DNA of 64,000 nucleotides from assembly GCF_029233945.1 (NCBI RefSeq), contig NZ_JARGOQ010000003.1:1-64000 (forward strand), written 5' to 3'. The stretch is from Sneathiella sp. Lineage in GTDB: Bacteria > Pseudomonadota > Alphaproteobacteria > Sneathiellales > Sneathiellaceae. Positions 1 through 64,000 of the stretch are shown here, one piece after another. How positions within the stretch are numbered: the stretch's first letter is position 1; every line of letters begins with the position of its first letter. The translations under genes and the position numbers were made by a program. The notes beneath the pieces were generated by a model that was given only the letters and a program-made list of their open reading frames with translations, was not told the DNA's origin and made no database searches.

Positions 1-622
1 GAATATGGCGGCGCAACGCCGCGGATACCCACCAGAACATCTTATGGGCAAGATCAGAAGGAATGTCGTGCCGCGCGATCAGCGGTTCCTGAAAGCGGTC
101 GATGCGGCGGGATTCCTCAACCAGATACTCCATGCTATTGCGGGATATCTTGGCGTCGCCGTTTTCGATCAGATGCGAGATCACATCCTCGTCGCCATGA
201 CTGATCAGCATATCGCTGAGCGTCGTGTTCAGATCGTCCCGTTCAGCGATGGCGAGCATATGCTCTTTCCCGCGGTTCTGGATAATTTCGATCAGATCGG
301 GTTCCGCGAGCAGATGGCTCTTGAACAGAATGGGGCGCGCGACTTCAATCTCGTCATTGGCAAGCAGCGTAATCAACCCATGGGGAACATTTTCATGGTC
401 CGCCAGTTCTTCCGCCAAATTCTGGCGCAGCGTCGTTTCAATCTCAGAGAGAAGTTTGGTCAGGATACTGACAATAAGGGCGTGTTCCTGTTGGCTCAGG
501 CGCTCTTCGTCCTGCAGGAACAGATCGCTGATGTTATTGAAGAGCTGACGGCGGCCACGCTTGCTACTGTCTTTCGACAGGGCAATCAGTCTGGCGAGTT
601 CGTCATCTTGACCTTCAGTCAT
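1..622 (-). CDS. DUF2336 domain protein, partial (C-terminus outside window)
   Basis: An open frame runs on the minus strand from an ATG at 622 to the window edge with no stop, so the gene is cut at its 3' end. The translation begins MTEGQDDELARLIALSKDSS and continues as a charged, all-helical protein with repeated short helices (for example LITLLANDEIEVARPIL and MLISHGDEDVISHLIENGD). That is the look of alphaproteobacterial DUF2336 proteins. The function of the family is not established, though several members are tied to cell-cycle or motility loci. The roughly 200 residues visible are the N-terminal part. Family assignment is from memory of the repeat character, so moderately sure; that this strand is coding is quite sure. 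Confidence 0.65.
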   Translation of the reverse strand, partial: MTEGQDDELARLIALSKDSSKRGRRQLFNNISDLFLQDEERLSQQEHALIVSILTKLLSEIETTLRQNLAEELADHENVPHGLITLLANDEIEVARPILFKSHLLAEPDLIEIIQNRGKEHMLAIAERDDLNTTLSDMLISHGDEDVISHLIENGDAKISRNSMEYLVEESRRIDRFQEPLIARHDIPSDLAHKMFWWVSAALRRHI

Positions 623-1066
623 GTCACTTCCGTTTCCATCTTACCATAGCGGCTTATTGTGATAACCGGCTTCCTTCATAGCGGTCAATTCAGACAGGTC
701 CGGCAAAACCGTAAAGACGATTTCTCTGCCCGTACAAGTCGATATTAACGCCTCAACATGATACAGTGACATTAAATTCCCGTTAATTGTGAAGCCTGTT
801 CTGCTCTAAAGCTGTGGCGGGCTCCATATTTTTGCCGCGAATGGGTGCACTATTCTACCTTAGTATGGTATGGAGGAAAGCCGTGCAATTAAAGAAACCG
901 TCATGAATGCGACGATTTTCGAAGGATTTATGTCGATATCTCTTATTGTTCGCCAAGAATTTTTAACATTTTACAATTCGTTAAGATTGTCAGGTCAGAA
1001 TGAGGCGAATTTCCGAGAGTATAATTTTTCAATAACGCGTGTACCCGTTGATTTTAAGGAAATAAT
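623..1066. other. AT-rich intergenic region between divergent genes
   Basis: This gap separates the DUF2336 gene (leftward) from the MarR-type regulator (rightward), so it should hold both promoters. A frame at 870-1070 has an AT-rich, unremarkable translation and no good ribosome site, and I do not believe it. No convincing hairpin or repeat was seen. Confidence 0.5.
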
Positions 1067-1519
1067 GTGACTGAAGATTATCATGAGCTCACCCGGTTGA
1101 TTGAGCGGCTCCATCGCCGTTTTCTCGATGTTTTGCGGACCGAGCTGACACTTATGGAGATTACAGACATCAACGCCGTTCAGGCGCTATTGCTTGCCAA
1201 TATCGGTGATGAGGAGATTAATGTCCGTGAGCTTATGTCCCGTGGATATTATCAGGGGTCGAATGCGTCCTACAATCTGAAAAAGCTTGTCGAAATGGGC
1301 TATCTTCTTCAGGAGAAATCGGAACGCGATCGGCGCGCAACGATGATCAAGCTCTCTGAAAAGGGGCTTGATATGGTCGAAAAACTGGCTGTGGTGGAAC
1401 AGAAGCAGTCGGACCTTCTGGCGCGCTCCAATCCGGCGCCCGATGTTGCCGAGACCCGCAAGCATTTACGACAGATTGAGCGAATCTGGACGGATTATAT
1501 CCAGTACGGCACGCAATAG
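1067..1519 (+). CDS. MarR-family winged-helix transcriptional regulator (LdtR-like)
   Basis: A 150-residue protein with the MarR layout: an N-terminal dimerisation helix, then a winged helix around residues 45-110. The recognition-helix segment includes RGYYQGSNASYNLKKLVEMG and the wing includes SERDRRATMIKLSEKG. The SNASYNLKKL motif is typical of the alphaproteobacterial LdtR-type MarR group, known for regulating cell-wall or stress genes. The start is GTG at 1067, preceded by AAGGAA at good spacing. It stands alone beside the flagellar cluster; I see no evidence that it regulates it. DNA-binding role is confident, target unknown. Confidence 0.85.
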   Translation: MTEDYHELTRLIERLHRRFLDVLRTELTLMEITDINAVQALLLANIGDEEINVRELMSRGYYQGSNASYNLKKLVEMGYLLQEKSERDRRATMIKLSEKGLDMVEKLAVVEQKQSDLLARSNPAPDVAETRKHLRQIERIWTDYIQYGTQ

Positions 1520-1636
1520 CAGTCTCAATCTTTCCCCATCCAGGCCAAAAAACCCAGTATTTCTGTGCAACAAATCTACCCAAGGTGGGATGAGTTGCGG
1601 AGTTTACTTTCTGTTAATAATTTTAAGCTAGCTTTT

Positions 1637-1652
1637 TGGCTTGTGATTCGCC
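1637..1652 (+). promoter_or_regulatory. Possible sigma-54 promoter of the FlaG-like gene
   Basis: TGGCTT-N5-TCGC gives the invariant GG-N10-GC spacing of sigma-54 promoters, about 50 bases before the ATG at 1703. The -24 box is only a partial match, so this is weaker than the elements before flgI and flgF. Confidence 0.35.
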
Positions 1653-1702
1653 GCAAAAAGATATTTGACGTTACTTAAGCCCTGAAGGAGAGGAGTTGCG
1701 TT

Positions 1703-2071
1703 ATGGACGTAACCCCATTCGGAAAACAAACCGCGATACCTTCCACGTCACAGACCGGCACGCCGGCTGTGAACCGGAGCAATGTGGTCAAATACACGCG
1801 TGAGGATACTTCCGTATCGACTGGGCCGGACGCAGATTTTGCCGATCCAATAAAGCGCGCGGAGGAGGCCATTGGCGGTTTCTTTACTGATTCGAATTAT
1901 CCTTCCGGCCGCTTTTCAATCGATCAGGACAAAGACAGCGGCAGATATGTCTATCGTCTTATTGATCGTAATACGGACGAAGTGCTGAAACAGTTCCCCG
2001 GCGATTATGTCCTGCGGCGTGTTGCTTACTATCGCGAACTTCAGGGTCTGGCCGTCAACAGCGAAGTCTGA
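1703..2071 (+). CDS. FlaG-like flagellar protein
   Basis: A 122-residue protein with a variable, Ser/Thr-rich first 60 residues and a conserved C-terminal region containing RFSIDQDKDSG, YVYRLIDRNTDEV and QFPGDYVLRR. This is the FlaG pattern: a beta hairpin followed by an 'I+QFP' motif. FlaG proteins influence filament length, but the biochemical role is not settled. A clear GGAGAGGAG ribosome site lies just before the ATG. It sits at the left edge of the flagellar cluster, divergent from the flgI block, and may be sigma-54 dependent. Family call fairly secure; precise function not. Confidence 0.7.
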   Translation: MDVTPFGKQTAIPSTSQTGTPAVNRSNVVKYTREDTSVSTGPDADFADPIKRAEEAIGGFFTDSNYPSGRFSIDQDKDSGRYVYRLIDRNTDEVLKQFPGDYVLRRVAYYRELQGLAVNSEV

Positions 2072-2095
2072 CAGCCGCGCCCACCCTTAATTTTC

Positions 2096-2569
2096 CTAAA
2101 TGACCTGATTGATGGCAATGGCGCCGTTTACCGCGCGCGTATTCCTGTTCGATAAAGGATTGGCAACGGCCGCGCGGGATGTATAGGCGCTCGGTGGCGC
2201 TTTCTTTTTTGCGATCTCGTCAGCGACAGATTTCACCAGGCCTTCCGTCACCGTTCTCGCGGTGGACAGCTTTCGGAAATGGCGATCAAGAACGGCGTAG
2301 AAGTTCTCGCTCGTCTGTTTCAGATGGTCGATTTCCGGCTTGGGAAAGCTTTTGAAGGCATCCGGGTTCTTTTTCATCAAGGACATCTGCTGGTTATAGG
2401 TCGCGATCAGGCGGGTTTTCTCGTTCAGAGTCGCCTTGAATCCTTCCGGGTCATTCTCATGGAGGAGCTTGTTTTCCTGCTCAAGAATGTCGCTCAATCG
2501 CGCGATCAATCGGGCGAGGGCATCCGGACCCATCAGGACAGGGCCATTTTTCTCGGTTTCTACGGTCAT
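2096..2569 (-). CDS. FlgN-like flagellar export chaperone
   Basis: A 157-residue helical protein. Residues about 15-110 form long amphipathic helices, including LARLIARLSDILEQENKLL and ATLNEKTRLIATYNQQM, the hallmark of FlgN, which chaperones the hook-associated proteins FlgK and FlgL. The C-terminal 40 residues are Ala/Asn/Arg-rich and probably disordered. Its start directly abuts the stop of the rod-binding gene upstream, and it is the last gene of an flgI-flgJ-flgN operon. FlgN is poorly conserved, so the call rests on helix pattern, length and position. Confidence 0.65.
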   Translation of the reverse strand: MTVETEKNGPVLMGPDALARLIARLSDILEQENKLLHENDPEGFKATLNEKTRLIATYNQQMSLMKKNPDAFKSFPKPEIDHLKQTSENFYAVLDRHFRKLSTARTVTEGLVKSVADEIAKKKAPPSAYTSRAAVANPLSNRNTRAVNGAIAINQVI

Positions 2570-2881
2570 CTATTTTACCTCCTGCAGTGCCAGCATTTCG
2601 CGATACACCGCATCGGCAATGCCGACGCTGTTATTGCGGCTCATGGCCTTGGCATGTTCATCGTTGAGCATGGAGCGGAACATCTTCTCGGATTCGCCGC
2701 CGCCGAAGGTCTTGTCGACCTCCAGGCCGGATGACATGGAATTCAGGACCTGGCTGAGGAAGAAGGCCTCGAACTCGATGGCGGTTTGCCTGATTTTCTC
2801 GTCTTCACCTGCGCGGCCATTCTTGCCGGTCGCGCCGGGATCGACGATAAAGTTAGGGTTTGTCGGTTGAATATTGTTCAT
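2570..2881 (-). CDS. flgJ: FlgJ-type rod-binding protein (rod-cap domain only)
   Basis: A 103-residue protein matching the N-terminal rod-binding domain of FlgJ: AIEFEAFFLSQVLNSM, then GGGESEKMFRSMLNDEHA and GIADAVYREML. The C-terminal muramidase domain of enterobacterial FlgJ is absent. That is usual in alphaproteobacteria, where a separate transglycosylase opens the peptidoglycan. The start overlaps the flgI stop by one base (TAATG), so translation is probably coupled. It should act in the periplasm as the scaffold for rod assembly. Confidence 0.85.
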   Translation of the reverse strand: MNNIQPTNPNFIVDPGATGKNGRAGEDEKIRQTAIEFEAFFLSQVLNSMSSGLEVDKTFGGGESEKMFRSMLNDEHAKAMSRNNSVGIADAVYREMLALQEVK

Positions 2882-4041
2882 TACATTAACTCGATATCTG
2901 CCTGCAGGGCACCTGCGGCCTTGATTGCCTGAAGGATGGAGATCATGTCCCGGGGACCGATGCCGAGGGCATTCAGCCCGTCCACCAGATCCTGAAGACG
3001 CACACCCTCTTTCAGGATGGTCAGCTTCTTGTCGCTGTCGTCATCCACCTCGATATTCGTGCGCGGGACAACAACGGTTTCCCCGTTCTCGGAGAAGGGA
3101 GCGGGTTGCGAGACTTGCGGTGTCTCGGTAATGCGCACCGTCAGATTGCCCTGGGCAATGGCGACTGTGTCCACCTTGACCTCGCTGCCGATCACGATAA
3201 TGCCGGACTGTTCGTCAATGACGACGCGCGCTGTCTGGTCGGGGTTGACCTGCAACTGCTCAATATCCGCCAATAGATCGACCATATTGTCGCGCTCGCT
3301 GCCCGCCAGGTTAAGAACAACAGTGGATGGATCGGTCGGTTCCGCAACCGGCTGGCCGATATATTTGTTAATGGCACCGGCGATCCGGCGGGAGGTTGTC
3401 AGATCCGGATTACGAAGGGAAATCCTGAGGCTTGTAAGAGATGCGAGATCAAAGCCGAGTTCCCGCTCGACAATCGCGCCGTTTACGATGCGGGCCGTTG
3501 TCGGAACACCGCGGGTAATGCTTTCCGCGGCGCCGCCAGCCGCAAATCCGGCCACCGTGAGCGTGCCTTGTGCGACCGCATAGACTTCACCGTCCGCTGC
3601 CATCAGGGGGGTCACGATCAGCGTGCCGCCCATCAGGTTGGTGGCGTCGCCTAAGGAACTCACAACGATATCGATTTTTGTGCCCTGGCGCTGAAACGGG
3701 GGCAGGGTGGCCGTAACAACCACCGCCGCGACGTTTTTCGTCTTCAGCGTTTCACCGCTGGTGTTCACGCCAAGGCGTTCCAGCATGGCGGTCAGGCTTT
3801 GTTCGGTAAAGGGGGAGTTGGGCAGGGAGTCGCCGGTGCCGTTCAACCCGACGACAAGGCCATAGCCAACCAGAATATTATCCCGAATACCTTCGAACTC
3901 GGCAATATCCTTCACGCGAGAGGCGGCGTTGGCTGCGTCAAACGACCAGAACAGGCAGCTGAGCGCGACAAATGCCGCCATCAGATGCCGTGCCTTTGCC
4001 TTCGATTGCCGCGCGATATGTTGGACTAATTTCAAGGCCAT
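2881..4041 (-). CDS. flgI: Flagellar P-ring protein FlgI
   Basis: A full-length FlgI of about 386 residues. After a basic, hydrophobic signal peptide (MALKLVQHIA through FDAANAASR) comes the family opening VKDIAEFEGIRDNILVGYGL and VVGLNGTGDS. The C-terminus has VRLQDLVDGLNALGIGPRDM and ILQAIKAAGAL. The P ring surrounds the rod in the peptidoglycan layer. I prefer the ATG at 4041 over one nine codons upstream, because it begins the signal peptide. It leads the flgI-flgJ-flgN operon behind a sigma-54-like promoter; its chaperone FlgA is encoded at 6.1-7.1 kb. Confidence 0.95.
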   Translation of the reverse strand: MALKLVQHIARQSKAKARHLMAAFVALSCLFWSFDAANAASRVKDIAEFEGIRDNILVGYGLVVGLNGTGDSLPNSPFTEQSLTAMLERLGVNTSGETLKTKNVAAVVVTATLPPFQRQGTKIDIVVSSLGDATNLMGGTLIVTPLMAADGEVYAVAQGTLTVAGFAAGGAAESITRGVPTTARIVNGAIVERELGFDLASLTSLRISLRNPDLTTSRRIAGAINKYIGQPVAEPTDPSTVVLNLAGSERDNMVDLLADIEQLQVNPDQTARVVIDEQSGIIVIGSEVKVDTVAIAQGNLTVRITETPQVSQPAPFSENGETVVVPRTNIEVDDDSDKKLTILKEGVRLQDLVDGLNALGIGPRDMISILQAIKAAGALQADIELM

Positions 4042-4093
4042 CAATAAATTCCGTTCTTCGATATCCAAAATTTTCTAATTTCGATAAATATAA

Positions 4094-4109
4094 AGCGAAA
4101 AACGTGCCA
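4094..4109 (-). promoter_or_regulatory. Sigma-54-type promoter of flgI
   Basis: On the minus strand TGGCAC-GTTTT-TCGC gives a perfect -24 box and GG-N10-GC spacing. Transcription would start about 40 bases before the flgI ATG. Class II flagellar operons in alphaproteobacteria commonly use sigma-54. Confidence 0.7.
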
Positions 4110-4276
4110 GTTTATTTGCCGTTTAATGTATTGATATATATAGAAAAAATAATGAAAACCGCTGGAATTCAGGAAAAGAAGGCAATATCTTCCCCCTTGA
4201 CCGGGAAAGAATGTCCCTTGAGAATGGAATTCGGCAATATTTGTCATTTCAGATGTGACGGGGTAACGGTTCTAAT

Positions 4277-4696
4277 ATGAAAGTGGGCGGATCAGGCCGG
4301 GCAACTGCGGCATCCGGCAGCAAAGGCGGCAAGTCGTCGCAAAAATCCGGCGCAAAATTTTCCGTCGAAAGCGACGCGGTGGAATCCACGGCTGGCGGTG
4401 GCGTCTCTTCTTCCTCTCCCATTGGCTCGATCGATGCGCTGGTCGCCTTGCAGGGGGTGGATGACAGATTGCCGAAAGGCAACAAGCGGGCGCTGGACAA
4501 GGGGCATGACCTTCTTGAAAAACTGGAGGGAATCCGCGATGGACTACTGATGGGGTCCTTGTCTGTGGACAAGCTCAAGCAGCTACAGCAAACCTTGTCG
4601 GGCTATAATGTGTCAGGGGCCGATCCGGCGCTGCAGCAGATTGTCAAGGATATCGAGGTGCGGGCCGCCGTTGAGCTCGCTAAATTCGGCTATTGA
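4277..4696 (+). CDS. fliX: Flagellar assembly regulator FliX
   Basis: A 139-residue protein with a Gly/Ser/Lys-rich N-terminus and a conserved C-terminal half: IGSIDALVALQGVDD, RALDKGHDLLEKLEGIRDGLL and VDKLKQLQQTLSG. This is the FliX pattern. In Caulobacter FliX couples early basal-body assembly to FlbD/sigma-54 activation of class III and IV genes. The family is confined to alphaproteobacteria. It is transcribed divergently from flgI. Its presence fits the sigma-54-like sites seen before flgI and flgF. Confidence 0.88.
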   Translation: MKVGGSGRATAASGSKGGKSSQKSGAKFSVESDAVESTAGGGVSSSSPIGSIDALVALQGVDDRLPKGNKRALDKGHDLLEKLEGIRDGLLMGSLSVDKLKQLQQTLSGYNVSGADPALQQIVKDIEVRAAVELAKFGY

Positions 4697-4881
4697 CGGA
4701 TTTCGCCCGTCAGGCGACGTATTTCCCCCTTATAACCCGTTGATTTTCATAAGGCCTTCATAAATATCTTCTCATATTGGAATAGGTTGTTGCCAATAAA
4801 GCCGCGATCTTATATTTATTGCCGTTAATTTTTTGGATGTCCGTATTGAGACATTCGATATGTGGGAACTGGAGTCGCTTA

Positions 4882-5298
4882 ATGAACGTTCAAATTCCTG
4901 ATGACTATTGCCCGTCCGAGGACGAGCCCTTTATGAACTCTCGCCAGCAAGAATATTTTCGCGCCAAATTATTGAAATGGCGGAGCGAAATACTTGCCGA
5001 TGCGAGCCAGACAATCCTGAGTTTGCAGGAAGAAACAGTGAAAGAACCGGACATTGCGGATCGTGCTTCGACCGAGTCGGAGCGGACGCTGGAACTCCGT
5101 ACCCGGGACCGGCAGCGCAAGCTGATCGGCAAGATTGACTCGGCGCTGCGCCGAATTGATGAAGGTCAGTATGGCTATTGCGTGGAGACGGGGGAGCCGA
5201 TCTCCCTCAAGCGGCTGGAAGCCCGCCCGGTCGCGACGCTCAGCCTGGAAGCGCAGGAGCGGCATGAACGCCGCGAGAAAAGCTACCGCGACGACTAA
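4882..5298 (+). CDS. dksA: RNA polymerase-binding regulator DksA (zinc-finger cysteines lost)
   Basis: About 138 residues from the ATG at 4882, which has a GGAG site nearby; the frame stays open further upstream but that part looks non-coding. The coiled-coil tip region (SLQEETVKEPDIADRAS) and the C-terminal block YGYCVETGEPISLKRLEARP followed by TLSLEAQERHERRE are diagnostic of DksA. It binds the secondary channel of RNA polymerase and acts with ppGpp, made here by the Rel protein at 30-32 kb. Only one of the four zinc-binding cysteines of the E. coli protein remains, as in other alphaproteobacterial DksA proteins. Confidence 0.93.
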   Translation: MNVQIPDDYCPSEDEPFMNSRQQEYFRAKLLKWRSEILADASQTILSLQEETVKEPDIADRASTESERTLELRTRDRQRKLIGKIDSALRRIDEGQYGYCVETGEPISLKRLEARPVATLSLEAQERHERREKSYRDD

Positions 5299-5326
5299 GC
5301 CTTTTTACGCTGAGATAAGACAATAA

Positions 5327-5356
5327 AAAAGCCGGTTCGATTATGAACCGGCTTTT
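5327..5356. terminator. Bidirectional intrinsic terminator between dksA and flgH
   Basis: A perfect 12-bp stem (AAAAGCCGGTTC and its complement) with a 6-base loop at 5339-5344. A-rich and T-rich flanks let it end both the rightward dksA transcript and the leftward flgF-G-A-H transcript. Confidence 0.9.
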
Positions 5357-5372
5357 CTGTTTTGGGCTTTCC

Positions 5373-6131
5373 CTAGAAGGGGAAGATGATGTCGAAGAGC
5401 TGCTGACCGTAGCGGCCCTGCTGGACATCGGTGAGATGACCACGGCCACCGTAGGCGATGCGGGCTTCGGCAATCTTCGCCGATTCAATCGTGTTGGAGG
5501 AGGTAATATCCTCCGGCCGGACAACGCCGGTGACCGAGAGATCACGGCTTTCAAAGTTCACCCGGACTTCCTGACGGCCAACGATGACCATATTCCCGTT
5601 GGGGAGAATCTGGGTGACGATGGCGGCAATCTCCATATTGATGGTCTCATTACGGTTGACGGCACCGGATCCGCTGACGCTGTGATCACTGCCAAGATCG
5701 ATAAGGGCATCGGCGCTCGTTCCTTCCGGCAGGACCTTGGTGACCTGGGTTTCCAGCCCGAGCAATCCGGCGAAACCGGCGGATTCAGAGGAGGCCCGCG
5801 TCGTATCGGTGGAGTTATTCAGCGTGGCCTTGTCTTCAATCTCGACAAGCACGGTTACGATATCACCGACCTGGTTTGCCCGCTGGTCCTTGAAGAAGGC
5901 CTTGGAGCCCGGCCGCCAGAGTGAGTTTGCCTGCTGCAGCACGGGTTCAGGGCGCGGCATTGGCATGGACACCGGCTGGTAGCCTTTCTGGGCAACCGGA
6001 TTCTCGATCTGGGATAGCGGCGGTTCGCTGCCGACATTGGCAAGGCGGGTAAAGAAGTTACAGCCCGACAGAGCAACCCCAAGTCCGACCACCATCAGGA
6101 GACGGGTAATGGATGTAAGACGGTTCGTCAT
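5373..6131 (-). CDS. flgH: Flagellar L-ring lipoprotein FlgH
   Basis: 252 residues with a lipoprotein signal ending in the lipobox LSGC (Cys about residue 24). FlgH signatures follow: NSLWRPGSKAFFKDQRANQV, VGDIVTVLVEIEDKATLNNST, and the C-terminal SNTIESAKIAEARIAYGGRG with QQGRYGQQLFDIIFPF. It is acylated, inserted in the outer membrane, and forms the L ring around the rod. It is the last gene of flgF-flgG-flgA-flgH and is followed directly by the bidirectional terminator. Confidence 0.95.
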   Translation of the reverse strand: MTNRLTSITRLLMVVGLGVALSGCNFFTRLANVGSEPPLSQIENPVAQKGYQPVSMPMPRPEPVLQQANSLWRPGSKAFFKDQRANQVGDIVTVLVEIEDKATLNNSTDTTRASSESAGFAGLLGLETQVTKVLPEGTSADALIDLGSDHSVSGSGAVNRNETINMEIAAIVTQILPNGNMVIVGRQEVRVNFESRDLSVTGVVRPEDITSSNTIESAKIAEARIAYGGRGHLTDVQQGRYGQQLFDIIFPF

Positions 6132-6142
6132 GGAAAGCTCCT

Positions 6143-7114
6143 CTAATTCTTGATATCGCTGGCGGATGCCAGCTGCGGCTGCCGGGTGAGGATACGCACT
6201 TCCTGTGCACTGATCACCTGCGCCTGAATGACTTTACGGCTGTTGATGTTTTCAACCCGGATGACATCGTCCTCGCCGCCGGATTCCAGGGTGCGGCCCG
6301 TAACCGAAAGATACATACCTCCCTGTTCCAGGATAACGGCGACCAGCTTGCCTTTCTCGACCAGCACCGGATCACCGAGGTTGCTCATATTGATCGGCAG
6401 GCCGGAGCGGACGGAGCGCCGGGGGCTCTTGCCAATCAGCAGCGCGGCATCGGTCACGACCTGGCGACCGACCTTGCTACTGCGCTCGGCCTTATAGTCG
6501 ATGTCGCTCTCACGGATTTCCTCGCCTGCGGATTTGAAGCGTTTGAGGACCGGTATCATCATCTGCGCATGCACCTGTCCGCTCAGTCGGACACGCTGTC
6601 CATTTTCTGAATTGGCCGGGGCGAGAATTTCGGCAACAAACTGACCGCTTTCGCGATTGATGAAAAGATTTTCAACCGAAACTGTTTGCGGCTGGTTCGC
6701 AGCGATCTGGATATTCAGATTTTGCGTGGCGAGGTTCATTTCGAACATGTCGAGATCCAGCTCATACTCCAGCGCCGCGCGAATTTGATCGGTTATGACC
6801 TGCGGCGGGATGCTGGAACCCACGCGGCGCACCGAAATCCGCCGGATCGGGGTTGCCGGGCGCCAGTCAAGCCCTTCCGCATGAATATAGCGCGCGACGG
6901 AGACAGCCTTGAACACCGTTGACTTGCCGGGCGCGGGCGCGGGTGCGATGACTTGCCCGGCTTTGTCGCCGGCCCCGACGAACAGATCGCCCAAGGTAAT
7001 CTGTTCCCCTTCGACCGTGATATCGCGGCGGAGAGTGATCGTCTCGCCGGCGACCGAAATTGCCGGTGCGGTGAGGGCGATCACCAGGGTGAGTATGAGG
7101 GCAATGTATTTCAT
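6143..7114 (-). CDS. flgA: P-ring assembly chaperone FlgA
   Basis: About 323 residues. A signal peptide (MKYIALILTLVIALTAPAIS) is followed by ITLRRDITVEGEQITLGDLF. The C-terminal SAF-like domain has RVRLSGQVHAQMMIPVLKR, GEEIRESDIDY and AVILEQGGMYLSVTGRTLES. FlgA is the periplasmic chaperone for FlgI. I chose the second ATG at 7114, which has AAAGAG six bases upstream, over the ATG at 7129. The length is above the enterobacterial 220 residues but usual for alphaproteobacteria. It lies between flgG and flgH. Confidence 0.92.
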   Translation of the reverse strand: MKYIALILTLVIALTAPAISVAGETITLRRDITVEGEQITLGDLFVGAGDKAGQVIAPAPAPGKSTVFKAVSVARYIHAEGLDWRPATPIRRISVRRVGSSIPPQVITDQIRAALEYELDLDMFEMNLATQNLNIQIAANQPQTVSVENLFINRESGQFVAEILAPANSENGQRVRLSGQVHAQMMIPVLKRFKSAGEEIRESDIDYKAERSSKVGRQVVTDAALLIGKSPRRSVRSGLPINMSNLGDPVLVEKGKLVAVILEQGGMYLSVTGRTLESGGEDDVIRVENINSRKVIQAQVISAQEVRILTRQPQLASASDIKN

Positions 7115-7141
7115 AGCAATCTCTTTCATTCTAGAAAGTTT

Positions 7142-7930
7142 CTATCGACCAAGCTGGTTGGTAACCGACATCATTTCATCGGCGGCGGTAATGGTTTTCG
7201 AATTCATCTCATAGGCGCGCTGGGCACTGATCAGCTGGGTGATTTCCTGAACCGCATTCACGTTGGACATTTCAAGATATCCCTGACGCAGGGTGCCAAA
7301 GCCGGTGGAGCCGGGAACGCCGATGGTCGGCGCGCCGGAGGCTGTGCTTTCCTGGTAAAGGCTGTCGCCGAGAGGCTGCAGGCCGCCTTCGTTGAAGAAG
7401 ATGGCAAGATCAAGCTGTCCCACGGTCTGCAGATCGACCTGACCGTCGATCTGGACTTCCACTTCCCCGCTCGGGTTAATGGTTACGCTGATCGCGTCCT
7501 GCGGGATGGTGACACTCGGAATGACCGTAAAGCCGTCCTGCGTCACGATTTCACCTGTCGGGCTCAACTGAAATGAACCTGCCCGGCTGTAGGCTTCATC
7601 CCCGCTCGGGAGGAGAACACGAAAATAACCTTCGCCCTGAACCGCGAGATCATAGGTGTTGCCCGTCGCTTCCAGGCCACCCTGTTCCGTGATGCGGTAG
7701 ACGGAAGCGGTTTTCACGCCGACACCGATCTGGATACCGGCGGGGACAATCGTACCCGCATCCGAAGAGGCCGCGCCGGCCCGTTCCATATCCTGATAGA
7801 GTAGGTCCTGAAACTCCGCGCGCTGGCGCTTAAAGGCGGTCGTGGTCATGTTCGCGATGTTATTGGAGATAACATCCACGTTAAGCTGCTGGGCCAACAT
7901 ACCTGTGGCGGCAATACCGAGTGCTCGCAT
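7142..7930 (-). CDS. flgG: Flagellar distal rod protein FlgG
   Basis: A 262-residue protein with the rod/hook N-terminal signature (LNVDVISNNIANMTTTAFKR) and the C-terminal partner helix (SNVNAVQEITQLISAQRAYE, then NSKTITAADEMMS). It contains the FlgG-specific segment RAEFQDLLYQD. It builds the distal rod that spans the periplasm inside the P and L rings. It is 16 bases downstream of flgF in the same operon. Confidence 0.96.
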   Translation of the reverse strand: MRALGIAATGMLAQQLNVDVISNNIANMTTTAFKRQRAEFQDLLYQDMERAGAASSDAGTIVPAGIQIGVGVKTASVYRITEQGGLEATGNTYDLAVQGEGYFRVLLPSGDEAYSRAGSFQLSPTGEIVTQDGFTVIPSVTIPQDAISVTINPSGEVEVQIDGQVDLQTVGQLDLAIFFNEGGLQPLGDSLYQESTASGAPTIGVPGSTGFGTLRQGYLEMSNVNAVQEITQLISAQRAYEMNSKTITAADEMMSVTNQLGR

Positions 7931-7945
7931 TAACTTATTCCTTCT

Positions 7946-8668
7946 TTACTGTAGTGTTGGCATTTCTTCGATGGACTTCATCTGCAGGTCATGTTCTGAA
8001 TCCAGCAGTTGCTGGGCCGACTGATAGGCCCGCATGATGTCGATCATCGCCGTCATTTCCAGAATTGGCTGGACATTCGATTTTTCCAACGTGCGTTGCA
8101 TGATGTTGACATCAACCGCAGCCTCGGGCCGGAAATCTTCGGCATCATAAAGGCCGTTACCGACCTGCTTCAGAATTTGCGGATTTTCAAATTTGACCAG
8201 ACCGATCTTTGCCGTCTGTCCCGGGGCTGTCGTAACCGTGCCATCCGGTGCGATGGAAACTTCCTGGAACTGGAGGTCTATGGTGATTTTCCGGTTGTTC
8301 TCGTCCAGCAGGGCTTCGTTATTGATGGTGACAACATTTCCGTCAGGATCGAGGCGGAAGCTGCCGTTGCGCGTATAGCGAATGCCTTCGTCTGTTTCGA
8401 TGGAGAAATAACCCTCGCCGCTGATGGCAAGATCAAGCGGCCGTCCCGTATGTGTGAACTCGCCCTCGCGCAGATCGCGATAGCTGCCGTAATCCTGAAC
8501 ATAGGAGACGTCATCCTGGTTCGCACGTTCAACCAGAAATTCCTCGAACAAGGGATGCTCGCTCTTGAAGGCCGTCGTATTGACGTTTGCAAGGTTGTTT
8601 GCGGTCATGTCGAGGCGCCGTTTCAGCGCCATCTGCTGTGACAATCCAATAAAAACTGCGTTTTCCAT
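7946..8668 (-). CDS. flgF: Flagellar proximal rod protein FlgF
   Basis: About 240 residues from the ATG at 8668; seven upstream codons stay open but precede the conserved start MENAVFIGLSQQMALKRRLD. The N-terminal rod motif is MTANNLANVNTTAFKSEHPL and the C-terminus has SNVQPILEMTAMIDIMRAYQ. FlgF is a rod subunit between FlgB/C and FlgG. It leads the flgF-G-A-H operon and lies about 40 bases downstream of a sigma-54-like promoter. Confidence 0.95.
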   Translation of the reverse strand: MENAVFIGLSQQMALKRRLDMTANNLANVNTTAFKSEHPLFEEFLVERANQDDVSYVQDYGSYRDLREGEFTHTGRPLDLAISGEGYFSIETDEGIRYTRNGSFRLDPDGNVVTINNEALLDENNRKITIDLQFQEVSIAPDGTVTTAPGQTAKIGLVKFENPQILKQVGNGLYDAEDFRPEAAVDVNIMQRTLEKSNVQPILEMTAMIDIMRAYQSAQQLLDSEHDLQMKSIEEMPTLQ

Positions 8669-8708
8669 ATCTCTGCCTTTCTGGCACAAATTGATCTGCC
8701 CTGTTATA

Positions 8709-8724
8709 TGCAGACCCCATGCCA
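8709..8724 (-). promoter_or_regulatory. Sigma-54-type promoter of the flgF operon
   Basis: On the minus strand TGGCAT-GGGGT-CTGCA has exact GG-N10-GC spacing and sits about 40 bases before the flgF ATG. One mismatch from the -24 consensus and one from the -12 consensus. Confidence 0.65.
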
Positions 8725-8980
8725 GAAAAAAATATCAATAAAAACAATGGATTGATTGTTCGGATGGCGGAAATATCAGGAAGCCGAGGGTGTAAATACG
8801 GCCGCCGGCGGCAATTTTTTCCCACCTGGTTTGGGCAGGGCACCGGCGGATTGCCATTTTCCCAAATAAATTGCGGCTTTCCGCAAAAAGAATTGGTTGT
8901 TCTCAACCTCTTGTTAACCAAAGCGGCCTACTCTGTGGCCTATTGTTAAAGGTCCAATTCGTTGAGGGTACGAACGAACA

Positions 8981-9508
8981 ATGGTTGACGAGACAGAAGA
9001 CGAGGCGCTGGACGCCGATCAGGAAGAAGACGGCGAGCAGAAGAAAAAGAAAAAGCTTAGCGGTAAGGTTCTGGTTCTGTTTGTACTGCTTCCCTTGCTT
9101 GTCGTGGGCGGCGGCGCGGGTGGAGCTTATTTCGCCGGTGTGTTCGATACGCCCGAGCCAACAGAAGAGGAAATCGCCGCGGAAGCCGCAGAGGTCAACA
9201 AGAAAGTTGTTTTCTATGACCTGCCGGAAATGCTGGTCAATCTCAATTCCGGGAGTTCCTCAAGCAGCTTTTTGAAGCTTGGCGTTTCGCTGGAGCTGGA
9301 AGATGAAGCCACGATTACGGATCTGGAACTTCTGATCCCGCGGATCATGGATAATTTTCAGGTTTATTTGCGCGAACTCCGGAAAGAAGACCTGAATGGC
9401 TCCCAGGGTGTCTTCCGTCTCAAAGAAGAGTTGCTGATGCGGATCAATAGCTCGGTCGCGCCCGTCAAGGTGAATGACGTGTTGTTTAAAGAAATGCTGG
9501 TGCAGTAG
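8981..9508 (+). CDS. fliL: Flagellar basal body protein FliL
   Basis: 175 residues: a short acidic then Lys-rich cytoplasmic head (EEDGEQKKKKKLSGK), one transmembrane helix at about 28-50 (VLVLFVLLPLLVVGGGAGGA), and a periplasmic domain with VVFYDLPEMLVNLN and KLGVSLELEDEATI. The C-terminus VNDVLFKEMLVQ is typical. FliL forms a ring around the stator and supports torque. It begins the plus-strand motor operon, with fliM eight bases downstream. Confidence 0.92.
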   Translation: MVDETEDEALDADQEEDGEQKKKKKLSGKVLVLFVLLPLLVVGGGAGGAYFAGVFDTPEPTEEEIAAEAAEVNKKVVFYDLPEMLVNLNSGSSSSSFLKLGVSLELEDEATITDLELLIPRIMDNFQVYLRELRKEDLNGSQGVFRLKEELLMRINSSVAPVKVNDVLFKEMLVQ

Positions 9509-9516
9509 GAAAATTT

Positions 9517-10728
9517 ATGTCTGATCAAGACGACGAAATGGATATGGCCGCTGCGATGGCCGCCGAAGACGACGGTGAGATGGACATGGCGGCGGCGATG
9601 GCCGCTGACGGCGACGGTGGCGATGATGATATGGCCGCCGCAATGGCTGCTGAAGACGACGGCGAAATGGATATGGCCGCAGCAATGGGCGCTGAAGGTG
9701 ATGACGATATGGCCGCCGCGATGGAGGGCGGAGACGCCGAAGCTTCCGCTGCCGAGATGAGCGGCCACAGCACGCGCGTTCTCAACCAGGATGAAATCGA
9801 CAGCCTGCTCGGCTTTGACATGGACGGTGGTGAGGGGGGCGAAAACTCCGGCATCAAGGCCATCATCAACTCCGCGCTGGTCAATTATGAACGTCTTCCC
9901 ATGCTGGAGGTCGTGTTCGACCGCCTTGTCCGGATGATGACGACGTCGCTGCGCAATTTTACCTCCGATAATGTGGAGGTCAGCCTCGATAACATTACCT
10001 CAATTCGGTTTGGCGATTATCTCAACTCCATTCCGCTGCCCGCGATCTTGAGCGTTTTCCGCGCCGAAGAGTGGGATAACTTTGGCCTGATCATGGTCGA
10101 AAGTTCCCTGATTTACTCGATCGTGGACGTTCTGCTCGGCGGACGCCGCGGTACGGCCGCGATGCGCATTGAAGGCCGCCCCTATACCACAATTGAGCGC
10201 AATCTGGTGGAGCGGATGATATCTGTCGTTCTCAATGACATGACCAGCGCGTTTGAGCCTTTGAGCCCGGTCACCTTCCGTCATGAGCGGATCGAGACCA
10301 ATCCGCGCTTTGCGACGATTGCGCGACCGGCCAATGCGGCAATCCTGATCAAGCTCCGTATCGATATGGAAGATCGTGGTGGCCGCATTGAAATGCTCTT
10401 ACCTTACGCCACGCTCGAACCGGTGCGCGAGTTGCTCCTGCAGATGTTCATGGGCGAAAAATTCGGCCGTGACAGCATCTGGGAAAACCATCTGGCGACC
10501 GAACTCTGGTCAACTGAAGTGGATATACAAGCCGTCCTTGACGAGAAAAAGATGTCTCTCGATGAGGTTTTGAACCTCGGCATCGGCGATACGGTCATGT
10601 TCAACGCCTCGCCGGACAGTCCGACGATCCTGCGCTGCGGGGGAATCTCGATGGTTTCCGGCAAGATGGGACGCTCCGGCCAGAATATCGCCGTTAAGGT
10701 TGATAAGTCACTCAGACCAATGGGTTAG
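9517..10728 (+). CDS. fliM: Flagellar switch protein FliM with a repeat-rich N-terminal extension
   Basis: 403 residues. The CheY-binding motif LNQDEIDSLLGFD, normally near the very start of FliM, begins here at about residue 89. Before it lies an acidic extension with five copies of DMAAAM separated by Glu/Asp/Gly stretches. The rest is ordinary: a CheC-like middle domain (FGDYLNSIPLPAILSVFRAE, VDVLLGGRRG) and a C-terminal SpoA/FliN-like domain ending in NIAVKVDKSLRP. FliM links the C ring to chemotaxis signalling. The repeats are visible at DNA level, so expansion by slippage is likely. A FliM this long at the N-terminus is uncommon. Confidence 0.95.
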   Translation: MSDQDDEMDMAAAMAAEDDGEMDMAAAMAADGDGGDDDMAAAMAAEDDGEMDMAAAMGAEGDDDMAAAMEGGDAEASAAEMSGHSTRVLNQDEIDSLLGFDMDGGEGGENSGIKAIINSALVNYERLPMLEVVFDRLVRMMTTSLRNFTSDNVEVSLDNITSIRFGDYLNSIPLPAILSVFRAEEWDNFGLIMVESSLIYSIVDVLLGGRRGTAAMRIEGRPYTTIERNLVERMISVVLNDMTSAFEPLSPVTFRHERIETNPRFATIARPANAAILIKLRIDMEDRGGRIEMLLPYATLEPVRELLLQMFMGEKFGRDSIWENHLATELWSTEVDIQAVLDEKKMSLDEVLNLGIGDTVMFNASPDSPTILRCGGISMVSGKMGRSGQNIAVKVDKSLRPMG

Positions 10729-10735
10729 AATAAAT

Positions 10736-11215
10736 ATGGAAAACTTCCCCCTCGATTTTTTACTTAACTTGTTTCTTGTCGGTTTGCTGTTGGCGACGAT
10801 CGGTTATTGCGCAGTATTGAACAAGCGATTGTCCACCATGCGCGATGCCCATGCGGAGTTGCGCCAGTTGACGGAAGAATTCGACAAGGCACTCATTCGC
10901 TCGAAAAGCGGCGTGGATGAGCTGAAACTGCTGGCGGCGACAACCGGGAAACAGTTCAACGCCGAAATCAAGCAGGCCAAGGAACTTATCGAAGAGCTGC
11001 AACTTATCAACGCGTCCAGCACGCGCATTGCGGATCGGCTCCAGAAGGGGGTGGAATCCTCGTCTAAGCGGGAAATAACGGGCATTTATGATGATGATCC
11101 TGCCGGTCTTTTCGACGATGAAGACGTCGTGCCCGCACGTCCGACAGATGAACCGGCGAAGTTTCGCACCGAGGCGGAAAAAGAGCTTTTTGACATGCTG
11201 ACTAAATCGAGCTGA
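10736..11215 (+). CDS. DUF6468 membrane protein of the flagellar motor operon
   Basis: About 159 residues from the ATG at 10736, just after the fliM stop. One transmembrane helix at the N-terminus (FLLNLFLVGLLLATIGYCAV) is followed by a coiled coil (AELRQLTEEFDKALIRSK and onward) and an acidic tail. It is found between fliM and motE in many alphaproteobacteria and carries the DUF6468 name, as I recall it. It is presumably an inner-membrane accessory of the motor; no function is established to my knowledge. Confidence 0.75.
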   Translation: MENFPLDFLLNLFLVGLLLATIGYCAVLNKRLSTMRDAHAELRQLTEEFDKALIRSKSGVDELKLLAATTGKQFNAEIKQAKELIEELQLINASSTRIADRLQKGVESSSKREITGIYDDDPAGLFDDEDVVPARPTDEPAKFRTEAEKELFDMLTKSS

Positions 11216-11229
11216 GACAGGGTCCTTTC

Positions 11230-11931
11230 ATGATGAAACATATTCGCATTTTGCCAATAACAGTCGTTGCGCTGGTTCTGATATTCGGCCTCAAGCTGAG
11301 CGCCGTCTGGACGGACGCGCAGGGTGTTCTTTTTGATGTCGATGTGGCGACGGCGCAGGCCAGCAGCAAGACTGAGGAAGCCGAACCGGAAGAAGCGGCC
11401 GCAACCGAAGAGGGGGAAATGGACGCGGCGAAAGACAGCGCCCCGGCTGTTGAAGCCGTCAAGGAAACGGCAGTTGCTTCGGTGGATCCGAATGGCACAC
11501 GACAGTTCTCAAAGAGCGAGATTGAGGTTCTGGAGCGTCTGGTTGACCGCCGGGCGGAGTTGGATCGTCGCGGTGAAGAGATAGATATGCGGGATAATCT
11601 GCTCAAGGCGACAGAATCGCGTATTGACGAAAAGATCAGCAAATTAAAAGAGATGGAGGCAACTCTTAAATCTCTTCTTAAAATGCATGATGAGCAGGAA
11701 AAAGCTCAAATGGAGAGCCTGGTCAAGATCTATGAGAAGATGAAGCCCAAAGATGCGGCGCGCATTTTCAATGAGCTTGAAATGGACATCCTGATCGATG
11801 TTGCGAGCAGCATCAAGGAATCGAAAATGGCGCCCATCCTTGCGGCGATGAACAGCAAGCGGGCGAATATGCTGACTGTTGAACTGGCCACCCGCCGCCA
11901 GCTTCCCGGGGAGGAAGACGACAAGAGCTAA
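11230..11931 (+). CDS. motE: MotE-like flagellar stator chaperone
   Basis: 233 residues with an N-terminal signal anchor (ILPITVVALVLIFGLKLSAV), an Ala/Glu-rich linker, a coiled coil (about 95-145), and a C-terminal MgtE-N-like domain (SLVKIYEKMKPKDAARIFNE, VASSIKESKMAPILAAM). This matches MotE, which in Sinorhizobium is a periplasmic chaperone for the stator-associated MotC. The large periplasmic protein at 13.5-17.2 kb could be the corresponding partner here, which is an inference. It is followed by a strong terminator overlapping its stop codon. Confidence 0.8.
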   Translation: MMKHIRILPITVVALVLIFGLKLSAVWTDAQGVLFDVDVATAQASSKTEEAEPEEAAATEEGEMDAAKDSAPAVEAVKETAVASVDPNGTRQFSKSEIEVLERLVDRRAELDRRGEEIDMRDNLLKATESRIDEKISKLKEMEATLKSLLKMHDEQEKAQMESLVKIYEKMKPKDAARIFNELEMDILIDVASSIKESKMAPILAAMNSKRANMLTVELATRRQLPGEEDDKS

Positions 11932-11954
11932 GCCACCGGCTAAGCTCTTTTTAT
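11923..11954 (+). terminator. Intrinsic terminator after motE
   Basis: A 12-bp stem with one mismatch (AAGAGCTAAGCC with GGCTAAGCTCTT), a 3-base loop and a TTTTTAT tail. The motE stop codon lies inside the left arm. It separates the fliL-motE operon from the motB operon. Confidence 0.85.
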
Positions 11955-12074
11955 CATTATTGAAATTCGCGGAAATTAAATCTCTTCTTTACCGCTGATT
12001 AACCAATGCCGGGTAAAATTTGCCTATCTTGGAGTGCTGACGATGCGCAGCTGTATGGATAGGCAGGTAACCGG

Positions 12075-12788
12075 GTGACTGGAACGGACAATAAAATATC
12101 GGTGGAAATCGACATGAGTGCGCCCATGGCAGGCCCGGCGATTGAGAAAAACGCCAATGCCGTTGTCTTTGTCTCGCTCTATCTGCTGCTGCTTGCCTTC
12201 TTCATTTTCCTGCATTCCGTCTCCGTTTTGCAGGAGGAGCGTGTCCGGACGGTTCTTGGCAGTGTGAATATCGCCTTTGCCGGCCTTTCCCGGGATACCC
12301 CGGCGGACCGGCAGAAAAAACTCTCCGGAGAGGAGCAGGGCACGCAGGCTTTTCATGCAAAACTCAAAAATGTGTTTGAAACCGCAGTCCCGCTCGTTGA
12401 ATCCCGTTTTACACAAGGGGGAACGCGGCTTCAATTCTCCGTCCCGGTTCGTCAGTTGTTTGCTTATCGCAGCCTTGAGCTGCGTGACACACTTGGCACT
12501 TTCCTTGAGGATGTTGCCGCGACATTGATTGCGCGAAACAATAACATTGCAACCGACCTTGAAATTCTTATCGGCTCCGGGATTGAGCTGCCTGAGCTCA
12601 CGAATATCTCCGATGATATTGCGGCGCAGCGGATCAGCTATCTTTCGCAGCTTCTGATGGAGGCGGGCGTGCCGTCACGCAATATTTCGATTGGTGTGGC
12701 CGCGGGGGATGCCGGGCTTATTCATTTCAGCTTCTTCCTGCGTCCGTCACTTACCTTCCAGTTTCGCCCGGAGGTAGCTGCGCCATGA
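12075..12788 (+). CDS. MotB-like paralogue lacking the proton-binding aspartate
   Basis: 237 residues with one transmembrane helix at about 29-48 (VVFVSLYLLLLAFFIFLHSV) and a periplasmic domain with an OmpA-like length but weak motifs. The helix aligns with that of the MotB encoded next door through the shared 'LLAFF' segment. The position of the essential MotB Asp is Ser here. The gene overlaps motB by four bases (ATGA), so the two are coupled. It may form a mixed stator with the downstream MotB. Start GTG at 12075; an ATG at 12114 is possible. The paralogue call is my inference. Confidence 0.6.
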   Translation: MTGTDNKISVEIDMSAPMAGPAIEKNANAVVFVSLYLLLLAFFIFLHSVSVLQEERVRTVLGSVNIAFAGLSRDTPADRQKKLSGEEQGTQAFHAKLKNVFETAVPLVESRFTQGGTRLQFSVPVRQLFAYRSLELRDTLGTFLEDVAATLIARNNNIATDLEILIGSGIELPELTNISDDIAAQRISYLSQLLMEAGVPSRNISIGVAAGDAGLIHFSFFLRPSLTFQFRPEVAAP

Positions 12789-13513
12789 GCATTCTCGGCT
12801 TGAGCTACGAAAAATCGCCGAACACCGGGACCAGTACAGCCTGGATGACGTCGCTCGCCGATTTGCTGGCGCTGTTGCTTGCCTTTTTCGTGCTTCTCTT
12901 TTCGATGAGCGAGATCAAGGTGGATCGTTGGCAGACCCTGACCGAAACTTTCGGCAACAAGATGAGCGATATCACCGATCTGGTCACCAAGACGGGCGAA
13001 GCAGAGAAAAACATGGCGATGATCAATGAGCCGAAAGCCATCGATCTCGCCTATCTGGAGCATATTCTGAACGGCAAGAAACAGCAGAGCGAGCTTCTCG
13101 CGAATGTCGATATTTTCCGCGCCGACGACCGCCTCGTCATTTCCCTTGCCGGATGGGATTTCTTCAAGCCGGGAACGGAGAAAGAAGGCGGCGAAGTTGT
13201 CGAGGTGATCGACATGATCGGCAATACGCTTCGTCATATCAATAACCGGGTGGAGGTTTATGGTCATACGGACCCGGACCCGATCACCTCTCCGACGGCG
13301 AAATATCCGAATAACTGGGCGCTGTCGCTTGCCCGTGCGCTGTCGGTGGCGAATGAGCTGGAACACTCGGGATATGACTATCCGATCCGGGTTTACGGCA
13401 TGGCGGATTCCCGCTTTAGCGAACTGATTTTTGTGGACGACAAGGATAGAAAATATGCTTTGGCGCGACGGGTGGACATCGTCGTGCGTGAGGCTGAGGG
13501 TCGAGGGAAGTAA
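12785..13513 (+). CDS. motB: Flagellar motor stator protein MotB
   Basis: 242 residues. The N-terminal helix has the stator pattern WMTSLADLLALLLAFFVLLF, including the proton-binding Asp. The OmpA/MotB peptidoglycan-binding domain shows VEVYGHTDPDP and NNWALSLARALSVANEL. It anchors the stator to peptidoglycan and forms the ion channel with MotA. No motA is present in this window, so it must be encoded elsewhere. It starts inside the stop of the MotB-like paralogue and is followed four bases later by the TPR protein. Confidence 0.88.
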   Translation: MSILGLSYEKSPNTGTSTAWMTSLADLLALLLAFFVLLFSMSEIKVDRWQTLTETFGNKMSDITDLVTKTGEAEKNMAMINEPKAIDLAYLEHILNGKKQQSELLANVDIFRADDRLVISLAGWDFFKPGTEKEGGEVVEVIDMIGNTLRHINNRVEVYGHTDPDPITSPTAKYPNNWALSLARALSVANELEHSGYDYPIRVYGMADSRFSELIFVDDKDRKYALARRVDIVVREAEGRGK

Positions 13514-13517
13514 GAGT

Positions 13518-16500
13518 ATGAACCGCGTTATCAATCATGGGTTTAGGCATCGTCTGGGGCAATCGCTATTACTGGCGGCGCTGGTTATCGCGCTTCTGAT
13601 CAGCGATGTGGTTGCCGCCGCGCCGGTTACGGTGACGGCAGCTGACAAGGAAAATGTCGGGCGACTGGTTTTCAACTGGGACGCGGCACCGGAATTCACC
13701 ACTGAGCAGGAAGAGGGATATCTCTATATCCGTTTCACGAAGCCTTTTGATACGGATCTTTCCGCGGCCTCTGCGGCGCTCGCGCAGTATGTCGGTCAAG
13801 GCGAGCTTCTGGAAGGGAAGCAATCCGTTCGTTTCCCGCTCAAAAACGCGGTGCGCGTCGCCTCCCGGTTGGAGGATAACGCGGTTATTGTCGAGCTTGA
13901 AAAAACGGCGGCAGCCGCCATTGAAAAGACGCCAAGCGGCGCCGTGCCGGTCCGCTTGCGGGCAGGCGATCACGCGGATTTTAGCCGTCTCGTCTTTGAC
14001 TGGCCAACAGCGACGACTGGTTATAGCAGCCGCACAAGCGGTGATCGGTTAATAGTCACTTTTGATGCACTGGCGAAGATGGACGTAAAAGCATTCAACA
14101 ACGACCCGCTTAATTTTGCGAAATCTATTTCTCTTTCAAATGCGGATGGTAAGACGGAAGTCTCCGTCCAGATGTCTCCTGGTAGCACCGCGAGCAATTT
14201 TCGAAATGAGAAAAGTATCGTTTTTGACATCAAAAAAGGCGAGGTGACGGCGAAGCCTGCACCGGAAAAAGTAGTGCCCGCGCCTGAGAACGTTAAAACC
14301 GCGAAGGTCAGCGAGCCGGTAAAGGAAAAACACCCCGCGAAAATCGACACGGCTGCAACGGAAACCGTAAGCCCCGCAAAAGAGGCAAAAGCTGTCTTGA
14401 AAGGGCCTGTTATCGAATTGCCTGTCGTCAACCTGGAGCCAAGAAAAGCAAAAGCGACGCTTGCACCCGTGAAAAAATCTGTGCAAAAGCCGGTGGAAGA
14501 CACCGCGCGGGAACTGCCCGCGCCAAAACCGATTGCCGACTCGAATGTGGTCAAACTGACGACGCCGGACAGCGATGAGTCTCTCAGCAATGTATCGCCC
14601 GCCTCGGGACAAGGATCAGGCTCGGCTATCGTCGCCATCAGCCCGACCATCGTGCTGGATCCGGAAGTCGAGGAAAAAGAAGAAGCTGCGAAAGTTGAAG
14701 TTCCAAAAGCAGAACCTCTCGTCATCAAGGATGCCGGGGAAGAACCGGTCGAAATAGTCGAAGCAAAGCAGGTTATCTCCGAGCCCCTTGGCGTGCCGGA
14801 AGGGCCCCGCTTGAAAATCAAAATTGCCAATCTAAAGGATGGCTTCCGTCTTATCTTTCCGTGGGACAAACCGGCGGCCATGGCCATGTTTGAATCCGGT
14901 GGCGCCCATTGGGTCGTTTTTGACCAGATATCCAAGGCGGATTTCAAGAGCCTTTCCGGCCCCTACAAGTTTCTGGTCTCCAGTGCGCGGCAAGTTGATC
15001 ATGACAGTGCGACATTGCTCCGCTTCAACTTCCGTGATGGATATGCCCCGAAGGTTCATAAGGTAAACGAAGAATGGTACGTGGATTTCCAGCTTGATGC
15101 GACGCCGGTCATAACTCATCCACTCGGCGTACAGACGCAGGGCATCTCGGCGTCTGAATTTCGCGCCTTTATTCCGGCCGTGAATAATGGCAAGGAAATT
15201 CGCTTCAAGGATCCCACCGGAGACGAAGAGCTTGTGGCGATGCCATTGCACGGCTCGGGCTGGGGAGTTGAGGCGGAGCATATCTTCAACAGCATTACCG
15301 TCCTGTCCACTATTCAGGGGGTAGCGCTTAAATCCACGACTGCGGATATCCGGATCGGCCATGAACAGAACGGACTTGCGGTCACGGCCGTTTCCAATGA
15401 ATTCGCGGCACCGCAGGAGCCAAAGGAGGTTCCGAAAAAACCAGGCGAGGAAATCTATCCGACGCCCGCAATTGGCGCGGCACAGTTTGTACGTCTGAAG
15501 GAGTGGCGGCAAGTGAATCCGCTCCTTTTCACGATCCGCAAGCAGGAACTGCAGAATACCGCGACGACAGCAGAGAAAAAGGACAAGCGCCGGGCCAAAA
15601 TGGCGCTCGCGAAATTTTACGTCGCGCATGACCACCATGCCGAGGCATTCGGTGTGCTGGCCGAGCTGATCCGGAGCTATCCGAAGATTGAGAAGGATCG
15701 GGAATACCGGCTCCTGACCGGTCTTGCCGAACTTGGAATGCATCGCTATGAGGCGGCAGCGCGTAATCTTTATCATGATGATTTTGAAGGCGATGTCGAG
15801 GTTGCCCCCTGGCGCGGAATGGTTTCTGCCGGTCTTGGAAATTGGGAGCGGGCGTCGCAGGAACTCAACTATTCCGCCCCTGCCTTCGATGTGTATGAGC
15901 CAAAATGGCGCGATCATTTCCGCCTGCTTCAGGCGCGCGCGGCCCTCGAGAATGTCGATGTAAATAAGGCAAAGCAAGTGCTCGATCTTGTGAAAGCACC
16001 TGATGAGAAGGAACAGAAGGCCGAAAAGGCGTATCTGGAAGGGGTTCTGGCCTTGCAACTTAGCGATTTTCCGACGGCAGCGGCGAAATTTACCGACGCG
16101 GTGAAGCTCGACTACCGTCCGGTGTCGGAGAGGGCGCGCTTTAACAAGGTCAACGTCGAGCTTGTGGCCAAGCTGATCACGCCGGAACAGGCGATTGCCG
16201 AGCTTGAAAAGCTCGATTTCGCCTGGCGCGGGGATGAGCAGGAGGTTGAGGTGCAAAAACGCCTTGGCGATCTCTATGTCGCGACCGGCCAGATCGGTAA
16301 CGGGCTTGAAACCTATAAGCGGATTGTCCGGCATTTCCCGGAGTCGCCCTATTCACGGGACCTCGGGCGTAAGATGAATAATCTCTTCGCGGAACTGTTC
16401 CTGGAAGGGGCTGCCGATGAGCTCCCGCCGGTCAAGGCGCTGGCGATCTATTATCAGTATCGCGAACTGACGCCGGTTGGGGATCGCGGGGACAAGATGA

Positions 16501-17192
16501 TCCAGATTCTGGCCGACCGCCTGACGCGGGTCGATCTTCTGGAGCAGGCGGCACAGCTGCTGGAGCATCAGGTCAATTTCCGTCTCAAGGGGCTGGCGAA
16601 AGCCCAGGCGGGAACGAAGCTAGCCATTGTCCATCTCTGGAATGACAAGCCGGAAGAAGCCATGCGTGTTCTCTATGATACGCGCTGGCGTCAGCTGTCG
16701 CCTGAGGAGAGGAAGGAGCGCATCCATATCGAAGCGCGGGCGCAGGCGGGGTTGCAGCATTACAAAGAGGCTCTGCAGCTGATCGCGAGTGACAGCAGCG
16801 TGGAAGCGGACGAGCTTCGTGCTGAAGTTCATTGGAAGTCGCGTAACTGGGCGCGGGCCATCCCGGCAATTGAAAAGCTGATCGGAAGAAGCGGGGACAG
16901 CACGGATGAAGAGGTCGCCCGGCTCGACCGGCAGCGGGTCATGCAGATTGCCGTTGCGCATAATCTGTCTAACGATAAGAATGGTATCCGTAACTTACGC
17001 CAGAAATATGCGGGCTTGATGGAAGGGACGCCCGATCAGGCCGCCTTCGATCTGATCACGGAACAAAATGATCCGTCAGAAACCGAGTTCCGGGAGCGGG
17101 CAACGGTGATTGCCAGAGTGGGCCAGTTGGAATCCTTCATGGCGGGTTATCGCGAGAAGCTGCAAAACGGGAATTTCTGGGCGACCTACTGA
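13518..17192 (+). CDS. Large periplasmic AMIN/TPR protein of the motor operon
   Basis: About 1224 residues from the ATG at 13518 just after the motB stop; the frame is open further upstream but lacks a signal peptide there. A signal peptide (LGQSLLLAALVIALLISDVV) is followed by beta-rich AMIN-like repeats (VGRLVFNWDAAPEFTT, FSRLVFDWPTA, FRLIFPWDK), a long Lys/Pro/Glu/Val linker, and from about residue 670 a chain of TPR-like helices (ALAKFYVAHDHHAEAFGVLA, AYLEGVLALQLSDFPTAAA). AMIN domains target septal or peptidoglycan sites. By position it may be a stator or motor scaffold like MotC; function is not proven. Confidence 0.75.
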   Translation: MNRVINHGFRHRLGQSLLLAALVIALLISDVVAAAPVTVTAADKENVGRLVFNWDAAPEFTTEQEEGYLYIRFTKPFDTDLSAASAALAQYVGQGELLEGKQSVRFPLKNAVRVASRLEDNAVIVELEKTAAAAIEKTPSGAVPVRLRAGDHADFSRLVFDWPTATTGYSSRTSGDRLIVTFDALAKMDVKAFNNDPLNFAKSISLSNADGKTEVSVQMSPGSTASNFRNEKSIVFDIKKGEVTAKPAPEKVVPAPENVKTAKVSEPVKEKHPAKIDTAATETVSPAKEAKAVLKGPVIELPVVNLEPRKAKATLAPVKKSVQKPVEDTARELPAPKPIADSNVVKLTTPDSDESLSNVSPASGQGSGSAIVAISPTIVLDPEVEEKEEAAKVEVPKAEPLVIKDAGEEPVEIVEAKQVISEPLGVPEGPRLKIKIANLKDGFRLIFPWDKPAAMAMFESGGAHWVVFDQISKADFKSLSGPYKFLVSSARQVDHDSATLLRFNFRDGYAPKVHKVNEEWYVDFQLDATPVITHPLGVQTQGISASEFRAFIPAVNNGKEIRFKDPTGDEELVAMPLHGSGWGVEAEHIFNSITVLSTIQGVALKSTTADIRIGHEQNGLAVTAVSNEFAAPQEPKEVPKKPGEEIYPTPAIGAAQFVRLKEWRQVNPLLFTIRKQELQNTATTAEKKDKRRAKMALAKFYVAHDHHAEAFGVLAELIRSYPKIEKDREYRLLTGLAELGMHRYEAAARNLYHDDFEGDVEVAPWRGMVSAGLGNWERASQELNYSAPAFDVYEPKWRDHFRLLQARAALENVDVNKAKQVLDLVKAPDEKEQKAEKAYLEGVLALQLSDFPTAAAKFTDAVKLDYRPVSERARFNKVNVELVAKLITPEQAIAELEKLDFAWRGDEQEVEVQKRLGDLYVATGQIGNGLETYKRIVRHFPESPYSRDLGRKMNNLFAELFLEGAADELPPVKALAIYYQYRELTPVGDRGDKMIQILADRLTRVDLLEQAAQLLEHQVNFRLKGLAKAQAGTKLAIVHLWNDKPEEAMRVLYDTRWRQLSPEERKERIHIEARAQAGLQHYKEALQLIASDSSVEADELRAEVHWKSRNWARAIPAIEKLIGRSGDSTDEEVARLDRQRVMQIAVAHNLSNDKNGIRNLRQKYAGLMEGTPDQAAFDLITEQNDPSETEFRERATVIARVGQLESFMAGYREKLQNGNFWATY

Positions 17193-18190
17193 TTGCCCTC
17201 TTTCAGGATATCGCTATAGAGCGCCGGATCGACATTGCCGCCGGAGGCGATGGCGACAACCGTCTTGCCCTTGATATCGACCTTGCCGGTGAGAAGTGCC
17301 GCGAGGGCAACCGCCCCCCCGGGTTCGATCACGCATTTAAAGTAGTGAAAGGCGTCGCGCATGGCGGCGCGGGTTTCATCATCCGTCACCACCAGTCCGC
17401 CCGAAAGAGTTAGCTTGTTGATCGCGAAGGTGATCTTGCCGGGCGTCGGCGTCACGATGGCATCACAGATACTCTGTTGTCTCGTTTCATTCTGGACAGG
17501 TTCGCCTGCGGCCAGGGACCGGCTTGTATCATCGAAATTTTCTGGCTCCGCCGCGTAGATTTTCGTTCTGGGGCTCAGCTCACGAAGGGCGAGGGAGGTC
17601 CCGGCAATCAGCCCACCGCCACCTGCCGGGCCGGCGCAGATATCGGCATGAATATTTTTCTCTTTCAACTGTTCGGCAATCTCGATCCCGGTTGTTCCCT
17701 GCCCGGAAATCACGAAATAGTTGTCATAAGGCTTTACAAGGGTAAGCTTGCCGTCCTTCGCTATTTTCTCACCAATTTCTTCCCGCGACTCGTTATAGCG
17801 ATCATAGGTGATAACTCTCGCGCCATAGCCGCGGGTGTTGTTGAGTTTGATGGCGGGGGAGTCTTCGGGCATGAGAATGGTTGCCGGGATATTGAGCATT
17901 TTCGCCGACAGCGCGACGCCTTGCGCGTGATTGCCGCTTGAATAGGCAATGACTCCGGCTGTTTTCTGCTCTGTCGACAGACGGCTCAGCGTGTTATAGG
18001 CGCCGCGAAACTTGAAGGAACCGGTATGCTGTAATGTTTCGCATTTGAGGAACAGCCGCGCCCCCAGCCGCTCGTTAAGTGCCTTGGATTCCAGAAGAGG
18101 TGTGCGCACGACAATGCCGCGCAGCCGCGCCGCCGCATCCCGGACGGATTGATAGGACGGGGTTTTATCGAACTCGAGCAATGAATTCAT
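17186..18190 (-). CDS. Threonine/serine ammonia-lyase (PLP-dependent)
   Basis: About 334 residues of a fold type II PLP enzyme. It has the Schiff-base lysine motif HTGSFKFRGAYN, SSGNHAQGVALSAK, the PLP phosphate loop AGPAGGGGLIAG, and the C-terminal VIEPGGAVALAALL. It deaminates threonine (or serine) to 2-oxobutyrate (or pyruvate). There is no C-terminal ACT domain, so it is the short, catabolic type rather than feedback-regulated IlvA. Start chosen at ATG 18190; an upstream open stretch lies inside the hydrolase gene. Converges on the TPR gene with a 7-base overlap. Confidence 0.9.
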   Translation of the reverse strand: MNSLLEFDKTPSYQSVRDAAARLRGIVVRTPLLESKALNERLGARLFLKCETLQHTGSFKFRGAYNTLSRLSTEQKTAGVIAYSSGNHAQGVALSAKMLNIPATILMPEDSPAIKLNNTRGYGARVITYDRYNESREEIGEKIAKDGKLTLVKPYDNYFVISGQGTTGIEIAEQLKEKNIHADICAGPAGGGGLIAGTSLALRELSPRTKIYAAEPENFDDTSRSLAAGEPVQNETRQQSICDAIVTPTPGKITFAINKLTLSGGLVVTDDETRAAMRDAFHYFKCVIEPGGAVALAALLTGKVDIKGKTVVAIASGGNVDPALYSDILKEGNQ

Positions 18191-19025
18191 CCAGTTTTGC
18201 GAGGGCTTCCGGTTCATTGAGGAGCGGGACATGCCCCCGGTTTTCGAGGGTCAGGGCTTCCATATCCGGGTCCTCCTCTTGCATGCGGGCAAAAACTTCC
18301 GCGCTCAGCACATCCGAGAGCGCCCCGCGGATCGCGAGGACCGGCAAATCTCCAAGCTCCTTGAAGAAGGGCCAGAGATCGACCTGCTCTTCGGAGTTGA
18401 GCTGGTCCGCCAGCGCACGGGCAAGGCTCAGGTCATAGTTAAAGCGATAATTCTTCGCGGCCTCATCATAGATGAAGGTTGTTTCCGACTGGCCGAGCCA
18501 ATCCTCATCCGAGATATCCGGAAGAGCGCCGCCATAGATCCTTTTCTGCTCGGCCGCCGCCTCTTCAAGGGAGACAAATCGCACATCTTTTCCAACATAG
18601 TCAAGGATACGGCTGCTGCCCGATTTATCGACCTCCGGCCCGACGTCGTTCAGGATAGCGCCGGCAATGAAATTCTTTGCAAGACCCGCCATCGCGATGG
18701 TCAGCAGACCCCCTAAGGAAGTGCCGACAAACAGCGCCTTTTCAATGCCTTTTGCGGTGAGGAAGGCAAAGATATCGCCGAGATAGGTTTGCGGGTTATA
18801 GTTTTTATAGTCCGTGTCATAGGCGGACCTGCCGCGCCCGCGATAATCGAGGGTGTAGACTTTACGTGTTTTCGAGTAGCGCTCGGCGAAGTCATGAAAG
18901 TCAAGGGAAGAGCGGGTCAGGCCGGAGAGGCAGAGGAGAGGGACGGCGGTCTCGTCCGATCCATATTCCCTGTAATATAATTTCAGGCCGTCCGGCGACG
19001 GATAGTAATTTTCTTTGAATGGCAT
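18165..19025 (-). CDS. Alpha/beta hydrolase
   Basis: A 286-residue alpha/beta hydrolase: oxyanion region LLCLSGLTRSS, nucleophile elbow GTSLGG (Ser about 98), acid near LAIRGALSDVLS, and catalytic His in ENRGHVPLL near the C-terminus. The substrate is not predictable from sequence. It overlaps the start of the downstream threonine dehydratase by 26 bases, so the two are probably one transcript. Confidence 0.88.
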   Translation of the reverse strand: MPFKENYYPSPDGLKLYYREYGSDETAVPLLCLSGLTRSSLDFHDFAERYSKTRKVYTLDYRGRGRSAYDTDYKNYNPQTYLGDIFAFLTAKGIEKALFVGTSLGGLLTIAMAGLAKNFIAGAILNDVGPEVDKSGSSRILDYVGKDVRFVSLEEAAAEQKRIYGGALPDISDEDWLGQSETTFIYDEAAKNYRFNYDLSLARALADQLNSEEQVDLWPFFKELGDLPVLAIRGALSDVLSAEVFARMQEEDPDMEALTLENRGHVPLLNEPEALAKLDEFIARVR

Positions 19026-19046
19026 AGGTTCAAGATATCCTGTCTG

Positions 19047-19736
19047 TCATTTCGCGCCGATAATGGCCGGGAGTTCATCAAGTGTTTTTATCTGGCCATC
19101 TGGCGTGCCGGGAAGCCGCTCATCCGCCTGATCGAAACGGTTGCACCAGACAACATTAAATCCGAAGGCCTTTGCGCCATAGGCATCCCATCCGTTGGAC
19201 GACTGAAAGGAAATCTCGGCGGGCTCAAGCCCGAGCTGATCGACGGCCATTTGATAGCTGGAGGGGTCCGGTTTATACACCCCGACTTCCTCGATTGAAT
19301 AGACGCCGTCAAGGAGTGAGGTGATACCAGCATTCTCGACAGCTGCGGCGAGCATCTTCGGCGTGCCGTTCGAGAGGATCGCGCATTTGATCCCGGCGGA
19401 TTTAAGCCGCTCCAGCGTGGCTTTCACTTCGGGATAGGCGGAGAGGGTGAGATAGAGGTTCATTAAGCGCTCGCGGAGCGCCGGGTCCGATACATGGGCG
19501 CTGGCCAGGGCAAAATCGAGCGCCTCACCTGTTACCTGCCAGAAATCCGCATGACGCTTTTGCAGACTACGGAGCCAGGTATATTGAAGCTGCTTGAGGC
19601 GCCAGATATCGGCAATTTCCAGCCATTTATCACCAAGCGCGGCCTGTTCCGCGCGGGCGGCGGCGTTGACATCGAACAGGGTGCCATAGGCATCAAAGAC
19701 ACAGGCCTTGATATTCTCAAGTCTTAAAGCTGCCAT
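19047..19736 (-). CDS. Haloacid dehalogenase type II (HAD superfamily)
   Basis: 229 residues with the HAD motifs of (S)-2-haloacid dehalogenases: nucleophile Asp in CVFDAYGTLFDV (residues about 12-23), motif II AILSNGTPKML, Lys in GVYKPDPSSYQMAVD, and SSNGWDAYGAKAFGFN. The family hydrolyses L-2-haloalkanoates, but many members act on other small substrates. It is 21 bases upstream of the hydrolase gene in the same direction. Confidence 0.88.
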   Translation of the reverse strand: MAALRLENIKACVFDAYGTLFDVNAAARAEQAALGDKWLEIADIWRLKQLQYTWLRSLQKRHADFWQVTGEALDFALASAHVSDPALRERLMNLYLTLSAYPEVKATLERLKSAGIKCAILSNGTPKMLAAAVENAGITSLLDGVYSIEEVGVYKPDPSSYQMAVDQLGLEPAEISFQSSNGWDAYGAKAFGFNVVWCNRFDQADERLPGTPDGQIKTLDELPAIIGAK

Positions 19737-19817
19737 GGGTCATTCTTTCCACAAATGTGCGCCTATCCGAATGTTGGTCATGTGGCGCGCCAATGCAAGT
19801 AAAGAATTAGGGAGGCT

Positions 19818-22007
19818 TTAGTGGGTCGCGCTGCCCCGGTTGATGTCATAGCTGATTTTAAGGATGCTGCCATCTTCCTGCGCCAGCCGTTCGCGATAAA
19901 CCTGAAGATTTTCAATGACGCGCTGGACATAATTCCGGGTTTCGGAGAAGGGGATAAATTCGATCCAGTCGATCATATCGATCTCGCCCGAACGTGGATC
20001 GCCCCATTCCTTGAGCCAGCGGCGGACATTTGCAGGCCCGGCGTTATAGGACGCAATGGCCAGCACGTAGGAGCCGTTGAATCTCTCGATCAGGCTGGCG
20101 AGATAGGCGCTGCCCAGTCTCGCGTTATAGGCGGGATCGGTCGTGAGCAAAGCCTTCGAATATTGGACATTCAACTGGCGGGAAACCAGCTTCGCCGTGC
20201 CCGGCATCAACTGCATCAGGCCACGTGCGCCCGCCCAGGAGATGGCATCGCTGGCGAAAGCGCTTTCCTGCCGCGTGATGGCCAGCATCAGCGCCGGTTC
20301 AATCGGCGGGTTCTGGATGGCGAGGGTTGGGGTCGGCCAGTTTATTTCGGTAAGTTCCGTGCCAAGTTGCGACGCGCGCTTGGCCACCGCAATGGCGTAA
20401 TCCGGGCGGCCGATATTGATGGCAAGCTCGGCGACGGTAACATAGTCCGATTCACTCACGGCCTTTTCGGCCATCGACAGCAGGAAGGGTTTCGTCCATT
20501 TCGTCGCACCGATTTCAGCAAGATGGCGAACGATCAGGATTTTCTCATCCTTGCTGTTCTCGGTGCCGATCAGCTTTTTGGCGGAGGTTATCTGCGGGAT
20601 GGCGGGCAGTTTCTTCTGCCCCAGCTCATGCAGGGCCATCTGGCCATAATAGGTGGTGTAATATTGCGCGGCGACCTTGTACCAGTAGTCGGCCATGACG
20701 TTGTCGCCGAGATTTTCTTTTGCGCGACCGATCCAGTAGGCCCCGCGGGCCCGGCTTATCGGATAGCTGACATTTTCATAGAGCCGGGTGAAATGCTTGA
20801 GGGCCTGCTCCGCATCGTCGAGAAAGCGCAGCGTTATCCAGCCGGAGAGCCATTCTGCGGCCGCAAAATCCTCCCCATCCGTCAGGCCGTGCTGACTTGA
20901 GAGGTTATAGGCCTCGGTAATATGTCCCTTGGCGAGCAGCTTGCGCGCATGGACATGGCGTTCCGGCCACCATTTATCGGCGCGCGGCGCGCTGTCATCC
21001 ATCTCGAATAGCAATTCGCGGGATTCTTCGTCCAATGCTTTGCGGCGGCGCCATTTCGCGCGCTCGAAGATCAATCCCGGATCATTCTGAAGCTCGGCGG
21101 GAACGGCGCGGATGGCCTGATCCACATTCCACGAATTCCGGATCAGGCGAATACGGGCGGTCGCCAGTTTTTTCATATCCTCGCTGAGGAAGGGGAAAAG
21201 GCGGACGGCGGCGTCCGTCTCCCGTTCCCACAGAAGATGATCGAGGCGTTTTTGATGATCCTCTGTTGTGAATAATCCGCCATAACGCCGCAGGATTTCC
21301 TGCTCGGTCTGTTTGGAGAACTCACCGAGAAGCCACGCCTTGCGGAGCCAGTCTGTGCCGTCAGCTTGCTTGCCGCTGCTAATCAGGGCATCGCCGTAGC
21401 GATACATGCCGATTCCGGTCACGGGTTCATGTCCGGCAAACCATTTGAGAATGCGCGCCTGACCGACCGTGTCATCCAGCGCCTGCTCCGCGCGGCGGCG
21501 AAGGGTGCGTTGACCCGGCCAATCCGGATGCGCCTCAATAAACCGGGTGATTTGCGCGAAGCTCGCGTGATTGCGATAGGCGCTGAAATACCGCCAGTCG
21601 ATAATGTCCGCGGGTAACCTGTATTTGGCCCGTCCGGCAATTTCGATGGCGCGGTTCCATTGCTGTTTGTCGGCGGCGGCAAAGGCTTCCTTGTAAAGCT
21701 TCATATCCCGCGCGCTCAAGAGTCCGGTTGATAACGGATGTGGCGGTAATTCAATGCCAATCGGGCGTGTCTGCGGGAGCGGAGGCCGATCAGCCGTCAG
21801 AAGGGCAATCGGCCCGATTTCCAGCTTTGACATGGGAACGGGTACAAACTCACCCTCGGGCAGGGAGGCGGAGGGCAGGGGAACGTCTGTCACGGTTACT
21901 TCAAGCGCCGGGCCGTCCCCGAGCGCCGCCTTGCCCGCCGCAATGGCAGACAGGGGGATAAGCATTGTACTGGTCATTAGCGCCACAAGGGCGAACTCTT
22001 TTCGCAT
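19818..22007 (-). CDS. slt: Soluble lytic murein transglycosylase (Slt70-like)
   Basis: A 729-residue periplasmic enzyme. A signal peptide is followed by a long alpha-superhelical U-domain (many short helices, residues about 100-560) and a C-terminal goose-type lysozyme/SLT domain. The catalytic Glu lies in AITRQESAF, and conserved GLMQLMPGTA, GSAYLASL and AIASYNAGPANVRRW follow. It cleaves peptidoglycan glycan strands to 1,6-anhydro products. Length matches the Slt70 family. Confidence 0.94.
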   Translation of the reverse strand: MRKEFALVALMTSTMLIPLSAIAAGKAALGDGPALEVTVTDVPLPSASLPEGEFVPVPMSKLEIGPIALLTADRPPLPQTRPIGIELPPHPLSTGLLSARDMKLYKEAFAAADKQQWNRAIEIAGRAKYRLPADIIDWRYFSAYRNHASFAQITRFIEAHPDWPGQRTLRRRAEQALDDTVGQARILKWFAGHEPVTGIGMYRYGDALISSGKQADGTDWLRKAWLLGEFSKQTEQEILRRYGGLFTTEDHQKRLDHLLWERETDAAVRLFPFLSEDMKKLATARIRLIRNSWNVDQAIRAVPAELQNDPGLIFERAKWRRRKALDEESRELLFEMDDSAPRADKWWPERHVHARKLLAKGHITEAYNLSSQHGLTDGEDFAAAEWLSGWITLRFLDDAEQALKHFTRLYENVSYPISRARGAYWIGRAKENLGDNVMADYWYKVAAQYYTTYYGQMALHELGQKKLPAIPQITSAKKLIGTENSKDEKILIVRHLAEIGATKWTKPFLLSMAEKAVSESDYVTVAELAINIGRPDYAIAVAKRASQLGTELTEINWPTPTLAIQNPPIEPALMLAITRQESAFASDAISWAGARGLMQLMPGTAKLVSRQLNVQYSKALLTTDPAYNARLGSAYLASLIERFNGSYVLAIASYNAGPANVRRWLKEWGDPRSGEIDMIDWIEFIPFSETRNYVQRVIENLQVYRERLAQEDGSILKISYDINRGSATH

Positions 22008-22100
22008 TACCCTAACCGATCATTTAAACGACGATGTAAAAGCTACTCCTCAATCTGTAACGGCAATAGATGCATATTATCAGATTAGCGGATAATTTTG

Positions 22101-24740
22101 CTAATTATGCAGGCTTTTGTTTGCCATTTCGTAAACATGATCAGATAAATCAGGCAATTTAAGGATTTTCTCAAGTTCGGCTGTCATCAGGCCCTGCCGA
22201 TCCTTGTCATACCGTCGCCATTGACCGAGCGGCACGACCAGCCGTGCGGCGATCTGCGGGTTCGTCTTGTTGAGGGAGGCAATGACACCGGACAGGATAC
22301 GATACCCTTCGCCTGATTTATCATGGAAATACACCGGGTTACCCGATGCGAACGCTCCGATCAGGGAGCGCAGGCGATTCGGGTTGGGTAACGCGAAGGC
22401 CGGATGCTTCATCAGGGCCTTGATATCGGAGAGCGTGCTGTCCCGCACCGCCATCGCCTGCAATGTGAACCATTTGTCGACGATAAGGGCGTCTTTTTGC
22501 CATTTTTCATAATAATCCGCGAATAATTCATCGCGCACCGGATGGGCCGTATCCTTAAGACTGGCGAGTGCCGCGACAGTATCGGTCATATTCGTGGCTT
22601 TGCGGTATTGGGTTTCGGCGAGAGTGACATACTCCTCCTTCCCCGTGGCAATGAGGTAACTTAGCGCCGTGTTTTTGAGCTTGCGGCTGCTGCTTTCGGG
22701 CTGATTGGCGGGGGCCCGTGCGGTTGTGCAGTCGTCATAGAGTTTGCGCCACTCCGTCTCAAAGGTAAGGCCGATCTGCCGCCGCGCCGCTTCGCGAACC
22801 GTATGAAGCGCATCGACATCGACAATCGGCATTTTCTGCGCAATATCCTGCTCTCCCGGCAGGGTGAGGGCAGAGGCGGTAAAGGCACGGTCAAGATCCT
22901 TGGCGGCCAAAGTTTCGGCAAAGGCATCCAGAAAGGCTTCAGGAAGCGTCCCGCCATCCCCGCCGCCGTCAATTTCCTTCAGTATGATGTTACTGGCGAG
23001 GCGTTGTCCGGCGTCCCAGCGATTGAATAAATCCTCATCTTTCGCGAAGAAGAAGGCGAGCGCGTCGTCGCTCATCTCCTGCCGGATGATAACAGGGGCG
23101 GAAAATTCCCGGAACAGGGAGGCTTTCGGTTTGCTCGCGAGCCCCGAAAAAGTAAAACTCTGACGCGCTGTGGTGAAATCGAAAACGCCTTCCGTCTCGC
23201 CCTTGAATGGTCCTTCGGGGAAGGAAAGCGCTTTTCCGTTTTCATCCAGAAGGCCCATCTGGAGTGGAATATGCAGAGGCTCGAAATTTTCTCCTGCCTT
23301 GGCGTTTTTCTGCTCCAGCGTGAGCTTGTACTGACCGGTCTCGGCATCGAACTTCTCGTCCACCGCGACTTCCGGCGTGCCGGGGGTGACGTACCAGCGA
23401 CGGAACTGGGTGAGATCGACGCCGGAACCGTCTTCAAGCGCGGAGACGAATTCCTCCGTTGTCACCGCCTGTCCGTCATGGCGTTCGAAATAAAGATCCA
23501 TACCTTTGCGGAATTTTTCTTCGCCCAGGAGCGTATGAATCATGCGGATGACCTCGGCGCCCTTTTCATAGACGGTGGCGGTGTAAAAGTTATTGATCTC
23601 CACATAGCTTTGCGGCTGGATCGGATGGGCGAGGGGGCCGCCATCCTCCGGGAATTGTGCCGCGCGGAGCCGCTGCACATCGCTGATGCGCTGAACGGAG
23701 GCGGAGTTCATATCGGCGGAGAATTGCTGGTCCCGGAAAACGGTCAAGCCTTCCTTCAGCGTGAGCTGGAACCAGTCGCGGCAGGTGATGCGGTTGCCGG
23801 TCCAGTTATGGAAATATTCATGGGCGATGACGCTCTCTATCCCGTCAAAATCCGCATCCGTCGCTGTCTCGGGGGAGGCCAGCACATATTTGGAGTTGAA
23901 GACATTAAGGCCCTTGTTCTCCATCGCGCCCATGTTGAAATCGCTGACCGCGACGATCATGAAGATATCGAGATCATATTCGCGTCCGTATTTCTCCTCG
24001 TCCCATTTCATCGATTTCTTGAGGGACGTCATCGCGTGATCGCATTTCTCCTCGTTGCCCTTTTCAACGAAGATCTGCAGCTTGACGTCCCGACCTGATT
24101 GGGTGGTGAAGCTATCCTCCACTACCGCGAGATCTCCCGCGACCAGCGCAAAAAGATAAGCGGGTTTTGGATGTGGGTCGTTCCAGGTGACAGATTTCCG
24201 TCCGTCGGGCAGCGTCTTATCCTCTGTCAGGTTGCCGTTGGAGAGCATGACGGGGTACTTGTCGCCATCCCCGATGATGGTGGTGGAGAAGACCGCCATG
24301 ACGTCCGGCCGGTCGAGGAAATAGGTGATCCGGCGGAAGCCTTCCGCCTCGCATTGGGTGCAGAAATTTCCGCTCGACTTATAAAGTCCTTCCAGGGCGG
24401 TATTTTCCTGGGGCTTGATCCGGGTGACGATCTCCAGGGTGAACTCGGTCGTTACCGTCGCAATTGGCAGATGAAGCCATTCATCGGTCATGTTGTATTC
24501 GTCAGGCGTGAGCGCGTGCCCGTCCATCTTGACCGATTGCAGGGTCAGATGCTCCCCGTTCAGGCTGAGTTTCGTGGCACCTGCGTCATTGCGGTGGAAC
24601 GCCAGCCGCGAGGTGACGACAGTATCCTCTTCCCCGAGTTCGACGGTCAGATCGACGGTCTTGATCAGGAAATCCGGCTCTTTGTAATCTTTAAGATAGA
24701 TTGTGGCGGGCTTCGCGGAGGATTTGGACAAGGGGAACAC
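22101..24740 (-). CDS. pepN: Aminopeptidase N (M1 family)
   Basis: An 879-residue M1 zinc aminopeptidase, matching PepN. The exopeptidase motif GAMENKGLNVF is followed by the zinc site HEYFHNWTGNR with the third ligand Glu in LKEGLTVF. The C-terminal helical domain (about 540-879) is of PepN type. It trims N-terminal residues from peptides in the cytoplasm. The start appears to be GTG at 24740. About 90 bases separate it from the transglycosylase gene downstream. Confidence 0.96.
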   Translation of the reverse strand: MFPLSKSSAKPATIYLKDYKEPDFLIKTVDLTVELGEEDTVVTSRLAFHRNDAGATKLSLNGEHLTLQSVKMDGHALTPDEYNMTDEWLHLPIATVTTEFTLEIVTRIKPQENTALEGLYKSSGNFCTQCEAEGFRRITYFLDRPDVMAVFSTTIIGDGDKYPVMLSNGNLTEDKTLPDGRKSVTWNDPHPKPAYLFALVAGDLAVVEDSFTTQSGRDVKLQIFVEKGNEEKCDHAMTSLKKSMKWDEEKYGREYDLDIFMIVAVSDFNMGAMENKGLNVFNSKYVLASPETATDADFDGIESVIAHEYFHNWTGNRITCRDWFQLTLKEGLTVFRDQQFSADMNSASVQRISDVQRLRAAQFPEDGGPLAHPIQPQSYVEINNFYTATVYEKGAEVIRMIHTLLGEEKFRKGMDLYFERHDGQAVTTEEFVSALEDGSGVDLTQFRRWYVTPGTPEVAVDEKFDAETGQYKLTLEQKNAKAGENFEPLHIPLQMGLLDENGKALSFPEGPFKGETEGVFDFTTARQSFTFSGLASKPKASLFREFSAPVIIRQEMSDDALAFFFAKDEDLFNRWDAGQRLASNIILKEIDGGGDGGTLPEAFLDAFAETLAAKDLDRAFTASALTLPGEQDIAQKMPIVDVDALHTVREAARRQIGLTFETEWRKLYDDCTTARAPANQPESSSRKLKNTALSYLIATGKEEYVTLAETQYRKATNMTDTVAALASLKDTAHPVRDELFADYYEKWQKDALIVDKWFTLQAMAVRDSTLSDIKALMKHPAFALPNPNRLRSLIGAFASGNPVYFHDKSGEGYRILSGVIASLNKTNPQIAARLVVPLGQWRRYDKDRQGLMTAELEKILKLPDLSDHVYEMANKSLHN

Positions 24741-24841
24741 CTTCTACATGGAAAAGACAATAAATTTAAGATAACCCGCTTATCACTTTGATCAAGAGCA
24801 GATGGTAAACCAATGTTGCGATAAATCGCCAAAATGTGGAT

Positions 24842-24956
24842 GCAAGCACATAGGAAGTGCAGTTACTGCTTGCCATGCCCCGTATCATGCCTGTAAATCA
24901 GGCGGTTCGCCGCGATAATGAAAGGAATGCCTGAATGATACGGGCGTAATGATACG
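24842..24956. promoter_or_regulatory. Strongly structured leader region upstream of dapA
   Basis: A dense set of inverted repeats in non-coding DNA. CCCGTATCAT (24879-24888) pairs perfectly with ATGATACGGG (24935-24944). Inside, GCCTG/CAGGC (24889-24903) and GCGG-TTCG-CCGC (24902-24913) form hairpins. GCAAGCA (24842-24848) pairs with TGCTTGC (24867-24873), and CGTA-ATGA-TACG follows at 24945-24956. CAGGC could alternatively pair with GCCTG at 24929-24933, so two folds exclude each other. It could be a cis-acting RNA or a protein-binding repeat; no known family is recognised. Confidence 0.4.
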
Positions 24957-24999
24957 CGAGGCGAATATAACAACTTAAACTTACTTGAGGATTTTTGTC

Positions 25000-25878
25000 A
25001 TGTTTAGAGGATCGATTACAGCGCTTGTCACTCCCTTTGATGGAGCGCGCCTGGACGAGAAATCGTTTCAATCATTCTGTGACTGGCAAATAAAATCCGG
25101 AACCAAGGCACTCGTTCCTGTCGGTACCACGGGTGAGTCCCCGACCTTGAGCCATCCGGAGCATGACCGTGTGGTGGAACTTTGTATCGAAGTTGCAAAG
25201 GGGCGCGTGCCGGTAATGGCGGGCGCAGGCTCCAACAACACGTTGGAGGCAATCCGCCTGACGAAGCACGCCAAGGATGCCGGGGCCGATGCTGCCCTGA
25301 TCGCGATGCCATATTACAACAAGCCGACGCAGGAAGGCATGTATGCGCATTATGAGGCGATTAATAACGCCGTGGATATCCCGATTTATATCTACAACAT
25401 CCCCGGCCGATCGATCGTCGACATGACGCCGGAGACCATGGGACGCCTCGCAAAGCTTAAAAACATTGTTGGCGTCAAGGATGCGACGGGCGATGTGGCG
25501 CGCGTTTCCTTGCAGCGCCTTCATTGCGGCACGGACTTTAACCAGCTTTCCGGTGAAGATGGCTCGGCCATCGGGTTTAATGCCCATGGCGGAAATGGCT
25601 GTATTTCGGTGTCCGCGAATGTCGCGCCGGAACTTGCCTCCCAGATGCAGGAAGCGAGCCTTGCGGGCGACAATGCAAAAGCGATTGAGCTGCAGGATCG
25701 CCTGATGCCGCTGCACCGGGCGCTGTTCCTTGAATCGAGCCCGGCACCCACCAAATATGCCTTGTCACTGCTTGGTAAATGCAAACCGGATGTGCGGATG
25801 CCGATCATTCCTGTGGTTAAGGATGAAACCAAGCGGGAAATTGAGGCAGCGATGCGCCATGCGGGCATCCTGAACTAA
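25000..25878 (+). CDS. dapA: 4-hydroxy-tetrahydrodipicolinate synthase
   Basis: About 292 residues of the DapA (class I aldolase) family. Pyruvate pocket [14 protein letters not shown], catalytic Tyr in [10 protein letters not shown], Schiff-base Lys in [10 protein letters not shown], and [20 protein letters not shown] near the end. It condenses pyruvate with aspartate semialdehyde, the first step of lysine and diaminopimelate synthesis. The ATG at 25000 has TTGAGG upstream; an upstream in-frame start is less likely. Confidence 0.97.
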
Positions 25879-25895
25879 CAAAGGCAGATACAGAT

Positions 25896-26348
25896 ATGGG
25901 CCGCACAATCGCGGAAAACCGGAAGGCCCGCTATAACTACTTCATTCATGAAGAGTTCGAGGCGGGGATGATCCTGCTCGGGACGGAGGTGAAGAGCCTC
26001 CGCGCCGGGCGGGCGAACATTCAGGATGCTTATGCGTCTTTTGAAAATGACGGCCTGTATCTGATCAATGCGCATATCTCCGAATATGGCCACGGTAACC
26101 GCAATAACCATGATCCGCTCCGTCCGCGTCAGCTTCTGATGCATAAAAAGGAAATCAAGAAGATTGCGGGCCAGATTCAGAAGGCAGGCAAGACGCTTGT
26201 GCCGCTCTCGATGTATTTCAACGATCGCGGCATTGCAAAGGTGAAGGTGGGTCTTGCCTCGGGCAAGAAGCAGCATGACAAGCGCGCGACGGAGCGTGAC
26301 CGCGACTGGGGCCGTGAAAAACAGCGGCTGTTAAAAAGCAGCGTCTGA
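25896..26348 (+). CDS. smpB: tmRNA-binding protein SmpB
   Basis: 150 residues: NRKARYNYFIHEEFEAGMIL, GTEVKSLRAGRANIQDAYAS, and the basic C-terminal tail (KKQHDKRATERDRDWGREKQ) that acts in the decoding centre. SmpB brings tmRNA to stalled ribosomes. It lies 17 bases after dapA, a frequent pairing in alphaproteobacteria. No ssrA gene is seen in this window. Confidence 0.96.
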   Translation: MGRTIAENRKARYNYFIHEEFEAGMILLGTEVKSLRAGRANIQDAYASFENDGLYLINAHISEYGHGNRNNHDPLRPRQLLMHKKEIKKIAGQIQKAGKTLVPLSMYFNDRGIAKVKVGLASGKKQHDKRATERDRDWGREKQRLLKSSV

Positions 26349-26353
26349 TTTTT

Positions 26354-27706
26354 CTAGGCCGACGCCTCCGCGGGGAGTGGGCTCACGAATTCAAGGCCGA
26401 GAAAATTATCCTGCACCCAGACAACCCGGCTTTTAAGCCCCTCTGAAAAGGCGCGGGAAGATTGCAGGACAAGTTCTGTGCCTTTTGGCAGTTTGCCCTG
26501 CACCCAGACTTTCGCGCCAGAACGGCTATAATCCACCAGGCTGACGTTCATCTTTGTCTCGTTGGTGATGATAAAGCCCGGCCAGTCGATCTTCACCCGT
26601 GGGTGGCGCCGTTTGTTGCTCGTCGCATCCATATGCTCACGATAGACGGGAATATCGCTGTCGGAGAGGCTCGCGAGCTGCCGGGGCCGGTATTTCTTGT
26701 CCAGTTCCCGGCGTTTCAGAACGGATTCATGCAGTTTCTCCGCCTCAAACTCGGGCGGGAACCCCTTGCCCGTCAGCCCGACGGGACGGTTAAACTGTTT
26801 CTTGAACGGGATGCGGACGCCGAAAACCTTTCGCCGGTTCATGGCGATTTTCCCCAGCACGTCCGGCGTGGTCATCTCATCCAGTTTTCCGATGTCTATA
26901 TGAAGGCCCTGCTCGGCGGCGCGGTCAAGCATCCAGCGAAGCGAAATGTCTGAGAGGCGGCTATCTCGACGGCCCCCCACAATATTCTCATGGGAGCCGG
27001 GGAACCAGACCTGCTCAACGGCCTTTGTTGTTGGTGAATGCACGCCGGTCCAGAGGCCCGGCTTGAACCGGCTGCGCCGCTCATCAAGGGCGAGGGCCTG
27101 AAATGCACTCTCGACATTGGCATTGAGTTTGTGATCGTGAAATGTCATCCAGCTTTGCGAAACCCGATGTAGGCCGGGCAGGGGCAGGCCCTGGCTGCCG
27201 ACCGTATCCCAGCAGCCGAGAAAGCGAATTTGCACCGGTTGGGAGGGGAGATGCCCGGCCAGTGACTTTGCGCCTGGCGTATCCAGTGCCTCTTCCGGTA
27301 TCTGGCTGTATTCATAGGCCTCCGGCAGGAGATGCAGCTGATCCGGCGGTAATATGCCAACCTTATCCAGCAGATCCGTCAGCCGCCGGATATTACAGGC
27401 ACCAAGCCCGGCGCCGAAAAGGTAAATCTCGTCCTGCTCGCTGTGATAATTTTGTGAGAGGAACTTATAGTTGTTGAAAATTTCAGCCTTCATGCCGACG
27501 CCGAATGTGCGCTGCATCAGCCGTTTGTGAATGGCGGGTTTTGCATCCAGATCATGGAGATGGCGGAGTTGCTCCTCGCCGGCCTCATTACTCTCGGCGA
27601 TCGAGTGGAAGGCGAGAGTGGCATTGCCCGGCACGCGCCTGTTCCTGCTCCGGAATTGCGGGGCGATCCAGCTGCCGTCACTTAAGACCACTAGTTTTCG
27701 AGCCAT
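26354..27706 (-). CDS. DUF2235 hydrolase-like domain fused to a PilZ domain
   Basis: About 450 residues. The N-terminal two-thirds resembles DUF2235 (the Tle1-like alpha/beta hydrolase group): KLVVLSDGSW, DEIYLFGAGLGACNIRRLTD (a nucleophile-elbow-like GAGLGA with Ala in place of the usual Ser), RFLGCWDTVGSQGLPLPG, and EQVWFPGSHENIVGG. The C-terminal about 80 residues look like PilZ, starting KRRHPRVKIDWPGFI with DYSRSGAKVWV, though the RxxxR and D/NxSxxG residues should be checked. PilZ binds cyclic-di-GMP, so the activity may be c-di-GMP-controlled. ATG at 27706 chosen; six more codons are open upstream. Confidence 0.75.
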   Translation of the reverse strand: MARKLVVLSDGSWIAPQFRSRNRRVPGNATLAFHSIAESNEAGEEQLRHLHDLDAKPAIHKRLMQRTFGVGMKAEIFNNYKFLSQNYHSEQDEIYLFGAGLGACNIRRLTDLLDKVGILPPDQLHLLPEAYEYSQIPEEALDTPGAKSLAGHLPSQPVQIRFLGCWDTVGSQGLPLPGLHRVSQSWMTFHDHKLNANVESAFQALALDERRSRFKPGLWTGVHSPTTKAVEQVWFPGSHENIVGGRRDSRLSDISLRWMLDRAAEQGLHIDIGKLDEMTTPDVLGKIAMNRRKVFGVRIPFKKQFNRPVGLTGKGFPPEFEAEKLHESVLKRRELDKKYRPRQLASLSDSDIPVYREHMDATSNKRRHPRVKIDWPGFIITNETKMNVSLVDYSRSGAKVWVQGKLPKGTELVLQSSRAFSEGLKSRVVWVQDNFLGLEFVSPLPAEASA

Positions 27707-27999
27707 AACCTTCCCTCTGTCAGCCATATAATTATAGCATGGCGAGTGTCACGGGCAGCCTTATCGTCAATGTCCGCAACGAAATCATACATTTTCAGAT
27801 TATACAGCGGCACTCCCTGCCTTAAATGCCAGAAACATTGTAAACGTATTTCGGTGCTTCGTTCTATGAAAAAATGCGTTATTTGCGAAGCTGATTGGCA
27901 GGGAAGTGCCGTGACAGGGATGAGGGAAATCTCGGAGAAAGTCGCTGAAGAGTTAAAGAAATCTCAGTAGTGGATTGACTTCATTGAGGAAATTTCCGG

Positions 28000-28605
28000 T
28001 CAGGCGATTTCCTCGGCGTCTTCATAGGGTTCGAAGTCGCCCGGATAGTCCTCATAGTCACGGTCGGGTTTTTGACCGCCGGCCCGGCCAACTTTTTTCT
28101 CAAGGTCTTTCAGCTCAATGAAGAAATCAGCCTGGCGGCGCAGCTCATCGGCGATCATGGGGGGTTGTGATTTTACCGTGCTGACGACAGTGACACGGAC
28201 GCCTTGCCGCTGGATCGATTCAACCAGCCGGCGGAAGTCGCCATCGCCGGAGAACAGCACCGCATGGTCGATATGCTTCGCCAGTTCCATCATGTCGATG
28301 GCCAGCTCGATATCCATATTTCCCTTGTATTTGCGCCGACCTGTCGAATCCGTGAATTCCTTGGTCGGCTTCGTCACCATGGTATAGCCGTTATAGTCGA
28401 GCCAGTCGACGAGGGGGCGAATAGGGGAATATTCCTGATCTTCAATCAGTGCGGTATAATAGAAAGCACGGACCAGACGACCTTCTGCGGCGAATTCGCC
28501 GAGTAATCTTTTATAATCGATGTCAAAACCGAGCGCCCGGGCGGCCGCATACAAATTGGAGCCATCGATGAAAAGAGCAATTCGCTCTTCGGAGTAAAAA
28601 GGCAT
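28000..28605 (-). CDS. LabA/DUF88-type NYN domain protein
   Basis: 201 residues of the NYN (PIN-like) nuclease family: the first acidic motif is IALFIDGSNLYAAAR, followed by YKGNMDIELAIDMMELA and VLFSGDGDFRRLVESIQRQG, which supply the conserved metal-binding aspartates. Members are thought to act on RNA. The C-terminus is acidic and Tyr-rich (DYEDYPGDFEPYEDAEE). It is a standard neighbour of folK and rpoZ in alphaproteobacteria. Confidence 0.9.
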   Translation of the reverse strand: MPFYSEERIALFIDGSNLYAAARALGFDIDYKRLLGEFAAEGRLVRAFYYTALIEDQEYSPIRPLVDWLDYNGYTMVTKPTKEFTDSTGRRKYKGNMDIELAIDMMELAKHIDHAVLFSGDGDFRRLVESIQRQGVRVTVVSTVKSQPPMIADELRRQADFFIELKDLEKKVGRAGGQKPDRDYEDYPGDFEPYEDAEEIA

Positions 28606-28786
28606 TACGACTTCCGCATTTAGTACTATAAATTAGTTCTTCGTGTGTTCGCTTTCGCTCTCTAACCTTTCATCAATAGCAAAATTATTTGAAATTCTCT
28701 AGATAAGAATTGTATGTCATCGTGGTGATTGTGATGAAATAAAGCGAAAACCGAGGCGTTTTCATGGTTTTTGAGGAAAATTTTAG

Positions 28787-29305
28787 GTGATATTGATTGG
28801 TTTAGGGGCAAATATGCCACATCCGGACTATAGCGATCCGCTAAATACGCTGACAGAGGTGGTGCGCCGTTTTCGCGGTGTCCTTCATGTCGCGCGGCAG
28901 TCCAGCTGGTATCGCTCCGCCCCGGTGCCGGCCTCCGATCAACCGTGGTTTGTAAACGCGGTGCTCGCCGTTGAAACAGACATGTCCGAAGATGATCTGC
29001 TTCAAATGCTGCACAAGATAGAGCGGGATTTCGGTCGCATCCGTCGGCAGCGATGGGAGGCGCGGGTCCTCGATCTTGATCTGCTCGCCTATCATGACCG
29101 GATCACGGAGAATCAGGACCAACTCGCCGGTCCGGTTCTGCCACATCCCCATATGCAGGAGCGGGCATTCGTTCTCGCGCCGATTCATGAAATCGCGCCG
29201 GGCTGGCGCCATCCGGTGAGTGGTTTGCGGGCGTCGGAATTACTCAAAATGCTCCCCTCGGAGCAGCCGTTTGACATTGTCGGGCCGGACGATATCTCCT
29301 GCTGA
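28787..29305 (+). CDS. folK: 6-hydroxymethyl-7,8-dihydropterin pyrophosphokinase
   Basis: 172 residues with HPPK motifs: ILIGLGAN at the N-terminus, WYRSAPVPASDQPWFVNAV, and RWEARVLDLDLLAY followed by LPHPHMQERAFVLAPIHEIA. It transfers pyrophosphate from ATP to 6-hydroxymethyl-dihydropterin in folate synthesis. The start is a GTG at 28787. FolB and FolP genes are not next to it here. Confidence 0.95.
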   Translation: MILIGLGANMPHPDYSDPLNTLTEVVRRFRGVLHVARQSSWYRSAPVPASDQPWFVNAVLAVETDMSEDDLLQMLHKIERDFGRIRRQRWEARVLDLDLLAYHDRITENQDQLAGPVLPHPHMQERAFVLAPIHEIAPGWRHPVSGLRASELLKMLPSEQPFDIVGPDDISC

Positions 29306-29432
29306 TGCGTAAAAGCGACGAAATGGCTTGAAAGTGCCATATTCTGGCGGCTTTTTATGTCAGTTTAACTTGCTATCCGCGGCGCAAACGCATATGTAAT
29401 AAACAAATCACAGACAATTGGAGTTACTGTAA

Positions 29433-29837
29433 ATGGCACGCGTCACTGTTGAAGATTGCGTTGAAAGAGTTCCGAACCGTTTCGAGATCGTTCTGCTGGC
29501 GGCCCGCCGGGCACGGGAAATCGCTGCGGGTTCGATGCTGACTGTCGACCGGGACAATGACAAGAACCCGGTCGTTTCCCTTCGCGAGATCGGCGATGGC
29601 ACGATTGAACTGGATGAACTGAAGGATAGTCTTGTGCATTCGCTGCAGCGCCGCGTTGAGGTTGATGAGCCTGAAGAAGACAACATGGCCGCCCTGATGA
29701 GCGCCAGTAACGAATGGGCCGGTGTTATTCAGGAGAATACCGCCGTTGATACTTTTTCAGCCGATGAAGTCGGGGCAACGGATGGGGATGCGCCGGCAGC
29801 AGAAACGAATGCCGATGAACCCCAAGCTGAGGACTGA
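29433..29837 (+). CDS. rpoZ: RNA polymerase omega subunit
   Basis: 134 residues. The N-terminal 70 are the conserved omega fold ([33 protein letters not shown]); the rest is an acidic, Ala/Glu/Asp-rich tail, as in many alphaproteobacterial omegas. It helps assemble RNA polymerase and forms part of a ppGpp site. The adjacency to rel fits stringent-response control. Confidence 0.96.
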
Positions 29838-29854
29838 TTGCAACACAGGTAAAA

Positions 29855-29894
29855 CCCGGCATTTACAACTCGTATATGAGACAAAAATGCCGGG
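29855..29894. terminator. Inverted repeat after rpoZ, possible weak terminator
   Basis: A 10-bp perfect stem, CCCGGCATTT with AAATGCCGGG, and a 20-base loop that itself contains a small CTC/GAG hairpin. No T-run follows on the plus strand, while the minus strand has TTTTA. It may modulate rpoZ-rel read-through. Confidence 0.4.
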
Positions 29895-29990
29895 ATCGGC
29901 GAGTTTGAGTATCAAAGCAGACCACACTGGATTTTTCAGTATTATATGTCAGCAGGAGGGGAGCGGCAGTTGCCGATCCCGTAATCGCTG

Positions 29991-32144
29991 ATGCTTCGCC
30001 AGGTTGAACTTGTTGATCGCGTTTTAAGTTATGATCCGCAAGCCGATGAGGATCTTCTCAATCGGGCGTATATTTTCACCATCAAGGCGCATGGCAGCCA
30101 GGTGCGCGCGTCGGGCGATCCCTATTTTTCCCATCCCATCGAAGTCGCCGGTATCCTGACCGAGCTGAAGCTCGACACGGCAACCATTGTGACCGCCCTT
30201 TTGCATGACACGATTGAGGATACGGTCGCCACCAAAGAGCAGATCGAAGAGACGTTCGGCAGCGAGATTGCCGGGCTCGTCGATGGGGTGACCAAGCTCT
30301 CGCAGATTGAGCTGCAGTCGGACCAGACCAAGCAGGGGGAGAATTTCCGCAAACTCCTTCTGGCGATGTCCAACGACATTCGCGTGCTTCTGGTCAAGCT
30401 GGCCGACCGGCTGCATAACATGCGGACCCTGCATTTCATCAAGAACCCGGAAAAGCGCAAGCGGATCGCCACCGAGACGATGGAGATTTATGCGCCGCTG
30501 GCTGAGCGGATCGGCATGCAGGGTTTCCGCGATGATCTGGAAGACCTTGCCTTTATCGAGCTGAATAACGAGGCCCGGAACTCGATCAAGCGGCGGCTGG
30601 AATATTTGCGCGAGGAAGGCGAGGATCTGGTCGAGCGGATCGTCGAGGAGCTGGAAAAGGATGTCAGGTCGGACAATGTTGTCGCGGAAATCTACGGTCG
30701 GGAAAAACGGTTTTACTCGATCTGGCGCAAGATGGAGAAAAACAATGTCTCCTTCGAGCAACTGGCCGATATCATCGCCTTTCGTATCGTCGTGGAGACG
30801 GTGGAGGAATGCTACCATGTGCTCGGTATCCTGCATGCGAAATATTCCATGGTGCCGGGGCGCTTCAAGGATTATATCTCCATCCCGAAGCGCAATAATT
30901 ACCGCTCCCTCCATACAACGGTTATCGGGCCGGAAAAACAGCGCATCGAAGTACAGATCCGTACAAGAGAGATGCATGAGACCAATGAGTATGGTGTTGC
31001 GGCACACTGGCAGTACAAGGAAAGCCTCCAGAATGTAAAGGAGGGCAAGCAGTACCGCTGGCTTCGCGAATTGCTGGAAATTCTGGAAAATACGGTCGAT
31101 CCGGACGAGTTCCTGGAACACACGAAACTCAGTATGTTCCAGGATCAGGTGTTCTGCTTCACGCCCAAGGGCGATTTGATATCGTTGCCGCAGGGCAGTA
31201 GCCCCGTCGATTTTGCCTATGCGGTGCATACGGATGTCGGCAATACCTGCGTCGGTGCGAAGATCAACAGCCGTCAGGCACCGCTCCGGACACCGCTCAG
31301 GAACGGCGATCAGGTCGAGATACTACGGTCCAAAAACCAGACGCCGTCACCAACTTGGGAAAGTTTTGTGGTGAGCGGCAAGGCACGTTCCGCCATTCGT
31401 CGTTTTACCCGGATGAAGCAGCGCGGCCAGTATATCGAGCTTGGTAAGGCGATTGCGGAAAAGGCATTTCGTGTCGAAGGAAAACGATTTGCAGAGAAGG
31501 CATTACAGACCGCTGTTAAAGTCTGGAATCAGGAAAGTACTGCCGATGTCTATTATATGCTCGGCGATGGCTCCCATACCGGCAGGCAGTTGATAGATGT
31601 TATCTTTCCCGGCGAGACCCGCAAGCGCGAGGAAGATAATGTCGTTCCGCTCAACCGGGGCAAATCAAAGTCGGAGCGCGGCAAGAAGCAGCATTCCATT
31701 CCCATTCGCGGCCTGATCCCCGGCATGGCCATGCATCTTGCGGGCTGTTGTCATCCGCTTCCCGGTGATCGCATTGTCGGGATTGTGAGTACGGGGCGCG
31801 GCGTGACAATCCATACCATCGATTGCGATACGCTGGAGCAGTTCGCCGAGGTGCCGGAGCGCTGGCTCGATGTGAGCTGGGATGAGGAAAATCAGCAGGC
31901 CGCCCTTCCCGTTGGCCGAATTTCGATTATTATGGCGAACGAGCCCGGTGCACTTTCCGGGATCACCTCGACGATTGCGTCTAATAACGGCAACATAAAC
32001 AATTTATCTATCGTCAACCGGAGTCAGGATTTTTTCGAAATGCTGATCGATATTCAGGTCAAGGATGTCCGCCATCTGACCAATATTATTGCGGCGCTGC
32101 GGGCTGATCCGGTGATCAGCTCCGTGGAAAGATCGGCCGGCTAG
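29991..32144 (+). CDS. rel: Bifunctional (p)ppGpp synthetase/hydrolase
   Basis: 717 residues in the RelA/SpoT order. The HD hydrolase is intact (ATIVTALLHDTIEDT, LADRLHNMRTL), followed by the synthetase (GREKRFYSIWRKME, RNNYRSLHTTV, and EVQIRTREMHETNEYGVAAH). A TGS domain (LISLPQGSSPVDFAYAVHTD) and a C-terminal ACT domain (IIMANEPGALSGITSTIASN) follow. It makes and degrades the alarmone. As is usual in alphaproteobacteria, this is likely the single long Rsh enzyme. Confidence 0.96.
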   Translation: MLRQVELVDRVLSYDPQADEDLLNRAYIFTIKAHGSQVRASGDPYFSHPIEVAGILTELKLDTATIVTALLHDTIEDTVATKEQIEETFGSEIAGLVDGVTKLSQIELQSDQTKQGENFRKLLLAMSNDIRVLLVKLADRLHNMRTLHFIKNPEKRKRIATETMEIYAPLAERIGMQGFRDDLEDLAFIELNNEARNSIKRRLEYLREEGEDLVERIVEELEKDVRSDNVVAEIYGREKRFYSIWRKMEKNNVSFEQLADIIAFRIVVETVEECYHVLGILHAKYSMVPGRFKDYISIPKRNNYRSLHTTVIGPEKQRIEVQIRTREMHETNEYGVAAHWQYKESLQNVKEGKQYRWLRELLEILENTVDPDEFLEHTKLSMFQDQVFCFTPKGDLISLPQGSSPVDFAYAVHTDVGNTCVGAKINSRQAPLRTPLRNGDQVEILRSKNQTPSPTWESFVVSGKARSAIRRFTRMKQRGQYIELGKAIAEKAFRVEGKRFAEKALQTAVKVWNQESTADVYYMLGDGSHTGRQLIDVIFPGETRKREEDNVVPLNRGKSKSERGKKQHSIPIRGLIPGMAMHLAGCCHPLPGDRIVGIVSTGRGVTIHTIDCDTLEQFAEVPERWLDVSWDEENQQAALPVGRISIIMANEPGALSGITSTIASNNGNINNLSIVNRSQDFFEMLIDIQVKDVRHLTNIIAALRADPVISSVERSAG

Positions 32145-32173
32145 TCTGATTGGGCCAAAGAGAAGAGGGAACT

Positions 32174-32761
32174 ATGAAAGAGGAAGAAATCCTGTCCCAT
32201 TTCCGGGAAACGGATGCTTTACTGGAAGGGCATTTCCTGCTGAGCTCAGGCTTGCATTCGGATCGTTACCTGCAATGTGCCAAGGTGCTGATGTATCCGG
32301 ACCGGGCGGCAGCACTCTGCCGGGCGCTGGCGGATAAGGTTGAGGCGGCTCTTGGTGAGAAGGCGGCGGACATTGTGGTCGCGCCGGCCATGGGCGGGAT
32401 TATCGTCGGATATGAACTGGCGCGACAACTGGGCGTGCCCGGTATCTTTACCGAACGGGAGAACGGCGAGTTTACGCTGCGCCGCGGGTTTCATCTCGCG
32501 CCGGGTGCGCGGGTGATCATGTCTGAGGATATTGTCACGACAGGTAAATCCAGCCGTGAATGCATTGAGGCAATCCGCGCGGCAGGCGGGGAGGTGGTTG
32601 GGGCAACCTGCCTGATCGACCGCTCCAACGGAAGTGCCGATGTCGGGGTTCCGCTGGTTTCTTTGATGAAAATGGATGTGAAAACTTTTGAGGCCGATAA
32701 AATACCGCCGGAGCTTGCCGCGACACCGGCCATAAAACCGGGTAGCCGCAATCTCAAATAG
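32174..32761 (+). CDS. pyrE: Orotate phosphoribosyltransferase
   Basis: About 195 residues from the ATG at 32174 (GAGGGAAC upstream). Motifs: HFLLSSGLHSDRYLQCAKVL, VVAPAMGGIIVGYELAR, and the PRPP loop RVIMSEDIVTTGKSSRE. It converts orotate and PRPP to OMP in pyrimidine synthesis. The downstream genes follow closely on the same strand. Confidence 0.95.
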   Translation: MKEEEILSHFRETDALLEGHFLLSSGLHSDRYLQCAKVLMYPDRAAALCRALADKVEAALGEKAADIVVAPAMGGIIVGYELARQLGVPGIFTERENGEFTLRRGFHLAPGARVIMSEDIVTTGKSSRECIEAIRAAGGEVVGATCLIDRSNGSADVGVPLVSLMKMDVKTFEADKIPPELAATPAIKPGSRNLK

Positions 32762-32782
32762 TCTAACGTGAGTGCCACCTGA

Positions 32783-33403
32783 ATGTTCCGCCGACGCCAG
32801 AAAACAACAAGAATGAAACAGCTAACTGATTTTGTCTGGCCGGCGATCGGGTTCCGCCGCTCGTCCAAATATGTCGGCTATCGACTTGTTCGCCTGAATG
32901 GCTCCCCTTATAGCCTGGCGGCCGGTTTTGCCTTCGGGGCGGCGGTTTCCTTCACGCCCTTTGTCGGGCTGCATTTCGTTTTAAGTGCGCTTCTGGCATG
33001 GATCTTCCGGGCGAGCATACTGGCTTCCGCCCTTGGAACAGCGGTCGGCAATCCCTGGACCTTTCCCTTTATCTGGACCATGCTGTATCAGACCGGGCGC
33101 TGGATTTTAGGAAATGAACCCGGCAATGCGGAGCTTTCCGATGCCAGCTTCAAGGCCTTCTTTGACGGCGTCCTGGCGGGCCATTGGGGCCAGGTTTCGC
33201 ATATTTTCTATGAAATTATTCATCCGATGCTGTTTTCCTTCCTGCCGATCTCCATATTTGTCTGGATCATTTTTTTCTATCCATTGCAGGGATTGATCCG
33301 TAGATTTCAAGAGAAACGGGCGCAGTTAATCCTGAAGGCACGGGCCCGAAAGGCAAACAGGCAGATTGCAAGCGGGAAGAAGTTGGGAGTAACGGAGAAA
33401 TGA
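32783..33403 (+). CDS. DUF2062 membrane protein
   Basis: 206 residues. The DUF2062 core includes [40 protein letters not shown] and [20 protein letters not shown], forming two to three transmembrane helices, with a third hydrophobic segment near 150-170. The C-terminus is basic. Function unknown; overlaps pdxJ by four bases (ATGA), so it belongs to the pyrE-pdxJ-acpS-lepB-rnc-era operon. Confidence 0.88.
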
Positions 33404-34140
33404 AAAAGTTAAGATTAGGCATAAATATTGATCATGTGGCAACCATCCGCAATGCGCGCGGCGGCGTTCATCCCGACCCGCTGCGGGCAGCGCGGATTGC
33501 GGAGGCTGCGGGTGCGGACGGCATTACCGCGCATCTGCGGGAGGATCGCCGTCATATCAGTGATGGGGATATCACTCGCCTTGCAAAAGAATTGACGATC
33601 CCGCTTAACTTTGAAATGGCCGCGACGAAAGAGATGCTGGACATAGCCCTCAGCCATAAACCGCACGCAAGCTGCCTCGTGCCGGAAAAGCGCGAGGAAC
33701 GGACGACGGAGGGTGGCCTCGATGTGGCGGGCGGGCATAACACATTGCAATATTATGTGGAGAGCCTGAAGGGATCCGGCATTCGCGTTTCCCTGTTTAT
33801 TGAAGCAGATCCAAGACAGATTGAGGCTTCACATAGACTCGGCGCCGATATCGTTGAAATTCACACGGGCGCCTATTGTGATGCGGACGACCCCGCACAG
33901 CGGCAGGCAGAGTTCGATCGTATCCAGAAGGCAGCGGCGCTGGCCGAGGAATTTGGCCTTGAATGCCATGCAGGTCACGGCCTGACCTATGGCACCGTGA
34001 GCCCGATAGCCGCGATCCCGACGATTGTTGAGTTGAACATCGGGCATTTCCTCATTGGTGAAGCGATTTTTTCCGGTCTGGAACCGGCCATGTTAAAGAT
34101 GCGCAAACTGATGGACGACGCCCGTCAGGCCGTGGCCTAG
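33400..34140 (+). CDS. pdxJ: Pyridoxine 5'-phosphate synthase
   Basis: 246 residues with [44 protein letters not shown] and [18 protein letters not shown], the PdxJ TIM-barrel pattern. It joins 1-deoxyxylulose-5-phosphate and 3-amino-acetone phosphate to make pyridoxine 5'-phosphate in the DXP-dependent route to vitamin B6. Confidence 0.97.
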
Positions 34141-34156
34141 GGTAAGGCAGGGAGAG

Positions 34157-34567
34157 ATGTCCCGAATAATCGGCCTTGGCAATGATATCATCGACATTCG
34201 GCGGATCGAAAAAACGCTGGACCGGTTCGGGGAGCGTTTCATCAGGCGCATCTATACCGAAGTGGAAATCGCCAAATCGGAACGGCGGCTCAACCGGGTG
34301 GAATCCTACGCCAAAAGATACGCCGCGAAGGAGGCCTGCTCCAAAGCCCTCGGTACCGGATTTCGCCGGGGTGTCTTCTGGAAGGATATGGGGGTTGTCA
34401 ACCTGCCGTCGGGAAAGCCGACAATTGCGCTGACGGGTGGCGCGCTGGCGCAGCTCATACGCATTACACCGCCGGGCATGGTAACTGAAATCCATCTGAC
34501 GATCACAGATGAGCCGCCGCAGGCGCAGGCCATTGTCCTGATTACGGCGATCCCGCAAGAGGAATAG
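34157..34567 (+). CDS. acpS: Holo-[acyl-carrier-protein] synthase
   Basis: 136 residues, AcpS type 4'-phosphopantetheinyl transferase: [20 protein letters not shown] with the first Mg-binding Asp, and [15 protein letters not shown] with the catalytic Glu/Lys. It adds the pantetheine arm to ACP. Sits between pdxJ and lepB, its usual place. Confidence 0.96.
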
Positions 34568-34662
34568 GGATAAACACGGAAAAGCGCGGAAAATCGGTTG
34601 CCTGCGCGCCTTGATCGTGCAATTGAATGTTTTTTATTGGTAATTTTTTTGGAAGAGTATTT

Positions 34663-35412
34663 ATGAAGGAAGAAGCGGTGAAGGCCAAGGGCGGAATCGG
34701 GGAAACTATCCGCACGATTATTTATGCGGTGCTGATTGCGGTCGTGATCCGGACCTTTGCTTATGAGCCGTTCAAGATTCCTTCTGAATCGATGCTGCCG
34801 ACCCTGATGATCGGCGATTATCTGTTTGTCTCCAAATACTCATACGGCTATAGCCGCCATTCCTTCCCCTTCAGCCTCGCGCCGATTTCCGGCCGCATTT
34901 TCGAGGAATTGCCAAAGCGCGGGGATGTTGCGGTTTTTAAAAAGCCGATTGGCGAACAGGTTGATTATATCAAGCGGATCATGGGATTACCGGGAGATCA
35001 GCTGCAGATGATCAACGGCGTCCTCTATATTAATGGTACGCCGGTCAAGCGCGAGCGGGTGGAGGATTTCGTCGATCGGGATCGCTTCGGCAATGCCCGT
35101 CGGATCGCCCAATATCGCGAAACCCTGCCAAGCGGGCGAACCTACCTTACATTGGATGAGACGGTGCAGGGCATCATGGACAATACGGACGTCTATACGG
35201 TGCCCGAAAACCATCTCTTTGCCATGGGCGACAACCGCGATAATTCCACGGACAGCCGGTTTTTGACTCATGTCGGCTATGTGCCGGTGGAAAATCTTGT
35301 TGGCCGGGCCGAGATCATCTTTATGTCGCTTGATGGTTCCGCTGAGTGGTACGAGATATGGAAATATCCCACGGCCATTCGCTGGAACCGGATTTTCAAC
35401 TCCCTTAGCTGA
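34663..35412 (+). CDS. lepB: Signal peptidase I
   Basis: About 249 residues. An N-terminal transmembrane helix (TIIYAVLIAVVIRTFAYEPF) leads to the catalytic Ser in PSESMLPTLMIGDYLFV. The catalytic Lys is in YIKRIMGLPGDQL and the box E motif is MGDNRDNSTDSR. It cleaves signal peptides on the periplasmic face. The ATG at 34663 has GGAAGAG six bases before it, better than the ATG at 34627. It overlaps the rnc start by one base. Confidence 0.95.
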   Translation: MKEEAVKAKGGIGETIRTIIYAVLIAVVIRTFAYEPFKIPSESMLPTLMIGDYLFVSKYSYGYSRHSFPFSLAPISGRIFEELPKRGDVAVFKKPIGEQVDYIKRIMGLPGDQLQMINGVLYINGTPVKRERVEDFVDRDRFGNARRIAQYRETLPSGRTYLTLDETVQGIMDNTDVYTVPENHLFAMGDNRDNSTDSRFLTHVGYVPVENLVGRAEIIFMSLDGSAEWYEIWKYPTAIRWNRIFNSLS

Positions 35413-36113
35413 TGTCCGGCCCGGCAAAAAATCCTCAAGAACTGGCGGCCTTGCTCGGCCATGAGTTCAAGGATATTGCCCTTCTGAAGGCAGCGGTGAC
35501 CCATTCCTCCCTGATCAAGGGAAAAGGAAAAAAGACAGAGGGCGAGGATTACGACAGACTTGAATTCCTAGGGGATCGTGTCCTCGGCCTGGTGATCAGT
35601 GAAGAGCTTTTCCGACGGTTCGAGACGGCGGAGGCCGGGCAGCTGTCCCGCCGCTATAATGCGCAAGTCCGCCGCGAAACCCTGGCGGAGATCGCCTTGG
35701 AAATAGGCCTTCAGGACTATATCCACATGGCCGGTGATCTTGCCGCCGCAGGCGGGCGGGAAAATCCGTCCATCCTGGAAGATGTGATGGAGGCAGTGAT
35801 CGCCGCACTCTATCTGGATGGTGGATTTCGCGCCGCACGTAAATTTATAAAATCGAAATGGTGGCCGCGCTTCGATTTTAAGGATGCGTCAAAAAAAGAC
35901 GCGAAATCGGCGCTTCAGGAATTTCTCGCCAAGACGGGCAGGGCACTTCCCTGTTACTCTGTGGTGGAAGAAACAGGGCCGGATCATGACCGCCGCTTCA
36001 AGGTGATGGTGGAGGTAACAGACCATAGTCCTGCAACCGGGTCCGGGTCGTCAAAACGAGCCGCAGAGCAAAGAGCGGCGGCGCAAATGCTAAAGGAATT
36101 AAAAGGTGAGTGA
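35412..36113 (+). CDS. rnc: Ribonuclease III
   Basis: 233 residues. The nuclease signature DRLEFLGDRVLGLVISEELF lies at about residues 44-63, the second metal site is in EDVMEAVIAALYLDGG, and a double-stranded RNA-binding domain fills the C-terminus (SALQEFLAKTGRALPCYSVV, then SSKRAAEQRAAAQMLKEL). It processes rRNA and other structured RNAs. It overlaps era by eight bases. Confidence 0.97.
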   Translation: MSGPAKNPQELAALLGHEFKDIALLKAAVTHSSLIKGKGKKTEGEDYDRLEFLGDRVLGLVISEELFRRFETAEAGQLSRRYNAQVRRETLAEIALEIGLQDYIHMAGDLAAAGGRENPSILEDVMEAVIAALYLDGGFRAARKFIKSKWWPRFDFKDASKKDAKSALQEFLAKTGRALPCYSVVEETGPDHDRRFKVMVEVTDHSPATGSGSSKRAAEQRAAAQMLKELKGE

Positions 36114-37026
36114 TCAACAGACGGGCGAGGGATCGACGCGGTGCGGCTATGTCGCTCTTGTCGGTGCGCCGAATGCCGGAAAATCGACCCTGCTCAATCA
36201 ACTGGTGGGCGCGAAAATCGCCATTGTCACGCCAAAGGTGCAGACGACCCGCACCCGCGTCACCGCAATTGCCATCGAAGCCAATAGCCAGATCATCTTT
36301 GTTGATACGCCGGGCATCTTCAAGCCATCCCGCCGGTTGGAGAAGGCAATGGTTGATGCGGCCTGGAGTGGGGCTGAGGATGCGGACCGCGTCGTCCTGA
36401 TCATAGATGCCGCGAAGGGCATTTCGGCGGATGTGGAGCGCATTATCGCGGGCCTTGAAAAAAATGGGCGGCGCGCGCATGTCATCCTCAACAAGATTGA
36501 TATCCTGAAACGGGATAGTCTTCTCGCGCTTGCGCAGTCCCTCTCCGAGCGGGGCATCTTCGATGAAATATACATGATCTCCGCGTTGACCGGAGACGGG
36601 GTCGCGGATTTGCGGGCCGCTCTTGCGACGGAAATGCCAGAAGGGCCCTGGCTCTACCCTGAGGATCAGCTTGCTATCGCCCCGATGCGCCAACTTGCGG
36701 CAGAGGTGACGCGCGAAAAGCTCTTCATGCGCCTCAATCAGGAGCTTCCCTATTCCCTGACCGTCGAGACGGAAAGCTGGGAAGAGCGAAAAGACGGCTC
36801 CGTCAAGATCCAGCAGGTGGTCTATGTGTCTCGCGCTAATCACAAGCCGATTGTTCTTGGCAAGGGCGGGCAGGCCATCAAGAAGGTCGGGGAACTTGCT
36901 CGCGAGGAGCTGGAGGAGATGCTTGAGCGCCGGGTGCATCTGTTCCTGTTCGTCAAGGTTCGGGAAAAATGGCTCGACGATCCGGAACGCTATCGCGAGA
37001 TGGGCCTCGACTTTCCGAAAGACTGA
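36106..37026 (+). CDS. era: GTPase Era
   Basis: 306 residues with the G1 loop GAPNAGKSTLLNQL, G3 DTPGIF, G4 NKID, and a C-terminal KH domain (IVLGKGGQAIKKVGELAREE). It binds the 3' end of 16S rRNA in 30S assembly. The usual downstream partner recO is not next to it; a Sel1-like gene and tRNA-Ser follow. Confidence 0.97.
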   Translation: MSDQQTGEGSTRCGYVALVGAPNAGKSTLLNQLVGAKIAIVTPKVQTTRTRVTAIAIEANSQIIFVDTPGIFKPSRRLEKAMVDAAWSGAEDADRVVLIIDAAKGISADVERIIAGLEKNGRRAHVILNKIDILKRDSLLALAQSLSERGIFDEIYMISALTGDGVADLRAALATEMPEGPWLYPEDQLAIAPMRQLAAEVTREKLFMRLNQELPYSLTVETESWEERKDGSVKIQQVVYVSRANHKPIVLGKGGQAIKKVGELAREELEEMLERRVHLFLFVKVREKWLDDPERYREMGLDFPKD

Positions 37027-37233
37027 TCGCCCTTTAACGCCGTGGATTCTTCATTTACAGGTCACGATAGCGCGGGTTTCGCGATTATGAAGCTTTAATG
37101 ACCATGGTTAAAAAGTTGAAGAGTGAAACAAAATATTAACCAAATCCCTTCCATCATGCGACTTGAAAAGAATTTAATTCTTTCCGTGAGTGTATTTTTG
37201 TCCGGTTAGTCGCTTGAATATGGGGATTTGGAA

Positions 37234-37503
37234 ATGGCTAAAGGCAGCAAGAATTATATTGAAAAACATCTGAAAAGTGCAGATGCGGGTATTCCTGATG
37301 AACAGTTTCGGGCGGGTCTGATTTTCTCGACCGGAAACGGGGTGCCACAGGATCTGGTGACCGCGCATAAATGGTTTAATCTGGCGGCGATGAACGGCAT
37401 TGAGGAAGCCCGTGAAATTCGCGCCGAGATTTCCATGGATATGTCGTCGCAGGAAATATCCAAGGCGCAGAAAATGGCCCGCGAATGGATCATGGGCCGA
37501 TAG
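37234..37503 (+). CDS. Small Sel1-repeat protein
   Basis: About 89 residues with a single Sel1-like repeat: FRAGLIFSTGNGVPQDLVTA then HKWFNLAAMNGIEEAREIRA. There is no signal peptide, so it is probably cytoplasmic. The ATG at 37234 follows GGGGATTTGG; another start two codons upstream is possible. Function unknown; such proteins usually mediate protein contacts. Confidence 0.8.
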   Translation: MAKGSKNYIEKHLKSADAGIPDEQFRAGLIFSTGNGVPQDLVTAHKWFNLAAMNGIEEAREIRAEISMDMSSQEISKAQKMAREWIMGR

Positions 37504-37583
37504 GCCCTCAATCCACGAAACGTATAAAAAATTGCAACTAAACTCTTTGACAGACAGCCAAAATCTGCCATATTGCCGCCTCC

Positions 37584-37676
37584 GGTGAGCTGGCCGAGTG
37601 GCTGAAGGCGCTCCCCTGCTAAGGGAGTATGGGGTTTATAGCTCCATCGAGGGTTCGAATCCCTCGCTCACCGCCA
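37584..37676 (+). tRNA. serX: tRNA-Ser(GCU)
   Basis: 93 bases including the encoded CCA. The acceptor stem GGTGAGC pairs with GCTCACC, the anticodon loop CTGCTAA carries GCT at 37618-37620, a long variable arm typical of serine tRNAs follows, and the T-loop is GGTTCGAATCC. It marks the left edge of the mobile region. Confidence 0.96.
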
Positions 37677-37940
37677 CTTCACAGACAGGATAATTCCTCA
37701 AACTCCTGTTTTCCTGTATAGCCGAATTCGTCCCTAAATTCCCGTAAGTTAGCGCATTGGCAGCATCGCGGCGCCAGCTCCGGAGACAGTTTTCCGCAAT
37801 AACCCACGGGCCTAATGGCCGATTATCTCCCTGACCCTGTTTTCTGGTACGGAAGGGAGAGATTTAAGATGCAGATAACTTCAAGTTTGGCATAAAAAAG
37901 GCCGAGGAAAGATGAAGGGTCGCAGCTGTTCCAGTCAGGT
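37677..37940. other. Non-coding stretch between tRNA-Ser and the recombinase
   Basis: No credible gene. This is where the left junction of the island should lie. I could not identify an attachment-site repeat by eye, and the terminal part of the tRNA does not recur as an obvious copy in the window. Confidence 0.4.
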
Positions 37941-39683
37941 TCAGATGATGCCAAACAGCTTGCGCTGGTCCTGCCAGAGCACAGGCAGGCGGGAAGCCGA
38001 GACAAGCTTTTTTGCAGTCAGTTCCGGTGGCTGTGTTCCGGTGAGAATTGCGCGGACAATTTCCGGCGCTAGATAATTCAGCCTGAGAATGCGGGTAAAG
38101 TAACTGTCACTGATACCCGCCTCTTTTGCGAGCTGTCCGATGGTACAGGCCTCATTCTGCAGGGCACGATCCTGGAACATTTTTGCCTGCGCCAGTAACC
38201 GGACCAGACTGCGGTCCGGTATTTGAGCCCCGTCTCGCGTGGAAGTTCCATTGACAAGCATCCGCATTTCCATACCGGTGCGTTTCAGCTTCGCCGGGAT
38301 ATGAAGGATCTCGATATTTACATCCTTGCCAACTCTCTGCACTTTCCGGGCTGATGTGATCTCACCGTCGAGCAAGGTAAGGGCATTCCTGTCAATCCGG
38401 ATATCGACATGCTCCCCAAACACATCGACCCGGTCAATCAGCAACAGGAGGATCTGCCGCATCCTTGTAAGCTCAAGCTTGGCCCAGCATTGCCGTAAAT
38501 GCCGGATTTTGCCAAGGAACTGTTGCTGGCTGTCTGGATCCCTGATCTCTGCTGTAACGGCATCCAGCATCGAGGCCTCATCTTCGAGATACCGATACAG
38601 CCTGTCTGTTACCAGTGTTTCAATTTCGCGGGCCGGCAGTCGCCGTCCCCTGTCTTTTGCCGTGCGGGGTCCGGATATCAGGGTGCGGGAGACATAATAA
38701 CGGTAGCGCTGCCCCTTTTTATTCGAATGGCTGGGGGTCATCCGCTGCCCGTTGCCATCAAACAATAGTCCGGTCAGCAGGCTCGGGCTTTTAGTCTTGC
38801 TTCCCGTTTGTCGCGGGCGCCTGTTCGCCGCCAGTCGCGTCTGCACCTGATCCCACAAGCCCTGGCCCACAATCGCCTGATGCTCCCCGGGATAGCTAGT
38901 ACCTTTATGGGGTATCTCGCCGATGTAAATACGGTTCTGCAACAGATGATAGAGCGCCCCGCGAGCAAAGGGATTACCACCCTTCCGCTGGCCCTTCGCG
39001 GACGTCCGGACCTTGCTGACAATGCCGTCTGATTTGAGTTTCTCACGAAGGATGGCGACGGAGCCGAGCTCGACATAGCGCCGGAAGATATGGCGCACCT
39101 TTTCCGCCTCGGCCTTGTTGATGACGAGCTTGCGATCCAGGGTGTCGTAGCCGAGTGGCAGGTTGCCGCCCATCCACATGCCCTTCTTCTTTGAGGCGGC
39201 GATCTTGTCACGAATGCGCTCGGCCGTCACCTCGCGCTCGAACTGCGCGAAGGAGAGCAGCACATTAAGGGTCAGTCGTCCCATGGAAGTGGTGGTGTTG
39301 AACGCCTGAGTTACCGAGACAAAGGAGACTTTTGCTGCATCGAAGATATCGACGATCCTGGCAAAGTCGGAAAGGGCACGGGTCAGCCGGTCGACCTTGT
39401 AGACAACCACCACATCAATCCTGCCCGCGGCGATATCAGCGAGCAGTCTTTGCAGGGCAGGACGGTCCATGGTGGCGCCGGAGATGCCGCCATCATCATA
39501 GTAGTCGGAGAGCATTTTCCAGCCCTCATGCTTCTGGCTGGCGATATAGGCTTCACAGGCCTCGCGCTGGGCATCAAGGGAGTTGAATTCCTGCTCCAGC
39601 CCTTCTTCATGGGACTTGCGGGTATAGATGGCGCAGCGGGTTTCGGACGAGGGCTTTGCCCGTTTGACAGGCTGTTTACCCAT
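37941..39683 (-). CDS. Large serine recombinase (site-specific integrase/resolvase)
   Basis: 580 residues. The N-terminal resolvase domain shows CAIYTRKSHEE (catalytic Ser about 24), YYDDGGISGATMDRPALQRL, DVVVVYKVDRLTRALSDFAR and LLSFAQFEREVTAERIRDKI. A 'recombinase' domain (GYDTLDRKLVINKAEAEKV, YHLLQNRIYIGEI) and a zinc-ribbon-like/coiled-coil C-terminal part follow. Such enzymes integrate and excise phages and islands through short core sites. It is the gene nearest the tRNA and the likely mover of this element. It overlaps the DUF2924 gene by eight bases. Confidence 0.93.
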   Translation of the reverse strand: MGKQPVKRAKPSSETRCAIYTRKSHEEGLEQEFNSLDAQREACEAYIASQKHEGWKMLSDYYDDGGISGATMDRPALQRLLADIAAGRIDVVVVYKVDRLTRALSDFARIVDIFDAAKVSFVSVTQAFNTTTSMGRLTLNVLLSFAQFEREVTAERIRDKIAASKKKGMWMGGNLPLGYDTLDRKLVINKAEAEKVRHIFRRYVELGSVAILREKLKSDGIVSKVRTSAKGQRKGGNPFARGALYHLLQNRIYIGEIPHKGTSYPGEHQAIVGQGLWDQVQTRLAANRRPRQTGSKTKSPSLLTGLLFDGNGQRMTPSHSNKKGQRYRYYVSRTLISGPRTAKDRGRRLPAREIETLVTDRLYRYLEDEASMLDAVTAEIRDPDSQQQFLGKIRHLRQCWAKLELTRMRQILLLLIDRVDVFGEHVDIRIDRNALTLLDGEITSARKVQRVGKDVNIEILHIPAKLKRTGMEMRMLVNGTSTRDGAQIPDRSLVRLLAQAKMFQDRALQNEACTIGQLAKEAGISDSYFTRILRLNYLAPEIVRAILTGTQPPELTAKKLVSASRLPVLWQDQRKLFGII

Positions 39684-40167
39684 GATCTGCCTTCGTCTTC
39701 TTCAGGCCGAAGAAGCGCGGCCCCGACCAGCGGGTGCGGGTAATCTCCCGGGCCAGTTGTGACAGGGAGCCATAACGTTTTCCCTCATACTCAAACCCGT
39801 TCTCGAGGACATTGACCATATAAGTCCGGCCCTGCCACTCGCGGATCAGTCTTGAACCCGGCCTGGGGCCGAACCTGGTATCAAGAGCAGCGAGATTGTT
39901 CTCTGCGAGCTGCCGGGAAAGGGTCACCAGTCTCCGTCGATGCGTAGGCGCCAGACCGCCAAAGGCCCTTTCCTGCAGGGTATGCGCAAGACGCCGGATG
40001 ACGAGGTCGCGGCTGAACCTCCGCGGAACCGGTGTATTGAACAGTCGCTGCCATTTTTTATGCAGGTCTTTCGTCGGCGCGCTTCGAAGGGACGCGATTT
40101 CCTGTTCGATATCAATATTACTTCTATCAACCGCGCCGGCACTTGGTAGTGATCTGTCGGCCCTCAT
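39676..40167 (-). CDS. DUF2924 protein
   Basis: 163 residues matching DUF2924: DLHKKWQRLFNTPVPRRFSR, LVIRRLAHTLQERAFGGL, then a basic C-terminal half with RLIREWQGRTYMVNVLENGF and YGSLSQLAREIT, which resembles a small DNA-binding fold. This family nearly always lies next to a serine recombinase in alphaproteobacterial islands and may be its accessory factor (inference). Confidence 0.88.
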   Translation of the reverse strand: MRADRSLPSAGAVDRSNIDIEQEIASLRSAPTKDLHKKWQRLFNTPVPRRFSRDLVIRRLAHTLQERAFGGLAPTHRRRLVTLSRQLAENNLAALDTRFGPRPGSRLIREWQGRTYMVNVLENGFEYEGKRYGSLSQLAREITRTRWSGPRFFGLKKTKADHG

Positions 40168-40502
40168 TCCAGGTCTCCGGAGAGGGAGTAGCGGCTGATG
40201 CCATCCTTGCCTTTCTGCCGCTCAACGGGCACCCCTTTCTTGCGCAAACCCGTCAGAGCGGCCCGGATACTGTGCGCCTGCCATCCGGTCGCCTTCTGCA
40301 GGTCCTGCATCCGTGCGCCTTTTGGACGTTTGATGAGCTTCAGAATGATATTGGGCTTTGTAGGGGAGGGTTTTACCGGCTTCCGGGCATTGGAAGAGGA
40401 TGCCTGCTTGGCCGCCGCTTTGGCGGGCCCTGCGTTTGATGGCGGCATTTTCGCCTTTGCTTCAATTGCCTCCGGTTTCGGTTCTGTCTCTGTTACTGTC
40501 AT
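40164..40502 (-). CDS. DUF3489 winged-helix-like protein
   Basis: About 112 residues from ATG 40502; the frame is open upstream but Pro-rich and probably not translated. An Ala/Pro/Lys-rich linker precedes a DUF3489 domain: NIILKLIKRPKGARMQDLQK, ATGWQAHSIRAALTGLRKKG and GISRYSL, which looks like a winged helix. Overlaps DUF2924 by four bases, so it is part of the same recombinase cassette. Confidence 0.85.
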   Translation of the reverse strand: MTVTETEPKPEAIEAKAKMPPSNAGPAKAAAKQASSSNARKPVKPSPTKPNIILKLIKRPKGARMQDLQKATGWQAHSIRAALTGLRKKGVPVERQKGKDGISRYSLSGDLE

Positions 40503-40689
40503 ATCGACCTCCGTGGTTTTGCCTCGGCGGTACACCAGGGCTTGCACCGAGGCGAGCCCGGCACCTGAGGGAGGAGGCCGGGCTGGCGAGGGGAGGCGTT
40601 CAGGCATCCTTATATCGCCGTCACAGTACCGCTCTGTTGGCGGCGGAAGTCCAGTCCTTTCTGCACCGGGTGAACATCAGCCGGTTTGT

Positions 40690-41628
40690 TCACGCCGCCT
40701 TCTTGATCAGCCAGTCTATGAGACCTGCCTTCAGCGCCTGACCGGCGAGCGCAGCGGCGTCCATCAGGATGATGTCGCTGTCCCGGGCATCAAGACTTTG
40801 CTTGCTGGAATGATAGACGTAAAAATATTTATCCGCCGCCATCGCATTAAACTGCTCTATATAGTCATCAATCTGGGCCTGCCTGGTCGCGGACTTGACC
40901 TGGACGATCGCCCGCTCTCCGGTAGTCGGCAGCAGGAGCTCCAGATCAAGGGTCTTCTGGGTGCCACCAAGAGAACTGATGCGCTGCCAGCCGCTCCGGC
41001 TGAACAGGAGCTCGGTAAAGAGTTCAAAATCCTGCCAGGTGAGAAGCCGGATGATCACTTCGGTTGTCGCCAGCAACTGCCTGCGGGCGTCCTGCGCTGC
41101 CGTGATCTCGGGCAGGTCCTCGTCCTGCAGTTTGCGCAGCAGATAGTCAAACTGATCCGGCTTCAGGGTGCAGATGGTTCCCTGGTACGCGGCAACTTTG
41201 GTGAGATTGCCGCTCAGCTCGCCGATCAGCAGCGGCGTGCCCGAGAACGAGACCTTCTGCCAGCCCGATATCGTGCGGCGGAAGCGGCTTCCTTGCGGAT
41301 ATTGTTTCGGGTCACTGCCGAGATACTCGACGTCGGGGGCAAGTTCCGCCCACCAGAGTGATCCGCCGGAGAAGGTGACCCAGACAACATCGGGATCGGG
41401 ATCGTAAAAGCCGAGGATCTGACTGGCATGTCCGGTGGCGGTCCCTGCGGCTTTCCCCTGATCGAGAAAAACATTTCTGATGGCCTCCCGATCACCGGAA
41501 CGGGCCATCTCGTGGGGGACATCATAATAGGCGAGGGGAGCAATGCCCTCTTCCAGGCAATGCTGTTCCCATCCGCCCCGCACACCGAGTTTGATATAGC
41601 GTGCCTTTGTAAATGTCTTCCGTGTCAT
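40690..41628 (-). CDS. PD-(D/E)XK restriction endonuclease-like protein
   Basis: 312 residues. The C-terminal half has an Mrr-like nuclease core: DFELFTELLFSRSGWQRISS, Asp in KTLDLELLLPTTGER (about 228), and QVKS (Lys about 245). The N-terminal half (GGWEQHCLEEGIAPLAYYDV, WVTFSGGSLWWAEL, LSGNLTKVAAYQGTICTL) resembles nothing I can name and may recognise DNA. It could be a restriction enzyme against modified or foreign DNA. RBS AAGGAG lies just upstream of ATG, directly after a stem-loop. It faces the same way as the ParB-methyltransferase but about 1.1 kb downstream of it. Confidence 0.72.
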   Translation of the reverse strand: MTRKTFTKARYIKLGVRGGWEQHCLEEGIAPLAYYDVPHEMARSGDREAIRNVFLDQGKAAGTATGHASQILGFYDPDPDVVWVTFSGGSLWWAELAPDVEYLGSDPKQYPQGSRFRRTISGWQKVSFSGTPLLIGELSGNLTKVAAYQGTICTLKPDQFDYLLRKLQDEDLPEITAAQDARRQLLATTEVIIRLLTWQDFELFTELLFSRSGWQRISSLGGTQKTLDLELLLPTTGERAIVQVKSATRQAQIDDYIEQFNAMAADKYFYVYHSSKQSLDARDSDIILMDAAALAGQALKAGLIDWLIKKAA

Positions 41629-41641
41629 TGCTCCGAACTCC

Positions 41642-41749
41642 TTATAAAACTAAAAGGTCACCGGAGCGTTGCCGCTCTGGTGACCGGGAGTTAAGAAGTT
41701 GCAACGTGACAACCGCGACGATCTTTAGCCGTGAAGCCTGGACATACAT
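41642..41749 (-). CDS. Possible 35-residue ORF upstream of the nuclease
   Basis: On the minus strand an ATG at 41749 preceded by GGGAGG opens a 35-residue frame ending at 41642, 14 bases before the nuclease ATG. The translation starts MYVQASRLKIVAVV and ends in SGDLLVL. The region also forms stable RNA hairpins, so coding and structure may compete here; I cannot say which is selected. Confidence 0.25.
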   Translation of the reverse strand: MYVQASRLKIVAVVTLQLLNSRSPERQRSGDLLVL

Positions 41750-41930
41750 CGCCGCCTCCCGGCCATAGAGGACCGAAAGGCGGCATCATTCCGGCTGATG
41801 CCAGCCGCTGTGTGCAGGGTTCTTAAGCCCCGGCGGGTAAAACCATACCCGCGACCCGGACGTTAGCTTGCCGGGCCGCCGAGTTCAAGCGGATCAGGTG
41901 ATGGCTGGTCCGGTTTCCGCAGAACCGGGG
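41656..41930 (-). ncRNA. Candidate structured RNA or leader before the nuclease gene
   Basis: Between the DUF5681 gene and the nuclease gene lies about 320 bases of non-coding DNA packed with stable hairpins when transcribed leftward. The stems are CCGGTT/AACCGG (41910-41928), CCCGG/CCGGG (41855-41875), GCGGGTA/TACCCGC (41833-41852), and GGCATCA/TGATGCC (41782-41802), which competes with CGGCTG/CAGCCG (41792-41807). A 13-bp stem GGTCACC...GGTGACC (41656-41685) is followed on the minus strand by TTTTAGTTTTAT. The last looks like a terminator placed right before the ribosome site. Confidence 0.45.
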
Positions 41931-41948
41931 CGGACTGTGGCATTGATG

Positions 41949-42353
41949 TTAGCGGTTTTTCCAGTCTTCATCGTCGTCAAAGGCGCCAGGCGGCGGCTTA
42001 CGGGTCTTGTTTTTCTCTATTTGGTCCGCCATCCACTCTTCCGGTGTCATCTCGGCGGGGGCAAGCAGAACCCCGGAACCCTCGTTGATGATGCCGGGGC
42101 GGTACCTTTCCAGTATTTGTCCGAATTTCTTCATTGCCCGGGGGCGGGCGTCGTCCAGGGCCGCCTTGCGGAGATTGAGCAGGGTGATGTCCAGTAGCGT
42201 CCGCCGCTTTTTCCTGCCATCCTCCATCACGACATATTCCTGCAGCATGATATCCCGCAGCATCGTTTTAAGGTTTTTCGACCCCATTGGCCGTCCACCC
42301 GGATTGACGCCGTCTTTCTGGGTTCTTCCTCCTGTCTGGCCGTTATTCGTCAT
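41949..42353 (-). CDS. DUF5681-type small protein
   Basis: About 134 residues from ATG 42353 (GGAGAG upstream). The N-terminal 'GGRPMGSKNLKTML' after NPGG is the Gly/Arg-rich DUF5681 motif; later LLAPAEMTPEEWMADQIEKN is shared in spirit with the sister gene's MVAPKGITPEQYVKQYG. An 11-base overlap joins it to that gene. The family is common in phage-like islands and function is unknown. Confidence 0.7.
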   Translation of the reverse strand: MTNNGQTGGRTQKDGVNPGGRPMGSKNLKTMLRDIMLQEYVVMEDGRKKRRTLLDITLLNLRKAALDDARPRAMKKFGQILERYRPGIINEGSGVLLAPAEMTPEEWMADQIEKNKTRKPPPGAFDDDEDWKNR

Positions 42354-42747
42354 CGATGATCTCTCCATATTGTTTCACATATTGTTCAGGCGTTATTCCT
42401 TTCGGCGCGACCATCACTCCGCCGTCGCTTTCCGGAGGCGGGGTATCAATAAGGCCATGATCCTCGCAGAGCTCGACAAGCCGGATCAGGGGGGTGATTT
42501 CTCCTTTCATCATCTGCTGAACCATTCGCCAGACCATGGCTTCAAAGGGATGTATCTTTCTGGCTTTGCCGTTAATTTTCATAGCTACCGGCTCATCAAG
42601 AAAGGCCGAGATATCGACCGGGCCGGTCTTCCTGCTCTTCGGCCGCCCCTTCGGATTGCCCGACTGGCCTTTCTTCCAGCGGGTGTCTTTCGGCGGCCGG
42701 CCATGACCGACCTCATAGTCGCCATCAGGCTTTTTCCTGTCCGTCAT
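42343..42747 (-). CDS. DUF5681 domain protein
   Basis: 134 residues with the diagnostic VGHGRPPKDTRWKKGQSGNP followed by KGRPKSRK, a basic N-terminal motif of DUF5681. The rest is helical (HPFEAMVWRMVQQMMKGEIT). It overlaps the ParB-methyltransferase stop by four bases. DUF5681 genes are often near phage terminase or methylase genes; function not known. Confidence 0.8.
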   Translation of the reverse strand: MTDRKKPDGDYEVGHGRPPKDTRWKKGQSGNPKGRPKSRKTGPVDISAFLDEPVAMKINGKARKIHPFEAMVWRMVQQMMKGEITPLIRLVELCEDHGLIDTPPPESDGGVMVAPKGITPEQYVKQYGEIIDDE

Positions 42748-44096
42748 GACGCTCTCCCTTCTCGATTGATGACCGTGCCGGGGAGAGAGCTCTCACCGGA
42801 GTTTTCTGTTCGTTCCGCAGCTATCGCGTCAAATGTCTGGCCGGTCTCTTTATGGACCGCCGGAACGCCGGTGGCCTCTGCGAGCCGTCTGACAATGACA
42901 TCGCAGTACCGGGGATCAAGCTCGATGCCATAGCCACGCCGTCCGGTTTTCTCCGCCGCTATCAGCGTGGTACCGCTACCGGCGAAGGCATCCAGCACAA
43001 TGCCGTTCCGCTTCGAGCAGTCGAGAATGGCATCGGCAACCAGGGCGACAGGCTTTACTGTCGGGTGCAGGGCAAGATCCGCATCGCGGGTCTTGCCGAA
43101 GCTGTTGATCCCGGCGTATGTCCAGAGATTGGTGCGGTTGCGACCATGTTTGCCGAGCTCGACATTGTTGATATGTTTGCCCGTCCCGGCCTTGAAGACA
43201 AAGACCAGTTCATGCTGTGACCGGTAGAGCGATCCCATGCCGCCGTTGGTCTTGGCCCAGACGCAGATATTCATCAATGAAGAGTAGGAGAGCTTGCCCG
43301 CCGCATGCATCTCGCCGATATGGCGCCAGTCCATGCAGATGAACTGGACCGCGCCGTCCTGACTGAAGCAGGCGAGGTTTTTGAAGACGGTGCCGAGGAA
43401 GCCAGTAAAGCCCTCCTCGTCCATTTCCCCCGTCGCCATGGCGAACTCACGGTGGCGGACCTTGCCGAGGCCGCAGACATGGCCGTCGACGGGTACGTTA
43501 TAGGGTGGGTCGGTGAAGACCAGTTGCGCCTTGTCCTTTCCCAGAAGGGCAGCATAGACATTCGCATCGGTGGCATCGCCGCAGATCAACCGGTGTTTTC
43601 CGATCTGCCAGATATCGCCGACCTGCGTGATGGCCGGTCCGTTATCAACGAGAGGGATGTTCTCTTCAGGATCATCTGACGTCTCCGCATTGAGTTCACC
43701 GATGAGAATATCGATCTCGGGGGTCTCGAACCCGGTGAGGGTAATATCGAAGTCAAGATCGATCGTGAGAAGTTCCTGCAGCTCGATGGCGAGGATCTCG
43801 GGGTTCCAGCCGGCAAGCTCCGCAAGGCGGTTGTCGGCAATGATATAGGCCTTGATCTGTTCTTCTGTCAGATCCGCAAGGCAGAGCGTCGGCACGGTCT
43901 CGAGCTTAAGAAACCGCGCCGCCTCGATCCGGCCGTGACCAGCGATGACACCGCCCGTTCCATCGACCAGGACCGGGTTGGTAAAGCCGAACTCTTCTAT
44001 GCTGTCGGCGATCTGCCGGATCTGCTTTTTTGAATGGGTGCGGGCATTGCGCGCATAGGGCGTGAGCGCATCAAGGCGCTGAAGTTTTATTTCCAT
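42744..44096 (-). CDS. ParB-domain DNA methyltransferase (beta-class adenine type)
   Basis: About 450 residues from ATG 44096. The N-terminal ParB/Srx-like domain has YARNARTHSKKQIRQIADSI, GFTNPVLVDGTGGVIAGHGR and LTEEQIKAYIIADNRLAELA. The methyltransferase domain has the catalytic DPPY (VFTDPPYNVPVDG) before the SAM motif VLDAFAGSGTTLIAAEKTGR, which is the beta-class order seen in CcrM-like N6-adenine enzymes. The fusion is common in alphaproteobacterial mobile elements. It may mark element DNA or protect it from host restriction. Its leader holds an attenuator-like terminator. Confidence 0.9.
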   Translation of the reverse strand: MEIKLQRLDALTPYARNARTHSKKQIRQIADSIEEFGFTNPVLVDGTGGVIAGHGRIEAARFLKLETVPTLCLADLTEEQIKAYIIADNRLAELAGWNPEILAIELQELLTIDLDFDITLTGFETPEIDILIGELNAETSDDPEENIPLVDNGPAITQVGDIWQIGKHRLICGDATDANVYAALLGKDKAQLVFTDPPYNVPVDGHVCGLGKVRHREFAMATGEMDEEGFTGFLGTVFKNLACFSQDGAVQFICMDWRHIGEMHAAGKLSYSSLMNICVWAKTNGGMGSLYRSQHELVFVFKAGTGKHINNVELGKHGRNRTNLWTYAGINSFGKTRDADLALHPTVKPVALVADAILDCSKRNGIVLDAFAGSGTTLIAAEKTGRRGYGIELDPRYCDVIVRRLAEATGVPAVHKETGQTFDAIAAERTENSGESSLPGTVINREGRAS

Positions 44097-44142
44097 ATGT
44101 TTTATGAGCATGTTTGGCTCCTATAAAATCGGAACCAGCCAT

Positions 44143-44185
44143 AAAAAAAGCGCAGTTCCGGAAGTTACCGAAAACCACGCTCACA
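44143..44185 (-). terminator. Intrinsic terminator in the leader of the methyltransferase gene
   Basis: Read leftward, AGCGTGGTT pairs with AACTGCGCT (two G-U wobbles), with an inner CGG/CCG stem, followed by seven Ts. It lies about 50 bases before the methyltransferase ATG and 20 bases after a 21-codon reading frame, the layout of a transcription attenuator. Confidence 0.65.
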
Positions 44186-44206
44186 CCATGGAAAGCTATG
44201 GACCGT

Positions 44207-44272
44207 TCAGGACGACGCGCAAGACCATGCTCCGCTTTCCCATCCACCGAAGAAAGGTCCCGGCAGGGCCAT
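44207..44272 (-). CDS. Possible 21-residue leader peptide
   Basis: A short frame (MALPGPFFGGWESGAWSCAS plus one Ser) starts at ATG 44272, with AAGGAGG 12 bases upstream, a spacing somewhat longer than ideal. It is followed by the terminator at 44143-44185. It could be a leader peptide for attenuation, but length and spacing make this tentative. Confidence 0.3.
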   Translation of the reverse strand: MALPGPFFGGWESGAWSCASS

Positions 44273-44304
44273 GCCTGACGTTTGCCTCCTTCTAAGGCAA
44301 CCTA

Positions 44305-44333
44305 AACATAGGATAAACACGCAACAATTGCAA
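44305..44333 (-). promoter_or_regulatory. Sigma-70-type promoter for the methyltransferase operon
   Basis: On the minus strand TTGCAA (44333-44328) and TATGTT (44310-44305) are separated by exactly 17 bases. The predicted start is near 44298, just before the AAGGAGG of the leader frame. Confidence 0.5.
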
Positions 44334-44341
44334 GGGGAAAT

Positions 44342-44805
44342 ATCGGCTAAGTCCTTGCGCAACAAATGACAACTCGGGTTTGTTTGTAATTACGAGAGGA
44401 TATTTCAGAAGGGATTTATTATTTTTCCACTTTTGATTATGCGATTTATGAAATTGGTCCAAGAAGCGTTATGCTGTTATCCCGCGCAAGTTTAGAGCAA
44501 TCACTCTGCGGACGCTGGCAAAGGTTTGGCTTAAATAATAGCAGAGATGGTCGAAGAACTGGGCAAAATCAATACGCTTTCAAAAAAAACCGAGCCTAAT
44601 ATCGCGCTGCCAATACTGATGCCAAATTGGAGATTGCATTTAAACCCTAGCGCAAAGCTTCAGCCCCAAGCCTCAGATATACGAGCGCATATCGATCTGG
44701 AGATTCAAGTCAATGAGGATACACTTTAGCGGTCGTGAAGATTCGACTCGTCCGTTGGTTATTATTGTCCAATTGTGGAGTTTACCGTATACATCAAGCA
44801 CGGTT
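44342..44805. other. Intergenic stretch between methyltransferase leader and dndE
   Basis: About 460 bases without a gene I can support. A 60-codon frame at 44547-44729 has an average composition and no homology that I recognise. The region is AT-rich and joins the recombinase cassette to the Dnd locus. Confidence 0.4.
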
Positions 44806-45180
44806 TCAGGCGATGAGTGCGATGAGATCGTCTATCTTGCGCAAGCCCTTGTTTCCAAAGAGGTAGGATATGCCTCTATGCAGATGTAGTCTGAATTGCT
44901 GCGCGACTGTATCAGGGTCCGTTCCAAGGCCATCCCGGACACATCGCTCCTTTACCAAGGCAAGGTATAGGTCCGCGTAGCGTCCGCCGAAAACCTTCCA
45001 GCTCATCTCAACGTTACTATCGGCCGGGATCTTTGATTGCGGAGGCATACTCTGCTCGGCGAGCGATAAGCAAAGTGCCCAGCGGGCCAGAACGTTCCAG
45101 TGCTCGATACCGGTAACCCGCTTGAGTTTGATGAGTTGGTCTTTCGCCTGCTGTGAGAGGCGTATATGCTCTATGGCCAC
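44806..45180 (-). CDS. dndE: DNA phosphorothioation protein DndE
   Basis: 124 residues matching DndE: IRLSQQAKDQLIKLKRVTGI, EHWNVLARWALCLSLAE, and GGRYADLYLALVKERC. DndE is a small tetrameric DNA-binding subunit of the DndC-DndD-DndE complex that replaces a non-bridging phosphate oxygen with sulphur. The start is GTG at 45180 within TAGTG, overlapping the dndD stop by one base. It is the last gene of dndB-C-D-E. Confidence 0.93.
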   Translation of the reverse strand: MAIEHIRLSQQAKDQLIKLKRVTGIEHWNVLARWALCLSLAEQSMPPQSKIPADSNVEMSWKVFGGRYADLYLALVKERCVRDGLGTDPDTVAQQFRLHLHRGISYLFGNKGLRKIDDLIALIA

Positions 45181-46055
45181 TACGCCGCCTCCTTCTTTGG
45201 AAGGTAGCCAGGGGCGATATGCGTTGCTCCAGTCTTGTCATCATAGGCGAGTTGATAGGTGTGCCCGATCCACGGACGCAGGCGCTCATGATATTCGCCT
45301 GCTATTTCCTCATCAGTTGAAAGCAGCAATATCTGATGACTGGCAAAAGGTAGATAACGTTCAACCAGGTGCATCCGGTGAACGGAATCGAGCCGCCCCA
45401 GCGGGGTATCGATAGCGGTCGGCAATGGGCGTCCGGACGCCTTAGCAAGACCCCAAAGCAGCGCAATAGCAAGGAGCTGGCGCTCACCCGCAGACAGCCT
45501 TTCGGCGCTCAACGGTTCTTCGTCACGACCGTAAAGAGTGAGAGCGTAATCTTCTGGATTAATTGAAAGACGCGTGACAAGGGCGCTCTTGCGCAAAAGT
45601 TGCTGGTAGCTTTCCAGGACCAATTGCTCAATGCGTCTCACATGACGGGCGATCACGGCACGACGGAAAATTTCCAGGGTTTTGCGAACCTTTCCAGAAT
45701 GGCGCAAGATTCGTGAACGATCGTCGCGGTGGCCTTGGTCTTTCACATCGGCCTCCAACAGCCGCGCAAGTGCTTGTTCGCGGCGCTCCAGTTCGCGCTG
45801 CTGACGCTCAATATCCTGCTCCATAGCCGCATACGTGGCTTCGAGTTCGGCAATCTCGGCGCGAAGCTCTTCGCGTTCTTTGGCTATTTGCTCTACCGCA
45901 TCCGGGCTGGGAATACTTTCGTATTCAACCCGCGTCTGCTCTTCATGGGCGCGCCGACTGCGCTGTTGGGTAACAAGCCTGCCTGCATCATTACCGAGTT
46001 GGTCCAAATCTCCCCGCAGTAATGCGTGAAGATCGCTACGCACCTCCGGTGTCAT
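45180..46055 (-). CDS. dndD: DndD, C-terminal part after a frameshift
   Basis: The 291-residue continuation of DndD in another frame. It keeps the second half of the coiled coil (about 30-150), the ABC signature RLSAGERQLLAIALLWGL and the Walker B region TAIDTPLGRLD, followed by HQILLLSTDEEI. The same frame extends upstream without a stop past the end of the N-terminal part (FLLGQKDTVLG), so homology is continuous and one base is missing. The internal ATG at 46055 lacks a clear ribosome site. If no recoding occurs, this half may not be made at a useful level. Confidence 0.85.
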   Translation of the reverse strand: MTPEVRSDLHALLRGDLDQLGNDAGRLVTQQRSRRAHEEQTRVEYESIPSPDAVEQIAKEREELRAEIAELEATYAAMEQDIERQQRELERREQALARLLEADVKDQGHRDDRSRILRHSGKVRKTLEIFRRAVIARHVRRIEQLVLESYQQLLRKSALVTRLSINPEDYALTLYGRDEEPLSAERLSAGERQLLAIALLWGLAKASGRPLPTAIDTPLGRLDSVHRMHLVERYLPFASHQILLLSTDEEIAGEYHERLRPWIGHTYQLAYDDKTGATHIAPGYLPKKEAA

Positions 46056-46078
46056 GCCAAGGACAGTATCTTTTTGGC

Positions 46079-47143
46079 CTAAAAGAAAGTCTTGAGAGCA
46101 TCGATTGTTTTTTTCGCCGTTTTCTGCACACGCATATGTTTAAGCACGGCTTTGTCTCTATCGTTAAGTGCATCCGCAAGTTCGCGGGCACGGCGGCAAT
46201 CTTCCTCATGCTGATCTCTCAATTCTGCTGAGTCGAGAAGAACACGCACCAGAAGCAGGGGAGAGGCGCCACCGGCAAAATCCCGCAATGCAGCCTCGCC
46301 GTCCTCGACCCGCTGAACGGAATCCGACCATTTGCTTTCAATTGCGCCCCGGTGGTCGTAGAGAGTGCCGCCAATTTTGCGGTATTTTTCCTCCACTTTC
46401 TTCAATGCGCGCTGCTGCTTATCGATCCGATGTGTCTGCAACGCCGCGCGTTCTTGTTTCAGGGCATCAAGGCGGCGCCGCAGTTCCCGCACCGCGTCCT
46501 GTGCTGATGTGATTTCAGCGTGCCGTGGCGTATCTTTGTTTTCCGAACGTTTGCGGCGCTCATAGACCAGCAAATCCTTTTCAAGCTGGTCAACCATATC
46601 CAGTCCCAACAGGTTCTGGATAGCCGCACCAATCAGGGTCGAAGAGTCGGTTTGCGAGGCATAGGCTTCAACTTGCTCACCGTCGAATAGGAACAGATGG
46701 GCGATATTGGCAGGGAAGAATTCTTCAACCTGGGTAGCCCAGTTATCCGCCAAAGTCGGTTCGGGTTGACCGTTTTTTAGTACCTCAAATCTCTCTTTGC
46801 AGCCGCTGCTTGATAGTTTCCAGAAGCGACGCAGGTGATAGTGCTCCTCTGACCCTTCGACTGTATGGCGAAAGCTGATTTCAATTCCGGATTCAGTGTT
46901 GCCTGACCTTCTGTGTATGCAGCGGGAAAGATACTCTGAATAAGCAAGTGAGCCTCGATTGGAGCACTTTGCATGAGGTCCGAACAAAACCAATTGTAGA
47001 GCGTCAAGGAACGTTGTTTTCCCTCCGCCGTTCAACCCGCCGATCAGGACAATGGGTTTGTTGGGAGCTGGAGGTGTCAAGCCAACACGCTGCGTGCCCC
47101 GATAAAGTCCAAAATTATGGAGTATGATTTCGTCTAGGATCAT
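46079..47143 (-). CDS. dndD: DndD, N-terminal part (SMC-like ATPase), ends at a frameshift
   Basis: 354 residues: N-terminal strand LDEIILHNFGLYRGTQRVG, Walker A GGLNGGGKTT (about 35-44), a Q-loop region with LFLFDGEQVEAYAS, then coiled coil. DndD is the ATPase of the phosphorothioation complex and is normally about 660 residues. Here the frame stops at a TAG inside TTCTTTTAGG near 46080, and DndD homology continues in the -1 frame (see the C-terminal part). One extra T in the four-T run would restore the gene. The start overlaps the dndC stop (ATGA). Confidence 0.9.
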   Translation of the reverse strand: MILDEIILHNFGLYRGTQRVGLTPPAPNKPIVLIGGLNGGGKTTFLDALQLVLFGPHAKCSNRGSLAYSEYLSRCIHRRSGNTESGIEISFRHTVEGSEEHYHLRRFWKLSSSGCKERFEVLKNGQPEPTLADNWATQVEEFFPANIAHLFLFDGEQVEAYASQTDSSTLIGAAIQNLLGLDMVDQLEKDLLVYERRKRSENKDTPRHAEITSAQDAVRELRRRLDALKQERAALQTHRIDKQQRALKKVEEKYRKIGGTLYDHRGAIESKWSDSVQRVEDGEAALRDFAGGASPLLLVRVLLDSAELRDQHEEDCRRARELADALNDRDKAVLKHMRVQKTAKKTIDALKTFF

Positions 47144-48672
47144 TTGCAGGCCTCATCGAACAAAGATGAGGGGGCTTCTACAGGCGTAAGTTCATCCTTG
47201 GCGCGTTCTCGTGCTTCACCGAGCGCATCGCGTCTAACTCGTGCTCTTTGGACAGCATCGCCCTCGTCTTCGTAGAAATTTCTGTAAAATGAGGATTCAA
47301 GAGCGTCGTATAGACCCGCGCGGCGTAGCATGGATTTGTGCCGCTTCTCAATCGAGAGCAGTTCACGTACGAGCTGGAAGTGCAGTTCATCACTACTACA
47401 TAGCTCACGCAATAATTCCATTTCCATCGCACCTATGACGAGATTATCATCCAGGCTGCCGCCCGGATATCTATTTCCAGTGGTGTCTTCATAAACGCGC
47501 GGCAGGTCGTCTTCGATTTCGTGCTTTTCGACGACCCAGACGCGCCGAATTTCCTCAAGCTCTTCGAGTGTGATCAGTTCGATATCGCGAACTTCGTCGG
47601 GCCCGTTTTCGCGGATATGCTGCTGGGCTTCGAGCACCTGACGCAGCCACATTTCACGGGCTTTTTGCTTGTAAGGCCCGGGAATCGGCCTGTCATTATA
47701 TAGTTGGACCGCACCGTTCATGCGTCGAAAATCCCGCAATGGACGGTCACCGTCCGGTGTTTTTGGAGGATCGAGCCGATTTCGCAGCTCAAGAAGCGGT
47801 AACATCCACTCCTTTTCCTCATCGTTCTGAATCATTGCGTGCATCGACTTGTCTTTTTCGACAAGCGTACATACCCAGCATCCGAAACGACTGTCGCCAC
47901 AGCTCGGCGTGGTTGTATCGACGACAAGCGGGCATTCGCCGTCGGCCGAAGCACCCTGATACATTGTCAGCAAGTCTTTGTTATTGTAGCCCCAGGGATT
48001 TCCCACCTGCATGAGAAACAGCCAAACATCGTCGTTCGACCAGTCTTCGATTGGTGAATAGACGTAGGAGTTGGGCAGACTGCCGTTCGGGCTTAAACGG
48101 TTGCGGACCCTTTTTTGCTCGAAACGTTCCATCACCTTCGCGCGCGCCGCACTTTCGGCTTTCCGCGTTCCGAGAACAAGGATGGCTTCTCCGTGCTTCT
48201 GGACGACCGAATTAATGAATTGCGTTGATGGGTTGATTTTCAGACGTTCGGTACACCATCTGAATTTCGGTCGGGGTGCTGGATATCCGCGCCCGATGAG
48301 GTTTACCCAGAACGTGTTTTCCGGCGCGGGCGTCAGCTTGTGTGCAGTCAGCGGAAGGCCCTGATTGGCAGCCTGCTGGCTCATACGGTCAAGCGACTTC
48401 GAAACCCACAGAGAGACGACGGGATTTTCAACCAGCGTATCGGTGCTAATGACATATACCGGCTTGGAGCGCTTGTTCTTTGGCAAGTCGGCAAGCGTCA
48501 GCCAGACAAGCTGCAAAACAGCTGTAGAATCTTTCCCACCGCTGTAGCCAACCACCCATGGGATCTCGTCCGACAAATAAAGATCAACGATTTCCTGCTT
48601 GAGCGCTTCAATCGTCTTCTTAAACCCGACGGCTGAAAATGCCGAATTACGCTGTGGCTTTTTTGATGCCAT
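47140..48672 (-). CDS. dndC: DndC, phosphorothioation sulphurtransferase (PAPS reductase-like)
   Basis: About 510 residues from ATG 48672. The PP-loop VVGYSGGKDSTAVLQLVW (about 40-57) identifies the ATP pyrophosphatase domain. Cysteines in FRWCTERLK and in CGDSRFGCWVCTLVEKDKSM fit the 4Fe-4S cluster of DndC. It activates the phosphate and receives sulphur from DndA. I chose the ATG with GGGGGG just upstream; the frame is open 18 codons further into dndB. It overlaps dndB by 26 bases and dndD by four. Confidence 0.94.
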   Translation of the reverse strand: MASKKPQRNSAFSAVGFKKTIEALKQEIVDLYLSDEIPWVVGYSGGKDSTAVLQLVWLTLADLPKNKRSKPVYVISTDTLVENPVVSLWVSKSLDRMSQQAANQGLPLTAHKLTPAPENTFWVNLIGRGYPAPRPKFRWCTERLKINPSTQFINSVVQKHGEAILVLGTRKAESAARAKVMERFEQKRVRNRLSPNGSLPNSYVYSPIEDWSNDDVWLFLMQVGNPWGYNNKDLLTMYQGASADGECPLVVDTTTPSCGDSRFGCWVCTLVEKDKSMHAMIQNDEEKEWMLPLLELRNRLDPPKTPDGDRPLRDFRRMNGAVQLYNDRPIPGPYKQKAREMWLRQVLEAQQHIRENGPDEVRDIELITLEELEEIRRVWVVEKHEIEDDLPRVYEDTTGNRYPGGSLDDNLVIGAMEMELLRELCSSDELHFQLVRELLSIEKRHKSMLRRAGLYDALESSFYRNFYEDEGDAVQRARVRRDALGEARERAKDELTPVEAPSSLFDEACK

Positions 48673-49759
48673 TTGCCCCCCGCTTGTACGCGTCTTCAAC
48701 ACGCAGTTCATCATCCGATAGCTCAAGGCCCAGATGGGTCTTGATAGCGTTTGCAGTTAGGACGACGTTTTGATGTGCTTTTGAAAGCTGCCCGCCGACT
48801 AGGGCGCGGCCTTCCCACAATGGACTGTTCGCACGTCGCCAGTCTATAGTCTTTAGCTTTACGATCTTCGTTTGCCACGTCTTGGGATATTTGGAGATGA
48901 GCGTTCGACCTGCCCGCGCCAATGCTTGCAGCACCACGCCATGAGTGTGGATAAAATCCGTACGCACTTCACCAGCGGTCAGATCGCCGCTGCGAACCTG
49001 CTCCCACTCATCCATCTGCGCCGCTACAGTCTCCCAGAATTCAAGCGCAAGCCGGGCCGCCTCTTCAGGAGTGGACTCCTGCATGCCGTTCAACAGCTCG
49101 GTCGTTGCATGGTAAATTGCACTCAGGGTAAAGAGCCGACGGGAACGTTGTGCAAGGCTGGTTTTTTCCAGCTCAACTACATCACCAAATATATTGGAAC
49201 CCGCAATCAGCGACTTCACAAACCGGGCCGTTTCATCACGATAGTCATAGAGAATGCTGAGTGATGTGGATGGCCTGATGGCATAGCGATTGAGGTCTGC
49301 AAACATCTGCTGGCAGCGTTCCAGCCCTTTATCGAGAAAAAAGACAACAGCGATGGTCTCATCGCCTAGCTCGGGATGGTTGCGTAAGGCAAGGTCGATG
49401 GCTGCGCGGCGATGCTGACCGTCATTGATGATGAAACGCGCTGACATAGGAATTTTCAATATGCCGATTCGATTGGCTTTCCCCTCTCCAGCGAAAGGGG
49501 CGAACGCGATATCGGCATCTATGGAGACGGTAATGGCCGAAAAAACGTAGTTATCTTCATTTTCCGTGATGTAACGGGAAAGTTCTGGAATCCGTGCTCT
49601 GTTAAGCTGTCGCTGCGCCCGTAGCTCGGGTGCGAGTTCGTCCTCGTCGAACTGGAACAGTTTGGGTAAAAGCCGCATTGGGCACATGGAAACATAGTAT
49701 TCCCGTTGCGCCTGAATGCCCCTAATGGCGGGAAATTGATACTCAAAACCGTCGCTCAT
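48647..49759 (-). CDS. dndB: DndB, DGQHR-domain protein of the phosphorothioation locus
   Basis: About 370 residues with the family motif SARFIINDGQHRRAAIDLAL and MFADLNRYAIRPSTSLSILYD. DndB proteins in Streptomyces and Salmonella act as transcriptional repressors of the dnd genes and are not needed for sulphur insertion itself. First gene of dndB-C-D-E. ATG at 49759 (AAAAG upstream) preferred over TTG at 49771. It sits beside the short divergent region that it may control. Confidence 0.92.
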   Translation of the reverse strand: MSDGFEYQFPAIRGIQAQREYYVSMCPMRLLPKLFQFDEDELAPELRAQRQLNRARIPELSRYITENEDNYVFSAITVSIDADIAFAPFAGEGKANRIGILKIPMSARFIINDGQHRRAAIDLALRNHPELGDETIAVVFFLDKGLERCQQMFADLNRYAIRPSTSLSILYDYRDETARFVKSLIAGSNIFGDVVELEKTSLAQRSRRLFTLSAIYHATTELLNGMQESTPEEAARLALEFWETVAAQMDEWEQVRSGDLTAGEVRTDFIHTHGVVLQALARAGRTLISKYPKTWQTKIVKLKTIDWRRANSPLWEGRALVGGQLSKAHQNVVLTANAIKTHLGLELSDDELRVEDAYKRGANGIKKATA

Positions 49760-49828
49760 ATTTCTTTTCAAACCGAAAGGTTATAGGATACAGATATACT
49801 GAATCACAGTAACCGAAGTTTGTCAAAT
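49760..49828. promoter_or_regulatory. Divergent dndB/dndA control region
   Basis: Some 60-70 bases hold the promoters of both dnd transcripts. A TATACT box (49795-49800) serves the dndA side, and on the other strand TATCCT with TTACTG 16 bases upstream could serve dndB. AACCGAA occurs twice in direct orientation exactly 40 bases apart (49771 and 49811), and the first copy lies in the palindrome AACC-GAAA-GGTT. These are candidate DndB sites. Confidence 0.45.
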
Positions 49829-50998
49829 ATGAAACATACGTTTGCATCTACATACAAACAAGATGGCGGTCCAGTTTATCTAGACTGCAACGCTACATCC
49901 CCTATCGAGCCGAAGGTTCGGGACGCGGTAATTCAGTGGATGTCGGACGAATTGGGTAATGCGGGGAGCCGTACTCACGAGTACGGGCTTCGCGCCAAGC
50001 GAGCTGTCCAGCAGGCTCGTGAACAAGTGGCGGCGGTTGTTGAAGCCGCCGGTGACGAAATTATATTCACGAGCGGAGCGACGGAAAGCAACAACCTCGC
50101 GTCCCTCGGTTTGGCAGTCTTTGGCGAAGAAACGAACCGCCGTCACATTATTTCGACGGCCATTGAACACAAGGCGGTTCTGGAGCCGCTGGAGGCTTTG
50201 GAGGCCAGAGGTTTTTCGGTGACGCTGGTGCGACCGGATAAGAACGGTCTCATTTCAGCTGATTCGATCAAGGATGCGCTGCGCCCCGACACCTTACTTG
50301 TGTCGGTGATGCATGCGAACAACGAAACAGGCTCGATCCAACCGCTCCGGGAAATCGCAGACATTTTGGATGACGATGGCGTCTATTTTCATGTCGATGC
50401 CGCACAGGGCTATGGCAAAGACCTTGAGCCTCTGCGCAGCAAGAGAATCGATCTGATCAGTATAAGCGGCCACAAGATTTATGGGCCGCTCGGCGTTGGT
50501 GCACTCGTTGCACGACGGCGTGGCTTCAAGCGTCCGCCGCTCAAGCCGCTCGCCTATGGCGGCGGTCAGGAGCGTGGTTTGCGGCCCGGCACCCTTCCGG
50601 TTCCTTTGATTGTCGGGCTTGGCGTGGCGGCGGAAACCGCGCTAAAGGAACTGGCAGCTCGACAAGAACGGTGTCGCGTTATCCGTAAGGAAGCATTGGC
50701 CGCCTTGGAGCCGCTGGGAATCCGGACGCACTCCGCCCCGGATCACACATTATCGCATGTTTTGAATTTTTCTGTTCCCGGTATCGATTCCGAGGCCATT
50801 ATGGTTACGCTCAAGGATGTCGCGGCTGTCTCTAACGGTTCCGCCTGCACCTCGCAAAGCTATTCACCCAGCCATGTCCTTGAGGCCATGGGGCTGCCGA
50901 AAGAAGCAATTTCCGGTGCGATCCGCGTGTCCTGGTCACACCTGACCCCCGACGTTGACTGGCCCTTGCTGGCCGCGCGGATCGAAACTCTCCGATGA
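49829..50998 (+). CDS. dndA: DndA, cysteine desulphurase of the phosphorothioation system
   Basis: About 389 residues, NifS/IscS family: VYLDCNATSPIEPKVRDAV, GATESNNLASLGLAV, PLP lysine in ISISGHKIYGPLG (about 216), and the catalytic Cys loop NGSACTSQSYSP (about 340). It provides sulphur for DndC. It is split from dndB-C-D-E and leads the rightward operon, an arrangement seen in several genomes. ATG at 49829 chosen; a TTG three codons upstream is possible. Its stop overlaps the next ORF (ATGA). Confidence 0.9.
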   Translation: MKHTFASTYKQDGGPVYLDCNATSPIEPKVRDAVIQWMSDELGNAGSRTHEYGLRAKRAVQQAREQVAAVVEAAGDEIIFTSGATESNNLASLGLAVFGEETNRRHIISTAIEHKAVLEPLEALEARGFSVTLVRPDKNGLISADSIKDALRPDTLLVSVMHANNETGSIQPLREIADILDDDGVYFHVDAAQGYGKDLEPLRSKRIDLISISGHKIYGPLGVGALVARRRGFKRPPLKPLAYGGGQERGLRPGTLPVPLIVGLGVAAETALKELAARQERCRVIRKEALAALEPLGIRTHSAPDHTLSHVLNFSVPGIDSEAIMVTLKDVAAVSNGSACTSQSYSPSHVLEAMGLPKEAISGAIRVSWSHLTPDVDWPLLAARIETLR

Positions 50999-51201
50999 TG
51001 ACGAGGCAGGTACGAATGAGCTATGGCAGAAGAGGCAGGAAAGGTCGCTCTGCAACTTTTTGCAAAGCAAACTTTTTTATGAACAAAAACGAGATTCTGG
51101 TCTCCCGCTACGAACGATGTTGCGCAAGGTGGTATGACGATGGGGATCGTATGGATCGAGGGAAGAGATCAATTCAAGGGGGGCACTGTCACGACCAATG
51201 A
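50995..51201 (+). CDS. 68-residue basic protein between dndA and the helicase
   Basis: A 68-residue frame that starts at an ATG overlapping the dndA stop (ATGA) and ends in a TGA overlapping the helicase ATG (ATGA). Such exact coupling at both ends argues that it is translated. The protein is Arg/Lys-rich (MSYGRRGRKGRSATFCKANF), with later cysteines in YERCCARWYDD and GGHCHDQ, and no membrane segment. I recognise no family. Rho or RNA-binding roles would be guesswork. Confidence 0.5.
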   Translation: MMTRQVRMSYGRRGRKGRSATFCKANFFMNKNEILVSRYERCCARWYDDGDRMDRGKRSIQGGHCHDQ

Positions 51202-53099
51202 GGTTGCGCGATATTAAATATCAGGAAGACTACCGGTCCGGATACGATAGCATCGTTGAAGCTTTCTTCCGCCCGTCGCTTGCTCAGGCCGAAGCTTATT
51301 GGCGTGCCGTTGGTTATTTCTCCAGCAGTGCGTTGGAATCATTCGGTGCTCCCTTGGGAGAATTCATCAAGAACGGCGGCCATATCAGACTGATAACATC
51401 GGTCGAACTTTCCCATAACGATCTCGAGGCGATCCGGAACGGCATACCTAAGCAGGATATCTGCGCACAGCGTCTTGAGCAGATCATAGAAACGGACTTT
51501 GCGGACGGAGTCGGCGACGGAACGGCACGTTTGATCCGATTGCTGGGACTGGGTCGCCTGGAGATTCAGATTGCGGTGCCAAAGACCGGAACCGGCATCT
51601 ATCACGAAAAGATCGGGCTGTTTTTCGACGGCGAAGACTATGTGGCTTTTACCGGATCATCGAACGAAAGCCGCAACGCATTCGAAAACAATCGAGAATG
51701 CGTGGATGTTTACCCTTCATGGATCAGTACCGTCCGCGCGCCCCGCAAAAGACAGCATTTTGAAGACCTTTGGGAGGATAACGATAAAGGCGTAGACGTT
51801 TATAGCTTTCCTGATGCGGCCCGTCAGCAACTGATAAGAGCTTGCGGCGAATGGGAAGCTGGCCACAGACAGCGCAAGCATCAAGAAAAACAAAACAAGT
51901 GGCGTCACCAGGACGATGCGCTCGATGAGTTCCTTGCGGCCGAGCGCGGAATCCTTAACATGGCCACCGGAACGGGTAAGACCCGCACCTCCCTCAAAAT
52001 TCTGCGCGCGCTATACGAACGCGACAGCATTGACACGGTGATTGTCAGCACGGACGGTAATGACCTGCTCGACCAATGGTATGCAGAACTACTCAACGTA
52101 CGCAAAGACATTGGCGCGAAAGTGTTCCGCCATTACAAATCTTCCCGCGAAGTCGAGGGTTTTCTGCTTAAGCCGAAGAGTGCGATCCTCCTCGTTTCAC
52201 GCCAACCTCTGGCATCGGCTCTGCGCCAGTTGCCTGCCGAACTCGGGCAGAGGACACTGCTTATCCATGATGAAGTCCACGGATTAGGTAGCCCTGCGAA
52301 CCGGAACAGGCTCGACGGGATGTCGGATAACATCCGCTTCAGGCTGGGCTTAAGCGCGACGCCGGAGCGCGAGTACGACGATGAAGGGAACGCCTTCCTC
52401 TCAACGCATATCGGCCCGGAACTGATGCGGTTCGAGCTGGACGACGCGATCCGCCGCGAAATCCTAGCCCCATTCGATTATTTTCCATTGCCCTATGAAC
52501 TGACGGCGGAAGACCGGCAGCGCGTCCGCGACGTTTACAAGCGGCAGGCGGCGCGCGCAGCCGCCGGTAATCCAATGAGTGATGAGGAAGTCTGGATAGA
52601 GATCGCCCGCGTCTACAAGACTTCCCGAGCCAAACTGCCGATATTCGACAGCTTCATACGCGAGAACCAGCATCTGCTTGAGCGGTGTATCGTGTTTGTC
52701 GAGACAAAAGAATATGGGGATGAAGTACTGGAGATCATTCACAAATACCGATCAGACTTCCATACTTATTTTTCGGGGGAAGAGTCCGAGACCTTGAAGC
52801 GCTTTGCGCGCGGCGAGCTGGAATGCTTGATCACCTGTCATCGTGTATCGGAAGGAATCGATATTCGATCCCTGAATTCAGTGATCTTGTTCTCTTCGGC
52901 CCGCGCTCGGCTTGAAACAATCCAGCGTATGGGCCGCTGCCTGCGAACCGATCCGGACAATCCGGAAAAGATCGCAAACATCGTCGATTTCATCCGACAA
53001 TCGGATGAGGGCGGCGAACAGAATGCTGATGAGGAACGCGCGGAGTGGCTGATAAATCTCTCCATGGTGCGTGCGGGGGAGACGATAAGTGGCAATTGA
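51198..53099 (+). CDS. PLD-nuclease/DEAH-helicase fusion, Dnd-associated restriction enzyme candidate
   Basis: 633 residues. Residues about 15-180 are a phospholipase D-like nuclease domain with YHEKIGLFF (HxK about 136-138) and FTGSSNESRNAFENN. A superfamily 2 helicase follows: motif I ATGTGKTRT (about 256-264), DEVH (about 358-361), motif III GLSATPERE, and motif VI near TIQRMGRCLRTD. The layout fits the family known to me as 'DNA phosphorothioation system restriction enzyme'. It probably cleaves or remodels DNA lacking, or carrying, phosphorothioates. It is the second gene downstream of dndA. Confidence 0.88.
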   Translation: MRLRDIKYQEDYRSGYDSIVEAFFRPSLAQAEAYWRAVGYFSSSALESFGAPLGEFIKNGGHIRLITSVELSHNDLEAIRNGIPKQDICAQRLEQIIETDFADGVGDGTARLIRLLGLGRLEIQIAVPKTGTGIYHEKIGLFFDGEDYVAFTGSSNESRNAFENNRECVDVYPSWISTVRAPRKRQHFEDLWEDNDKGVDVYSFPDAARQQLIRACGEWEAGHRQRKHQEKQNKWRHQDDALDEFLAAERGILNMATGTGKTRTSLKILRALYERDSIDTVIVSTDGNDLLDQWYAELLNVRKDIGAKVFRHYKSSREVEGFLLKPKSAILLVSRQPLASALRQLPAELGQRTLLIHDEVHGLGSPANRNRLDGMSDNIRFRLGLSATPEREYDDEGNAFLSTHIGPELMRFELDDAIRREILAPFDYFPLPYELTAEDRQRVRDVYKRQAARAAAGNPMSDEEVWIEIARVYKTSRAKLPIFDSFIRENQHLLERCIVFVETKEYGDEVLEIIHKYRSDFHTYFSGEESETLKRFARGELECLITCHRVSEGIDIRSLNSVILFSSARARLETIQRMGRCLRTDPDNPEKIANIVDFIRQSDEGGEQNADEERAEWLINLSMVRAGETISGN

Positions 53100-53301
53100 T
53101 ATTCGGATCACACAAGCCATTAACGAAGCTGTCAAGGAAGCGGGACAACCAGAAACATTGGCCCGCCGCCTGATCGCGTGGTTCGAAGCCGTGACGTCAG
53201 GGAACGAAGACATCAATGACCAGGCCACAACGGCCCGGCATTTGGAAGTCCTGTTCGAAGGCACCATTGTAGAAAACACCGATATAGAGGACGAAGACTG
53301 A
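53089..53301 (+). CDS. 70-residue protein of the Dnd-linked operon
   Basis: A 70-residue acidic protein (start GTG 53089, inside the helicase end; stop overlaps the next ATG as TGATG). MAIDIRITQAINEAVKEAGQ and TARHLEVLFEGTIVENTDIE suggest two to three helices. Small middle components like this accompany ABC-type ATPases in some defence systems, which is suggestive only. No enzymatic motif. Confidence 0.6.
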   Translation: MAIDIRITQAINEAVKEAGQPETLARRLIAWFEAVTSGNEDINDQATTARHLEVLFEGTIVENTDIEDED

Positions 53302-55280
53302 TGCCAGCCGTCATGCGCATTCTCGGTTGGAAGGCCCAGGGCCTCCGGTGTCCCGACCATGAAATCAGTTGCGCGGATTCAGATGGCCAGCCCTTTCCCG
53401 TATCTCTCATCCAGATGCCGAACGGCACCGGCAAGACGACAACGCTGGCATTGTTGCGGGCGGCCTTATCAGGTGCCGCCGCCGCTCCCGGTTGGGACCG
53501 GCATACGATAGCGGAGTTTCGAAAGAGAAACAGCGATGCGCCTGACGGGTCTTTTGAGGTACGTCTACTTCTTAACGACAGGCGCGCGACTATCGTTATG
53601 GAGTTCGATTTCGAGAATGGCCGTGTGGCTTACAAGACTACGCACGGACCAGGGCGACGCGACGGATTTCATCCGCCGTCTGATTTCAGGCGCTTCATGA
53701 ATGAGAATTTCGTCAATTTCTATGTCTTTGACGGTGAGTTGGCGCAGCACCTCCTCGACAGGGAATACACGGATGCTCAAGTCGTCGTGGAAAACCTGTT
53801 CCAGATGAACGCCTTTGATGCGATGGCGCGCAAAGTCGGTGAGTACTGGGACAGTAAAACGCAAAACGTCAGCGCGACCGAGGAACGCGGACTGGCCCGG
53901 CGGCAAAATCGCTTGACCACTCTCAGAAGTCATCTAGCCAAATGTAAGCGCGAACAGCAGCAGGTACAGGAAAAGCGAGCGGACATCTCTGCCCAGCTTC
54001 AGAAGAAGGAAGATGCCTATCAACAGGAAATCAAAAAGGAAGACGCACGCTTTCAGGCATTGAACGATGCGGAAACAAAGGTTGAGCGACTCAAGGGAAA
54101 GGTCCGCGAAGAGGCGCTGGACGTGCTTGACCGGATGCGTGATCCACATGCTCTTTCTTCCTCGTTTGCAACCTCCATGCTGGCCCTCAAGGACGGGCTC
54201 GACAGAGTAAAGCTGCCCGAAAGTGCAGCGCGGGAATTCTTTGAAGACCTGGCAAGTGAGACGGAATGCGTCTGCGGCAGACCGATTGATGCCGAAATCG
54301 CCGCGACGATCCGTACCCGCGCAGCTCGATATCTTGGCACCGAGGATGTTGCGCTCCTGAATTCCATGAAGACGTCAATAAAGGACGCCATTGGTGACGA
54401 ACCGGATGAAGGTGAGAAAGACCTGAACACGCGAATAGCAGGTCTGGGATCAGCCGTAGAAGAAGAGCACGAAGCCCGCAATGATAGGGACTCCCTGAGG
54501 CTTGAAGCCGAGCAAGCTGACCCCGCCGTCAAGAGCGCCCGGGATGACATCGAGAGTTTGCGGAGCCAGATCGAGAGTGTTGATGATGATCTGGAAAAGT
54601 TTGAGAGCAAGGATCAAACGCAAAACGACGAACGAACATACGGGATCGAAATTCTCGAAAAGCGGATAGATGACGCGGAAAGGAAGCTTGCGGAGATCAC
54701 ACATACGCTTACGGAGAAGGCCAGGCGTGACGCCCTGACGGTCATTATCAACAGTGCGCACAAGAAGGCCCGCGCCGGGATTACTTCGGAACTATGCGAC
54801 CAGGCCAACGCACGCATATCCGAGTTGATGCCCGACAACAACATTTCGATTGATCGGATCGAACAAAACCTGATCCTAGAAGGCCAGGAAGGCGGCAGTG
54901 TGGGCGAAACGCTTTCCATTGCATATGCGTTCCTCGCGACGCTATTTCATCGATCCGACCATCAACTTCCTTTCGTTGTAGATAGCCCGGCTGGCCCAAT
55001 CGATCTCGCCGTCCGCCCGAAAATCGGAGAGCTTATCCCTAATTTGACGGGCCAGTTCATCGCCTTCACGATTTCCTCGGAACGCGCCCGCTTCATCGCG
55101 CCGCTTAAGCGCGCCAGTAACACCGATATTCAGTTCATCACATTATTCCGCAAAGGCTCGGACGAGCTTCAACGGGCGGCCCATGAGAAAGGGAACGTTC
55201 TGGAGACGGGCGACGGGCTGAACGTTACGGGCGAAGACTTCTTCAATGCGTTTCAGCTCGAAGAAGAGGAGGCTGTCTGA
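53301..55280 (+). CDS. SMC/Rad50-like ATPase of the Dnd-linked operon
   Basis: 659 residues. Walker A QMPNGTGKTTTL (about 38-49), a Q-loop-like NFYVFDGELAQHLLDREY, and a long coiled coil split by a CxC hinge (ETECVCGRPIDAEIA), which recalls the Rad50/DndD zinc hook. The signature region GGSVGETLSIAYAFLAT and Walker B FVVDSPAGPIDLAVRPK complete the ATP site. It looks like a distant DndD relative and might form the restriction-side partner of the dnd complex. It overlaps its neighbours by one base on each side. Confidence 0.85.
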   Translation: MPAVMRILGWKAQGLRCPDHEISCADSDGQPFPVSLIQMPNGTGKTTTLALLRAALSGAAAAPGWDRHTIAEFRKRNSDAPDGSFEVRLLLNDRRATIVMEFDFENGRVAYKTTHGPGRRDGFHPPSDFRRFMNENFVNFYVFDGELAQHLLDREYTDAQVVVENLFQMNAFDAMARKVGEYWDSKTQNVSATEERGLARRQNRLTTLRSHLAKCKREQQQVQEKRADISAQLQKKEDAYQQEIKKEDARFQALNDAETKVERLKGKVREEALDVLDRMRDPHALSSSFATSMLALKDGLDRVKLPESAAREFFEDLASETECVCGRPIDAEIAATIRTRAARYLGTEDVALLNSMKTSIKDAIGDEPDEGEKDLNTRIAGLGSAVEEEHEARNDRDSLRLEAEQADPAVKSARDDIESLRSQIESVDDDLEKFESKDQTQNDERTYGIEILEKRIDDAERKLAEITHTLTEKARRDALTVIINSAHKKARAGITSELCDQANARISELMPDNNISIDRIEQNLILEGQEGGSVGETLSIAYAFLATLFHRSDHQLPFVVDSPAGPIDLAVRPKIGELIPNLTGQFIAFTISSERARFIAPLKRASNTDIQFITLFRKGSDELQRAAHEKGNVLETGDGLNVTGEDFFNAFQLEEEEAV

Positions 55281-55768
55281 TGCTACCGTTCCGGCTACGT
55301 TTGGATGCACGTCAGTGGTTCAAGGACCTCCGCGACCAGAGGGTGTTTAAGACGGATTTCGATGCGTTCTATTTCTGCTTCGTCGCGGGCGTGACAGTCA
55401 AACGCAAAGAAGCCGTCCCGCTGGATGAAACCGCCGAACTTGTGGCGTACTTTCCTGACAGGTACAGCTCGCGCGGCAAGTTGCTCGTCGGATTGTTCCT
55501 CAAATCGGAACTTGAGGTTCTTGGCGTGTCGATGGATGAACGCCGCGAAGTGCATTCGGCAATCGCGCATCTAGTCACTCCGGAAGCTCCTAATTTTTTG
55601 AGCGATGAAGGTGTCCGGGAGTTCAATAAATACGCGCATGGCGGGTACGAGCAACTTATCGAGTGGTTTGAAGACCGTCCCCGCTCGCTGGAAACATTCC
55701 TGCGCTCCTATAAGCGACGAGTAGACGCTGCACTGAACGGCGCAGATAGCGAATTGGCACATTCATGA
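55280..55768 (+). CDS. 162-residue unknown protein of the Dnd-linked operon
   Basis: No family recognised. The protein starts MLPFRLRLDARQWFKDLRDQ, has FDAFYFCFVAGVTVKRK and VHSAIAHLVTPEAPNFLSDE, and ends in a basic helix (LETFLRSYKRRVDAALNG). It is soluble and probably alpha/beta. Its start and stop overlap the ATPase (one base) and the DUF262 gene (four bases), so it is a fixed part of the operon and may be a subunit of the ATPase complex. Confidence 0.65.
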   Translation: MLPFRLRLDARQWFKDLRDQRVFKTDFDAFYFCFVAGVTVKRKEAVPLDETAELVAYFPDRYSSRGKLLVGLFLKSELEVLGVSMDERREVHSAIAHLVTPEAPNFLSDEGVREFNKYAHGGYEQLIEWFEDRPRSLETFLRSYKRRVDAALNGADSELAHS

Positions 55769-57603
55769 CAATCGAAACGGCTCATCAATCCATCACCGTA
55801 CTCTTCGAACAGAACCAGACATTCGAAGTGCCAAAATATCAGCGCGAGTATGCATGGGATGCTGATGCAATTGAGGACTTCGTGGAAGACCTCGGCAAAT
55901 GTGTGAGTGCAAGACATCAGGGAGAAAAGAGAAATCATTTTTTTGGTGGGATTGTGAGCGCCCGGTTGAACGTCCCCGGCTCAAGCCGCCCGAGTTACGA
56001 GGTAATCGACGGACAGCAAAGAATATCGTCCTTTGTTATGCTGGCCGCGGCCGTTGTGTTTTCGATGAAGGAGATATCGGCTGGTATTGAGGACGACGAG
56101 GAGTCTTCTGAAGAAGATGGGAAAGCACTCGGCTATCTACAGCAAACCATCGCCAAGATCGAATCCTTATATCTGACTCACCGCTATGCGGTGGGGCTTG
56201 AGTATAAAGTCGTTCCTAAGCTTACGCTTTCGAAGGCGGACAATACGTTTTTCCAGGCGATTCTGACAGGAGGCGATCCTGCGACCGAGCGCCCCTCTCA
56301 CGAGCGGATCAAATTTGCCTGGAAGCGTTTGAAAGCATTTCTGTCATCTGAACTCGAAGGCGAGAAGACTGCTTCGGGGCAGGCGACCAAGCTTCAATAC
56401 CTGATTGACCATGTGCTCGCCGAGGACTGCACGGTTATCTTCATGTGGTCCGACAATCGCTCAGAAGCCTACCGCATTTTCCAGGTGCTCAATGACCGGG
56501 GCGTGAGTCTAACAAATGGTGATCTGCTGAGGGCGAGGACCCTCGAACTGCTCGATCATGCGCCAGTCGCTGCCACCCAGAACGAGCTGGCCGAGCGCTG
56601 GGACAGCACACTGGCATATCCCCCTACGTCGATTGACGATTACCTGCTCTGGTACTTCGGATCTTATGAGGGCTACAGGCCCAAGCAATCCGATGTAACT
56701 GATAGTTTTATGGTGGTCCGTTTTGCCGAGTCATCGCTTTCAAAGCCGATAACTCAGACGCAGGCTGGTAAGGTTTTAGGTGAGGTAAAACGGCTTGACG
56801 ATGAATTTGCACTCTTGAACCAGCTCAACAACGGCGAGTGGCCCTACATTGATCAGGTCGGTGTCACGCAATGGGACGTAGAGCGATTAAACCTACTGGT
56901 CGGACATCTCAAACATACAAATGCGATGCCTCTGCTCATGGCTCTGCAGTTGCTCGAACCAAAGCGGTTTGCGGAAGCCGTGGCGTCATTGGAGCGGTTT
57001 GCGTTTCGGTACAAAACCATAGGCAACGCTCATATCAGCCCGGCGACCAAGTTATATCATGAGCACGCACTGATCATTCGGAAAGACCCGACCAGCTACA
57101 AAGTCGGAACGCTGCGGGCAGCACTAACAGAGCTGATTGAAAAGTATGCTTCGGGCAAACGCTTTTCAGCAGCCGTCAGTGAACTCACATACTCGATCCG
57201 TGGCGGTAATGGTCATATCAGATATCTGCTCATCACGATTGAAGACTACCTCCAATGGTACGATGAGGGTGCCAAAGGTGCTCCTGTATGCAAAGACAAG
57301 ACGCGGGTATTGGATATCGCTAACACGACCTTGGAGCATATTTATCCGCAAAAGCTCGATTCCAAGGATAGTGTTGCCGAACTGGAACCGGCCAAGCATT
57401 TTCTTGGAAATCTGACCATCCTCGGTCCGGACGATAATGATGCCGCTGGGAACAAAAATTTCGCCGAAAAGCGCATTGCTTTCGAAGAATCGAACCTTCG
57501 CATTAATCGCCAAATCGCGAAGAACAAGTCATGGGCGAAAGCGGATGTCGATAAGCGCACAACGCTGCTGGCGGAGATAGCTGAGAAGATTTTCGTGCCC
57601 TAA
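55765..57603 (+). CDS. DUF262/DUF1524 protein of the GmrSD/SspE type
   Basis: 612 residues. The N-terminal DUF262 domain has VPKYQREYAWDADAIEDFVE, HFFGGIV and EVIDGQQRISSFVMLAA, the ParB-like NTPase motifs. The C-terminal DUF1524 HNH nuclease has TLEHIYPQKL, FLGNLTILGPDDND and NKNFAEKRIAF. The family includes GmrSD, BrxU and SspE; SspE senses phosphorothioates and nicks invading DNA. Here the gene is translationally coupled to a Dnd operon rather than to SspABCD. Likely a phosphorothioate-stimulated nickase (inference). No intrinsic terminator is obvious after it. Confidence 0.88.
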   Translation: MTIETAHQSITVLFEQNQTFEVPKYQREYAWDADAIEDFVEDLGKCVSARHQGEKRNHFFGGIVSARLNVPGSSRPSYEVIDGQQRISSFVMLAAAVVFSMKEISAGIEDDEESSEEDGKALGYLQQTIAKIESLYLTHRYAVGLEYKVVPKLTLSKADNTFFQAILTGGDPATERPSHERIKFAWKRLKAFLSSELEGEKTASGQATKLQYLIDHVLAEDCTVIFMWSDNRSEAYRIFQVLNDRGVSLTNGDLLRARTLELLDHAPVAATQNELAERWDSTLAYPPTSIDDYLLWYFGSYEGYRPKQSDVTDSFMVVRFAESSLSKPITQTQAGKVLGEVKRLDDEFALLNQLNNGEWPYIDQVGVTQWDVERLNLLVGHLKHTNAMPLLMALQLLEPKRFAEAVASLERFAFRYKTIGNAHISPATKLYHEHALIIRKDPTSYKVGTLRAALTELIEKYASGKRFSAAVSELTYSIRGGNGHIRYLLITIEDYLQWYDEGAKGAPVCKDKTRVLDIANTTLEHIYPQKLDSKDSVAELEPAKHFLGNLTILGPDDNDAAGNKNFAEKRIAFEESNLRINRQIAKNKSWAKADVDKRTTLLAEIAEKIFVP

Positions 57604-57668
57604 CGCTATATCGTGGTAACGTTAGAGAAAAAGTGGTTGAGCCTATTTGATGCAGAATTTGCCGTCAT

Positions 57669-58322
57669 ATCACTAAAATTTCCTTCCGTTATTTCAAATA
57701 TTCACCCTAGATCATCCGCCTTGCGTTGATAATGTACGTCAGATTTCCTCTTTCACTTCGCAATGTCGAAGACCTTCTTCATGAGCGGGGCATTGATATC
57801 TGTCATGAAATAGCCCGTTATTGGCGGAACAAATTTGGCCTGATGTTTACTCGTGAAATCCGTAAGAAGCGGATTCATCCATCTCACAATTATTCAAATT
57901 GGAAATGGCATCTTGATGAGGCCTTCGTAAAGAATAATGGCGAAACACACTACCTGTAGCGTGCCGTTGACCATGAAGGAGAAGTTCTGGAAGCCTTTGT
58001 TTCCAAGCGACGCGATCGCAAAGCAGCAATGGTTTTCCTTAAGAAACTTATGAAATGGTATGGAAGACCGCACAAATTTGTCACAGATCGGTTGAAATCA
58101 TATCGTGCGGCTATGAAGACCATCGGAAATGCCGAGGTTTAAGAGATCGGCCGGTGGAAAATCAATCACTGTGAAAACTCCCATCTCTCGTTCCGGCGAG
58201 GAGAGCAGACAATGCTGACATCCAGGCACCTGCGAAGTATACGGAAATTTCTATCTATTCACGACACTGTCCAAAATCTCTTCAATCATGAATGCCGCAT
58301 TGGACAAGTGGCAGCAACATAG
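57669..58322 (+). pseudogene. IS6-family transposase remnant
   Basis: In one frame the translation follows an IS6-type transposase almost end to end: IIRLALIMYVRFPLSLRNVE, DLLHERGIDICHEIARYW, HLDEAFVKNNGETHYL, RAVDHEGEVLEAFVSKRRDR, VTDRLKSYRAAMKTIGNAEV, CENSHLSFRRGEQ and HDTVQNLFNHE. The DDE residues are still visible, but there are in-frame stops at 57708 (TAG), 57957 (TAG) and 58140 (TAA), and the start codon is ATC. No terminal inverted repeats were found by eye. It is a dead insertion just downstream of the Dnd operon. Confidence 0.85.
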
Positions 58323-58450
58323 TGCGGCATAAGAGTGGCTTATTTACGCCATTTTTGACATACATTGTCGAGGTCGCATTCGTCTGACAGCACACGCTAA
58401 AGCTAAACTCTTCTCGGGTTATTCATATCTCTTAAGAGCAGGTGCTATTT

Positions 58451-58837
58451 TCAGCCGCCGCCCTTCTTCTTCATGCCCTTACCGGAGCCTGAACCCATTC
58501 CAGACCCGGACTTCATACCCGAGCCCATCCCGGAACCGGACTTCATACCTGAACCCGTTCCTTTTTTCATGGGAGGGGTGTCCGGCAGGGTTATGCCTTG
58601 GTTTTTGGCGCGTTCCTGCATCTGGACATGATGTTCAGCGCGGATCTGTTCACGCTCCTGTTCCGTCTTGGCGCTTTTCATCCGCTGTTGATATTCCATG
58701 CGTTCCTGCTCCGTCATCATCTGACTGCCGTAAACAGGGTGCTGCTGTGCCTTCGACGACATGGCAAGAGGAGCCATCGTCCCAAGGACCAATGCAGAGG
58801 CAATCGCGAGGGAAGCGACAGTTTTATGTTGAATCAT
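58451..58837 (-). CDS. Secreted Gly/Ser/Met/Lys-repeat protein
   Basis: 128 residues with a signal peptide (TVASLAIASALVLGTMAPLA). A middle region of Gln/Glu/Met-rich helix (MTEQERMEYQQRMKSAKTEQ) is followed by a C-terminal low-complexity tail of GSGMKSGSGMGSG type repeats ending in KKKGGG. It is periplasmic or exported. The helical part resembles short periplasmic proteins found in metal-stress loci, but I cannot name a family. Confidence 0.7.
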   Translation of the reverse strand: MIQHKTVASLAIASALVLGTMAPLAMSSKAQQHPVYGSQMMTEQERMEYQQRMKSAKTEQEREQIRAEHHVQMQERAKNQGITLPDTPPMKKGTGSGMKSGSGMGSGMKSGSGMGSGSGKGMKKKGGG

Positions 58838-58876
58838 TTCACTCTCCTTAATATAAAATGCGCTAGCGTAGCACTG

Positions 58877-59020
58877 TCAGGCTTCTGTCACCTTGAATTC
58901 GTCTTTATCCAAGTCGACGAGGGCCAGATTAGCTCCATGCCGTGTTATTTCTTCCGCCATTTTCCGCCCCAGTCCTCGTGCAGAACCCGTTATGACAATC
59001 GTCTTGCCATCTAAATCCAT
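58877..59020 (-). pseudogene. Truncated short-chain dehydrogenase (N-terminal fragment)
   Basis: A 47-residue frame on the minus strand carries a clear SDR N-terminus: MDLDGKTIVITGSARGLGRK with the NAD(P)-binding TGxxxGxG motif, then MAEEITRHGANLALVDLDKD, and stops. The remaining 200 residues of a FabG-type enzyme are missing. It is a decayed fragment, consistent with rearrangement at this end of the island. Confidence 0.7.
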
Positions 59021-59184
59021 TATACTTCTCGTAAAGACTTGTCGTTACGTGATTTCGGGCTGTACCCGAGTGACCTTTTCGCATCCACACAAGTACTTTC
59101 ATATACAATCTTCGAAATGCCAGAAGCCGTAACTTGCTGACGATTGTGATGCTCATGCAGCGTATGGGAATTACTTCAGCAACC

Positions 59185-59568
59185 TCAGTCTTTCCTGTCT
59201 TGCTTCTGACCGTCTTCCGCTTCGCCTGGAGTCCCTTGTTGACCCAAGGCCTTTTGGCTGAGCTCGGCCATCTCAGTAATCTCGCGCTGATAATCTTCGA
59301 CCGTTTTTTTGAAGAAATCTGAGTAGGCGGCATTCAATTCCACCGGATTGGTGCAAGTCGTGAGTTGCTGCAGTAACGCGGCGTCTTTCTTGAACCGCTT
59401 CGTCAGAAAGGCCGTCCATTGCTGGTTCATCTCCAGCCAAACCGCAACGGGATTACCGCCGGACGCCGAGACTTCGTTCATTTTCGGCATAAAAGCATTC
59501 AACATCGCGGCCGGATCAAACCCGGAAGGTTGCGAGGAAATGCCAGCGTCTTGTGGTTTTTTGGGCAT
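59185..59568 (-). CDS. Phasin-family protein
   Basis: 127 residues, all helical, with phasin-like segments: MNEVSASGGNPVAVWLEMNQ, LTTCTNPVELNAAYSDFFKK and TVEDYQREITEMAELSQKAL. Phasins coat polyhydroxyalkanoate granules. The tail (GTPGEAEDGQKQDRKD) is disordered. No PHA synthase is in this window. Family call is good, partner genes are not visible. Confidence 0.75.
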   Translation of the reverse strand: MPKKPQDAGISSQPSGFDPAAMLNAFMPKMNEVSASGGNPVAVWLEMNQQWTAFLTKRFKKDAALLQQLTTCTNPVELNAAYSDFFKKTVEDYQREITEMAELSQKALGQQGTPGEAEDGQKQDRKD

Positions 59569-59958
59569 GACTAATTCCGCTCTCGTGCTAGTTCAGGATA
59601 AATTAACCATATTTTACGCCCCTTGGCTTAAACGGCATTGACTCAGATCAATCATTTACTCGAATGGGTGCTACATCGCTTTTGAACAGCAAAGCCGCAT
59701 TTTCCTTAGCTTGCTGCAAGAAAGACATTTCAGCCACCTAATCCTTTTCCTTGACGCTCTTCTGACACATCCGGTTTTTGTGGATTGTACTAAAATGACA
59801 AAGGCAATGTCGGCATTGCGCATTTTTTAGGAGCTCTTACTTGCAAATATGAGAAGATACCAATATGCCGTTAATAGTATACATCTGTAGGGAGCGGTCT
59901 GTATTCTCTCCGCACCGGGGGGCCGACATTTTTTAGCGAGAAAGGAGAGGCGGGACAA
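59569..59958. other. Intergenic region with an orphan terminator-like hairpin
   Basis: About 390 bases with no credible gene. At 59804-59819 GCAATG-TCGG-CATTGC forms a hairpin, followed by GCATTTTTT on the plus strand, as in an intrinsic terminator. No plus-strand gene ends close upstream, so it could end a small RNA or be a remnant. The strong AAAGGAGAGG ribosome site of the next gene lies at the right end. Confidence 0.4.
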
Positions 59959-60618
59959 ATGAGCGATGGCATTGACGGGACGGAAACTGGTGACGCTGTC
60001 GGAACATCTTCTGAGCGCCGCACTACATGGGATGAGCGCTACGCCGCGCCCGGCTTCTTGTTTGGAACCGCGCCAAGTACATTTCTCGTAGAACAGAAGA
60101 ATTATCTTGTCCCGGATACAACGGCTCTGACGGTTGCTGATGGTGAGGGGAGGAACTCCGTTTTTCTCGCTGAATGCGGTCTTAAGGTAACTGCCATGGA
60201 TGCCTCTGAGGTGGCCGTCGAGAAGGCGCGTGCCCTCGCAGACGCGCATGGTGTCTCTGTTGATTTTCATAAAGCTGACATTTTTGACTGGGACTGGTCT
60301 GCTACTACCTATGATTTTGTGGTTGGTATTTTCATCCAGTTTTTATCTCCGGATGATCGCAAGGCGGTTTTTGCTGGAATGAAGAGAGCGCTGAAGCCGG
60401 GTGGCGTCCTCCTGCTTCATGGTTACCAGCCTGCGCAAGTTGATTATGGTACCGGAGGGCCGCCCCACCGGGAAAACATGTACACCGAAGCCTACTTGCG
60501 CGAGGCGTTCGATGACATGGAGATTCTTCGTCTCGCATCCTATGACCGCGAAATTGCCGAAGGAACAGGACATGCCGGTATGTCTGCCCTCATTGATCTT
60601 GTCGCTCGCAAGCGTTAG
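59959..60618 (+). CDS. SAM-dependent methyltransferase (TehB/thiopurine-like)
   Basis: 219 residues of a class I Rossmann methyltransferase: TWDERYAAPGFLFGTAPSTF, motif I TVADGEGRNSVFLAECG, motif II VTAMDASEVAVEKARALADA, and RALKPGGVLLLHGYQPAQ near motif IV-V. TehB-type and thiopurine methyltransferases share this fold, so a small-molecule or metalloid substrate is likely. First gene of a short plus-strand pair with the DUF302 gene. Confidence 0.88.
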   Translation: MSDGIDGTETGDAVGTSSERRTTWDERYAAPGFLFGTAPSTFLVEQKNYLVPDTTALTVADGEGRNSVFLAECGLKVTAMDASEVAVEKARALADAHGVSVDFHKADIFDWDWSATTYDFVVGIFIQFLSPDDRKAVFAGMKRALKPGGVLLLHGYQPAQVDYGTGGPPHRENMYTEAYLREAFDDMEILRLASYDREIAEGTGHAGMSALIDLVARKR

Positions 60619-60742
60619 ATAATCCATGTGCGCGCTGCCCAGTGTTATCGGTGCCTTCACTGCCGGGGCCGCTGACTGACGCCGAAAGCAAGGACGAAGG
60701 CATGAGCAACTTTCTAAAGGACCTCAGAAGGAGGATAAACTT

Positions 60743-61132
60743 ATGACCTATTATTTTGCCAAAACGGTCTCCGGCAAGAACTTCGACGATGTGATCGTTC
60801 AGGTGACCGACGCTTTGAAGGACGCGGGCTTCGGTATCCTGACCGAGATCGATGTGCGGGCGACGATGAAGAAAAAGATCGGAGAGGATTTTCGGGATTA
60901 TTGCATTCTTGGAGCCTGCAACCCGCAGCTGGCGCATCAAGCGCTGCTGGCCGAGGATAAAATCGGTACGATGCTTCCATGTAATGTTATCGTCCAAGCC
61001 ACTGAAAATGGTGACATCGAAGTGGCTGCCGTCGATCCGGCGGCCTCGATGCAGGCGGTTGATAACCCTGAACTGGCACACATTGCTGAGACTGTTGGTG
61101 ACAAGCTCAAACAGGTTATCGACAGGCTCTGA
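60743..61132 (+). CDS. DUF302 domain protein
   Basis: 129 residues of DUF302: KTVSGKNFDDVIVQVTDALK, GFGILTEIDVRATMKKKIGE, YCILGACNPQLAHQALLAED and LPCNVIVQATENGDIEVAAV. The family forms an alpha/beta fold, often near stress or metal-resistance genes. AAGGAGG lies upstream of the ATG. Cytoplasmic, function unclear. Confidence 0.9.
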   Translation: MTYYFAKTVSGKNFDDVIVQVTDALKDAGFGILTEIDVRATMKKKIGEDFRDYCILGACNPQLAHQALLAEDKIGTMLPCNVIVQATENGDIEVAAVDPAASMQAVDNPELAHIAETVGDKLKQVIDRL

Positions 61133-61179
61133 CGGCGTGTCAGAATGAAGACGCGTCATAGAGCCTTATCCAGCTCAAA

Positions 61180-62208
61180 TTAACTTGTTTGCGTCTCATT
61201 GTCTAAGGCGCGCCCGAGAATACCCGTGGTATCAATAGATGACGATCCTGCTGAAGGCTTTTGTCTATCCACCCAACCAACGCGACTCTCGCGCAGGGTT
61301 TCCCCGTCACGATCAATGAAAATCGCACTTAACCCAAGTCTTTGCGCAAGATTTTTCCCATTCCGGGATCCGAGGATCATGAACGCTGTCGCCCAGGCAT
61401 CCGCGTCCATGCAATTTTCTGCCAGAACTGTCACGGAGGCTGGTGATCCCATTACCGGTCCGCCCCGCGCCGGGTCCATAGTATGGGAGAGGCGTTTGCC
61501 GCCAACATCGACCCAGTGTCGATAGTCACCCGAGGTTGCGACCGCGCAATCTTTCAATTCGAGAATGGAAAGCGCGGCGCGCGCCTCAAAATCTGGCCGC
61601 TCCAGCGCTATAGTCCAGGGTTTGCCGTCGGAGCGCAATCCGCGCGCGCGCATCTCTCCGTCGAGGCCCACCAGGGCTTTGGAGATGCCGAAACAATCCA
61701 ACGCCGCCATCATCCGATCTACAGCATAACCTTTGGCAATACCGGACAAGTCCAGCGTAATCGGGGTTTGTTTGCGAACATGGAGGGACTCGCGGTCAAG
61801 GTCCAGTATTTCATGCGCCATGGGGCGGGCATGGCCAAGGGCCGCCCGCATCGCACTCTCATTCGCCTCATGTGGTCCGAAACCCCATGCGGCGACGACA
61901 TCGCCTACTCCAATGTCGAACGCGCCGCTGGAGAGTCGCCCTATCTCCAGTGCGCGTGTCAGAACCTCCATCAGTTCTGCAGGTACCGGCACCAATGTGC
62001 CGACAGTGGCACGGTTAATCCGCATTAGATCGCTGTCGGCTTTCCATGTGGACATTTGACGGTCCACTACATCCACGCTTTCGACCAGCGCCGCATGGAT
62101 CGGATCGGGGTCGGTCACGGCGGGTGCATAAAATTGCGCCGACCAGCGGGTGCCCATCGTTGGGCCATTCAGTTTGTGGCATGTGAGATCAGTAGGTATC
62201 TTCAACAT
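61180..62208 (-). CDS. apbE: FAD:protein FMN transferase (ApbE)
   Basis: 342 residues: NGPTMGTRWSAQFYAP at the N-terminus, SSGAFDIGVGDVVAAWGFGP, LDLSGIAKGYAVDRMMAALD, and the metal/FAD region SHTMDPARGGPVM with NCMDADAWATAFMILG. It attaches FMN covalently to Thr or Ser of target flavoproteins. No signal peptide is obvious, so it may work in the cytoplasm. It overlaps the flavoprotein reductase gene by 20 bases, so the reductase or a partner may be its substrate (inference). Confidence 0.93.
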   Translation of the reverse strand: MLKIPTDLTCHKLNGPTMGTRWSAQFYAPAVTDPDPIHAALVESVDVVDRQMSTWKADSDLMRINRATVGTLVPVPAELMEVLTRALEIGRLSSGAFDIGVGDVVAAWGFGPHEANESAMRAALGHARPMAHEILDLDRESLHVRKQTPITLDLSGIAKGYAVDRMMAALDCFGISKALVGLDGEMRARGLRSDGKPWTIALERPDFEARAALSILELKDCAVATSGDYRHWVDVGGKRLSHTMDPARGGPVMGSPASVTVLAENCMDADAWATAFMILGSRNGKNLAQRLGLSAIFIDRDGETLRESRVGWVDRQKPSAGSSSIDTTGILGRALDNETQTS

Positions 62209-64000
62209 AACGTCCTTCCGTTTTCAACAAGTCGGGTGTGAGTCCGGCGGGCGTCAGAATATCGGCCAGCGTATCGACGACGCCCGCCGCCATATCACGC
62301 CCGCCGCAGACCAACACCTGTGCGCCCTCACCGATCAGGCGAACAACCCGCGCGGAATCGGCACGCAAGGCATCCTGTACATAGGCGCGCGCACTGGTAC
62401 GGGAAAAGGCCGTGGTGACCGAGGTCAGCCGACCGTCGGCCTGCCAGTTCTGCAATTCCTCGCCATAGAACAAGTCACTGTTGGGATGCCTTGCCCCGAA
62501 ATAGAGATGCATAGGTCGTCCGGGATGGTTACCGCGCGCAAACCCTGCCAATGGCCCGATCCCGGTCCCTGCGCCGATCAGAATCACCGGTTTGGTGTTA
62601 TTTGCGATTCGAAAATCGAAATTGCGGCGGACGAAGCCCTGGACGCTTTGGCTGGGGGGTAGATCCAGAAGCTGACCGGAACAGAGACCGCTGGGATGAC
62701 GGCTGACGCAGATTTCCACGAAGCCATCACTATACCCCGAAGCTAAAGAATAGAAGCGTGGCACGGTCGAGCCTTCCGGGATGATGCCCAGCAAGTCGCC
62801 TGCCGAGAAGCGCGAAAACCCGCGGCCCGTCAGCCGCGCGAGAAGCCCCGCTTTCGGGATGGCGAAACGCAGGATCGCTGCGGGAGCCTGCATTTCGGCA
62901 CCGTAGTCGCGGCGAGAGATCAGGGTCAGCGCATGGCTGCGCGGAATCGCGTGGCTGTGCGATAGTTCCAGCGAATGGCCGAGCGCCTGGCCCAGGTCAC
63001 GTCCCCAACGGGCGAATTCCTGTGGCGACTGGCGGTCCACGGTCGCCATCGGTAATAGTTGCGACCAGCCTTTTTCCTCTGCGACGCGTGCAACGTTGGT
63101 GGCGTAGCCGCAGAATTTCGGAAATTGCCGGTCGCCAAAGCCCAAAACAGCCAGCGGCATCTCCGGTACTTGCGGCAGGGTTGCCAGTCGGTCGAGGAAC
63201 CCTTTGGCAGAAGCCGGAGCGTCACCCTCGCCATAGGTGGCGGCCAGGACGATCACCCGTTGGGCGCACTTATAGCGGCGGGGCGTGAACTGCGACATCG
63301 CGCCGGTATGCACCTTGTGGCTCGCTTGTGTTAGCGCCAAGTGCAGCGTCGCGGCGAAGCCCCAAGTACTGCCGCCTTCGCTACCGACGAGCAGAATTGT
63401 GTCGGCCTGTCCGGCGGCCGTATTGCCCTTGATCCGTGGCCGCGCACGGCGGGCCTGCACCCACAGGATTACGCCCGTACCCGCCATAACCGGCGCGCCA
63501 AGTGCCATCAGTCCAAGAATGATGCCCAGCCAGGCGGCTCCCTGTCCGGTGTGCAGCATGTAGATCGTCTCAGTTACGCGCTGCCATGTGCCGGCATCAG
63601 CCCAGCCAAGCGTCACACCGGTCCCCTGATCGAGATAGCCCTCGCCACTGGCTGTCTTGAGCGTGAACACATCAGTGGGATCGCCCGGATAGGGAAAGGT
63701 CAGCTCACGCATCGCCGCCACCGGCGTGTCGCGCAGCAAAGACAGGGCGTCGAGCACCACCCCCGTCTGTCCGCTCACCTCGGTTGGAAAGGCAGGTGGG
63801 CCGCCGTCCTCGGGAACGAAGCCAAAAGTGCTGGCCGTCATGAACAACGCGGTGGTAGAAGACAGTAGTAAGCCGACCACTGTAAGCCGCGCCACCTCGA
63901 CATGCAGCCGCCCCATGAGCGGGCCGCGCAGCCGCGAGAAGATACGCCGCCAGCCACCGACCCGCCGGGCGGTCAGCATCAGCCCCGACAGTGACAGGAC
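62189..64000 (-). CDS. PepSY-domain flavodoxin/FNR reductase, partial at right end
   Basis: The N-terminus lies outside the window; the frame is open to 64000 (VLSLSGLMLTARRVGGWRRI). What remains has PepSY-type transmembrane segments (TVVGLLLSSTTALFMTASTF, AAWLGIILGLMALGAPVMAG), a flavodoxin domain (ILLVGSEGGSTWGFAATLHL, VIVLAATYGEGDAPASAKGF, VLGFGDRQFPKFCGYA), and an FAD/NADPH reductase domain ending in KPVILIGAGTGIGPLAGFAR and VLVCGGRDMAAGVVDTL. This is a membrane electron-transfer protein of the sulphite-reductase flavoprotein type; its physiological acceptor is unknown. Confidence 0.88.
   Translation of the reverse strand, partial: VLSLSGLMLTARRVGGWRRIFSRLRGPLMGRLHVEVARLTVVGLLLSSTTALFMTASTFGFVPEDGGPPAFPTEVSGQTGVVLDALSLLRDTPVAAMRELTFPYPGDPTDVFTLKTASGEGYLDQGTGVTLGWADAGTWQRVTETIYMLHTGQGAAWLGIILGLMALGAPVMAGTGVILWVQARRARPRIKGNTAAGQADTILLVGSEGGSTWGFAATLHLALTQASHKVHTGAMSQFTPRRYKCAQRVIVLAATYGEGDAPASAKGFLDRLATLPQVPEMPLAVLGFGDRQFPKFCGYATNVARVAEEKGWSQLLPMATVDRQSPQEFARWGRDLGQALGHSLELSHSHAIPRSHALTLISRRDYGAEMQAPAAILRFAIPKAGLLARLTGRGFSRFSAGDLLGIIPEGSTVPRFYSLASGYSDGFVEICVSRHPSGLCSGQLLDLPPSQSVQGFVRRNFDFRIANNTKPVILIGAGTGIGPLAGFARGNHPGRPMHLYFGARHPNSDLFYGEELQNWQADGRLTSVTTAFSRTSARAYVQDALRADSARVVRLIGEGAQVLVCGGRDMAAGVVDTLADILTPAGLTPDLLKTEGRYVEDTY

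Follow-up and report, generated by a model that had tools for sequence, protein, structure and literature searches.

Two divergent gene sets occupy positions 44806–57603 of the window, the whole 64,000-nt stretch of Sneathiella sp. DNA analyzed here. Four dnd genes run on the reverse strand (−): dndB (48647–49771; TIGR03233, 516 bits versus a cut-off of 328), dndC for the phosphorothioation (PT) sulfurtransferase (47140–48726; TIGR03183, 685 bits versus 290), dndD, which is divided between two ORFs in different frames, and dndE (44806–45180; Pfam DndE, 145 bits, with TIGR03184 above its cut-off). The 5′ part of dndD (46079–47143), carrying the Walker A half, matches positions 1–354 of the PADLOC DndD and PbeC models, and the 3′ part (45180–46055), with the signature motif and the Walker B half, matches their remaining length from position ~375. 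On the forward strand (+), dndA, encoding the cysteine desulfurase (49820–50998; TIGR03235, 512.6 bits versus 480), leads a chain that ends with dndI. Profile searches placed dndA, dndB, dndC and dndE past all curated cut-offs. A putative short divergent control region (49760–49828, unstranded) separates the likely start codons (ATG) of dndB and dndA, as judged from sequence and alignment, and a comparable short spacer was present in the aligned related loci L002–L005. ORF coordinates, strands and overlaps, re-read from the sequence, agreed with the earlier description, and the six ORFs said to overlap end to end after dndA were recovered, with successive overlaps from dndA through dndI of 4, 4, 11, 1, 1 and 4 bases. 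Of the divergent dndBCDE and dndA-led operons described in the original prediction, the genes and their order stand; all five modification genes dndABCDE are present, but the modification operon is not intact, dndD being frameshifted. As had also been stated, the locus contains no dndFGH-like gene; genome-wide searches with TIGR03237 and TIGR03238 gave no match and prove little, because their controls were equally silent.

The first ORF after dndA, 68 aa long (50995–51201, +) and originally counted as a component, is probably a non-coding spacer between dndA and pbeA, judging from its pattern of change. No family match was found in Pfam, PADLOC and TIGRFAM profile searches. Its mismatches to the Eilatimonas milleporae locus (L002) are spread evenly over codon positions 1/2/3 (14/13/18), in comparison to 12/6/76 for pbeD. 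The matching frame in L002 lacks a corresponding ATG and continues into pbeA, and that of Sinorhizobium meliloti 4H41 (L004) contains several stops. Given the even mismatches and an ORF not kept in either relative, we rejected it as a gene.

Four of the remaining ORFs are PbeABCD, one to one; the original prediction had rightly named this haloarchaeal system as the closest relative. PbeA (51198–53099, +) fuses a PLD-like domain to an SF2 helicase (PADLOC PbeA, 891 bits; Pfam PLDc_2, ResIII and Helicase_C). A search of PbeA for the HKD motif as H-x-K-x4-D gave no match; the region reads HEKIGLFFD, one residue longer, which makes nuclease activity uncertain. PbeB (53089–53301, +; 70 aa) is a small CxC-system protein (Pfam Sp-CxC, 85.6 bits versus a cut-off of 27.5), consistent with Rakesh et al., who equate PbeB with the Sp-CxC-type small protein (PMC10853773), and with the CxC name that deposited annotation gives the small protein in related Rhizobium and Halorubrum plasmid loci. 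For PbeC (53301–55280, +), the PADLOC PbeC models match best but weakly (59 bits), and a CVC at residues 323–325 of 659 corresponds to the CxC at the coiled-coil apex, the Zn-hook that separates CxC ATPases from SMC according to the same authors (PMC10853773). By this motif and the PbeC/DndD matches, PbeC is a CxC-type ABC ATPase related to DndD, and the earlier label of an SMC-like protein was dropped.

The link between PbeD (55280–55768, +; 162 aa) and DndE was visible only by fold comparison, as a sequence-only search of the PDB returned no useful connection and the TIGR04062 match was weak. The predicted structure (pLDDT 88, pTM 0.85) had the two solved DndE structures as its top PDB matches, 4lrv (Z 7.5, rmsd 3.4, 100 aligned) and 5wtu (Z 7.2), followed by the next match at Z 4.7; Foldseek alone also placed DndE first, weakly (E 1.1). 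On this model, PbeD is a DndE-like double RHH protein, and Rakesh et al. equate it with a DndE (PMC10853773).

The last gene (55765–57603, +) encodes a DUF262/DUF1524 protein (GmrSD_N, 116 bits in Pfam, with GmrSD_C also matched) that PADLOC already lists as ‘Orf5’ (691 bits). It had been called SspE-like, and SspE does share the DUF262 and HNH architecture. The closest solved relative, however, is Salmonella DndI (9JFL), matched over the whole length with 277 bits versus 26 bits for SspE, and a profile built from six DndI copies matched DndI with 418 bits and SspE with 60. Furthermore, sspBCD are absent here, the neighbors being dnd genes. In a phylogenetic tree, the six copies grouped with a Salmonella DndI-like protein (L099; support 100/98), and 28 other GmrSD proteins lay outside this group; the exact places of L099 and L063 are unsure because of long branches. 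By sequence comparison the protein is therefore DndI, not SspE. SspE is activated by PT and DndI is restrained by it (PMC11662687). Residues with assigned roles in Salmonella are retained: Y25 aligns to Y25 of 9JFL (F in the L063 copy), for PT sensing; DGQQR lies at 82–86, for the ATPase, where R87A is inactive; and H525 and N558 are invariant in all six copies, N558 aligning to N541 in the HNH, where N541A strongly reduces activity (PMC11662687). As Salmonella DndI nicks DNA and its ATPase is stimulated by PT (PMC11662687), PT-stimulated ATPase and nickase activities are predicted for the present protein by analogy.

The island sits after era and tRNA-Ser(GCT). Between these and the dnd genes follow a large serine recombinase (37941–39683), a DUF2924 protein, an Mrr_cat protein and a ParB-methyltransferase; between dndI and the right flank lies the remnant of an IS6-like element that recurs across the genus. 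The corresponding era-tRNA-Ser pair of the sister genome G342 leads into other cargo, and a right flank sharing 98% identity with the present one appears 13.8 kb further along, so the island probably represents mobile cargo in an integration hotspot (window 36106–44111 and 57684–58393) with putative element ends. No att repeat of the tRNA-Ser was found near the right end; a single 12-base match to the tRNA lies inside dndI and was taken as chance.

The full set, dndEDCB and dndA-pbeABCD-dndI, recurs in identical gene order in Eilatimonas (79–93% protein identity) and Sinorhizobium (53–90%), which confirms these dnd, pbe and dndI genes as genuine. In three further alphaproteobacterial loci, from Methylobacterium bullatum (L036), G425 (L062) and G705 (L063), pbeABCD followed by dndI likewise stands beside dnd genes, with PbeD read from the frames and PbeB presumed. 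Recurrence beside dnd genes, which the original prediction would take as support for a system, was thus seen in six loci, the present one included. Gene identities, order, overlaps, recurrence and the retained DndI active-site residues are direct observations. DndI directly follows pbeD in six of 14 evaluable Pbe loci, a set that counts the near-copies L037 and L038 and leaves out L003, where the sequence ends too early; the fetched stretches of the other eight (L005, L037, L038, L041, L042, L043, L044 and L095) lack dndI, so Pbe and DndI are not obligate partners. Conversely, among the 385 and 398 genomes sampled, Orf5-type matches above 600 bits were confined to G000, G425 and G705, all pbe-linked; the more distant GmrSD proteins retrieved (≤225 bits) lacked neighboring dnd or pbe genes, except for one partial DndA-like match in L052.

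Several Pbe loci carry other accessories. RelA/SpoT-domain and DndB-like proteins were found in L044 (11631–14774), which additionally encodes a GIY-YIG protein, and in L043 (3005–5739), and a sigma-r4 protein in L037 (5412–8937); in such loci a nucleotide-signaling accessory may take the place held here by DndI. The Shinella plasmid pShin-05 (L100, 8744–9471) contains only pbeD (54% identical), next to an IS21 element, and a short gene directly upstream, probably the remnant of a pbe operon.

The closest known type is DndCDEA-PbeABCD of Haloterrigena jeotgali (PMC6459918), to which the CxC ABC-ATPase system of Rakesh et al. (PMC10853773) corresponds. Haloterrigena likewise has its pbe genes next to dnd genes, as a cassette of four in the same order, with PbeB and PbeD of 66 and 152 aa versus 70 and 162 aa here. 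The present locus differs by a dndI added at the chain end, by the presence of dndB, by dndA leading the pbe operon with dndBCDE divergent, and by the frameshifted dndD. In Salmonella Cerro 87 (IscS-DndBCDE-DndI), DndI is from the same clade and agrees in its sensing, ATPase and HNH residues, but shares ~30% identity and is co-transcribed with dndFGH, whereas here it follows pbeABCD; DndI has been published with DndFGH or DndBCDE (PMC11662687). Mixing and matching of Dnd with CxC systems and added nucleases, the combining principle seen here, is also published, the available part of that work not naming a DndI-Pbe pairing (PMC10853773). A text search of literature mostly outside subscription journals found no account of PbeABCD and DndI as one unit. 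The locus is, therefore, a recurrent composite of known modules that we did not find described as a unit. The original prediction knew of no described system with this set; against that, four of the genes show the one-to-one PbeABCD match that it had itself named as counting against its reading. Its combination of two effector types with PT-modification genes in one operon was borne out.

We consider it likely that the locus is a PT defence island of three known modules, DndABCDE marking, PbeABCD and DndI, the latter two being PT-reading effectors. The family and structure matches, the recurrence of the set and the grouping with Salmonella DndI support this reading, as does a PbeA tree in which the two DndI subgroups are mirrored; loci without dndI are placed in those parts of it as well. 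By analogy with published relatives, DndABCDE would mark self DNA at a short motif by placing sulphur in its backbone. PbeC and PbeD, a second DndD/DndE-like pair, would together with PbeA and PbeB block replication of unmarked invading DNA; in Haloterrigena, PbeABCD needs PT and all four genes and stops replication (PMC6459918). DndI would nick DNA that lacks the mark, whereas on marked DNA its ATPase would be stimulated by PT and the DNA released. Both effectors would read one and the same mark, and their joint action may provide two defence layers. A tighter arrangement, in which PbeABCD and DndI form one co-inherited alphaproteobacterial machine with a PbeC/PbeD scanner and the PbeA helicase delivering or gating the DndI nickase, here alongside a split DndD, strikes us as quite improbable.

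The state of dndD bears on whether the three-module island is active in this strain. Three relatives (L002, L004 and L005) have one intact 663-aa dndD frame with 28 additional bases at the break site, which lies mid-protein and parts the Walker A half from the half with the signature motif and Walker B. A programmed frameshift looks unlikely: inspection by eye revealed no convincing slippery heptamer, and a gap of 28 bases suggests a deletion instead. That an assembly error has split an intact gene is improbable: the genome is in 114 contigs, but relatives differ by 28 bases rather than by one base of a homopolymer. The frameshift has probably cost this strain its PT marking unless the two DndD halves assemble. 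Each half would supply one coiled-coil arm along with a portion of the ATPase head, and pairing through these arms could let marking continue. The mid-protein position of the break and the ATG at 46055 that opens the second ORF fit this rather doubtful reading; the missing 28 bases and the lack of a clear ribosome-binding site ahead of that ATG do not. Very improbable is a substitution by which PbeC and PbeD replace DndD and DndE in guiding the PT enzymes, so that marking survives without dndD. PbeD has the DndE fold, PbeC is a DndD relative, and Rakesh et al. regard such pairs as the modification core (PMC10853773); in Haloterrigena, however, the roles are divided, dndCDEA supplying PT and pbeABCD the defence part (PMC6459918).

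If PT marking is lost, DndI should harm the host or must be silent, as published DndI is harmful to PT-lacking cells (PMC11662687). We give slightly less than an even chance to decay, with Pbe and DndI carried as passengers without present function since the frameshift. The broken dndD, the IS6-like remnant adjoining dndI and the reduced Shinella plasmid locus beside its IS21 element are consistent with such decay. However, every other gene is open, and change relative to L002 is third-position-biased in both dndD halves (codon-position mismatches 48/26/174 and 33/18/131), so that the break is recent or tolerated. Under decay, moreover, dndI would be expected to be lost first because of the published harm. 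In this strain the locus may thus have no activity, damage its own host or function by way of a split DndD.

The DndI locus of Salmonella Infantis SARB27 (L099, 16273–18274) provides another case of a disrupted dndD, which is likewise in two frames, possibly through sequencing error; this locus contains dndBCDE and a DndI-like gene, with dndFGH not annotated nearby.

Each effector is known alone, and Pbe stops replication without visible cutting. With a pbeABCD-dndI chain that recurs and is co-inherited, recruitment of a separate nickase by the Pbe complex becomes open to test, and the combination of an intact dndI with a broken dndD in one strain offers a test of whether DndI is really harmful without PT.
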